Positions 1 through 36,827 of a stretch of DNA of 36,827 nucleotides are shown one piece after another. Under the pieces are notes generated by a model. The model did not search any database and was not told the origin of the DNA. It saw only the letters and a program-made list of their open reading frames with translations. Within the stretch, counting starts at the first letter, position 1, and each line of letters begins with the position of its first letter. The position numbers were made by a program, and so were the translations under genes. This DNA is from Leptolyngbyaceae cyanobacterium M33_DOE_097. Its GTDB lineage: Bacteria; Cyanobacteriota; Cyanobacteriia; Leptolyngbyales; Leptolyngbyaceae. The stretch is taken from positions 1-36,827 of the forward strand of contig DVDV01000183.1 of the NCBI GenBank assembly GCA_015296075.1, given 5' to 3'.

Positions 1-120
1 ATAGTTGAAAGCCTTTTCCATGTCTCACATTTTAACATTTTCTGTGTGAGTTTGGTTCGTTTGTATTGGCAGTCAAAGACTGCCGCTCCTATCCCTCCCA
101 CCCCTAAAGAGGTGGGTTTC
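1..120. repeat. Run of three hairpins, possible IS200/IS605-type element end
   Basis: Three inverted repeats follow each other: CTCACA/TGTGAG (24-29, 45-50), GGCAGTC/GACTGCC with a 3-nt loop (68-74, 78-84) and CCCACC/GGTGGG (97-102, 111-116). No convincing reading frame covers this stretch. Serial short hairpins ending just before a neighbouring gene are what the right end or guide-RNA portion of a TnpB-type element would look like, but the transposase itself would lie outside the window. The last hairpin followed by TTTCTC could equally be a terminator for a gene off the left edge. The structure is seen; the identity is inference. Confidence 0.35.
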
Positions 121-172
121 TCGGAGAATTCTCTATGAAAAAAGCACCCAACTCAAAGCTCCTAAGCGGGTT

Positions 173-529
173 TTGGTTATTGATGATGATCCCTGCATTC
201 AAGAAATGGTTCAAACCGCTCTTAAAAAGCTAGCAGGTTGGCAGGTTATCACCGCAGATACAGGGTTAGAAGGACTCCAAAAAGTCGCTGCAGAAAAGCC
301 CGATGCCATTATTGTTGACTTTATTATGCCCGGAATGGATGGCTTAGAGTTTCTCCACATTCTCAGACAGCTTCCTGATGGGCAGTCGATTCCGGTAGTT
401 TTACTGACAGGCAAAATTGGTCTAACCCAGCCTCATATCGTAAGTTCAATGGGGATTGCCGGAGCCTTACCAAAACCGCTAGACCCCCATCAATTGCTGA
501 CTCAGCTAACAGAGCGGTTTGGTTGGTAA
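173..529 (+). CDS. Single-domain response regulator (CheY-like receiver), start apparently frameshifted
   Basis: This is a stand-alone receiver domain, which would accept phosphate from a histidine kinase and act through protein contacts because no output domain follows. The acidic pocket (VIDDD), the phospho-acceptor Asp in IIVDFIMPGMDG, the Thr in VLLTGK and the Lys in LPKPLD are all present. The open frame can only begin at the rare TTG 173 (or CTG/ATT further up), which would cut into the first beta strand (KRVLVIDDD). A better start, ATG at 135 with GGAG eight bases before it, is one base out of frame. One extra A in the six-A run at 138-143 would join it to the domain and give an N-terminus beginning MKKSTQLKAPKRVLVIDDD. 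The gene is convergent with the FHA-reductase gene. Function is clear at family level; partner kinase unknown. Confidence 0.85.
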   Translation: MVIDDDPCIQEMVQTALKKLAGWQVITADTGLEGLQKVAAEKPDAIIVDFIMPGMDGLEFLHILRQLPDGQSIPVVLLTGKIGLTQPHIVSSMGIAGALPKPLDPHQLLTQLTERFGW

Positions 530-562
530 AGGAAGCAAGTAACAGGGAACACGTAGTAACTC

Positions 563-602
563 AATGTTGAGTCAGCTTACGCTACGCCTCAATCTCAACA
601 TT
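563..602. repeat. Inverted repeat at the convergent gene ends
   Basis: AATGTTGAG (563-571) and CTCAACATT (594-602) are a perfect 9-bp inverted repeat with a 22-base loop. The right arm lies inside the last codons of the FHA-reductase gene, so its stop codon sits in the loop. It may help end transcription between the convergent genes, but no T-run follows on either strand. Confidence 0.4.
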
Positions 603-2135
603 CTCGTTAGGACAAGCGACACAGGCCAAAACATAGCCAGCTTCTTGATCGGCCGCACTCAATGCAGCCGGTGGGGAATCGTAGTGAACCTGTCCTTGCC
701 GAAGTTGAATTTTACAAGCGCCGCAAACACCAGCCCGACACGCGTAGCGAATTTGAATACCTGCTTGCTCAGCCGCTTCTAGGATAGAGCAGCCGGGATC
801 TACCGGAACCTGTTGCCCCGACTTGGCAAAGTGGATGAGCGATCGCGTCGGCACCACCGTTGATTTTGCAGAAGCATCCGTTGCAATCTCCAGCGCATGA
901 CCATTCATTACCTGAGTGGTTGGCTCAACATCCCGGCTCAACGTCTTGGTGAGTGGCGTTACCCCTGCCGTCGTCTTCACAGGAAACGGTTTCGCAAAAG
1001 TGCGCCCAAAACTCTCCTCTTTATAATTTTGCATCGGAAACTTCAAGCTTTCCAGAGACGCCCGCACCGATCGCATAAACGGTTCAGGCCCACAGACAAA
1101 AACCGCTCGCTCCAGCAAATCAGGCGTAATCAGGTTAAGCATTGCCGCCGAGATTCGCCCTGTAAGACCCATCCAGGGACGTCCTAAAGCCTGCTGAGTC
1201 GTCGTAATCGCCAGATGAAAATTAGGCATTTGGCTCGCGATCGCCTCCAACTCTCGCTGAAAGATCACATCATTTGACGTTCGCGCACTATGTAAAAAGA
1301 CAACATCACAGTCCATCAGCGAATCCTGTATCCACCGCGTCATCGACATCATCGGCGTTATTCCGCTCCCAGCTGAGATGAGCAGCAGCTTTTTAGGCAG
1401 CTCTGGCAAACAGGTGAAGTTTCCCATTGGGCCGCCCACCAATTTAACGCGATCGCCCACCTGAAGATGGTCATGCAACCAATTAGACACCAGACCTGGC
1501 GGGCATTCCGGTTGGTCATTAGAGCCATGTACCCGCTTTACCGTCAGACTTAGATGATAGGGACGCGTGGGCGAAGACGAAATAGAGTACGATCGCGTGA
1601 CGGTTTGGCCATCAATTTCAAGTTCTAAATTGACAAATTGACCTGGAAGATAACTAAATACGAGCGTTGGCTCCGCCACAAAGTAAAACGTCTTAACATC
1701 CCACGTCTCATCAATGATGCGGCAGCAGCGGCAGTAAACATCCTCTCCAGCCCAAATCTTCTCAGGGCGTGACCAGGTTTGATGTTGATTTATCTCCTCC
1801 GCAGGCGCACAAGGAGGGGCAATCAGCCCTTCCACATACAAAAACGTTTCACCCAGTTGCAGCAAATCCCCTGGATGCAGAGGACAGCGATCATTCATGG
1901 TAATTCGCTTGCCATTCAGCAAAGAACCCGAAGTGCTACCCACATCCACAAAATGGTAACTGCCATTGGTATACACAATTTGGCCATGCGTGCGGCTCAC
2001 TTCGGGATTAGGTAGCACTAAATCACACGTTGCACTACGCCCAATCATCCATTCCGCTTGTCCAGGATAGGATTGCTTTAACTGATGATTTTGAATTTGT
2101 TGTTGCTCAAAATTAACCGACTTGAGAATCAACAT
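582..2135 (-). CDS. FHA domain - flavodehydrogenase - [2Fe-2S] ferredoxin fusion protein
   Basis: A predicted soluble electron-transfer protein taking electrons from NAD(P)H through flavin to a plant-type [2Fe-2S] centre. Domains in order: an FHA phosphothreonine-binding domain at about 1-100 (IGRSATCD, SRTH, GSTSGS, NGK motifs); a ferredoxin-NADP reductase-type FAD domain with RSYSISSSP; a nucleotide domain with LLISAGSGITPMMS; and a C-terminal ferredoxin with Cys-x4-Cys-x2-Cys (CRAGVCGAC) plus a fourth Cys in VLACVACP. The reductase plus ferredoxin part resembles Hcr and phenol-hydroxylase-type reductases; the FHA head is the unusual addition. I prefer ATG 2135 to ATG 2147 because GGAG lies six bases before it, whereas the longer start has no Shine-Dalgarno sequence. 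It follows the polyferredoxin gene by a short gap, so the two are probably co-transcribed and exchange electrons. The terminal acceptor is unknown. Confidence 0.88.
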   Translation of the reverse strand: MLILKSVNFEQQQIQNHQLKQSYPGQAEWMIGRSATCDLVLPNPEVSRTHGQIVYTNGSYHFVDVGSTSGSLLNGKRITMNDRCPLHPGDLLQLGETFLYVEGLIAPPCAPAEEINQHQTWSRPEKIWAGEDVYCRCCRIIDETWDVKTFYFVAEPTLVFSYLPGQFVNLELEIDGQTVTRSYSISSSPTRPYHLSLTVKRVHGSNDQPECPPGLVSNWLHDHLQVGDRVKLVGGPMGNFTCLPELPKKLLLISAGSGITPMMSMTRWIQDSLMDCDVVFLHSARTSNDVIFQRELEAIASQMPNFHLAITTTQQALGRPWMGLTGRISAAMLNLITPDLLERAVFVCGPEPFMRSVRASLESLKFPMQNYKEESFGRTFAKPFPVKTTAGVTPLTKTLSRDVEPTTQVMNGHALEIATDASAKSTVVPTRSLIHFAKSGQQVPVDPGCSILEAAEQAGIQIRYACRAGVCGACKIQLRQGQVHYDSPPAALSAADQEAGYVLACVACPNENVEIEA

Positions 2136-2171
2136 AGCCAGCTCCATTGAAGGTGTGAAAGAGTTTAATTT

Positions 2172-3872
2172 TTAGCGAGACACCGATTTTCTAGAAGACC
2201 GAACCAGCGTCACAGCCTGAGTCACCGCATCATGAATATGCCCAGGTACTGGTCGATTGCGAGTAGGCAACAGCAACTCAGGATGACTCGCCGCGATCGC
2301 CTCCAGGGTGGTGAAATGATCCTGATCCTGAAGTTGTAAATCTTGGCGCAATCGTCGGCAAAACTCAAAACTACCCGGCACATCGATCGCCTGTTGTTGC
2401 AACAAATCCAGCAAGATTCCGGTATAAGCCTGAATCCGAATTTTCTGAGAAACCCCTCTAAGCACTTTCGTCAGAATATAGATTTCATTTGGAGATAGTT
2501 CATTCAGATTGCGTCCTTCCAATAACTCTGGATCAATTGGCAACGTCTGAAGTTGTTTCCGCAGACTGATTGCCACATTTTCACGCTCATAATCTGCCCG
2601 TGTGCGACGCAACGTCCGGTAAAACCACACCGAACCCACCAGCACAATCGCGGCATTAAAACCCAACAGAGGGTAAAGCGGCAAACGGTTCAGCGAAGGA
2701 CGCGCCCCATAGGAGAAGAAAGTCCAAAAAGATGTCAGAGTAAACACAGTGAAGACAAGATGCTGAGCCTGTTCAGCCGAAACCGGACGACCCTGCCAAC
2801 GTACATATTTACGACACAATTTTTCAGCAATCAATCCCAAACTGAAAGTGATTGCAACCAAAACTCCAAACGTGATATACACCGCGATCGCTTTAGGAAT
2901 TGGAATTGCCCGACCATAAATGTAGAACCCTGTATCCAGCACATTAGCAACCTGATCAGCCTCATGCGTCCAGGTTCCCGTAAAGTAATAATCCCAATTG
3001 CCAGAGTACAGAAAGTAATAGAGATAAAAGGCAATTACCATGCCCAAATAGCCATACTGCACCAACCGACGACCCGGCTTATTCAGTTCGGCCCAGTAGT
3101 TTTTTTCCGCATCAATATCAACGCAGACCGCTCGACAACCGACACAGGCACTCCGCTCCTCCCCTGTGTTCGAATCGACCATGCGACACATCGATTGTGG
3201 AGTCGGTGATTGCTCCTGATAATTTTTACTACCCAACAGCGATCGCGGCCCTGTATAGACCAGTTGCACTGGCGACATCGGGCAGAAGTAGTGGCACCAG
3301 CTCTTTCCAGCGTAGAGGTAGCCAACCAAAATGGCACAGAAAATTGTCGCAATCAAGAAACCACCCAAAAAGAGGCGATCGGAATTAATGTACAAAATCC
3401 GAATCCCCAGCCCCAACACAAAGAACCCAAACTGGAGATAAAGATGATAACGCCCCAGCCAAGAGTCTTCAGCGATCGCCACCAACTCATAGCGCGTCTC
3501 ACCCGTCACAGCATCCGTCACCCGTCGTCGCCGTTGGATACCAAGCGCACGGGGAACTTGCGACAGAAACGATAGCGGGCAAATGCGTCGCCAAAATTCA
3601 TGTCCGAACGTCATCAAGATAAAGATGCCCGCCGGGACAATCATCGCCCACCAGATCAAAGCACTCATTGAAAACGGGGTTTGAGACAGGCATGTCTCTC
3701 GAACTTTAATGCATTTATTGAGATCGACTCGAAACGGACTCGCTAAATTGTCAGGTTGCGTCCATAGTGGTGTAATCGGGTCATAGAAAAGAGAAGCGAT
3801 CAAGACCAACCAGCCAAGCACCAATATCCAGCGAATGCGGTGCATCGTCTTTTCTGAAACTCTGTTCAGCAT
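2172..3872 (-). CDS. NapH/NosR-like 4Fe-4S polyferredoxin membrane protein
   Basis: A 566-aa integral membrane protein with about eight hydrophobic segments in the first 420 residues. Cys motifs resemble NapH/NosR/FixG-type electron-transfer proteins: RRICPLSF, then WCHYFCPMSP (Cys-x3-Cys-Pro), then a single cluster motif made of CRM and CVGCRAVC. The first CP motif lacks the second Cys of the usual CxxxCP. The C-terminal 140 residues are soluble, helical and unrecognised. The ATG is preceded by AGGAGGT (about 3880-3886), the strongest ribosome-binding site I noticed in the window. The FHA-reductase follows 24 bases downstream, suggesting a two-gene unit that moves electrons from NAD(P)H into or across the membrane. 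The family assignment is good; the electron acceptor and reaction are inference. Confidence 0.8.
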   Translation of the reverse strand: MLNRVSEKTMHRIRWILVLGWLVLIASLFYDPITPLWTQPDNLASPFRVDLNKCIKVRETCLSQTPFSMSALIWWAMIVPAGIFILMTFGHEFWRRICPLSFLSQVPRALGIQRRRRVTDAVTGETRYELVAIAEDSWLGRYHLYLQFGFFVLGLGIRILYINSDRLFLGGFLIATIFCAILVGYLYAGKSWCHYFCPMSPVQLVYTGPRSLLGSKNYQEQSPTPQSMCRMVDSNTGEERSACVGCRAVCVDIDAEKNYWAELNKPGRRLVQYGYLGMVIAFYLYYFLYSGNWDYYFTGTWTHEADQVANVLDTGFYIYGRAIPIPKAIAVYITFGVLVAITFSLGLIAEKLCRKYVRWQGRPVSAEQAQHLVFTVFTLTSFWTFFSYGARPSLNRLPLYPLLGFNAAIVLVGSVWFYRTLRRTRADYERENVAISLRKQLQTLPIDPELLEGRNLNELSPNEIYILTKVLRGVSQKIRIQAYTGILLDLLQQQAIDVPGSFEFCRRLRQDLQLQDQDHFTTLEAIAASHPELLLPTRNRPVPGHIHDAVTQAVTLVRSSRKSVSR

Positions 3873-3951
3873 CTAATTTACCTCCTAAAAAGACTAAAAT
3901 TTAGTGAACAAGAAATATGCCACTCCGACTCTTAGCCATTCGTCCTAAGTA

Positions 3952-4035
3952 ATTCGCAAACAAATAAGATCCCAGTGATAGAGCCTTCTGTAGTAGGGGA
4001 TCGGCATGCCAAACCCCTAACAATGAGATGACATT
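3952..4035. repeat. Dispersed repeat with central palindrome, copy 1
   Basis: This stretch matches 36614-36696 in the same orientation at roughly 84 percent identity by eye. Its centre (3994-4019) is a near-perfect palindrome, TAGGGG, spacer, GGCATGCC, spacer, CCCCTA. It lies downstream of the kinase gene and upstream of the polyferredoxin gene, so it could also act as a terminator hairpin. Confidence 0.75.
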
Positions 4036-4065
4036 CACCTGCAAATCCTTAACAACTCACAAGCA

Positions 4066-6018
4066 TCAAAAACCAGCCATATTGAGTTGCCAGACTCGCA
4101 AGCGTTGATCGTCGCCCCAGCTAGCCAGGTAACGATGGTCTGGACTCAGAGCCACATTCAGGTTTTTCCCAAGTTGTTTGCTTTCTCGCATCACCAGTTT
4201 TTGGGATTTATAACTCCAAACGCGCAGGCTACCGTCATCGTGAACCGTGATGATATGTTGACCACAAGCAGAAGCCGTCACCGGGTTTGCAGCCCCTTTA
4301 GGAAAAACATGAATCAGCTTTTTTTGCTTCAGATCCCATGCAAAATTATGATCTTTGCCAAAGCTAAGTAAGCGTTGGTCTTTGACCATTTGCAAACCAA
4401 TTATTTCATCAGTATGTCCCGTAAACGTTTGTTCTTGCTCACCTGTTCTCAAGTCCCAAACATGCAGTTGGCGATCGCTGCTAGCACTGACCAAGTGGTA
4501 AGACAAATCCCCATACGTCACAGCAATCACTTCTGTATTCGGCAGACTCAGCTTCTTTACTGGCCTGTCGTGATAGATGTTCCATTGAAACAACTCTCCA
4601 TTTTGCGAGCCACTGATAAACGTGCGAGCATCAGGGCTAATTGCGATCGCAGCAACCGCTTGCTGATGCCCCTTCAACTTTCGCATCAACTTTCCAGTCT
4701 TGATATTCCATAAGTGAATGCTTCCATCCTCACTACCACTAATCAACAACTGATTGTCTGCGCTAATAACTAACGTTGTAATTTCAGTCGTATGTCCCAT
4801 TAACGAATGCAGCAATTTGCCATCGGGCAACGACCACAGGTAAAGCGCATGATTAGCCTCCGCTGTGACCAATAACTGACCATTAGGTGCAATTAACATA
4901 CGCTGCACCTGCGACTGACGAGGCACTTCCTTTAGCAACGTCAGATTCACCGAAGAACCCTGAACCTGTTGTCGCAAGTGAAATGCAGTTTGCTCTACTC
5001 GCATTGCAAAAGCCAAGAAATAGGGCTTTCCCAGCCACCCAATTAAGCTCGCAACTAAAGTGAGCAGAGCAACCTGCGCTGCTTTTTTCTGCCAGAGAGA
5101 TCGTTGCGCCTGCTGGTGAAAGCGCTTAACAAGCCCTAACGTTTGCATATCCGCTAAAACGTCAGTTGCTTGCTGGTAGCGATCGCGAAAATCTCCCCGC
5201 ACCATACGATTCAAAACCTCAACCAGCCCTGAATTTAGCCTGGTATCCGATAGATATCGTTGCCAATCCAGTTCTCCAGAAATCGGATCTCTTTGATATT
5301 GTTTGGGATCAACTCCCGTTAATAGGTGAATGATTAGAATGCCCAGCGCATAAATATCACTATTTAAGCGGGGTGTATTTGCGTGTTGCTCCTCTGGCAT
5401 ATAGCCCGGAGTACCGATCGCCAACCCTAAATGGTCAGCTTCAGATGAATGAACAGAGTCAGTCTCTTGCAGAATGCAAGCCGCACCAAAATCAATCAAA
5501 ACCGCCTTACCATCCTGATAACGGCAAATCACATTACTCGGCGTCAGATCACGGTGAATTACCCCATGAGCGTGAATCAAGTCAAGCATGGACAGCAACT
5601 CTAGCAGCAGTGCGATCGCTTCTTCAACCGATAACCTTTGTCTTCTCGCTAACCTGGCACTTAGATTTTCTCCATCAATATATTCCTGAACTAAGTAGAC
5701 AAGATCCGGTTCATGGCAGTAAGCCAGCAATGTTGGAATCTGGGTGTACTGTCGCCCCAAACGTTCCAGCAGGTATGCCTCCATTTCAAACAGACTTTGT
5801 GCTGTTTCCAAAGGAATTGGATTGTTGTCATGCAGTTTAAGGCATTTGACAACACACAACGGGTAGTCAGGTAAAAACTTGTCACGAGCCAGATAAGTCT
5901 CGCTAAAGCCACCCGCACCCAGTCGCTCTAAGATGAGGTAGCGTGCAGCTAATAGTTGCCCAATCATGTCAACGTCAATCTCTTTAGAAGCAGTATCCAG
6001 TCTAGGCTGTACAAACAT
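4066..6018 (-). CDS. Membrane-anchored Ser/Thr protein kinase with C-terminal WD40 repeats
   Basis: A Hanks-type kinase that would phosphorylate Ser/Thr on partner proteins. The kinase domain spans about residues 20-290: glycine loop LGAGGFSET, ATP-anchoring Lys in VVKCL, catalytic loop HRDLTPSN, metal-binding DFG and GTPGYMPEEQ. The usual Lys after HRDL is Thr. One transmembrane helix (about 318-338, ALLTLVASLIGWLG) follows, then seven WD40-like repeats (LYLWSLPDG, IHLWNIKTG, LFQWNIYHD, LHVWDLRTG, FAWDLKQKK, LRVWSYKSQ, LRVWQL), enough for one beta propeller used for protein docking. The frame begins with GTG 6021, but ATG 6018 with AAGGGG before it is likelier. It is on the same strand as, and upstream of, the FHA-containing redox operon; FHA domains bind phosphothreonine, so that operon is a candidate target. 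Substrates are unknown. Confidence 0.92.
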   Translation of the reverse strand: MFVQPRLDTASKEIDVDMIGQLLAARYLILERLGAGGFSETYLARDKFLPDYPLCVVKCLKLHDNNPIPLETAQSLFEMEAYLLERLGRQYTQIPTLLAYCHEPDLVYLVQEYIDGENLSARLARRQRLSVEEAIALLLELLSMLDLIHAHGVIHRDLTPSNVICRYQDGKAVLIDFGAACILQETDSVHSSEADHLGLAIGTPGYMPEEQHANTPRLNSDIYALGILIIHLLTGVDPKQYQRDPISGELDWQRYLSDTRLNSGLVEVLNRMVRGDFRDRYQQATDVLADMQTLGLVKRFHQQAQRSLWQKKAAQVALLTLVASLIGWLGKPYFLAFAMRVEQTAFHLRQQVQGSSVNLTLLKEVPRQSQVQRMLIAPNGQLLVTAEANHALYLWSLPDGKLLHSLMGHTTEITTLVISADNQLLISGSEDGSIHLWNIKTGKLMRKLKGHQQAVAAIAISPDARTFISGSQNGELFQWNIYHDRPVKKLSLPNTEVIAVTYGDLSYHLVSASSDRQLHVWDLRTGEQEQTFTGHTDEIIGLQMVKDQRLLSFGKDHNFAWDLKQKKLIHVFPKGAANPVTASACGQHIITVHDDGSLRVWSYKSQKLVMRESKQLGKNLNVALSPDHRYLASWGDDQRLRVWQLNMAGF

Positions 6019-6667
6019 CACCCCTTGCGAGCCACCCAGTTTGAGGACTGTAATATGGCAAACCGATACCTAAAACCATCCACTCACCCCCTCAAAAAGG
6101 CGTAGACAGAAAATGGTTTGATCAAGCGAGGTTATGCAACCAACTCAGGGAAATATTTGATAACTCTGCGATCGCAACGAGGCTAAGGGGTAAGGATTGG
6201 TAGAGGCACAGCCCCAAACAGCACTCGCACAATGGGCGATCGCAACGTGTAGAAATTGAAATCTTCGGCTAGGTGGCTAATGCAGTTAATTAGATGGTAG
6301 ATGAAACCGAATGGAACACTGACCTTGTTGAGACTCAAATCACTTTTCAAAATCAGTGAACCAATCATTGAGCATCAAAGTCTAACAAGTGGATAAGCTG
6401 AATAATTGAATTATGTGGCAGAAATTACAGTTACACCCAAATTAGACAGACACTGATGTAGATTATCCTGAACCATCAGAAAGATGATAACAATTTGTGA
6501 CAGAACTCGACTAAAACACAAAATTCCGTAGTCTAAGGCTACTTGAAGCAGCTACAACACAGGTACATCAGCAGTTTTAGCATTGTTGAAACTGTCACAC
6601 CACTGTGTTTGAGTTCATAATACACTCCTTGCAGCACAGTTCAGCATCGCTTGAGTGAGCCAAACCT
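6019..6667. other. Intergenic region upstream of the kinase gene
   Basis: About 650 bases with no credible gene. A 61-codon frame on the minus strand (6183-6368) has no recognisable protein character. The stretch contains two HIP1-type sites and an AT-rich part near 6360-6620. It probably holds the kinase promoter, but I could not pick one -35/-10 pair with confidence. Confidence 0.4.
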
Positions 6668-7540
6668 TTACTCAAAGTTGCTCTCAGGCATAGCGATAGA
6701 AGTTGGAGCAGGCTCTAGAGTATCCATCGACGGCTCCACCGCTGGTAAATCAGCTGTCGCAATTTGCAGAAGTTGAGCATCTGGCTCATAAAGCTTGATC
6801 ATAGCTTGCTGCAATAACTCCTGCACCCGCAAACTATGAAACATTGGCGAGGTTTCAAGCGCCTTAACAGCGTCGATCGCCGCCTGCCAATCTCCTTTTT
6901 TATTGGCCATAATCGCCTGGTTCAGAATTTGGGCCTGCTGATTCCAGTTTTGCTGGAGCTGATTAGCGCGACGATAAAGCGGGCTACTCACAGGAATCGC
7001 CTTCAGCAAAGCAACCGCCTTGGTCACATTAGCCTGTTGGCACTCATTCGTGGCCTGTCGCAGCAACTCTCGCGACCAATCATCTTGTAATTGTTGAGCC
7101 ATTGCAAAGTGTCGGCTATTACTGGGAATGCCAGCCACAATCCGGATTGCTTCAGTCAATTGATTTTGACTCGCCAACGTTTGAGACTGGGTTAAAGCAT
7201 CCTCATAAACAGCCTCCATATGTTTAGGTAGAGCGGCGGGGCGATCGCTCCACAGCAGCTCAGCAATTGGCTCCGGGTTTGTATCTTTAACAAGTTGTGG
7301 AGTCGTCAGTGGCGAACCCGTTGCATCAGGAACTTTTGTTGAGATTTGAGTGTCACCACTGGTAGGTTGCGATACTACTGCCTGCTGCCACCGATAAACT
7401 CCAACGGTAGAGCAAAGAATCACCCCTCCACTAAGAATCAGTTTTAGATTTGCCAGCTGGCGCAGCGGTAAGCATTGGAAAACTCCTACAGGAGGTGTCA
7501 TTTCCGCAGGGGGAAATGATTGCATTATCAGGTTACTCAT
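6668..7540 (-). CDS. Membrane-anchored helical repeat protein of unknown function
   Basis: A 290-aa protein with one hydrophobic helix at about 33-52 (LILSGGVILCSTVGVY) after a short cytoplasmic head, then a Pro/Thr-rich linker and a helical region (about 110-250). The helical part contains related units of the type AI-x-I-x-SP...A..L...W, for example IPVSSPLYRRANQLQQNW, which suggests TPR-like or Sel1-like packing. The tail is acidic. No catalytic motif is visible. Proteins of this shape often sit near cyanobacterial Ser/Thr kinases, and the kinase gene lies downstream on the same strand, but the gap is about 650 bases so they need not be co-transcribed. No good ribosome-binding site precedes the ATG. 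A scaffold role is a guess. Confidence 0.7.
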   Translation of the reverse strand: MSNLIMQSFPPAEMTPPVGVFQCLPLRQLANLKLILSGGVILCSTVGVYRWQQAVVSQPTSGDTQISTKVPDATGSPLTTPQLVKDTNPEPIAELLWSDRPAALPKHMEAVYEDALTQSQTLASQNQLTEAIRIVAGIPSNSRHFAMAQQLQDDWSRELLRQATNECQQANVTKAVALLKAIPVSSPLYRRANQLQQNWNQQAQILNQAIMANKKGDWQAAIDAVKALETSPMFHSLRVQELLQQAMIKLYEPDAQLLQIATADLPAVEPSMDTLEPAPTSIAMPESNFE

Positions 7541-8347
7541 AACTAAAGCTTGTGAAGGTCAATCAGAGCAAATTTCAGCAAATGTTAGACAAATGCAGAA
7601 CAGTACGAAAAATAAAACACTACCTCACCCAAACTTTTGTCTGACTCAATTTTTCTGTAGGGCACCTAGCTGGCTACAGTAGGACAGTGAAGGACAAGAT
7701 ATTGATCAGGGGTGTCCAATAACTTTTCTGTCTACTGAAGTAAACAACCATAAGATTTTATTTATTTCTCTCATTGCTAACAAAAAGAGTTAACTCCTGC
7801 ATTCCCTAAAGACCAAAAATTCCCTTCTAGCACACCTATTGTAGAGATTAACAACCAACCAAATAATTCACTGAATCAGGTCAAAAATAAGTTGACTTCT
7901 GGTGAAAATGCGATAGTTTAGATCAAACGAACTTGCGATCGCCAAGTTAGAACAGTTCATAAACTGGTTCAGCGATCTCGACATTGCCAGCGTTGTGTTA
8001 TATCTTTTCTGTCATTGGCTAGGTGCTCTGCCTGTAGAATTTTTTGGATAGTATTGGCTATTTGCAGTTCGTGATCCCATTCATATTGAAGCGTTAGAAA
8101 ATCGTGTGTACTGTTGCGATAGCTTTCGTTTCTCCCTGTTCAAACTGTCATTATTTGGAGTGTCCTGAAAGCAATCTCAACTAAACTGTGAGAGCAACTT
8201 TTCGCTCCAAAAAAGCATTTATCGCTTTCCCCGTCACTTATCAAAGATTGCCATCAAGCGATCAATAACGCAGCAACGTCATTGGAGTAGGCAGTTGCTA
8301 AGCGCTGGGTGCATCGATCGCAACCTGATTCAAGTGAGACGATCGTT
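7541..8347. other. Divergent intergenic region
   Basis: About 800 bases between genes transcribed away from each other. No coding frame of interest is visible on either strand. It is AT-rich at 7600-7900 and has HIP1-type sites near 7937 and 7972. It should contain the promoters for the helical repeat protein (leftward) and the secretion genes (rightward). No RNA gene was recognised. Confidence 0.4.
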
Positions 8348-9130
8348 ATGAGTAGCTGTTTAAAGATCGGGCATCGTTTACTCGATGGTGCTCAGATTAT
8401 TGCGGCCTTAGTGCAATATCAACTTCTAGACTCATTAGTTGAGCAGATGTTGCTAGATGAGGCGATTAAAGATATCCCCTTGACGAAACAAGAAGCTGCA
8501 ACACGATTGTTAGGGGTAACAGACAGCCTGGAACTTGACGATATCGATAATGCTCTGGCTGAATGGTGTGAAGCGAGAGGAGTGACACCAGAGTACTTTA
8601 AAGGTGTTGTTTTGCGTGAATTGCGAGTACAAAAATTTAAGCAATTAAATTTTGCGACCAAAGTCAAATCAGAGTTCTTGCGAGCCAAGTCAGACTTTGA
8701 TCACGTCGAGTATTCTTGCATTCAAGTTGCAGATTCGTCATTCGCGCATGAACTTTATTATCAGCTTCGAGATGATGGGGCAGACTTCGCTCAATTAGCG
8801 CGGCAACACTCATTAGGAAGCGAGAAAGAGAGTGACGGTTGGGTGGGGCCAGTGCCATGCTCAAGCTTACCCGAAGCGATCGCCACTCTCTTTCACAGCA
8901 AGCCTACAGGTGTTGTTTTGGGGCCAATTCTGGTTGCAGAACGATTTTGGCTAGTGCGTTTAGAGCAATTTAATGCTGCCCGATTAACCGAAGCAACCCG
9001 CACTCAATTGATCCAACAGATGTTTGATCAGTGGCTTAAATCCCAGGCTCAAGCCGTGATCAACACCCCTGGCATGATTGCCGTGCAAACAAATCAAGCA
9101 GAATCAACCCCCATCGCAGCAAACCATTAA
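8348..9130 (+). CDS. Parvulin-type peptidylprolyl isomerase (PpiC/SurA-like)
   Basis: A predicted foldase that isomerises X-Pro bonds. The C-terminal half (about 130-225 of 260 residues) is a parvulin domain: YSCIQVADS, FAQLARQHSLGSEKESDGWVGPV, then GVVLGPILVAERFWLVRLEQ. The N-terminal half is helical, as in SurA-like proteins. No signal peptide is visible, so it may act in the cytoplasm on cargo before export. The frame is open from GTG 8309, but ATG 8348 begins the compact sequence MSSCLKIGHRLLDGAQ and is preferred. It is the first gene of a plus-strand group with the type I secretion ABC protein (30 bases on) and adaptor, which suggests it assists RTX export. The role in export is inferred from context. 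Confidence 0.85.
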   Translation: MSSCLKIGHRLLDGAQIIAALVQYQLLDSLVEQMLLDEAIKDIPLTKQEAATRLLGVTDSLELDDIDNALAEWCEARGVTPEYFKGVVLRELRVQKFKQLNFATKVKSEFLRAKSDFDHVEYSCIQVADSSFAHELYYQLRDDGADFAQLARQHSLGSEKESDGWVGPVPCSSLPEAIATLFHSKPTGVVLGPILVAERFWLVRLEQFNAARLTEATRTQLIQQMFDQWLKSQAQAVINTPGMIAVQTNQAESTPIAANH

Positions 9131-9160
9131 CCTTTTCACAATACGCGAGGCATGTGAGAC

Positions 9161-12100
9161 ATGATGCATGAAGATGCAGCCATACAGCCAGCCGTGTCAA
9201 CTTTTTTTGAATCATGGCTATTTCAGCCTCTCCCAGAGTCCGTCAAAAGAGCGATCGCGCCCAAGCTAGAGGTTTGCTCCTTTCAACCCGGCGAACTGCT
9301 CAACCCTGCAAAAGGGCTACCCTTAGCTGTCCATTATGTGATGCAAGGGCAAGTTCGAATTTTGGGGCCAGTGAGTCACCAAAGCCCCACCTTAGAAATT
9401 GTTGGAAAAGGCGCAATTATCGGCTGGGAAGCGCTATTAAGGCGAGTTAGCACAGGTTCTGTCCGTGCAGCACTCAGCCCTCAAGCAACCGACTGCGAAG
9501 TCACAACCCTTGCCTTACCCGCCGATGAGTTTGAGTACCTGGCATTTCACTATCTATCGCCCGTCCTAGCCCAACAGATAAGCCTGCTTGAGATCTTCGA
9601 TACCCTTTCGCAGGGTCTTAGTTCCATGGGCGATCGCATTCCACTCGTTGATCTCAAACAAGTCGCTCAGTACCTCAAGCAAGAGCAGTTAGTCACCGTC
9701 CAACACTGGAGCAACCTTCAGCCTCATCAAGCAACTGCTCAGCTTCCTTCTGAGCAAATCTGGTTCCTGAGTGGGGGGGAATATCTCAATTATCCAATTG
9801 GAACCGTCCTGACTACCTCTGCCCAATCGCAGCTCAAGCAACTACGTCCTTCGCAGTTTCCGATCCGCCTGATAGGAATTGAGCGAAATTGTCTCGCATC
9901 CATCTTAAAAAACCCCTCCATCGCCAACACCATCTCCCCTACTAAATCCGCCGCTGAGCCAAAAACATCCCCCCCTCCGAGCCAGCTACCGCCCCCTTCC
10001 TACTCCATCTGGCGATCGCCCACTCCTGACTTACTAGAAGACATCATTGCCTGCTTTGGCATGATCTGCGATCGCCTGCAAGTGCCCTATCGCCCCGATT
10101 CACTGCGCAAGCTACTAGCAAAGCAGAACATTGATCGATTTGAACCCGTTGACTTGTGTTTGCGAATTGCCCAAGCAATTGGGTTAAACGCCTATATCCT
10201 CCCCTTCACGCCTACCAGCGGCGGCATTAATCGATTGCCAACCCCCGTTCTCATCCAGTGCAGCCACATCTTTGCAGTTTTGCACGATATCACCTCAACA
10301 ACCGCTGTCCTGGGTTCTCCACGTACCGGACTATTGCGCCTGGACGCGTCAGAATTAGCCGCTCACCTGATGCCAGAGCCAGCTAAGCGGAGCGATCGCG
10401 AGAATTCGTGTCGGGCGATCGTGATCGAGCGACTCCCCAGCACTCCCACAAAGCGGTTTGGGTTTCACTGGTTTCTACCAATGGTGATCAAACAGCGAGG
10501 CATCTTAGTGCAAGTATTGCTTGCCTCAATTGTGATCCAACTCTTAGGAGTCGCCAACCCGCTTTTAGTGCAGCAGGTGATTGACAACGTTATCATCAGC
10601 GCCAATGCTGGCGCAATGACAATGTTTGGTTCCTTAATGGTCATCTTTGCCCTGCTAGAAGGTATCTTAACCATCCTGCGAACCTATCTACTCATTGGTA
10701 CAACCAATCGCATCGATTTACATCTCGGTATCGAAATCGTTCGCCATCTGCTTCATTTACCACTTAACTTCTTTGAAAAACGTCCTGTTGGAGAATTATC
10801 CAGCCGTTTACAAGAACTAGAGAACATCCGCCAATTCATGACTGATACCGCCATTACAACCGTAATGGATGTTATTTTTTCCTTGTTCTATATTGGTGTC
10901 ATGTTCCTCTACAGCTCCCGCTTAACCCTGTGTGTGTTAGCAACCATTCCCGTGATTATTTTGTCAATGCTAGTCATGTCAGGCATTCAACAAAAAATGA
11001 TCCGTGTTAAAGCCGACCAGGGGGCACAAGTTCAGTCCTATCTAGTGGAAGTCCTCAGCGGCATTTCTTCAGTCAAATCCCAACACATTGAAACCTTAGT
11101 GGAAGCAACCTGGCGCGATCGCTATGTCCGTTACTTAAGTAGCGGATTCACCACCTCCACAACCAACGCCCTGTTTTACTCTTACAGCCAATTTCTCAAC
11201 ACCTTAAGTAGCTTATTGGTGCTGTGGATTGGCGCAGAAACCGTTTTAAAGGGCGAGTTAACCCTAGGTGGTTTAATTGCCTTTCGCATCTTAACAGGCT
11301 ACGTCACAGGCCCTTTACTGCGCTTAGCCCGACTTTGGCAACGCTTTCAAGAAACCTCCCTGTCAATGGATCTCCTGGCTGATATTGCCGACTCCCCCGC
11401 AGAAGCAGAACTTTCTCAAGCAAAGGTTGGCTTGCAGTTACCAGAAATTGTGGGGCGAGTTCAATATCAAGGCGTGAGTTTTGCCTTTAACCCCGGCAAA
11501 CTTCAACTCTCTAACGTCGATCTGGATATTGCACCCGGCACCTTTGTTGGCATCGTCGGCCAAAGCGGTTCCGGCAAAAGCACCTTGATGAAACTGTTGC
11601 CGCGCCTCTACTTGCCACAATCCGGCAAAATCTCAATTGATGGTTACGATGTACATCGGGTTGACCTCAACTCCTTGCGATCTCAAATTGGCATCGTGTC
11701 TCAAGACACAATCCTATTTCAAGGCACCATTCGCGACAACATTGCGCTATTTTCAGACCTATCTGATGATGCCGTCATCCATGCTGCTCGCATCGCCGCC
11801 GCTCACGACTTCATCATGCAACTGCCCGAAGGCTACAATACCCAGGTAGGCGAACGAGGCAGTAATCTATCAGGTGGTCAACGACAACGAATTGCGATCG
11901 CGCGCACCATTATTCGCAATCCACGCTTGCTGATCTTTGACGAAGCCACCAGCGCACTCGATTATGAGACAGAGCGCCAGGTTTGCACCAATCTGATGCA
12001 GCATTTTCATGACCGAACCTGTTTCTTTATTACCCATCGGCTTAATACAATCGCACGGGCTGACTGGATTTTGTTTATGCAAACGGGTGTGATTGCTGAG

Positions 12101-12178
12101 CAGGGAACACATGAAGAACTAATTTCACGTCGGCAACTCTACTACTGCTTGCACGCTCAACAATCACAAGAAACGTAG
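9161..12178 (+). CDS. Type I secretion ABC transporter with cNMP-binding-like and degenerate C39 domains
   Basis: An inner-membrane ATPase/permease of the HlyB type that would drive unfolded RTX proteins out of the cell together with the adjacent HlyD-like adaptor and an outer-membrane TolC encoded elsewhere. Domains: cyclic-nucleotide-binding-like fold (about 30-165), Pro/Ser-rich linker, C39-like domain (about 285-410), six-helix membrane domain (about 440-720) and ATPase (about 760-1000). The ATPase has Walker A GQSGSGKST, signature LSGGQRQR, Walker B LLIFDEATSALD and switch His in THRL. In the C39-like part the catalytic Cys position reads DIIAC rather than DCGxAC, while a His remains in SHIFAVLHD. 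It is therefore probably a non-cleaving docking domain, as in HlyB, fitting RTX cargo. At 1005 residues it is longer than the usual 700 because of the N-terminal domain. Two ATGs in tandem start the gene. Confidence 0.95.
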   Translation: MMHEDAAIQPAVSTFFESWLFQPLPESVKRAIAPKLEVCSFQPGELLNPAKGLPLAVHYVMQGQVRILGPVSHQSPTLEIVGKGAIIGWEALLRRVSTGSVRAALSPQATDCEVTTLALPADEFEYLAFHYLSPVLAQQISLLEIFDTLSQGLSSMGDRIPLVDLKQVAQYLKQEQLVTVQHWSNLQPHQATAQLPSEQIWFLSGGEYLNYPIGTVLTTSAQSQLKQLRPSQFPIRLIGIERNCLASILKNPSIANTISPTKSAAEPKTSPPPSQLPPPSYSIWRSPTPDLLEDIIACFGMICDRLQVPYRPDSLRKLLAKQNIDRFEPVDLCLRIAQAIGLNAYILPFTPTSGGINRLPTPVLIQCSHIFAVLHDITSTTAVLGSPRTGLLRLDASELAAHLMPEPAKRSDRENSCRAIVIERLPSTPTKRFGFHWFLPMVIKQRGILVQVLLASIVIQLLGVANPLLVQQVIDNVIISANAGAMTMFGSLMVIFALLEGILTILRTYLLIGTTNRIDLHLGIEIVRHLLHLPLNFFEKRPVGELSSRLQELENIRQFMTDTAITTVMDVIFSLFYIGVMFLYSSRLTLCVLATIPVIILSMLVMSGIQQKMIRVKADQGAQVQSYLVEVLSGISSVKSQHIETLVEATWRDRYVRYLSSGFTTSTTNALFYSYSQFLNTLSSLLVLWIGAETVLKGELTLGGLIAFRILTGYVTGPLLRLARLWQRFQETSLSMDLLADIADSPAEAELSQAKVGLQLPEIVGRVQYQGVSFAFNPGKLQLSNVDLDIAPGTFVGIVGQSGSGKSTLMKLLPRLYLPQSGKISIDGYDVHRVDLNSLRSQIGIVSQDTILFQGTIRDNIALFSDLSDDAVIHAARIAAAHDFIMQLPEGYNTQVGERGSNLSGGQRQRIAIARTIIRNPRLLIFDEATSALDYETERQVCTNLMQHFHDRTCFFITHRLNTIARADWILFMQTGVIAEQGTHEELISRRQLYYCLHAQQSQET

Positions 12179-12237
12179 TGTAGTTGATCCTTATCGTTAT
12201 ACATTTCTGTATTCACACCCCTACTTAGGAAAAAATC

Positions 12238-13707
12238 ATGCATCGTCAAGAGCCACTATCTCCACTCAAACGGTTACAACTGCGTTACCGCAAAAGCCTC
12301 AAAAAAATTGAAGACAACCTGGAAATGAAAGCCACTGGCTTACCCCCTGTTGCCAATTGGTCAGGTCGCATCACCCAAGTCATTTTGATTGGAATTGCCG
12401 TCGGCGTAGGCTGGTCAGTAGTCGCGCGGGTTGATGTCGTTGTGAATACTAGCGGTAAACTAGAACCCGAATCTCAATCCCAAACCATCCAGTCAAAAAC
12501 AGGCGGAACCGTCACTGCCATTTTAGTCCAAGAAGGTGAGCAGGTTAAACAGGGGCAGCTTTTGGTACAACTGGATCGAACCTCTCTACTCAACCGATTA
12601 CGCCAACTTCTCTTGCAGAGAAATCGTTTGATTCAAGAAATTGCTATACTCCGAACGGCACGTCAGGGCAAATTCCTCAACAATCTGGATGCCAACGTGA
12701 AACTTTCGCCAGAGCTACTAAACCAGGTTCAGACTCGCCTACTTCTGATCGCCCAACTAACTGGAAACTCAAACAATCTAGACGCAGAGCAACAACAGCG
12801 CTTTCGGCTATATCAACAACAGTTAGGCGATCGCCGATCGCTGACTACCCTGCAATCATCCAACATTCAATCACAAATTGCAGAAGCCGATGCCCAAATT
12901 GCTCAAACGACCTTTCAGCTTCAAACAGAGCGAGAACTTCTGGCAAAATTACAACCGCTTGTCAAACAAGGCGCAATTCCTCGGATCAATCTTTTGCAGC
13001 GCCAAGTCAGTGTCAGCGAGTTAGAAAAACAATTAACTCAAAACCATCTCCAAAAGCAACGCCTTAAGTTAGGTCAAATTCAAACTCAGGTAGAAGAGGC
13101 CAAGCTGCAAAACGATAATCAGCAGGACTTACAACGGCAACTCGCAGAGCTAGACGCCAAGTTTGACAATACCATTAAAGAGAGTCAAAGGCAGTTGATC
13201 GAGGTCAATTCTCAATTGAATCAGGTTCAGTTTGACCTTAAGAGCCAGGATTTACGTGCCCCTGTGGACGGAGTGGTGTTTGAGCTAAAACCAAAGTTAC
13301 CCGGTATTGTCGCCCAACCAGGGCAAACCCTGCTTCAGATCGTGCCCAACGACTCCTTAATTGCGCGTGTCCAGGTAGCAAACGCCGACATCGCCAATAT
13401 TCGTCCAGGAATGCCCGTTGACATTCGCGTAGATGCCTATCCATTTACTGAATTTGGTTCTATTAAAGGCACCGTTTCAAAAGTTGGCGGTGAAGCAATT
13501 CAAACAACCGAGCAGAATAACAGCACCACGTTTTTCCCTGTTGAAGTTCATCTCGATCGCCAGTTCTTAGAGCGAAAAACGGAGCGATTTACCCTCACAC
13601 CAGGAATGCGAATCAGCACCATCATTAAAGTTCGACAGCGTGCCCCAATCACCTACGTAACCGAAGAAATCACAAAAGCCTTCGACGGCATTCAATCTGT
13701 TCGTTAA
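12238..13707 (+). CDS. HlyD-family membrane fusion protein of type I secretion
   Basis: The periplasmic adaptor of the secretion system, 489 aa. A short cytoplasmic N-terminus leads to one transmembrane helix (about 42-62, ITQVILIGIAVGVGWSVVA), a split lipoyl/barrel-sandwich part (GKLEPESQSQTIQSKTGG, EGEQVKQGQLLVQLD; later LRAPVDGVVFELKPKLPG), a long coiled coil (about 115-335, Gln/Leu-rich) and a beta barrel (VQVANADIANIRPGMPVDIRVDA region). AGGA (12227-12230) sits seven bases before the ATG. It follows the ABC gene by 59 bases on the same strand, so PPIase, ABC and adaptor probably form one operon. Length and layout are normal for HlyD. Confidence 0.94.
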   Translation: MHRQEPLSPLKRLQLRYRKSLKKIEDNLEMKATGLPPVANWSGRITQVILIGIAVGVGWSVVARVDVVVNTSGKLEPESQSQTIQSKTGGTVTAILVQEGEQVKQGQLLVQLDRTSLLNRLRQLLLQRNRLIQEIAILRTARQGKFLNNLDANVKLSPELLNQVQTRLLLIAQLTGNSNNLDAEQQQRFRLYQQQLGDRRSLTTLQSSNIQSQIAEADAQIAQTTFQLQTERELLAKLQPLVKQGAIPRINLLQRQVSVSELEKQLTQNHLQKQRLKLGQIQTQVEEAKLQNDNQQDLQRQLAELDAKFDNTIKESQRQLIEVNSQLNQVQFDLKSQDLRAPVDGVVFELKPKLPGIVAQPGQTLLQIVPNDSLIARVQVANADIANIRPGMPVDIRVDAYPFTEFGSIKGTVSKVGGEAIQTTEQNNSTTFFPVEVHLDRQFLERKTERFTLTPGMRISTIIKVRQRAPITYVTEEITKAFDGIQSVR

Positions 13708-13731
13708 TCATCACCTATTCCAACATCCAGA

Positions 13732-13749
13732 ATGCATTCGTAAATGCAT
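13732..13749 (+). terminator. Possible weak terminator after the secretion operon
   Basis: ATGCATT (13732-13738) and AATGCAT (13743-13749) form a 7-bp hairpin with a 4-base loop, followed by CAATTTTCTTA. It lies 25 bases after the adaptor stop codon. The stem is AT-rich, so termination would be weak. Confidence 0.4.
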
Positions 13750-14221
13750 CAATTTTCTTATGTCAGAATACAGATATAAGATCTATTGCAGTTAGTATTT
13801 ACACTTTTACGAAATATAATCTGCAAGACGGTTCAATCCAAACAAAAAGATAATTTTAATACTAATTGAATGAGTTTAATTTAAGAAAAAGATATAAAAG
13901 CTTGCCATATTTTGAAATTTTGTTATAGTCTATATAGGTAACATTGACACTTCAAATTTTAGCGTTGAAGTTACTCCAAAAGGTTCTAAATACCAGCAGA
14001 TTAATTGAGTGATGGTTCCCTTATTTCCGCTGATTAGTCTGCGCGATCGCAGGTATTTGTTTCAAGTTTTTATCGTTCTGATCCATCCGTTTGAGTAACC
14101 TCATCGTTTCAGCGTTTGATTTTCACCCACTTAAATAACTTCTTGAAAGCGTTGAATTCGATTCGCATTCAAATCTCAGCAAGAAGTTACCCTTTGCATT
14201 TTTCTTACCAAGGAGACTCTC
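13750..14221 (+). promoter_or_regulatory. AT-rich leader region of the RTX-CHRD gene
   Basis: About 470 non-coding bases, strongly AT-rich from 13750 to 13960. An inverted repeat ACTTCAA/TTGAAGT (13949-13955, 13965-13971) overlaps a TTGACA at 13944-13949, with no matching -10 box at the usual distance. A second loose dyad (GCAGATTAA around 13997 and ATTAGTCTGC near 14033) follows. A good ribosome-binding site AAGGAG (14210-14215) precedes the next gene by six bases. This suggests the RTX-CHRD gene has its own, possibly regulated, promoter. Confidence 0.45.
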
Positions 14222-15583
14222 ATGGAAGGAATTGATCCTAAGAATTCATCTGGGCAAACTGCGACCAGTATTGCCGATCCACTACTTTCCACTAACCACG
14301 CTGGTACAACCCATAACCATTCAATTGGTTCTGACCCTGAAGAAGCCGCGCTCGAAAAAGCCCTAATCCAGTCCCTTGCCCCCGATGAGCATGACCATGC
14401 CCCCCCAGTAAACAACCGACCCGAATTGCATATTTCACTCGATCAAGTCGATGGTGCTAAAACCCTTGATCCTAAAAAGATAGGCCGCGACACCTCACTC
14501 AAAGACAATTTAGGTCGCAAAGGTGACATTCTCAACGGGCGCGGCGGTGACAACGTTATTATCGGTTCAGGAGACAGCGACATTATCCGAGCTGCTGGAG
14601 GTGGATTTAACACCATCACCACTGGCACGGGCAGAGACACCGTTATTTTAGGCCGAGAAACCACCAACCGCATTTTTGACTTTGACCCCACAAATGATCG
14701 TCTCTTACTAGGAGGTGGTCTAAATCCCAAAAACATCGTCATTGCTCAAGGTAAAAACCCTGGTAAGGGTGGGTTAGACCAGCCCCTGGATGCGACCAGC
14801 AATACATTAGTCATCGACAAAAAAACAGGTCATATTCTGGCAGCGCTGACCTTTGTAAAAGCGTCTGACATCACCGAAAAAAACTTTGCACGCCTGACCC
14901 CTGAAGCCAATCGCAGCATCCAAGGGAAGGAACTTGGGTTAAAAACACAACGAGGGAATGGACAACTGACTGGAACAAACGGTCGCGATCGCCTGATTGG
15001 TGGCGATGGTAACGACTTCCTGTACGTGGGTGATGGCGGTTTTAAGTTCAACACAGCTACAGGTGGCGGTGGAACAGAGTTTCCTTTTCCAACCACCAGT
15101 CCTGGCAGTTCTGAGATGAAGGTTCAGCTCAAAGGCGGCGTACTTCAACTGGATGGAACCTACAAGAACTTTGATGGATTTCCCCTGTTTAGTCAGGGTG
15201 AGAAGACCATCGACCCCAATGCCACGATTTTGAATGGCTCAAACCCACAAGCACTCGTTGAAGGGTTCTTAAGAGTTCCCAAAGATGTTGAAGGGAATCC
15301 TATCTCTGGAACTCACGTACACTTCAGCCCTGCGGGTGACAGCCGAGGCAATTTCGCAGATGCAACCGTAGTGCGATTTTTAGAAAACACACCAACAGAC
15401 GCAAAATCCGGCACTCTCAAAGGAGAGTTTGAACTAACACCCGCTGAACAAGCTGCCCTGCTTGCCGGAAACTTCTACATCAACATTCACACAAACCTTG
15501 ATGGAGATGGAGATGGTATTGCAGGTTACCCCACAGGTGAAAACCGGATTAACCTCAACCGCAACGTGGTGAGTTTCACATAA
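14222..15583 (+). CDS. RTX Ca-binding exoprotein with C-terminal CHRD domain
   Basis: A 453-aa secreted protein, the nearest candidate cargo of the upstream type I system. There is no Sec signal peptide. Two short clusters of haemolysin-type Ca-binding nonapeptides occur, at about 105-145 (NGRGGDNVIIGSGDSDII, TGTGRDTVILG) and 248-272 (TNGRDRLIGGDGNDFLYVGDGG). The C-terminal 155 residues match a CHRD (chordin-like) domain: LKGGVLQLDG, GTHVHFSPAG, LTPAEQAALLAGNFYINIHT. An acidic loop (DGDGDGIAG) near the end may bind calcium. CHRD domains are beta-rich modules of unclear biochemical role in bacteria, so no enzyme activity is claimed. The start is fixed by AAGGAG six bases before ATG. An intrinsic terminator follows at 15650. 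Confidence 0.88.
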   Translation: MEGIDPKNSSGQTATSIADPLLSTNHAGTTHNHSIGSDPEEAALEKALIQSLAPDEHDHAPPVNNRPELHISLDQVDGAKTLDPKKIGRDTSLKDNLGRKGDILNGRGGDNVIIGSGDSDIIRAAGGGFNTITTGTGRDTVILGRETTNRIFDFDPTNDRLLLGGGLNPKNIVIAQGKNPGKGGLDQPLDATSNTLVIDKKTGHILAALTFVKASDITEKNFARLTPEANRSIQGKELGLKTQRGNGQLTGTNGRDRLIGGDGNDFLYVGDGGFKFNTATGGGGTEFPFPTTSPGSSEMKVQLKGGVLQLDGTYKNFDGFPLFSQGEKTIDPNATILNGSNPQALVEGFLRVPKDVEGNPISGTHVHFSPAGDSRGNFADATVVRFLENTPTDAKSGTLKGEFELTPAEQAALLAGNFYINIHTNLDGDGDGIAGYPTGENRINLNRNVVSFT

Positions 15584-15649
15584 CTCAACTGCAAAAGCCT
15601 AATCAAAACTGGCTTTTCTAATGTTTTGCTCTATCTACGTACTCGTCAG

Positions 15650-15680
15650 AGGGACGTTATTTTTAGCGTCCCTTTCTTCT
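15650..15680 (+). terminator. Rho-independent terminator after the RTX-CHRD gene
   Basis: AGGGACG (15650-15656) pairs with CGTCCCT (15667-15673); including one G-U pair the stem reaches ten pairs around a TTTT loop. A T-rich tract (TTTCTTCT) follows. This is a classical intrinsic terminator 66 bases after the stop codon. Confidence 0.85.
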
Positions 15681-15708
15681 ACAACTTACCGAACCTGGAT
15701 GGAATAGA

Positions 15709-16248
15709 ATGATGCGCTATCTCAAATACTTTTTAGTTGCTATTGCTGCCTTACTACCATTCAGTCTGGTGGTAAAGTCACAAATTATTCCTGCTAGGTT
15801 ATCTACTGCACCACCCAAAGCGATCGCCCGTCAAGCCTCAGCCAATGCACCTAGCAGTCAATTGACTGTACAGGATGGTATTTATTATTTCACAATTACA
15901 TTACCCAAACAATCTGCGCAGCGATTTGCGAAATTGTCTTTTTCCTTTACTGACGAAACAAAAAGTAATGGGTTAGCTGCTGTCCAGTTCGACCTGACCG
16001 CGACAAAAGGCTTTCTGGGTGCCCCTGGTTTAGGTGGGCAAGAAATCGCGATCGAGCAAGTGTGGATCGACGAAACAGGCATTCTTTGGGTGAGTTTGAA
16101 CCCGACCCTTTCCGCTGGAACAAACTTTACGATCGCACTCAAAGCCAAACCAGCTAGCCTGGGCGCTGAGTATGGGTATGGCATAGCCGCTTATCCTGAA
16201 GCTCAAAATCAAAGCCCCATTCTGGTTGGCAACGGCATCTTCAAATAA
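15709..16248 (+). CDS. DUF2808 family exported protein
   Basis: A 179-aa protein with a Sec-type signal peptide (MMRYLKYFLVAIAALLPFSLVV, cleavage probably near residue 25) and a DUF2808 domain for the rest. Recognisable pieces are YYFTITLPKQSAQRFAKLSF, a central GFLG segment, IWVSLNPTLSAGTNFTIALK and YGIAAYPEAQN. This family is typical of cyanobacteria and of unknown function, probably periplasmic or cell-surface. It differs from its RTX neighbours in using the Sec route. It lies between a terminator and a convergent RTX gene, so it is likely a single-gene unit. Two ATG codons in tandem (15709, 15712) mark the start. Confidence 0.85.
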   Translation: MMRYLKYFLVAIAALLPFSLVVKSQIIPARLSTAPPKAIARQASANAPSSQLTVQDGIYYFTITLPKQSAQRFAKLSFSFTDETKSNGLAAVQFDLTATKGFLGAPGLGGQEIAIEQVWIDETGILWVSLNPTLSAGTNFTIALKAKPASLGAEYGYGIAAYPEAQNQSPILVGNGIFK

Positions 16249-16261
16249 GCCAATCAGATTC

Positions 16262-16292
16262 AATAAAAATAGGGGATTCAATCGAACCCCCT
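16262..16292 (-). terminator. Likely terminator of the GDPD-RTX gene
   Basis: GGGG-TTC (16272-16279) pairs with GAA-CCCC (16284-16291) with one mismatch and a 4-base loop. Read on the minus strand the hairpin is followed by TATTTTTATT. It lies about 75 bases past the minus-strand gene end and may stop the convergent DUF2808 transcript as well. Confidence 0.6.
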
Positions 16293-16367
16293 CTAGCCTG
16301 ATTGAGAAAGAGAAACGCGATCGCGCTATTACAACACCTGTCTCATTTCACCAATCCTGGAAACCTA

Positions 16368-19300
16368 CTACAGGTTGATAAAGTTGCTGGCGTTAATGCT
16401 AGTCGCTTGTACTCCACTGAGAATCGCCAGTGTCTGATTCTGATGCTGAATCAAAGTATCATTGACCAAACTACCAGAACCTTGCAGAATGGAGAGCTTG
16501 TTAAAGCCTAAACCTGCAGGTAGAGCCAGTAAATCAGCACCATCTTCAAAATCTAGAATTGTGTCAGTGCCGCTGTTAACCGACAAGGTAAAGATGTCAT
16601 TGCCACTGCCACCCCGAAGGATGTCGTCGCCGAGTCCTCCATGCAGGAAGTCATTATCAGCACCACCATCCAGAAAGTCATTGCCACTGCCACCATTTAG
16701 ATTGTCTAGCCCAATTCCACCCCGGAGGATGTCATCACCGCTCAGACCAAAGAGGAAATCATCACCCTCTAAACCGTTAATGACATCATTTGAATTCTCA
16801 AACCCACGGGTATTATTATCCAATTGGTTCAGGAAAGTAACACGGCTAGTTCCTAAAGTTGGCAGAATTCGGTCAAATTGCCAATCTGCATTGAATACAT
16901 CATAGCTATCTTGGATAGTGTCATCACCATCAAACAAGATGTTGCCTAATTGTTCTGAGCTGAGGTATGGCAGCAGTTTGAAGTTATCAAGGTCTTGCAG
17001 ATTGAAACTTGTTAGCACGACTTTCGTATCCGTCGATCCTTCAAACGTAATCTCCAGGTTAGCGCCGTTTTGGTTAAGCAGCATCTGCTCTGCAGTCAAA
17101 CCATCACCTAAAAACTTGATCGTATCAAGCTCCGCTAACACTGCTGCGGTTTGAGTTCCAGTCACACCAATGCCACCAAAATTGTCAATTACAGCCGTTT
17201 CACCCGCATTGACCGTAAAGGTTTGAGCACCGCCAGCACCATCAAACGATTTGACATTTAGCCCAGCCAGACCAACACGCGGATCTAAATTGAGCGGCGT
17301 TTCCAATTCCAGTAGAACAATCTCATTATTATCGATCGCCGGAGGACGACCCACCGAGAAAGGATAGTTGTTGTCATTCGCAACAAGAATTGTATTCGCA
17401 TCAACAACCAACACATCCTCAATTGTTTGGAACGGCATTGTGTAAGTGCCACTGCCATCTTGATTCAGATCATTCGGATCTTGAATCTCAAGCAGGTTTG
17501 CAACCTCTTGCTTCTCAACAAATCCATTCGCATTTTGCTTCGTGAAATCAACTTTGTAGATCCGCTTAAACGCAGCCGCCGATCCCTGATTGTTGTCACG
17601 CTCAATCACCAGATACTCATTGTTATTGATCACGGTAAAATCACCGATCGCATGCGTGGGTGACTCAAGCTGATAGTAGCCTACAATGCCATTAAATTTG
17701 CTCGCAAGCGGGTCAAACTCATAAATTCGCAAAGCACCAACTGGGTCACCCACAACCGTCCCTTCTAACAAAGGATACAGCGTTGTGCGACCAGGATTCG
17801 TCGCCATCCCCTCAAACCCTTGCGAGCGATTGAGATTAGACACCGCAGGCGGAATGATGAAACTACTGCGAGCGTCTTCACCCGTCCCTGGGAAGTCAGT
17901 AAAGTAACCGTCTGCACCCAACTCAATAAACTGCTTCAACTCAGCCAGCGGATCACCGTTGTAGCTAGCAGGCAAAAAGAAGCTCTCATCGCGAAACGTA
18001 TAGGGATGCACTAACAAACCAGCAGTGTGAGCATCATCAATCAGACTTGTTGGAGTACCCGTAATGCGATCGCCATCACTAATCACACCATCACCATTCA
18101 GATCATCCGGACGACCATCACCATTTGCATCAACCGTCGAGAGTGGTACAATCCGCTGCTTGTTTGGGCCAATCCCCGCTGCATACTGAGCAATCTCTGC
18201 TAAACCTGCTGGGGTAGATAAATCCGTATAGGTGCGCGGGTCATTATTGACCACAAAATCGTACGGTCTACCCGAACCACCAAACAACTGCACCAGAGGA
18301 ATATCGACCCCCGCAGTCGGCATAATAGTATCTTTCAATTCCTTCAGGTTGCTCACCTCAAAGGATTGAATGAAAATGCGGATAGGGTCAGTGAAGTTTT
18401 GAGCGACCAGAGTATCGATCAGCAATTGGCTCGTGTTATAGCCTTGCTCTAAGAAAAAGGTTGGATGCTTCGTCTCAGGATAGATCCCAATCTTGCGTCC
18501 TGTTTCAGCTTCAACCTGCTGCACTAGATCAATCACCTCTGCCAGCGTCGGTACCTTCAGCCCATCATTATTAAACGCGGTGCCTCGAATTGCCGGAATT
18601 CGCTCGATCGCATTCAGTTGCTTCACTTCCTCTAACGTGAAGTCTTCCGCATACCAACCGCCCACCAGACGACCATCCAAATTCTTCACCGTTAGCCGAT
18701 CAGCAAACTCAGGCCGCAGATAAACATCAGTGCTGGTATCGCTCGTATTAATCACCGGATTACCACTTGCATCCCGTTGGATCGTGCCATCAGGGTTGAG
18801 CTGCACAACCGCCAACAACGGCTCATGACGGGCCAGCAGCACACCATCCTTTGTGACCACCAGATCCGGTTCGATAAAATCAGCCCCATCCGCGATCGCC
18901 TTCTTATAGGCTGCCAACGTATGCTCTGGACGCAACCCACTTGCACCCCGGTGCCCAATTACAATCGGTTGCTTGCCATCCAACGTATTGAACTCAGTCT
19001 GGGCCAACACATCAGGATTTTGCGGCGATCGCACGAATGGACTAATGATTTGATCCCGAACAAGATCACCCGTTCCGGGAAAGTCAGTAAAGTAACCGTC
19101 TACACCAAGATTAATAAACTGTTCAAATTCCTTGGCAGGGTTGTTGTTGTAGTTAGAGGCCAAGAAACGCGACTCATTGCGGAACGTATAAGGGTGTACC
19201 AGCAAGCCTTCAGCATGAGCATCTTGCACCAGCGATGTAGGTGGCAGAGTGACGCGATCGGCATCATTGATCACACCATCCCCATTCAAATCATCTGCAA

Positions 19301-20648
19301 CACCATCACTATTCGCATCCACATTCTTGACAGAAACGATCATTCGTTTCCAGGGGCCAATTCCATCTGCGTATTCAGCAATCTCTGCTAACCCTTCAGG
19401 TGTTTGCAAATCAGCATAGGTACGAGTATCACCATTCACTGCAAAGTCGTAAGGACGAGCATTCACATCTTGATAAAGCAGATCACCAGTGTTGTAATCT
19501 ACATCAAAGGCATCTAGCAATTGCACCAGGGGAATATCCGTCTTCGTGTTCAACTCCTTCAGGTTACTCACCTCAAAAGATTGAATAAAGACACGACTGG
19601 GATCCGTAAACCCTGTCTTCTCAAGCGTGGCTAACAGCGGCTCTTCCAGCGAAAGCCCCAAATCATCGTGATAAGTGGGGTGCTTCGTTTCAGGATAAAT
19701 TCCAATCTTTTTACCTGTGTCCTTCTCAACCTGCTTTACCAACTCAATTACTTCTTCCAGGGTCGGAATCTGAAACACCCCGTTAAAAGCTTGAGTCCGG
19801 TAGCCCTGCGGCATGATTGCCCGTAGCGTCTTAATTTCAGCCAGGGTAAAGTCAGAAGCAAAAAACTCATTCTCATACAAAACCCCATCGATCACCCCAT
19901 TACGACGGCGATCTGCAAACTCAGGCCGACTTGCCACATCTGTTGTGCCGCCCAAAATCGGCTCGTGGCGGGCAATCAACACACCATCTTTAGTCGAGAC
20001 TAAATCAGGCTCAATAAAATCAGCTCCACGCTCGATCGCCAATTTGTAAGATTCTAAAGTATGCTCTGGCAATTCTCCACTGGCACCCCGGTGTCCAATC
20101 ACAATGGGGGGCTTACCATCTAATGTGTTTAAGTTAACCGGATTTGGCGTCGCAACCGGAGCCTCTAAAAGCTTACCCGTTGCATCAAAATGCAATAAGA
20201 AGGGGCCAAACTCATCACCAATCCAGATGGTGCCATCCTCTGCAAACACAAAAGATTCAATATCAAAATCAGCCCCCGTCAGAGCGCGATCGCTCGTGCC
20301 TTGATTCACAATCTCAAACGGAATCTTGTTGTCAGGGTCACGCAATTGAATGAAGCTTTCGATCGCAACGCTACCATTTCCTGCTGGCTCTGCACCTTGC
20401 AAACTAGGATTAACCTTGTAAATTCGCAGTAAATAATCAGCACTATTTTCTTTAGCACCAAAGCCATTATCTGGCATAAACCAAAAGCTATCACCATCAG
20501 CAAATTGTACAGCGCTAAAACCCTGTACTGGCTGCCCCGCAAAAGGGCCAGTCCGACCATTTCCAGAAATCCCATTTCCAGCCGGAGGGCCTTCAGCAAA
20601 GGTATCAGCAGGTAGAGAGGCAAATCCCTTAAGTGTTGTTTCTGGCAT
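16368..20648 (-). CDS. Giant RTX exoenzyme: split phytase/esterase-like domain with two internal GDPD domains
   Basis: A 1426-aa predicted extracellular phosphodiesterase. Residues about 5-170 are the first part of a phytase-family esterase-like domain ([44 protein letters not shown]). Two glycerophosphodiester phosphodiesterase domains follow at about 175-535 and 555-925, each with HRGASG, a PEHT motif, FIEPDLV and ARHEP, so catalytic His and metal-binding Glu/Asp are kept in both copies. The esterase-like domain resumes at about 930-1125 ([44 protein letters not shown] segments). RTX nonapeptides lie at about 1280-1356 and the C-terminus ends NASNFINL. Each GDPD copy contains a Ca-loop-like insertion (DLNGDGVI). 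There is no Sec signal, so export by the upstream type I system is likely. Probable role: release of phosphate or glycerol phosphate from phosphodiesters. Exact substrate unknown. Confidence 0.9.
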
Positions 20649-20878
20649 ACTTTCAGAAATCTTCGATAAGAAGTTTATAAATAGCGTCTTCAGATTCTCA
20701 TCTGTTGATTAAGAAGAGTCTATTAATTATCGAAGAGTTGATTTAGATAGCCTTAAGAAGCAATAAATTAAAACTATTCAGATATATGTTTTCTATATTT
20801 CAGACATAATTTCAAGTTTTCCAAAAATCATTTATTCCTTACATATAAAAGAAAGTTAAATGTATCCGACCCTTAAAG
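20649..20878 (-). promoter_or_regulatory. AT-rich upstream region of the GDPD-RTX gene
   Basis: About 230 AT-rich bases between the GDPD-RTX start and the upstream terminator; the promoter must be here because the terminator separates the two giant genes. One 8-mer on the minus strand (CTTAATCA) fits the cyanobacterial Pho-box unit, but the 11-base-spaced partners that a real Pho box needs are missing. Confidence 0.35.
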
Positions 20879-20910
20879 AAAAAGAGGTGCGATCGCACCT
20901 CTTTTTTTCC
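20879..20910 (-). terminator. Perfect palindromic terminator built on a HIP1 site
   Basis: A 28-bp perfect palindrome (20879-20906) is centred on GCGATCGC, with GAGGT/ACCTC inside and A/T runs outside. Read on the minus strand it sits 30 bases past the stop of the 1938-aa gene and ends in TTTTTCTTT. The symmetrical layout would also work on the plus strand. Confidence 0.88.
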
Positions 20911-20935
20911 TCACGCAGTCACGATTTCAAACCAC

Positions 20936-23900
20936 TTAAGCAAACAAGTTAGAAGTCACCTGAGCCGGAGCAACCCATTTCAGAGTCGCAATTACATCGG
21001 AGCCAGCACTAATGCGAGTGTCACCCTTAAACGGATTGATCGTGAGATCGCTGTACTTCAATCCACCTGACAAGCTGATCTTGTCATTTGCACCAAACCC
21101 GTTAATTGTTGCTTCACCAGCTCCCTTTCCAAGTACAAAGGTGTCAGCCCCACTACCCGTATAGATAACATCCTGACCAACCGAAACGATGGTATTGTTG
21201 CCTTCCCCTGCGTAGATCGTGTTGGTGCCACCTCCCACCTGGATAAAGTCACTTCCAGCGCCAGCATAGACTAAGTCATTGCCAGCACCCGCCAGAATGC
21301 GATTGATTCCTTCACCCGCATAGATTCGGTTGTTACCATTTCCGGCGCTGATAAAGTCATTACCCGCCCCAGTATAGATGCGATCGCGACCATCCAATGT
21401 CCACACCGTGTTATTTCCTTCAGCAGCGTAGATCGTGTCATTTCCACCTAGACCGTAGAACGTTTCATCGGCTTCTGTGCCGTACAACACCTCACTTCTA
21501 GAAGTACCTCGGATACCTGAAAGCTGAGCATTGACTTCAAACTGACTGACAACACTTGGAGTTAAACCAGTGATCGCGGTTGGATTTGCCAGCAAGTCTG
21601 CCTCACTGTAAGCAGGAATGCCATAGGTCGTCACCGTCAACTTTTGAGTCACCTGGTCAATATCAACTTGAGTCCAGCCATACGTGTGAGTTGAGAGATA
21701 ATCACCTTGCACCAGCGTTGCAGCGATCGGCGAACCTTGTAACCCCAACGGGTCATAGCCAAACGCATCTGTCTGCGCTTTCAAAATCTGCTTGATAAAG
21801 TCATCCTTATCATTCAGCAAATCATCAGCATCAGGGGCAACGGGTAACGACTGATAGAACGCAAACTGCTCCGGTGTAATAAAGCCAGCCGCTAGCGAAA
21901 GCTGCGCTACCGTTGGACCAAACAACCCATCAAAGAAAGCAGCCGGACCCGTGACAATTTCAAACGCGCCAGACTGGATCTGTGCTTGTCCGGGAGCAAC
22001 TTGATACGTCAAATTATTGACCAACGTTCCATGAAAATCACCAGAGAAGAAAACCACATTCTCAATGTTATTTTCATCAATAAACTGAAGTAACTCAGCT
22101 CGTTCTGCGGCATAACCTTCAAATCGATCTTCCGCATTAATTACACCAAAGTTCTGAATTGGCTCAGGTACAGCAATAAATTTCCACGTAATACCATTCG
22201 CTTGAGCTTTCAACAAGTCTTGCTTCAAATCACTCAGTTGCTGCTTACCCAACAAGGTTCGCGTCGGGTCAAACGCCTCAACCAAGAAAGGCGCAGGATT
22301 CGCAAGATTCGCTGGGTCAAGTTGAGCATCACGGAAAGAGCGCGTGTCTAACACAAAGACCGCTGCATCACTTCCGTAGCTATTGGCGCGATAAAGCTTG
22401 CGCTCCCCAGCTGTACGAGCATCACCCGTTTCACCATAAAACTCATTCCGAATAGCATGAAACTCTTGAAATGCTTGTAAAGCATCTTCGTAAGCCCGTG
22501 TATCATTCACAAAATCAACCGCATCCGTAAACAACGGGTCAGGAGAAGACCCAATATCCGGCGCATCAGGCGACTCTCCAGGCTTTGCCCCACCTGCAAA
22601 GTTATCAACCACCTCATGGTCATCAATCGTCGCCAGAAGCGGTGTCGTACGATAGAAATCATTCACTGTGTTCAAACCAAAGCGAGACGCAATCACTTCG
22701 GCATGTTTAGTGCGAAAATCATCTAGCGTGCGAGCCTGTGTCACCCCCGGCAACGCTGGTGTTTCAGTATCAGCGTAGATAGTGTCACCCAACTTAAGAA
22801 AAAATTCCAGGCCAGCCGTATCCACATTGGCAAGCGAAGGGTAAGGCGGTGCTTGTTGCCAGTCACCCGTCACACCAAACCGCAAACCCGTATAAGTTCC
22901 AACTCGAGCGGCTGTGCTAAACCGACCCACCTCAACATCCCCCGCTGCATCCGTCACCCGGTAGAAGTATTCCGTATTCGACTTCAGACCGCTAATGGCC
23001 ACCTTTACCGGAACACCCGCTACTGTTACCGTTGCCGATACCTCATTTTCATCGGCTTCAAAATTCGGATCCGTCGAATATTGAATCTCAACCTCACCCA
23101 CAAAATTGCTTTGAGCCAGCAGCACCGCTGAGTTTTGCGTCACATCACCGCTCGCGATCGCGGTCAGAGATTGCGGTTGTGGATTGCGGGGGTTGTAACT
23201 CGTCGTATCAATATTTAACGGATTTGGGAAAGCATTCGCAATATTTTCCCAGGGCACAAACTTAAAGTTACTGTTGATATTTTCTAGCTCACCCTCATCA
23301 TCCACCAATACCTTTGGATCATTATCACCATCTTGTGTCACAAACAAACCAAAGGGATAGTTGGGACCGAGTGGAACATTGATCACCTCTGCCCCATCCG
23401 ACTCCTGCACGCTATCGATGCTGCCATTTGGCCCTACCGCAAAGCGACCCAAAAAGTCGTTATTGCCCTCACGCGAGTAAACCGCAAACGTATTGTCACC
23501 CTGGCTAGACGCAAGCAGATAGCCTTTGCCATCCTTGCCGTAGTAAATGGTTAAACCCTCCACATCATCCGTCAGGTTTTGACCACCCAAGTCTTTCACC
23601 AGGTCAACCAGCTTACCCGTGTTACTTCCAGTCGGCTCCGCTTGATACTTCCAGATCCCAACATTTTCTTGACCAATGTAGAGAAAACCTGTTTCCTGAT
23701 CCACCACCATCCCTTCCAGTTGAGGATCTGTATCCGCTGGCGCACCCGCAGGCAAAGGCACCGTAAAGCTTCGCACCAACTCAAAACTGACCTTTCCACC
23801 CCGGTTAACCAGTTCCAGTTGCGCCACATCCCCTGTCTCGCGCCGATTCACAAACACAAAAAAGTCATCACTCACCGGACTCTTATAAGTCGCAATTCCG

Positions 23901-26752
23901 TAAGCGCTGCGCTCATCACTGTCATAAGGTGACTCAAATGGCAAGTCCTGAAAGATTGTGCCAATGTTGTTCGCCGTGATGTCCTTGAGATAGTTGCCAT
24001 TCTTCGCATTAGGGTCAATTTGGAAGATCGCCAGCGTGTCATTTTCACGATCCGTTGCGATCGCCAAATCAACTTTCTTCTTACCTAGCTCATACCCATA
24101 AATCAAATCCACATTGTTGTAGCGAATATCACCCGGATTAATCTCTTGCACCAACGAGCCACCCAAGTCATAAATCCGCAAACCACCATTCTTCACAGCC
24201 GTAATCACAACACTCTTAGCCGAATCGGTCGGGTGAACGTAAATCGCAGGGTCATCCGCATCGGCATCCTGAATGTCATCATCCAACAGATCAGGACGCG
24301 TTTCTAAGCTAGGAATCGCCGTCGGAATGCGCTCAGCATCCAATGCCAAAATTTGCGTAAACTGAGTCGGGCTAAAGTTGTTATCACTCACCAGCACAAT
24401 CGACTGCCGCCCATCCGGTAATTTTGGCCCAAACTCAATGCCTTCAATGTTGTCGCTACCCGTTGGCAAATTCAGGTCATCTAAATTGAGCAGCAACCGC
24501 TTTTGCACCGGTTGAATCGCCGCTCGTTGCTCCAGTGTCAGGTCATTCAGCCCTTCATAGGCACTGATATCCGTCGCCCCCTGCGTGCTGATTTCATAGA
24601 TCTTGATAGTATTGCCAGTATTACCGGGAGTACCGACAGCCCCCACCGAAAAAGAACGCTCAACCGCCAACAGCGTACCGCGATCGTCGATCGCCAACAG
24701 ATCGACCAACCCATTCGTATTAAACGCACCAGCAGGGTTTGGCGGAAACGCAACCGGGTCTACCTGGTAGAGATATTCTTTTTCGGGCTGACCATTCACC
24801 AGGTTGTACTGAACAATTCGGGTCGGGCTACCAACACCCACGCCTGCAACCGCACCATCCTGTAACAGAGCATTTTCAGCCGCCGTAAACAAGACCTTTT
24901 GATTTGGCGTAATCGTCAAACTTTCGAGTGCCAGATTATTCCGAATCCCCGATGTTTGAGTATCATCTGCGTCAACAATTCCATTACCGTTTGTGTCTTC
25001 AACAACAGGATTAAACTTTGTAGGGATTGTCAGCGAGCGCATCTCCTTTCCGGTCGCCAAATTAAATTCCTTAATAAAAGGATTAGTCACCCGAGTCGCA
25101 CCCAGATCAGGTCGTGCTTCCCCTTCAGACGAAATAAATACTGTCCCCTTAGAGGTCAGCGCAATATCCTCTGGATCCAAACTATTTTCAGCAAACGGAT
25201 TACCACTCGCATCCTTAAGCTGCGTCACATTCGTAAAAGTAACGCCCTGAGTCCCCAGTTTTGTGACATCCGCCGTGAACGTATAGAATCGCGCATTGGA
25301 GGAGCGATCGTCTGAAATCGCATAATAGACTTGTTTAGTAGCATCGTACGCCACACCCGACAGACCACCAACAGGCACTTCTACCCCATTGATGCGACCT
25401 GCTGCTCCGGTTGGAACAAACCCAGTAGGAATAACCGTTTGCCCCAAAAAGTTCCCCACTGCTGGAATTGTGACTCCCGCTTGCGTCGCACCCACCTGAA
25501 TATCGACATAAACAGAGCGGTGATCAGAACTGGGATAACCACCCGGTAGCGTTGGGTTAAACACACCCACAGGGGCAAAAGTTGGATCCGTATTAACCGG
25601 CCAAAAAATTCCAGAACCCGCAATATCTAAATTGGCAGACGGCAACACATAATCTGCACGGAGGTTGCCAGGAGTTGTATCAGCAAAGTCTGCTGTATCA
25701 AAGGCTGGATTGCTCGTATGGTTCAGGTTAGCCCCACCCTGAAGTGCTGTTTGTTGCGGACCACCAGAACTGGAAGGAATTGTATTTGTGTTGATATTCG
25801 GATTTTGTAGCAGTTGCAAAATCGCCGCCTGATAGCTGTCGCCATCATTAGGGTCTGCATTTTGGTCGCCCATAATCACAAAGCTCGAACCCGGTGTCAA
25901 ACCACCCGTACCGCCCTTGTCATCATAGATATAACCACCCTGACCAGGACTCACATAGTCCGACCAGAAGCGAATTTCATCATAGTTGCGTTTGCCATTG
26001 CGGTCTTCCGGGCCATCAAACACAGGCGGCGTTGGGTGGCTGACCAGCGCGTGCACCACTTCCCCATTCGGCAATTGAATTGGCACATCCCAGTGGCTTT
26101 TAGAAGAGAGGCGTAAAATCGACTGTTCTTCAGGCGAATAAAACCCGCTCAAGTTCTCACTCACCGCTGTTGCGGGGTCATCCACTGTCGGATCATTTGT
26201 CAGCAAATTCCCCGGCATATCCTTCCAGAGAAACTTTTGGAAAGTACGAACATTTGCCGTATCAATCGGGTATTTGGAAAGCAAGACCATGCCAAATTGC
26301 CCCGGAAAGCTGCCAAACCCAAAAGCATCATCCCCATAGCCAGGCGCACCAATTCCATTTACCACCTCTGTAACAGCCGCACCATTGTTATTGAGGTCAA
26401 ATCCGGTGGGGACACCTGTGTTTGAGGGCGCAATGTAGAAGTAAGGATACTCAACCGGAGTCGCTCCATTTTGGCTAACCGATAAAAAGTTTTGCTGAAA
26501 CAGCTTAATAGCCTGAGTCGGATCCGCATCGAAATAGTCAAACTCATTAATTAGCAGAACATCCGGGTTACTCCGCTGAATAATTTCAGCCACATTTTTG
26601 GCCTGCTGCACCCGCAATTCCTGGTTAGCATTCGCACCAAAACCACGCCCATCCTGAACCACCGGATTAGACAGATCATTCACAAGCTGCCCATCAGCAT
26701 TGCGATTCAACGACGCATTAAATTGGGCAAAACGAATCATCGGAGCGTTCAT
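20936..26752 (-). CDS. Giant RTX multi-phosphoesterase: nuclease, esterase-like, 3-phytase and PhoD domains
   Basis: A 1938-aa predicted extracellular enzyme. Domain order: endonuclease/exonuclease/phosphatase (about 5-420; LLINEFDYFDAD, IMGDQNADPNDG, SSDHRSVYVDI), as in ExeM/NucH nucleases; phytase-family esterase-like domain (about 450-810; GGLSGVAYDATKQVYYAISDDRS, DNIEGIEFGP); beta-propeller 3-phytase (about 815-1175; DADDPAIYVHP, YNNVDLIYG, EGMVVDQETGFLYIGQENVGIWKY segment, DVEGLTIYYG); a PhoD-type phosphatase with Fn3-like lead-in (about 1190-1715; GDTIYAD, IDDHEVVDN, VLDTRSFRD, FSGDFHG); RTX repeats (about 1754-1904); short C-terminus ending SNLFA. No Sec signal. Key catalytic motifs appear intact in each module, so one chain could attack DNA, phytate and phosphomono- or diesters. 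ATG 26752 is used; ATG 26740 is possible. Its own terminator follows. Confidence 0.93.
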   Translation of the reverse strand: MNAPMIRFAQFNASLNRNADGQLVNDLSNPVVQDGRGFGANANQELRVQQAKNVAEIIQRSNPDVLLINEFDYFDADPTQAIKLFQQNFLSVSQNGATPVEYPYFYIAPSNTGVPTGFDLNNNGAAVTEVVNGIGAPGYGDDAFGFGSFPGQFGMVLLSKYPIDTANVRTFQKFLWKDMPGNLLTNDPTVDDPATAVSENLSGFYSPEEQSILRLSSKSHWDVPIQLPNGEVVHALVSHPTPPVFDGPEDRNGKRNYDEIRFWSDYVSPGQGGYIYDDKGGTGGLTPGSSFVIMGDQNADPNDGDSYQAAILQLLQNPNINTNTIPSSSGGPQQTALQGGANLNHTSNPAFDTADFADTTPGNLRADYVLPSANLDIAGSGIFWPVNTDPTFAPVGVFNPTLPGGYPSSDHRSVYVDIQVGATQAGVTIPAVGNFLGQTVIPTGFVPTGAAGRINGVEVPVGGLSGVAYDATKQVYYAISDDRSSNARFYTFTADVTKLGTQGVTFTNVTQLKDASGNPFAENSLDPEDIALTSKGTVFISSEGEARPDLGATRVTNPFIKEFNLATGKEMRSLTIPTKFNPVVEDTNGNGIVDADDTQTSGIRNNLALESLTITPNQKVLFTAAENALLQDGAVAGVGVGSPTRIVQYNLVNGQPEKEYLYQVDPVAFPPNPAGAFNTNGLVDLLAIDDRGTLLAVERSFSVGAVGTPGNTGNTIKIYEISTQGATDISAYEGLNDLTLEQRAAIQPVQKRLLLNLDDLNLPTGSDNIEGIEFGPKLPDGRQSIVLVSDNNFSPTQFTQILALDAERIPTAIPSLETRPDLLDDDIQDADADDPAIYVHPTDSAKSVVITAVKNGGLRIYDLGGSLVQEINPGDIRYNNVDLIYGYELGKKKVDLAIATDRENDTLAIFQIDPNAKNGNYLKDITANNIGTIFQDLPFESPYDSDERSAYGIATYKSPVSDDFFVFVNRRETGDVAQLELVNRGGKVSFELVRSFTVPLPAGAPADTDPQLEGMVVDQETGFLYIGQENVGIWKYQAEPTGSNTGKLVDLVKDLGGQNLTDDVEGLTIYYGKDGKGYLLASSQGDNTFAVYSREGNNDFLGRFAVGPNGSIDSVQESDGAEVINVPLGPNYPFGLFVTQDGDNDPKVLVDDEGELENINSNFKFVPWENIANAFPNPLNIDTTSYNPRNPQPQSLTAIASGDVTQNSAVLLAQSNFVGEVEIQYSTDPNFEADENEVSATVTVAGVPVKVAISGLKSNTEYFYRVTDAAGDVEVGRFSTAARVGTYTGLRFGVTGDWQQAPPYPSLANVDTAGLEFFLKLGDTIYADTETPALPGVTQARTLDDFRTKHAEVIASRFGLNTVNDFYRTTPLLATIDDHEVVDNFAGGAKPGESPDAPDIGSSPDPLFTDAVDFVNDTRAYEDALQAFQEFHAIRNEFYGETGDARTAGERKLYRANSYGSDAAVFVLDTRSFRDAQLDPANLANPAPFLVEAFDPTRTLLGKQQLSDLKQDLLKAQANGITWKFIAVPEPIQNFGVINAEDRFEGYAAERAELLQFIDENNIENVVFFSGDFHGTLVNNLTYQVAPGQAQIQSGAFEIVTGPAAFFDGLFGPTVAQLSLAAGFITPEQFAFYQSLPVAPDADDLLNDKDDFIKQILKAQTDAFGYDPLGLQGSPIAATLVQGDYLSTHTYGWTQVDIDQVTQKLTVTTYGIPAYSEADLLANPTAITGLTPSVVSQFEVNAQLSGIRGTSRSEVLYGTEADETFYGLGGNDTIYAAEGNNTVWTLDGRDRIYTGAGNDFISAGNGNNRIYAGEGINRILAGAGNDLVYAGAGSDFIQVGGGTNTIYAGEGNNTIVSVGQDVIYTGSGADTFVLGKGAGEATINGFGANDKISLSGGLKYSDLTINPFKGDTRISAGSDVIATLKWVAPAQVTSNLFA

Positions 26753-27832
26753 AGTTCAATTTGTCCTGCTATAGATTAAGAGTTGAATTCATTTGAGAGA
26801 TACGCGATCGCCAAAGCACTGTTTGCTCTACTTCTTCATTCACAAAGTGACATTACGCCGAGCAAAATTAATTGATTCGTAAGTATTGAAAGTGTGAGCA
26901 AAAGCAATCGATTTTGTTCACAGAAAACTAAAATGCTCTTCATTTAAAGGTATTTACATAAATAATGAGTTAATAACCTTTCAATCAAGCAAATAAACAA
27001 GTAAACATCACTACTAAGCATCATCGATCGCATTTAACAGCGACATCCCCAAAGAACCACTTGAACACGTAAAACTAGCGTTAATCGACCAGCAAATAGT
27101 CTTTTAACGCAACTTTCAAACCAATTTTTATACTGCACTAGCTACTTGAAAAGGCTAGAGGTAAAGAGTTTTACCCAGATGAGTATCAGCAAAGATTAAT
27201 TGGGCAAATGCAGCAAAAGTAAGCAGCTATCCGCTTTATCTAGCAATGAATGCGTAGCATCCCAATAACCAGAGCGATCGCTGCAAAGCACATTCAGAAT
27301 TGAGATAAGTCAAAGATACAAACGTCTCCAATAACCACTCATCACAATCTCACAGGAACTTTAAGGAATGACTATGCTGCCTTTAAAGTGTCAGTAATGG
27401 TACGGAATCAACTAGCTCATTCGTGATCCAAGCGATATCCCAAACGCCGAGCAGATCTACGAGTTAGCAAAATCTTAAGTGATCCTATGCAGGAAGCTTG
27501 ATTGCCAATTTCAGCGTTTGATCAGCCATTCTGCCTCACAATTTGCCAGTGACAACGCCAACCTTAAGCCTTTGTTTACCTTCACTGCCTTTCACCACCC
27601 CTTTTTCACAGTATCGATCGCGAAGATTTCATTTAACTCATTGCTAGAAAGACAAGCCTAAACGCACAACTACGTCAACAAAGTTGATAAGCGGCCACCG
27701 CCACTTCAGCACATCAGCCCTGCTTTAAAGGATTTGGTAGGCGCGATCGCGTCTTCCGCTAAAGTGAAGGATAGTTTAACGACCTGCGAGCATCCAGACT
27801 TGCTCATTGTTTGCCCTAACTGGTAAGGCCAC
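26753..27832. other. Long intergenic region, divergent promoters
   Basis: About 1080 bases between divergent genes. The longest plus-strand frame (27479-27661) looks like chance coding. AT content is high at 26860-27010, where AAAGGT/ACCTTT (26946-26951, 26976-26981) forms a spaced dyad about 195 bases before the giant gene start, a possible operator. HIP1-type sites lie at about 26804, 27026, 27275, 27616 and 27743. No tRNA, CRISPR or recognised RNA was seen. Confidence 0.45.
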
Positions 27833-29353
27833 ATGAAGGTACTGATTCTCTCTTTTGAAAGTCTATTAGTACAGATCCAAAAAACGATCCGAACCCATCA
27901 GAAGTTTCTAACATTCTTTGGTATTTTCTTCGTTTTGTTATTGCTGTTGATGCCACCTGGAGACTGGCACGACAACGAAGAAACCAAGTTAGGCAGTGCC
28001 TGGAGACAAGTCAGCCCGCCCGCGATCGCAGCTGTTAGTGCATTAACCGACGATTCCTTACACCGTTTTCTGTTCACCTTCTTAAACAATTTAGGCATCA
28101 TTTCAGTTGGCTTAGACTGGACTCACTACCTCGGTCGATTGTTAGTCATTACCCTCTACGCTGTTGCTCTAACAGCTTTCTTCAGGGCACTTAAATTCTC
28201 AATTGTTGAAGCCAGTTTTATTCTGCTTTTATTTGTTCACACAGGCGAAGACATTTTAGGTGGCGAATGGCTATTTCGCGGCTATGAACCAAAGACATTA
28301 GCCTATCCTTTTATCTTTTTAAGCTTTGCCAGCTTCCTCAAAAATTGCTTCCAATTGACCTATCTTTGGTTAGCGATCGCCACTTACTTTCACTTCCTAG
28401 TCGGCGGGTTTTGGCTATTAGTTGTACTGGCCTGCGATCTCTATCGCAATCGAGCCACCCAACGAACTCTTAAACAATTTCTACAGTATCTTTTGATCTG
28501 TTTGCCCCTAATTAGCCTGATTGCCTTCGATCAAATTCGTAGCTCAGCATCCCAAACAAATCCCTCTCCCGATTGGATCTATACCTTCTACCGCAACGCC
28601 CACCACGTCGCCCCTTTCGCTCTGCCTCAACTAACCGATGCCTGGTATGTTGGCATTATCTTTTTGACCGTTTTAACAATTATTTTTGGCTGCTTTAGTC
28701 TCTTTTGCAAACAACGTAACCAACAACAATCCGCACGTTTAATCTTTAGTTTAAACCTTTATTTATTCGCTGCATTAGCCATTAGCTTCTTTGACAAAAC
28801 AGGCTTTTGGGGCAGATTTTATTTATTTCGACCCTCTAGCATTACCTATTTTTTAGCCCTCTGTTTTTTCGTTGCACTCTTTAAATCACGAGTTGCTAAA
28901 TCACATCTCATTTTTATTACCTTATTAGCCTGCGTTGGGCTTGCTTCCTTACCCCTCATACCCAAAAAGTTAAAAGCCCTGCGTCCCCTCGCACCAGATT
29001 ACCCACCCGCCGTACGACAACTCGTAGCGCAGACCAACCCATCAGATATCTTCTTAGTTGACTTTGCCCTAGAAGAAAAGTGGATTGCCTTTGAGCGATC
29101 GCTCGATCGCCCAACCTTGATCATGCATAAATTCGTCCCCACTGGCTCTGCTCCCCTCATTCGCTGGTATGAGCTAGTGCAGCGCCGTGACCAGGTCTTT
29201 CAAACAGGCTGTCCGGCGTCGCTTGTTTCCGAGTACCACGTTGCTTACTTACTGACTCCAGCAAAAAACGATATCCCGCTCAGTTGTGGCGAAGCAATCT
29301 ATCGCGATCAACGGATCCAGTTAATTCGAGTCGATGAGAAATTTCGTAAGTAA
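27833..29353 (+). CDS. Polytopic membrane protein of unknown function
   Basis: A 506-aa protein with about ten hydrophobic helices (for example FLTFFGIFFVLLLLLMPPG, LLVITLYAVALTAFF, YLWLAIATYFHFLVGGFWLL, ITYFLALCFFVALF) and a soluble C-terminal part of about 120 residues beginning near VRQLVAQTNPSDIF. A conserved-looking acidic stretch (GDWHDNEETKLG) follows the first helix, in the place where GT-C fold glycosyltransferases carry a catalytic Asp, but I cannot confirm that family. The first 15 residues are amphipathic. ATG 27833 is preceded by TAAGG. It stands alone, converging on the efflux operon. Function not recognised. Confidence 0.75.
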   Translation: MKVLILSFESLLVQIQKTIRTHQKFLTFFGIFFVLLLLLMPPGDWHDNEETKLGSAWRQVSPPAIAAVSALTDDSLHRFLFTFLNNLGIISVGLDWTHYLGRLLVITLYAVALTAFFRALKFSIVEASFILLLFVHTGEDILGGEWLFRGYEPKTLAYPFIFLSFASFLKNCFQLTYLWLAIATYFHFLVGGFWLLVVLACDLYRNRATQRTLKQFLQYLLICLPLISLIAFDQIRSSASQTNPSPDWIYTFYRNAHHVAPFALPQLTDAWYVGIIFLTVLTIIFGCFSLFCKQRNQQQSARLIFSLNLYLFAALAISFFDKTGFWGRFYLFRPSSITYFLALCFFVALFKSRVAKSHLIFITLLACVGLASLPLIPKKLKALRPLAPDYPPAVRQLVAQTNPSDIFLVDFALEEKWIAFERSLDRPTLIMHKFVPTGSAPLIRWYELVQRRDQVFQTGCPASLVSEYHVAYLLTPAKNDIPLSCGEAIYRDQRIQLIRVDEKFRK

Positions 29354-29387
29354 TATTTCCCACTAATCAATGATCAATTCACGCTGC

Positions 29388-29453
29388 GTAGGGGTAGGTT
29401 TTGCGTTTGTACCTCGACCTTAGCTGGGTTTTGTCTGCTAAACCCACCCCTAC
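29388..29453. repeat. Long imperfect inverted repeat between convergent genes
   Basis: GTAGGGGTAGGTTTTGC (29388-29404) and GCTAAACCCACCCCTAC (29437-29453) pair over 17 bases with two non-Watson-Crick positions. A run of A follows on the plus strand, which is a T-rich run on the other side. It can act as a terminator for the convergent genes, and resembles the small GTAGGGGTGGGTTT-type repeats dispersed in cyanobacterial genomes. Confidence 0.6.
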
Positions 29454-29555
29454 AAAAAATTAGGATTCAAACCGATTTGATCAAGAGGTAGAAAGCAGGC
29501 GGGAACTGAGGATAGCGACGATCGCTTAGTTCCAACAGTCACCCTCTCGGCCAAA

Positions 29556-30773
29556 TTAAGCACTGCGGAGTGCCACGATGGGGTCAAGTTTAGCAGCCTG
29601 ACGCGCCGGAAACACCCCAAAGAAGAGGCCGATACCACCCGAAACCCCCACTGCTAGCCCGATCGCAACTGGCGAAACACTCGCCTTGAGGGGCGTTACC
29701 GCCGAAACCGCCAGCACCCCACCGACACCCACAGCCGTACCAAGGATCCCACCGACAGATGCCAGAATAATCGCTTCAATCACAAACTGCGCCAAAATAT
29801 CCTGTTGAGAAGCACCAATCGCTTTGCGCAAGCCAATCTCAGACGTACGTTCCGTCACTGAAACCAGCATGATATTCATAATGCCGATGCCACCAACCAG
29901 CAACGAAATCGCCGCGATCGCCGCCAACATCGCCGTTAAACCGCCCGTAATCGTGCCAACAATCTGCAAAATGTCCTTTTGGGTTTGAACCGTAAAGTCA
30001 TCTGCATCCGTGATTTTGTGCCGCAACCGCAACAAGTTCGCGATCTGAAACTCCGCTTTTGGAATACTCTCCTCATCCTTCGCGGCGATCGAAATAAAGG
30101 TCAAATCTAATCCGTAAGGTGAAGTGCGCCCAGTCAAGCGGTTAGCATGAGTCGTAATGGGAATGTAAGCCGCATCATCCTGGTTGCTCCCCAAAAAGGA
30201 ACCCTTTTCTCGCATCACCCCCACAATTTGAAACGTCACCCCCTTAATGCGAATCTGCTCACCAATGGGGTCGCGATCGCCAAAAAAGCGGTTTGCCAAA
30301 TCAGAGCCTAACGCAACCACCTGCGTATTTCGCTCAATATCCTGATCTGAAATGAAGCGTCCCTTTGCAACATCAAAACTTCGGACACTCAAAAAGGCGG
30401 GTGTCGTACCAACAACAAGCGAGCTAGTGTTCTGGTTTTTATACACAATTGGCAATTGCGATTGCCGTTGTGGAGCCACACTCGCGATCGACGGCACTTG
30501 CGTCGCGATCGCCTTTGCATCCTCCAACACCAGCGTTTTAGGAATATCAAACGTACGGTTCCGCGTTTCTCGGCTTCCCGGTGAGACAAACAACACATTT
30601 GGCCCCAGCGACTCAAACTGCTCAGCCGCCAGCCGTTGTGCGCCTTGACCCACACCAATCATGCCAATCACCGAAGCATTGCCAATGATGATGCCCAACA
30701 TGGTCAACGTACTGCGAAGCTTATTTGCGGTTAGCGTCTTAACCGCCATGCGACTGCTTTCAAAAATATCCAT
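29556..30773 (-). CDS. MacB-like ABC transporter permease (FtsX family)
   Basis: A 405-aa inner-membrane permease of the MacB/FtsX type, usually part of a tripartite efflux or lipoprotein-handling pump. It has a first helix (LTMLGIIIGNASVIGMIGVGQGAQ), a large periplasmic domain (about 50-270, including LVVGTTPAFLSVRSFDVAKG), then three C-terminal helices with the family motif MLVSVTERTSEIGLRKAIGAS and the ending LDPIVALRSA. Full-length MacB has an N-terminal ATPase; here the protein starts directly with the permease, so a separate ATPase is needed and none is encoded in the window. It lies 117 bases after the MacA-like gene on the same strand. Transported substrate unknown. Confidence 0.9.
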   Translation of the reverse strand: MDIFESSRMAVKTLTANKLRSTLTMLGIIIGNASVIGMIGVGQGAQRLAAEQFESLGPNVLFVSPGSRETRNRTFDIPKTLVLEDAKAIATQVPSIASVAPQRQSQLPIVYKNQNTSSLVVGTTPAFLSVRSFDVAKGRFISDQDIERNTQVVALGSDLANRFFGDRDPIGEQIRIKGVTFQIVGVMREKGSFLGSNQDDAAYIPITTHANRLTGRTSPYGLDLTFISIAAKDEESIPKAEFQIANLLRLRHKITDADDFTVQTQKDILQIVGTITGGLTAMLAAIAAISLLVGGIGIMNIMLVSVTERTSEIGLRKAIGASQQDILAQFVIEAIILASVGGILGTAVGVGGVLAVSAVTPLKASVSPVAIGLAVGVSGGIGLFFGVFPARQAAKLDPIVALRSA

Positions 30774-30890
30774 AGGAACCAGAAAGAATGAGGAAACAAA
30801 ATCAGCGATCGCGACACAAGCAAGCAGAACAGAGAAACGCTAACTGCTCCAGTCTTTTTCTGCTGCTGGTTTAAGCACCAAACAGGTGAC

Positions 30891-32243
30891 TTACTTCTGC
30901 TCCATGCCTTTCACAATGTCATCTAACTTCAACCCAGGCGGAAGTTCCACATAAACAGGTTCGCCAGGTTTAAGACCTTCTAAAATCTGAGTCTGATCAC
31001 CAATACTTGAACCGATCGTCACCGATTGAAAGCGCGGCTTTTGATTTGGCCTCGGCACCAGAACCCCAGTTTGTCCCTTATGTGTGACGATCGCCACCGT
31101 TGGCACAACCAGCGCCGCCTCCAGCCTGCGTCCCAAAAAGGTCAGGTCAGCATTCATCCCCGAACGCAACGTATCCAACCCGGTCAACAACTGAATTCGC
31201 ACCTGAAACGACGTTACATTCTGCTCAACCACCGCCTCTGGTGCAATCAACCGCACCTTACCCTTAAACACCTGATCCGGAAAAGAGTCTGCCCGCACCT
31301 CTACCTCTTGTCCCAGCCGAATTTGCCCAATATCCACTTCAGGCACCTCAGCCAAGATCTCTAAATCACTTGCCAACGCAACAATCGACGTTGATGTGGC
31401 CGAAGTTGTCGCCGATGCCGAAGTCGTTGGAGTCACAAACGCCCCTTCCGTCGCATACTTCTGCGTGATAATGCCACCAAACGGTGCCCGGATCAGCGTA
31501 TCTCGAATTTGCGTATCCACCGCTTGCAAGCGAGCTTTCGCCGCCGCTACCTGAGCCGCCGCCTGATCCACCTCTTGCACCCGCGACCCATTTCGTTGTT
31601 GCGTCAGTTGCATTTGCACATTTCGCAGCCGAGCCTGCGCTTGCTCAACCCCTGCCCGCGCACTTTGCTCCTCATTTTGCACCTCATCCAGGCGATCGCG
31701 GCTCACAGCCCCGTCCGTGTAAAGGGATCGGTTCCGCTGCACTCGAATCGTCGCCAAATTCAGCCGTTCTTGTGCGGCTTGCACCTCAGCCTCAGCCTGA
31801 CGCACACTCGCCTGCGTTTGCGAAATCACCTCCGGGCGACTCCCCTCCTTCACCAACGAAAGATTCGCTTCGGCCTGAGCCAGTTCTGCCAAAACCCGAT
31901 TTCGCTCTGCTTGCAAGTCGGCACTTTCCATCCGCGCTACCACCTGCCCTTGCTTCACGCGATCGCCCTGTTCCACCAACAGCGCTTCGAGCCGACCCGC
32001 CGATTTAGGGCTGAGATTCACCGTACGAACTGGCACAATCGAGCCGTTTGCCGAAATCCGAACGGTTAAGTCCTTTGGCTCAGCCGTAACCGTCAAATTT
32101 GCCAGATTATCTGTCTGAGGCGCATTCCGAATGGCTTGTACACCAAAAATCGTGCTGCCGAGCATCCCCGCAGCGGCCAACCCAATCAGCCAGGGAGCGG
32201 ATTGCTTAGAAACTTTACCAACAATAGGAAGCTGCATCGCCAT
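30891..32243 (-). CDS. MacA-like periplasmic adaptor (HlyD/RND-type membrane fusion protein)
   Basis: A 450-aa adaptor that would bridge the inner-membrane permease and an outer-membrane channel. One N-terminal helix (APWLIGLAAAGMLGSTIFG, about 16-34) anchors it. A lipoyl half (GSIVPVRTVNLSPKSAGRLE, EQGDRVKQGQVVARMESADL) leads into a long coiled coil (about 105-250, Ala/Gln/Glu-rich), the second lipoyl half (IRAPFGGIITQKYATEGAFV), a beta barrel (VDIGQIRLGQEVEVRADSFP) and a membrane-proximal domain. A Ser/Thr/Ala-rich insert (TTSASATTSATSTS) in the second lipoyl half is unusual. It begins 15 bases after the regulator stop, so it is in the same operon. The opposite strand has proline-rich open frames caused by its high GC, which are not genes. 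Confidence 0.92.
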   Translation of the reverse strand: MAMQLPIVGKVSKQSAPWLIGLAAAGMLGSTIFGVQAIRNAPQTDNLANLTVTAEPKDLTVRISANGSIVPVRTVNLSPKSAGRLEALLVEQGDRVKQGQVVARMESADLQAERNRVLAELAQAEANLSLVKEGSRPEVISQTQASVRQAEAEVQAAQERLNLATIRVQRNRSLYTDGAVSRDRLDEVQNEEQSARAGVEQAQARLRNVQMQLTQQRNGSRVQEVDQAAAQVAAAKARLQAVDTQIRDTLIRAPFGGIITQKYATEGAFVTPTTSASATTSATSTSIVALASDLEILAEVPEVDIGQIRLGQEVEVRADSFPDQVFKGKVRLIAPEAVVEQNVTSFQVRIQLLTGLDTLRSGMNADLTFLGRRLEAALVVPTVAIVTHKGQTGVLVPRPNQKPRFQSVTIGSSIGDQTQILEGLKPGEPVYVELPPGLKLDDIVKGMEQK

Positions 32244-32258
32244 CTTCGAAATTATTAC

Positions 32259-32795
32259 TTAGAGAGAGACTTGAGAGTTTGTTTGCGGTTGCCGCCGTTC
32301 TTGTTCCCAGCGTTCCAGCAAAACCGGGAGTTCGCGCTCACAAAAAGCATGAATGTCACGCATTTCTTCGAGTCGCTGGTGAAGATGGGCAGGAGTGTCT
32401 TGCAACAACTTCAAACCGCGTTCAGCAATTTCACGAAACGCAGTATTTTGTACGATTCGTTGGCGCATCATCTCCGACCAGGAATCAGGCTTAATCCGAA
32501 AATAATCGCGCCGTTGCCCCGGCAAGCTAAACCGCTCGATCAAACCAATTTGCATCAAAAGCCGAGTCATTGTGCTGATTGAGCCTTTGCTCGCTTGCAG
32601 CACCTCTGCCAGCTCAGAATGCGATTGGTAGGGTGGCTCAGAAATCAGCAACCAACCAAAAATCCGCCCTGCCATGCGAGGCAAGCCCACCATTTCAAAT
32701 AAGACACTGACATCTTCAACATAGTGTCGCTGCTCAAAGCTGGGGTACTCTTGCTGAGCACTTAATTCTGATGCTTGGTTAGCAGAAATGTTCAT
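32259..32795 (-). CDS. GbsR/MarR-family transcriptional regulator
   Basis: A winged-helix regulator of about 178 aa, likely controlling its own operon. The DNA-binding part is at about 30-100: MAGRIFGWLLISEPPYQSHSEL, then LQASKGSISTMTRLLMQIGLI as the recognition helix region, then RRDYFRI as the wing. The C-terminal half is helical and probably dimerises. ATG 32813 is possible and adds MCYLRG, but that start touches a palindrome just upstream (32815-32834), so ATG 32795 is preferred; neither start has a good ribosome-binding site. It is first in the operon with the adaptor and permease genes, the usual place for a local efflux regulator. Effector unknown. Confidence 0.85.
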   Translation of the reverse strand: MNISANQASELSAQQEYPSFEQRHYVEDVSVLFEMVGLPRMAGRIFGWLLISEPPYQSHSELAEVLQASKGSISTMTRLLMQIGLIERFSLPGQRRDYFRIKPDSWSEMMRQRIVQNTAFREIAERGLKLLQDTPAHLHQRLEEMRDIHAFCERELPVLLERWEQERRQPQTNSQVSL

Positions 32796-32814
32796 GCCTC
32801 GAAGATAACACATC

Positions 32815-32834
32815 TGTTCAGTAAATACTGAACA
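32815..32834. promoter_or_regulatory. Probable operator of the efflux operon
   Basis: TGTTCAGTA and TACTGAACA form a perfect 9-bp inverted repeat separated by two bases. It lies at the start of the regulator gene. Its length and symmetry fit binding of a winged-helix dimer, so autoregulation by the adjacent GbsR/MarR-like protein is the simplest reading. Confidence 0.65.
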
Positions 32835-32879
32835 AACTAAACCGACTGAAGGCTGAAAAAACCGTAAAAAATGAGCGGC

Positions 32880-32899
32880 TTACCCTACCTCTAGGGTAA
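32880..32899. repeat. Perfect 8-bp palindrome between hepT remnant and efflux operon
   Basis: TTACCCTA and TAGGGTAA are separated by CCTC. On the minus strand a T-rich stretch begins about nine bases after the hairpin, so it may terminate transcription from the toxin-antitoxin remnant. An upstream operator of the efflux operon is the other option. Confidence 0.5.
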
Positions 32900-32987
32900 A
32901 GACTTTAACGAGTTCATTCCATTGGTTTTATTTACAATGCGCATAGAGTGTCTCGCTCCACCCACTTGAAATAGACAATGAGACGTC

Positions 32988-33329
32988 TTACCAGAGTTCC
33001 GAAGAAATCTGCGATTTCAATTCCTCAACTAAAGGCGGCACCTCAAATTGAATGACATTCCAAACAATGCTAAGGTTGACATCATCATATTCATGCACTA
33101 ACCGATTTCGCATTCCGTTGATTTCCTGCCAGGAGATATTGGGCAATGCCTGTCAAGTTGCCTCTGAAACTCGCCTTGCAGCTTCAGCAATAACCAACAG
33201 TCGCCGAATGACTGAATCTTGAAGCTGCACATTCTCAACAAACTCATGCTGTGAACATTGAGCCGTGTAGGCCAGGATTAACTCCGCAGATTGCAGCGTA
33301 TCAAGCAGGAACTGAAGATCCCGTTGCAT
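32988..33329 (-). pseudogene. hepT: HepT-like HEPN toxin (DUF86), interrupted by a TGA codon
   Basis: The minus-strand frame starts at ATG 33329 (AGGT five bases before) and would encode 113 aa, normal for HepT. It reads MQRDLQFLLDTLQSAELILA, continues through a conserved IRRLLVIAEAARRVSEAT and then meets TGA at 33153-33155 (codon 59). After the stop the same frame continues with LPNISWQEINGMRNRLVHEY, containing the HEPN catalytic motif R-x4-H-x-Y, and ends at TAA 32988-32990. The truncated product would lose that motif and be inactive. HepT toxins are RNA-targeting proteins kept in check by MntA-type nucleotidyltransferases, and the partner lies immediately upstream. The rest of the frame is clean, so the lesion is recent or a sequence error. 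Confidence 0.8.
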
Positions 33330-33342
33330 AAATTACCTGGGC

Positions 33343-33633
33343 TTAGGAAAGGATTTCATGACGGCGTAGGCAGTTGCGGCTCGCTTCAATTCCCTGCCGG
33401 GTAATCAAGTCAACTTCTCGATTGAAAATGCTCTGTAGCTCCGATTCCATTTGGTCTAGGGTGCGGAAAGTGGGATAAGCATCTGGGTGAAATTGCACCA
33501 TCACATCAATATCACTGTTAGGACGAAAATCGTCGCGTAGAACAGAACCAAATAGAGCAAATTCTGTCACTTGCCACTTGTGACAAAACTCAACAATTTT
33601 CTCCGTCGGTAGTTAAATCGCCGTGATGCCCAT
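33343..33633 (-). pseudogene. mntA: MntA-like antitoxin nucleotidyltransferase with an early TAA codon
   Basis: Read from ATG 33633, the frame gives MGITAI, a TAA stop (33613-33615, codon 7), then LPTEKIVEFCHKWQVTEFA and a normal minimal nucleotidyltransferase core: LFGSVLRDDF and SDIDVMV, the GS...DxD metal-binding motif. It ends with a family-typical tail (DLITRQGIEASRN, RRHEILS). A single change such as CAA to TAA explains the stop. Translation might restart at GTG 33570, giving a 75-residue core lacking the first helix. The MntA family AMPylates HepT toxins. It is 13 bases upstream of the hepT remnant, the usual order. Because the toxin is also broken, the module seems to have lost function. 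Confidence 0.75.
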
Positions 33634-33770
33634 GTCAGCTTTTTAATTGTTCCTTGATCCAAGTTGATAGATTTCCCTACTACTAATGTAGCGTCTGTCT
33701 AAAGCATGAGCTTCGCTAGTCCTTGTTAGGGCGACTGATCGCCCCTTTTCTCTTGACTAACTAAACCCAA

Positions 33771-34289
33771 CTACACCGATTGAGTCCGAGTTGCCGCCAG
33801 TTGATCAACCGTTAGTTTCTCATAGTGTTCAAACGGTTGATGAATCCAGGGATTATCTGCCAAATAATCAACGTAATAATCTGGCTTCACCACCGAGCAA
33901 TCTTTATACCAAAGCACCGCTGTACGCATTTCCTCAATGTAGAAACCATAGCGGCGATCAAGCCAGATCTTCGATTTTTGCAGGGTAATGCCAGAGTCCA
34001 CCAGATCATCAGCAATCAGCACATGGCTTCCCAAATTGGCAGTTGTTTTCGTCAAGTCATGAGAGAAAGTAATCGACCCCCGCACCTGGTTATTTAGCCC
34101 CCCATAAGACGAGGTAGAGAGAATCGCTAAGGGCACATCAAACAAGCGCGAAAAGATGTCGCCAATCCGCAAACCACCCTTCGCGAGACAAACAATTTGG
34201 TTAAATTGCCAGCCTGAGTTATAAACCTTAACGGCCAACTGCTCAATTTTGTCGTGATAATCGGCCCAAGAAACGTAGAGATCTGACAC
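33771..34289 (-). CDS. Purine-type phosphoribosyltransferase
   Basis: A 172-aa type I phosphoribosyltransferase. The PRPP-binding loop VLIADDLVDSGITL is clear, and the N-terminal part (VCLAKGGLRIGDIFSRL) carries the usual PPi loop. Length and sequence fit xanthine/hypoxanthine-type salvage enzymes, which attach a free base to PRPP, but the base cannot be told from the sequence alone. The start is GTG 34289 with AAGGGG seven bases before it. The gene is divergent from the sugar symporter; the start codons are about 70 bases apart, so their promoters must overlap. Confidence 0.88.
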   Translation of the reverse strand: MSDLYVSWADYHDKIEQLAVKVYNSGWQFNQIVCLAKGGLRIGDIFSRLFDVPLAILSTSSYGGLNNQVRGSITFSHDLTKTTANLGSHVLIADDLVDSGITLQKSKIWLDRRYGFYIEEMRTAVLWYKDCSVVKPDYYVDYLADNPWIHQPFEHYEKLTVDQLAATRTQSV

Positions 34290-34359
34290 GCGATCGCCCC
34301 TTATATCTCACAAGTTGCAGAGCATAATACAACCCAAAGGTATAACTGAGATTCAAAAC

Positions 34360-35847
34360 ATGAACAATTTGCCTGATTTTTCTACCACTCCAAAACCAAA
34401 GCCTCTCAGCTTTACCACCAAGTTAGCTTATGGAGCTGGCGATTTGGGTCCCGCTATTACAGCGAACATTCTAGCGTTCTTCCTCCTGTTCTTCTTTACC
34501 AACGTAGCAGGGCTAAACCCCCGTATCGCGGGCAGTATCCTGATGGTTGGCAAAATTTGGGATGCTGTCAATGACCCCCTCGTCGGCGTACTGAGCGATC
34601 GCACCCAGAGCCGCATGGGTCGCCGCCTACCCTGGATGATGTGGGGCGCGGTTCCCTTTGCGTTGTTCTATGTCTTGCAGTGGATTGTGCCGCGATTTAG
34701 CGACAATCCAGCCGTTAATCAATGGTGGCTGTTTGGCTATTACATCCTAATTTCCATTCTATTCAACACAGCCTACACCGCCGTTAACCTGCCCTACACC
34801 GCCCTCACTCCCGAACTCACCCAAGACTATAACGAGCGCACCAGCCTCAATAGCTTTCGCTTTTTGTTCTCGATTGGGGGTAGCATCCTTTCCCTGATTT
34901 TGGCGCAAGTAATTTTTGCTCTGCTCAAGCCCACCAATGTTCAATCAGCAGGCGGCAATTGTAATGCAGGCGTGCAGCAATACGTTGTGCTGGCCGTTGT
35001 CTGTGGGGTGCTGGCGATCGCATCCATTTACTGGTGCGTTTGGGGCATTCGCGATCGCGTGCTAGCCAGTGAACAGCACCGCTTAGAAACCACCACTGAG
35101 ACAGAAATTCCCCTCAAGCAGCAAATTCAAATCGCTTTCAGCAACCGCCCCTTTCTCTACGTCATCGGAATTTATTTTTGCTCCTGGCTCGCCGTCCAAG
35201 TGACCGCCTCCATCATTCCTTACTTCGTGGTCAACGTCATGGGCCGCGAAGACCAATTTATCCCGGTGCTGCTCGCCGTACAGGGCACCGCTCTCGTCAT
35301 GCTGTTTGTCTGGACAGAAGTGAGCAAACAACTGGGCAAAAAAGCTGTCTACTTCCTTGGCATGGGTCTATGGATCATCGCCCAAGCAGGGTTGTACTTC
35401 CTCCAACCCGACCAAATCGGCTTGATGTATGTACTGGCTGTCATGGCTGGTTTTGGCGTTTCCACCGCTTACCTGATTCCCTGGTCAATGGTGCCCGATG
35501 TGGTCGAGCTAGACGAGTTACAAACAGGACAACGCCGCGAAGGCATCTTCTACTCCTTCATGGTGCTGCTGCAAAAAATGGGCTTAGCCCTGGGTCTGTT
35601 TATCTTAGGCCACGGTTTAGCCCTGGCTGGCTTTAAAGAACAAGTTCCCTGCCAACCCCCTCCAGAACAAGGACCTGAAGCCCTTGAAGCAATTCGGCTG
35701 GCGATCGGCCCCCTACCAACCCTGGCGCTATTACTAGGTCTTGTGCTGGCCTACTACTACCCCATCACCCGTGAGATTCACGCCGAGACCCTGCTGCGAC
35801 TCAAAGAACGCCAGCGATCGCAAAACCAACTCCCACCTGAATCCTAA
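34360..35847 (+). CDS. GPH-family sugar:cation symporter (MFS, MelB-like)
   Basis: A 495-aa, about 12-helix transporter of the glycoside-pentoside-hexuronide family. Family marks are an N-terminal KLAYGAGDLGPAI, the motif GKIWDAVNDPLVGVLSDRTQSRMGRRLPW, PYTALTPELTQDYNERTSL, and in the second half PWSMVPDVVELDELQTGQRREGIFYS. These motifs place it among cation-coupled sugar importers; the sugar is unknown. An upstream TTG (34315) keeps the frame open, but ATG 34360 (MNNLPDF) matches the usual length. It is convergent with the 155-aa gene, and 35848-35983 holds a small hairpin. The C-terminal tail is polar and cytoplasmic. Confidence 0.92.
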   Translation: MNNLPDFSTTPKPKPLSFTTKLAYGAGDLGPAITANILAFFLLFFFTNVAGLNPRIAGSILMVGKIWDAVNDPLVGVLSDRTQSRMGRRLPWMMWGAVPFALFYVLQWIVPRFSDNPAVNQWWLFGYYILISILFNTAYTAVNLPYTALTPELTQDYNERTSLNSFRFLFSIGGSILSLILAQVIFALLKPTNVQSAGGNCNAGVQQYVVLAVVCGVLAIASIYWCVWGIRDRVLASEQHRLETTTETEIPLKQQIQIAFSNRPFLYVIGIYFCSWLAVQVTASIIPYFVVNVMGREDQFIPVLLAVQGTALVMLFVWTEVSKQLGKKAVYFLGMGLWIIAQAGLYFLQPDQIGLMYVLAVMAGFGVSTAYLIPWSMVPDVVELDELQTGQRREGIFYSFMVLLQKMGLALGLFILGHGLALAGFKEQVPCQPPPEQGPEALEAIRLAIGPLPTLALLLGLVLAYYYPITREIHAETLLRLKERQRSQNQLPPES

Positions 35848-35915
35848 AAAATAAGAACTCAATAACCCTTTCTAGTACGGGCATTAGCGCAGCCTGAAGG
35901 GCATACAAGAAAAGC

Positions 35916-35935
35916 GTAGCCATGCCGGAGGCTAC
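35916..35935. repeat. Small hairpin repeat GTAGCC/GGCTAC
   Basis: GTAGCC (35916-35921) and GGCTAC (35930-35935) form a 6-bp stem with an 8-base loop. Hairpins with GCGTAGC arms are common dispersed intergenic repeats in cyanobacteria; here it lies between convergent genes and might end transcription, though no T-run follows. Confidence 0.45.
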
Positions 35936-35983
35936 ACGGATGTTTGCCCCTTCCAACAGAAACATACCTGAGCTTCTTCCCAC

Positions 35984-36451
35984 TCAATTCAACTCAGACT
36001 GACTTGCCTGCCCCAACTCTTGCTGCTTCACCTCAGCCGCCTCAAACGCCGCCTGATACTCTTTTCCACCCAACATCAGATCACCGTAGTACTCATACGG
36101 TTGTGACCCATAGATAGGCAGCGGCGGATCATCTGGATAGTCCTCCTGGGCTTCTTCCACCGCTGCTTTCAACTTCTTAACGCTGAGTCGTTGCGCCTCA
36201 AAATAGAAAAGTTGGTCAGCCAACCGATTGAAGTGCGGAAACGTCGGGTCAACCAGGCGATCGCCCACCTCTAACCAGGCGTGCTCAATTAGTTGGGGCA
36301 TTTGACCAGCCAGCACCACAAACCCCTGCACGTAAGTCGCGCCTTGAATCACGAGAGCAGCCTGATAGGCATTATCAAACGGATTTTTGGCTTTACTCTT
36401 GATTTGCTGGGCTAGCTCCACCGAGTAGGCTTCATCAATCGGCAAGTTCAT
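35984..36451 (-). CDS. Conserved-looking protein of unknown function, 155 aa
   Basis: A small soluble acidic protein, without signal peptide or membrane helix. The central segment (about 55-90) reads VVLAGQMPQLIEHAWLEVGDRLVDPTFP; the His-Ala-Trp then Asp-Pro-Thr pattern resembles papain-like or transglutaminase-like folds, but there is no Cys in the protein, so no such catalysis can be claimed. The C-terminal third (about 95-155) is Glu/Gln-rich and helical. ATG 36451 has no clear ribosome-binding site. It converges on the symporter gene. Confidence 0.7.
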   Translation of the reverse strand: MNLPIDEAYSVELAQQIKSKAKNPFDNAYQAALVIQGATYVQGFVVLAGQMPQLIEHAWLEVGDRLVDPTFPHFNRLADQLFYFEAQRLSVKKLKAAVEEAQEDYPDDPPLPIYGSQPYEYYGDLMLGGKEYQAAFEAAEVKQQELGQASQSELN

Positions 36452-36761
36452 GAAAATTAGTTTCTGGGATTTTACAAGCAGCAGTATTGCTTAATTATCT
36501 AGCCGCAGCGCATTTCTGATCACCCACTTGCGCACGATTCTCAAATTCTTGCAACAAAAGAGAGACATAAAAGACTAGATTAAGAGCGAAGGTTCCACTT
36601 AAACGCCTTGAGAGATTCGCAAACAACTAAGATCCCGATGCTAGAGCCTTCTGTGGCAAAGGTTTGGCATGCCAAACCCCTACAGTGACATGACATTTAT
36701 CGTAATTGCTCAACTAGGTTGACTTGATGCAGTCTCAAGGAGAGGATGGTAAGCTTTTGGC
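36452..36761. other. Intergenic stretch with repeat copy 2
   Basis: About 310 bases with no coding frame. It holds the second copy of the dispersed palindromic repeat (36614-36696) and, near 36737, an AAGGAGAGG ribosome-binding-like sequence before the right-edge gene. Confidence 0.5.
36614..36696. repeat. Dispersed repeat with perfect 18-bp palindrome, copy 2
   Basis: Same orientation as 3952-4035, roughly 84 percent identical by eye, with one small indel. Its centre GGTTTGGCATGCCAAACC (36660-36677) is a perfect palindrome. Both copies share flanking blocks (ATTCGCAAACAA, AGAGCCTTCTGT, ATGACATT), so the repeat unit is larger than the palindrome. Confidence 0.75.
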
Positions 36762-36827
36762 ATGAAAGAACTGCCCCCTCTAAATGGACTGAGCCACGCG
36801 GAGAAGGATGCCCTGATTCAAGGGCTG
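36762..36827 (+). CDS. Start of a probable IS66-type transposase, cut by the window edge
   Basis: Only 22 codons are visible, reading MKELPPLNGLSHAEKDALIQ and onward. The MKELP..LSHAEKDALI pattern is typical of the N-terminus of IS66-family (single-gene type) transposases. GTAAGC, a sequence typical of IS66 inverted-repeat ends, lies at 36749-36754, twelve bases before the ATG, so the element's left end may be there. An overlapping frame from ATG 36746 is also open but has no family resemblance. Identification rests on a short stretch. Confidence 0.55.
   Translation, partial: MKELPPLNGLSHAEKDALIQGL

Follow-up and report, generated by a model that had tools for sequence, protein, structure and literature searches.

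A kinase, a membrane iron-sulfur protein and an FHA-headed reductase as a probable phospho-docking module in a Leptolyngbyaceae cyanobacterium

Three neighbouring genes in a 36,827-nucleotide stretch of Leptolyngbyaceae cyanobacterium M33_DOE_097 (contig DVDV01000183.1; hereafter the window, meaning this whole stretch) probably encode a phospho-docking module that serves electron transfer at the membrane, made up of a transmembrane Ser/Thr kinase, a membrane iron-sulfur protein that we call polyFd, and a reductase headed by an FHA domain. An original prediction from the sequence had placed a kinase, a membrane polyferredoxin and an FHA-headed flavodehydrogenase-ferredoxin on one strand, and profile matches bore this out; its interpretation, that a phosphothreonine made by the kinase recruits the reductase to the membrane, is supported by comparative evidence at the sequence level, comprising the gene content, the conserved gene order, co-inheritance, a threonine-specific tail motif tied to the reductase, and intact phosphate-binding residues. 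All three genes are present at 582-6021 on the minus strand, with the following features:

582..2147, minus strand: FHA-FAD-NAD-[2Fe-2S] reductase, from domain profiles; the likelier start is Met5, at ~2135
609..827, minus strand: plant-type [2Fe-2S] ferredoxin domain (Fer2), residues 441-513, from a profile
1062..1709, minus strand: FAD (FAD_binding_6) and NAD(P) (NAD_binding_1) binding domains, residues 147-362, from profiles and structural matches
1851..2051, minus strand: FHA domain, residues 33-99, from a profile and alignment, with R37, S51, R52, H54, acidic E49, and S73 for the usual Asn
2172..3872, minus strand: polyFd, 566 residues, from a weak Fer4_5 match, an AlphaFold model and invariant cysteines
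2175..2261, minus strand: disordered C-terminal tail of polyFd, residues 538-566 (pLDDT ~33)
2199..2234, minus strand: conserved Thr doublet HDAVT(551)QAVT(555)LVR (T555 codon 2208-2210, T551 codon 2220-2222), from conservation and Thr-site enrichment
2271..2600, minus strand: C-terminal helical domain of polyFd, ~residues 425-534, in the AlphaFold model and common to relatives
3123..3296, minus strand: polyFd cysteine region C193-C250, predicted cytoplasmic, from invariant cysteines and topology prediction
4066..6021, minus strand: transmembrane Ser/Thr kinase with a C-terminal WD40 propeller, from Pkinase and WD40 profiles, catalytic motifs and orthologues
4081..4971, minus strand: WD40 propeller of the kinase, ~residues 351-647, from a WD40 profile
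5017..5082, minus strand: single predicted transmembrane segment separating the kinase domain from the WD40 propeller, ~residues 314-335, from hydropathy
5281..5934, minus strand: kinase domain, residues 30-247, from the Pkinase profile

The two catalytic activities were readily recognized. The kinase is of the Hanks type, with a strong PF00069 match (103 bits, E-value 1.8e-29), the catalytic lysine K59, the HRD motif within HRDLTPSN, and DFG; its start is more likely Met19 (~5967), because orthologues align from residue 17-19. The catalytic part of the reductase combined FAD_binding_6, NAD_binding_1 and Fer2 matches with invariant CxxxxCxxC-type ligands (C470, C475, C478 and C509), its structure resembled NqrF and the reductase domains of flavohaemoglobins, and its best NCBIfam profile was that of the glycine betaine monooxygenase reductase GbcB (355 bits, under the cut-off of 500). 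It is thus akin to the FAD-NAD-[2Fe-2S] reductases of the HCR, GbcB, BenC and NqrF type, but differs from these in its additional N-terminal FHA domain, in the C-terminal position of its ferredoxin domain after a disordered linker, and in having a membrane Fe-S protein rather than an oxygenase as its partner.

PolyFd was more difficult to classify. Its AlphaFold model has eight transmembrane helices, and seven cysteines are invariant over 78 relatives (C98, C193, C197, C229, C243, C246 and C250), of which C98 and the cysteines of the C193-C250 region are presumed to be the ligands of its Fe-S clusters. The Fer4_5 match of the window protein fell below threshold (20.5 bits, cut-off 22), and some relatives exceeded the cut-off (e.g., 27 for that of locus L051 and 28.1 for that of L059). 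A search of the PDB with the polyFd sequence profile returned no relatives, and comparison of the model with the PDB gave no convincing fold match, the helical C-terminal domain having filled the VIA-align list so that the transmembrane core was barely tested. With its transmembrane helices, a CxxxCP towards the cytoplasmic side of the membrane and a loop of clustered cysteines, polyFd resembles the membrane ferredoxins NapH, NosR and CcoG (Fer4_5), from which it is set apart by its sub-threshold score, the extra helical domain and a regulatory tail.

The arrangement of the three genes was conserved far beyond chance, as judged from the position of the kinase: a kinase gene lay within 6.5 kb of 32 of the 41 short-tailed polyFds with an FHA-reductase neighbour, versus 1 of 64 other polyFd loci, and an orthologue of the operon kinase, detected in 17 of 58 relatives, adjoined polyFd in all 17. 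The order kinase-polyFd-reductase on one strand was kept in 30 of 31 other clade loci with enough upstream sequence, and orthologues of the operon kinase were present in 30 nonredundant loci. In another clade a second kinase lineage directly adjoins the reductase (L044, L234 and L237); three further loci (L213, L232 and L236) have the reductase and the tail motif described below without a nearby kinase, which weighs against the proposed module. The prospect that such neighbourhoods would never contain the kinase, which would have counted against the original prediction, is clearly false given this conserved order and the second kinase lineage.

The prediction had also pointed to an unrecognised C-terminal tail of polyFd as the site of a phosphothreonine. 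This description fits the short disordered end (residues 538-566), which carries the conserved threonine motif, and does not fit the remainder, which is the helical domain common to all relatives; the idea that the tail is merely that shared domain was rejected, as the domain stops at ~residue 534. Within otherwise variable sequence predicted to be disordered, T551 was present in 27/27 and T555 in 25/27 tails, and the topology prediction and the AlphaFold model place both threonines in an accessible, cytoplasmic position. The sites share the consensus T-[ILVM]-x-[KR], with Lys or Arg at +3 in 56 of 60 sites, although T551 of the window itself has no basic +3 residue; in a second lineage the tail motif is repeated. 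A strict pattern, [DE].{1,2}T[ILVM].{1,2}[RK], had missed sites such as TLAKTIAK, and the counts given here come from a looser pattern, loosened post hoc and accompanied by shuffled and Ser controls. By this measure all 44 tails beside an FHA-reductase, which represent only 2-3 independent lineages and were scored with a motif defined after inspection, contained the Thr site (86 sites versus 13.9 expected), equivalent Ser sites being depleted in the same tails (7 versus 14.0 expected). Short relatives without a reductase had Thr sites at chance level (Fisher p 4e-8 for the contrast), and the two apparent exceptions have FHA-reductases elsewhere in the genome. The guess of a phosphothreonine on this tail is thereby matched, at the level of sequence, by a Thr-specific motif in every short polyFd beside an FHA-reductase.

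An alternative is that the FHA head binds the operon kinase in its autophosphorylated form, or some other phosphoprotein, which would leave recruitment and regulation of the reductase to the kinase and give the polyFd threonine motif another role. Binding to autophosphorylated kinases is common among FHA domains, and locus L234 also speaks for this, the kinase and the FHA-reductase being linked there even though polyFd is located elsewhere. A search of the juxtamembrane linkers of the operon kinases for an FHA docking site was negative: a conserved T-[ILVM]-x-[KR] is missing there, whereas every polyFd tail linked to a reductase carries such a site. We regard this alternative as unlikely.

The FHA domain itself provided evidence on both sides. 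Its match to PF00498 was secure (64.9 bits versus a cut-off of 20.7, E-value 9.4e-18), and G36, R37, S51 and the structural histidine H54 were invariant in 49 relatives, R52 nearly so. In Rad53 the positions equivalent to R37 and S51 hold the phosphate, while N107 holds the peptide main chain and not the phosphate (PMC5041073). The window has S73 at the N107 position, and this substitution is typical of its clade: Asn was found in only 2 of 34 members, with Ser, Phe or another residue in 32/34 class A domains, and sister clades have Asn or Asp. The loss of an Arg/Ser/Asn set, named beforehand as grounds for refutation, was consequently half seen, in that Arg37 and Ser51 are invariant and the Asn is replaced by Ser73, which may weaken or alter the grip on the peptide. 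As a background we used 29 other FHA domains of related genomes, a set biased to the best-scoring and in which 12/29 look like one orthologue group; all 29 have Asn at the N107 position and none has an acidic residue at the pT+3 pocket position, versus 42 of 44 domains with an acidic residue there in the reductases. The acidic pocket (E49) matches the Lys/Arg at +3 of the tail sites, which we counted in favour of docking between the FHA domain and the tail.

At L159 and L160 the FHA pocket holds Gly/Lys, and position +3 of the tail is occupied by Phe/Tyr in place of Lys/Arg.

The altered Asn could also mean that phosphopeptide control has been lost in this clade, the FHA domain docking constitutively on the tail or on another face of polyFd without phosphorylation and the kinase acting elsewhere. 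This would suit the 32 class A domains, as well as several operon kinases that look catalytically degraded (L158, L159, L023 and L026). It sits poorly with R37, S51 and R52 still being near invariant, with a kinase that is strictly co-inherited, and with a motif in which Ser hardly ever replaces Thr, a restriction that docking without phosphorylation would not require; we give it slightly less credence than a kinase-bound FHA domain. Least probable of all is a conserved cluster of separate jobs, with the kinase regulating other neighbours, such as a nearby type I secretion cassette, and the electron-transfer pair outside its control. In favour of this, a cassette with a SurA-like isomerase and an RTX/CHRD protein occurs close to the module in ~8/40 loci; against it, most loci lack the cassette while the kinase is nearly always present, kinase and polyFd are co-inherited one-to-one, and the Thr motif tracks the FHA-reductase.

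For the phospho-docking module, we infer the following mechanism. The transmembrane kinase, with its WD40 propeller probably outside and its kinase domain inside, would sense an envelope or external signal and would phosphorylate T555, probably also T551, on the disordered polyFd tail in the cytoplasm. The reductase would bind this phosphothreonine through its FHA head, with R37, S51 and R52 gripping the phosphate and acidic E49 receiving the basic +3 residue, and docking would tether the NAD(P)H-FAD-[2Fe-2S] unit beside the cytoplasmic Fe-S clusters of polyFd. Electrons would then move from NAD(P)H to polyFd by way of the reductase, with a quinone or something outside as the putative final acceptor, and their flow may be gated by phosphorylation.

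The closest parallel is the PpkA-TssL(pThr14)-Fha switch of Agrobacterium type VI secretion (PMC3953482), which, as predicted for the module in the window, combines a Ser/Thr kinase, a membrane protein with a cytoplasmic threonine and a docking FHA protein; the three genes of the window likewise lie together. Here, by contrast, the FHA partner is a redox enzyme, the membrane protein is an Fe-S electron carrier not homologous to TssL, and phosphorylation is predicted. The PknF-Rv1747 operon of Mycobacterium tuberculosis (PMC3908365) and the metabolic FHA regulators GarA/OdhI likewise pair a kinase with an FHA-controlled membrane or metabolic function, but with the FHA domain on a transporter or small regulator and not heading a flavin/ferredoxin reductase. 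The EF-hand NADPH oxidases (NOX5/RBOH) work alike in joining a membrane electron-transfer core to a regulatory module, although polyFd shares no homology with them and its core looks Fe-S and not haem based. In the literature searched by full text, neither an FHA-bearing ferredoxin reductase nor this membrane protein was described, and only analogues turned up; docking between kinase and FHA protein is of a known kind, and its application to membrane redox appears to be new.

Relatives of polyFd bear EF-hands or cNMP-binding domains, and there may be an even chance that polyFd belongs to a cyanobacterial membrane Fe-S family whose input is under interchangeable signalling modules, one branch relying on a phosphothreonine tail, which an operon kinase would mark for an FHA-reductase to recognise, and other branches on cyclic-nucleotide, EF-hand or built-in FHA domains, giving phosphorylation-, cNMP- or calcium-gated electron transfer. 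To our knowledge the substrates of the many cyanobacterial WD40 kinases are mostly unknown. If the phospho-docking module is real, one of these kinases would have a likely substrate, an unnamed membrane protein family would have a testable function, and a Ser/Thr kinase would decide the entry of NAD(P)H electrons into a membrane Fe-S protein via a docking site on that protein.

The three genes of interest lie on the minus strand of contig C250 of the cyanobacterial genome G000, and the nearest relatives of the locus are from Leptolyngbyaceae:

4066-6021, minus strand: kinase with a Pkinase domain, one transmembrane (TM) segment and a WD40 propeller
2172-3872, minus strand: polyferredoxin (polyFd) membrane protein, with a weak Fer4_5 match as its sole domain match
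582-2147, minus strand: FHA-reductase, with FHA (33-99), FAD_binding_6, NAD_binding_1 and Fer2 domains

The kinase stop is 193 bases from the polyFd start, and the polyFd stop 24 bases from the start of the reductase ORF. A scan of genome contigs with the polyFd as query gave 51 polyFd loci; whole-genome searches, covering 244 genomes of the phylum and 42 of the order, added further loci, and locus surroundings were retrieved. In class A, the short-tailed polyFds of the window's own clade, the FHA-reductase comes next downstream, and the polyFd is preceded by a full-length kinase reading in the same direction (30–55% identity to that of the window) in 30 nonredundant loci, not counting the window. 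No such kinase is seen at four class A loci; in three a contig end cuts the locus, and in the other (L025) secretion genes take its place. An ortholog of the kinase (E-value below 1e-100) occurs as a single copy in 17 of 58 relatives and is beside the polyFd in all 17 (16 placed by coordinates; the remaining one, in genome G302, fits locus L011). Paralogous kinases of the window's own genome reach 37% identity in a match that covers part of the protein, or 46% when the kinase domain is taken by itself. Of the 41 short polyFds that have a reductase, 32 had a kinase gene within 6.5 kb, versus 1 of 64 other polyFd loci. The three-gene neighborhood is thus real and conserved, with its order kept. 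A separate polyFd clade has a different WD40 kinase (signature GGGGMGDVFLATD, DLKPxNIFLVPT): in L044, L234 and L237 its gene immediately follows that of the FHA-reductase, and in L048 and L053 it lies no more than 6 kb from the polyFd. The linkage of kinase and reductase has thus come about at least twice, whether by separate origin or by exchange.

The operon kinases of L158, L159, L023 and L026 have altered catalytic loops (YQDLKLNH; HRDIKPSH) and are possibly weak or dead. The window also encodes, at 6668-7540, a 290-residue protein that shows weak similarity to TPR proteins and has a single hydrophobic stretch predicted at its N-terminus; it accompanies the kinase in 14 of 40 loci. Next, at 8309-16248, comes a type I secretion cassette (SurA-like PPIase, ABC exporter, HlyD) together with RTX/CHRD and DUF2808 proteins; this combination is near the module in about 8 of 40 reductase-linked loci (cassette loci: L010, L014, L025, L029, L044, L153 and L158-L160) and virtually never near polyFds of other kinds. 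The stretch 16368-26752 encodes two giant RTX phosphatase-like proteins, one of 1426 residues (GDPD repeats and a phytase-like region) and one of 1938 residues (endonuclease/phosphatase, phytase-like, phytase and PhoD).

The AlphaFold model of the polyFd (pLDDT 82, pTM 0.80) comprises eight TM helices plus a helical domain at 425-534, and ends in a disordered segment (538-566); the N-terminus, cysteine loop and C-terminus are predicted to be cytoplasmic from charge distribution. The class A tail end is variable save for a doublet with the consensus T-L-A-[KR]-T-I-A-[KR], usually preceded by an acidic residue, in which T551 is conserved in 27/27 and T555 in 25/27. In the window's tail, HDAVT(551)QAVT(555)LVR, T555 is a full fit and T551 lacks the basic +3 residue. 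Tails in other clades are longer and carry motif repeats, e.g., DPTIRR, DPTTVVSRR, DPTTVVARR, DPTVVAQR, DATIASR and DPTIVAPR in L047, and ELTIRRP, ELTMQRP and EKTIQRP in L044. With a pattern defined after inspection (T-[ILVM] with Lys/Arg at +2 to +4) and expectations from shuffles, all 44 reductase-adjacent tails had at least one site (12.1 tails expected), with 86 Thr sites versus 13.9 expected; equivalent Ser sites numbered 7 versus 14.0 expected, although Thr and Ser have equal frequency. Where no reductase is present, short tails were at chance level (2/10, 1.8 expected). The Fisher value for the difference between the two sets (p = 4e-8) is too strong: on the tree, the short polyFds linked to a reductase fall into three clades, with two or more changes of state, so the 44 tails are two or three independent observations, and the pattern is post hoc. 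The motif occurs without an adjacent reductase in L043 and L051, and both genomes hold full-length FHA-reductases elsewhere, those of the L051 genome being on other contigs; the L051 polyFd (4900-7062) has about seven ExITMRQ-type repeats in its tail and two more Thr motifs near the end. FHA domains are described as highly specific for phosphothreonine over phosphoserine (PMC3146460), and on that description a Thr-only motif is the expected look of an FHA ligand. The proposal that the kinase makes a phosphothreonine on the polyFd tail, to which the FHA domain docks the reductase, thus had a sequence prediction borne out with unexpected specificity.

In Rad53 FHA1, R70, S85, N86 and T106 bind the phosphate, R83 binds the +3 Asp and N107 the peptide main chain (PMC5041073). 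Across 49 aligned FHA-reductases G36, R37, S51 and H54 were invariant and R52 nearly so; the Arg and Ser expected of a phosphate-binding FHA domain are therefore present, but the Asn is largely missing from class A: the N107 position holds Ser73 in the window, and a residue other than Asn in 32 of the 34 class A members (Asn or Asp in sister groups; Asn in 29/29 background FHA domains). The canonical peptide grip is thus partly altered in exactly the group with the operon kinase, which lowers our confidence in phospho-docking. The residue at the R83 position is acidic in the window (E49); E/D occurs there in 42 of the 44 reductases belonging to the short-polyFd groups, in 1 of 5 with long polyFds, and in 0 of 29 other FHA domains of related genomes. 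An acidic residue here fits the tail motif, whose +3 residue is basic (Lys or Arg in 56 of the 60 class A sites). In L159 and L160 the R83-position residue is Gly or Lys and the tail +3 residue Phe or Tyr, a small and post hoc hint of covariation between pocket and tail.

The reductase resembles NqrF, flavohemoglobin and dioxygenase reductases. Seven polyFd cysteines (C98, C193, C197, C229, C243, C246 and C250) are invariant and predicted to lie on the cytoplasmic side. A reasonable path would carry electrons from NAD(P)H via FAD and [2Fe-2S] to the polyFd clusters. C54 and C61 (window 3690-3713), in a predicted outside loop, are near-invariant (72/78 each) and could form a disulfide or redox-active pair. 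Among solved structures there was no polyFd relative by sequence, and fold comparison gave no convincing match.

A search of full-text literature on FHA with polyferredoxin, ferredoxin or electron transport in cyanobacteria found nothing relevant. The nearest working model for this gene set is PpkA-TssL-Fha, in which PpkA phosphorylates Thr14 of the membrane protein TssL and Fha is recruited (PMC3953482). PknF and Rv1747, which has FHA domains (PMC5549992), are likewise a kinase and FHA-bearing transporter pair in a two-gene operon (PMC3908365).

Longer relatives of the polyFd (~45% identity) have added C-terminal domains, most commonly a cNMP-binding domain, usually without a nearby reductase; the window's own genome has one such relative, on contig C239 (L177). 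Other additions are FHA plus cNMP, EF-hands and a ferredoxin ([2Fe-2S]) domain. Loci with such domains include L035, L037, L038, L059, L062, L065, L087, L162-L177, L197 and L204, among others. In Pleionea (L058:8333-9922) a divergently transcribed reductase with a non-FHA N-terminal region of ~150 residues is beside a long polyFd-cNMP protein. Based on this variety of C-terminal domains, the family may share a single membrane core whose regulatory modules are exchanged, and the phospho-tail branch may be one input module among several.

Follow-up and report, generated by a model that had tools for sequence, protein, structure and literature searches.

How does a toxin-antitoxin module die, and which of its two genes goes first? 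The question is raised by a pair of small, broken genes in a 36,827-nucleotide stretch of DNA (hereafter the window; contig DVDV01000183.1) from the Leptolyngbyaceae cyanobacterium M33_DOE_097. The initial annotation had recognized here a HepT/MntA module with a single nonsense codon in each gene and intact surrounding frames, and had read the lesions as recent decay, with hepT lost first and mntA second. The reading that we favor, with a probability of roughly 0.8, is that of an ordinary HepT/MntA module which was recently pseudogenized through three nonsense mutations plus the deletion of 13 nt from its leader.

The identity of the module is readily established. Read through their stops (entered as X), the hepT frame matches PF01934 (E 1.8e-23) and the mntA frame matches PF01909 (E 1.1e-16), each over nearly the whole length, so that the adjacency of a PF01934 and a PF01909 gene that marks the family is found for these read-through frames. 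Both genes lie on the minus strand: the mntA pseudogene, for an MNT nucleotidyltransferase antitoxin, occupies 33301..33633 (ATG at 33633, TGA at 33301-33303) and overlaps by 29 nt the pseudogene of the HEPN ribonuclease toxin, hepT (32988..33329, ATG at 33329). The known system that it resembles is SO_3166/SO_3165 of Shewanella oneidensis, likewise a pair of adjacent small HEPN and MNT genes, where HepT is an RNase silenced by MntA-catalyzed AMPylation at the tyrosine of RX4HXY, and GSX10DXD is the MntA motif (PMC7641770). Both motifs are readable in the window. The GSX10DXD adenylyltransferase motif of mntA (33505..33549, minus strand) is in frame between two TAA codons, and the RX4HXY catalytic and AMP-acceptor motif of hepT (33087..33110, minus strand) is in frame and unaltered but 3′ of a TGA, hence untranslated unless that stop is read through. 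Different from the Shewanella pair, however, both window genes are interrupted; a functional module has open frames, the window has three nonsense codons, and activity is not expected from it. That is, the window holds a remnant of the HepT/MntA family and no working member.

The codons of relatives were scored in those rows of a set of 47 named loci that were scorable at the site in question. Codon 7 of mntA is TAA (33613-33615, minus strand), where 42 of 42 relatives have a sense codon, and codon 59 of hepT is TGA (33153-33155, minus strand), ahead of RX4HXY, where 42 of 43 do; both stops are thus where the initial annotation had placed them. A third one had been mistaken for the end of mntA, at 33343. 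This TAA at mntA codon 97 (33343-33345, minus strand) is sense in 44 of 44 scorable relatives as well as in 10/10 relatives of an 11-row operon alignment, and the frame past it carries residues that the relatives conserve. In intact relatives, mntA encodes 110 aa and ends 29 nt inside hepT, the real end in the window being 33301. Since the codon is not the natural end of mntA and is sense in relatives, the count of nonsense codons rises to two for mntA and to three for the module. A single nonsense codon per gene is therefore correct for hepT and incorrect for mntA, which also has a damaged leader.

The only relative with a stop at any of the three sites, namely, at hepT codon 59, is L138, itself a hepT fragment. 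We considered common ancestry of this stop in L138 and the window and rejected it, as the two are not sisters in a hepT tree, whose support is weak; recurrence of the TGA is probable. L138 (positions 2501-2731) comes from a MAG assigned to another order, Pseudanabaenales; there mntA is absent, and the hepT fragment is joined to an apparent methylase tail.

The leader damage is evident from the spacing of the mntA start codon relative to a common sequence upstream of it, which is 11 nt in the window versus 24 nt, including a purine-rich block, in relatives such as L137, L112, L099, L140, and L144. The junction of the 13-nt deletion lies at 33644..33645 (minus strand), its placement being ambiguous in an A/T run, and the purine-rich block before the start codon is gone. 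This block would be a putative ribosome-binding site; a clear one is absent from many of the 46 leaders compared. Scanning positions 32700-34000 revealed no sigma-70-like promoter, a result that is uninformative for cyanobacteria.

Could mntA nonetheless work as a shortened antitoxin, with hepT alone dead? Restart at GTG 33570 would give a candidate ORF of 75 aa (33343..33570, minus strand) that keeps GSX10DXD, and, in relatives, an antitoxin that has outlived its toxin is the broken state met most often (19 modules). The restart product would lack, however, the first 21 codons and, through the second TAA, also the last 14, which relatives conserve, and the leader is damaged in addition. We regard a restarted antitoxin as very unlikely.

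How recent the decay is was assessed with a codon model for branch omega on a 45-row tree, for both genes. On the terminal branch of the window, omega is 0.121 for mntA (95% range 0.066-0.26; background, 0.124) and 0.165 for hepT (95% range 0.077-0.35; background, 0.136), and omega = 1 on the whole branch is rejected for both (LRT of 30.5 and 20.6, respectively). As both genes have been constrained along this branch, indistinguishably from background, the decay is recent, just as had been proposed initially. When the stops are masked, a two-phase model puts the best neutral fraction of the branch at zero, more than ∼0.11 costing >1.92 log units; with the stops included, the best fraction is ∼0.10 (∼0.03 to 0.21). 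At a neutral fraction of 0.10, 0.47 stops would be expected versus three observed (probability of three or more, ∼0.01, calculated by hand). This excess of nonsense over the missense load is in tension with recent decay, though only mildly so because the locus was chosen for having stops. Selected inactivation as the cause of the excess was also entertained, but with a P of ∼0.01 obtained by hand and post hoc, we do not press it.

Full constraint on both genes is also what one would expect if the lesions were unreal, and the assembly does consist of 437 contigs. However, an intact module disfigured by sequencing or assembly errors would have received four separate lesions within ∼500 bp, yet every neighboring gene is open, and the genome is 99.93% complete; errors are a highly improbable explanation. 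Persisting constraint in both frames would likewise agree with stops that are read through, by recoding or a suppressor, such that both proteins are made. Against this, the stops are of two kinds (TAA twice, TGA once) and not found in intact relatives, and the leader deletion would be left unexplained. In addition, no tRNA-Sec in this genome exceeds the gathering score, the best match reaching 42.8 versus 47 bits; such weak matches mean little, given that 14/14 control genomes yield them and only 5 pass. Readthrough therefore seems to us next to negligible.

For the order of loss, we turned to a census of related modules. Three hepT-seeded sets (all 47, first 13, and first 15 loci) and two mntA-seeded sets (all 24 and first 13) amounted to 112 loci, which represent 72 distinct modules of one well-aligned subfamily and were classed by a coverage rule plus hand corrections. 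Both genes are intact in 42/72 modules. Another 19 have a dead or lost hepT next to an intact mntA, eight, of which the window is one, have both genes broken or lost, and three that are cut by contig ends (L105, L142, and L144) were set aside. Not one of the 72 combines a dead mntA with an intact hepT. With events treated as independent, a sign test of 19 versus 0 gives p = 3.8e-6. Clear frameshifts or nonsense codons are present in 6 of the 19 hepT genes (L120, L132, L137, L140, L147, and L159), and this subset is still skewed 6 versus 0 (p = 0.03, by hand). We note that, hepT being at the 3′ end, deletions from that side could favor its loss.

The hepT-seeded sets by themselves, which are able to show an intact hepT with a broken mntA, contained no such case except L134, a deletion fusion that was scored as both broken. 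Some further assignments deserve mention: L154 counts as both broken despite an open mntA frame, L138 and L182 have no mntA and count as both broken or lost, and L167 counts as intact with a divergent partner. The latter is one of six mntA matches without a hepT match and adjoins a divergent HEPN protein gene; for the other five, a HEPN family search found no adjacent HEPN partner. Thus, there is a strong tendency in related modules for hepT to be lost and for mntA to remain intact.

Orphan antitoxins are common also in other toxin-antitoxin families of Klebsiella and Escherichia coli (PMC7192599, PMC10790755), although many orphan toxins are likewise counted (PMC10790755). Antitoxin genes without a toxin are the point of likeness; those surveys, however, counted unpaired genes of other families, whereas here we scored lesions inside paired modules. 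Our literature searches, at the level of titles and listings, returned no paper that scores lesions within HepT/MntA pairs. Makarova et al. 2009 took MNT as the toxin (PMC2701414); the asymmetry of loss seen in our census fits HEPN in this role.

As a general expectation, then, hepT first and mntA second is supported by 19 versus 0 modules. It cannot be read from the window itself, since a single sequence with both genes dead keeps no record of their order. In the reverse scenario, mntA would have died first, with its early stop silencing hepT by polarity and hepT decaying thereafter. The lesions of mntA (two stops plus the leader) do outnumber the single stop of hepT, and the 29-nt gene overlap makes coupled translation plausible; yet the intermediate of this route, a dead mntA with an intact hepT, is the very class without a member among the 72 modules, and we consider the reverse order unlikely.

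Selection on mntA after loss of its partner was approached through pooled terminal omega, which is 0.115 for intact pairs (n = 42), 0.151 for toxin-dead modules (n = 19), and 0.173 for modules with hepT deleted or gone (n = 8), values which neither prove nor exclude retention because terminal branches include time before hepT loss. Relaxed selection on orphan mntA was rejected as a claim, the difference between intact and toxin-dead modules not being significant (LRT 1.7).

The downstream neighbor, a MarR-family regulator (32259..32813), and the upstream neighbor, a phosphoribosyltransferase (33771..34289), are both intact and on the minus strand. The latter, together with an adjoining MFS gene, is conserved in G001, the only other genome of the genus compared, which has no hepT match. 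In an insertion-site comparison with G001, G014, G024, and G035, the phosphoribosyltransferase/MFS side was the only one conserved, and with a single conserved flank, a clean empty site could not be reconstructed.

Intact relatives have HepT proteins 73-86% identical to that of the window. The closest kind of intact orthologue used, L099 of Myxacorys almedinensis A (identical in sequence to G026:C44), is 81% (MntA) and 86% (HepT) identical to the read-through frames and has the same 29-nt overlap. It differs from the window in being intact and directly 3′ of a methylase/specificity ORF of 723 aa (positions 29-2200), which contains N6_Mtase and Methylase_S domains and at whose extreme end its mntA begins. 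The 3′ tail of this 723-aa gene is matched over 34-101 aa in seven other loci, mostly right before mntA (leaders of L112, L140, L135, L110, L132, L144, and G027). The window appears to retain ∼10 codons of the same tail, reading STWIKEQLKS and then a stop (33635..33667, minus strand); this tentative remnant of an upstream restriction-modification methylase gene was recognized by eye and DNA alignment, the window not being among the loci that matched in the search. The HepT/MntA module may have travelled together with a restriction-modification gene.

Several relatives show rearrangements of other kinds. In L134 (1726-2238), which belongs to Filamentous cyanobacterium CCP3, a single deletion has joined codons 1-77 of mntA to codons 18-112 of hepT; the junction is in frame, and the one open MNT-HEPN ORF that results keeps both motif regions. 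In L154/L179 (G325:C1:1376938-1377451), hepT codons 1-84 lead, without a change of frame, into an ORF of a different kind (348 aa), with an mntA of altered N terminus upstream. The mntA genes of L105, L110, and L114 share a 9-aa (27-nt) in-frame insertion (GASLG...) at the same place in three genomes; it is not a dispersed repeat at the order level, since a search of 41 genomes (≤2 mismatches) gave one match, and this lay in G006 itself.

Putting these observations together, the history that we propose begins with a mobile module of HEPN ribonuclease and MNT adenylyltransferase that would have been acquired by the lineage and functional there for most of its time. By analogy with the Shewanella system, HepT would have cleaved RNA, and MntA would have silenced HepT by AMPylation. 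Inactivation would be recent, through three nonsense mutations and the 13-nt leader deletion, such that presumably neither active HepT nor full-length MntA is made. In this locus, too, hepT probably died first, whereupon MntA would no longer have been needed and mntA could gather its two stops.

The same genome contains five PF01934 matches, and its modules differ in their state of preservation. C327 is an intact HepT/MntA pair, and the frames of the C219 and C92 pairs are open as well. At C79 (G000:C79:3054-3666; L004, L093), mntA is open, but a TAG interrupts hepT, whose RX4HXY is altered as well; inspection by eye showed transposase-like sequence close by. At C190 (G000:C190:42290-42595; L094), an open orphan mntA precedes what is left of hepT, a short piece that contains a stop. 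The ORF just downstream of this orphan mntA resembles what we take to be dxr.

The window is thus an ordinary dying toxin-antitoxin module, and its value lies in making the death of such modules open to a clean test. The 19:0 asymmetry fits a requirement for MntA that lasts while HepT is produced; it also identifies orphan MntA genes as candidates for an anti-addiction role. Tentatively, one may imagine that cyanobacterial HepT/MntA modules decay one way, from pair to toxin-dead pair to orphan MntA to nothing, with MntA possibly kept for some time by selection, as an enzyme neutralizing other HepT proteins encoded in the genome or by incoming DNA. If this were true, the window would represent the final stage that can still be read, within a genome where all of the stages occur.
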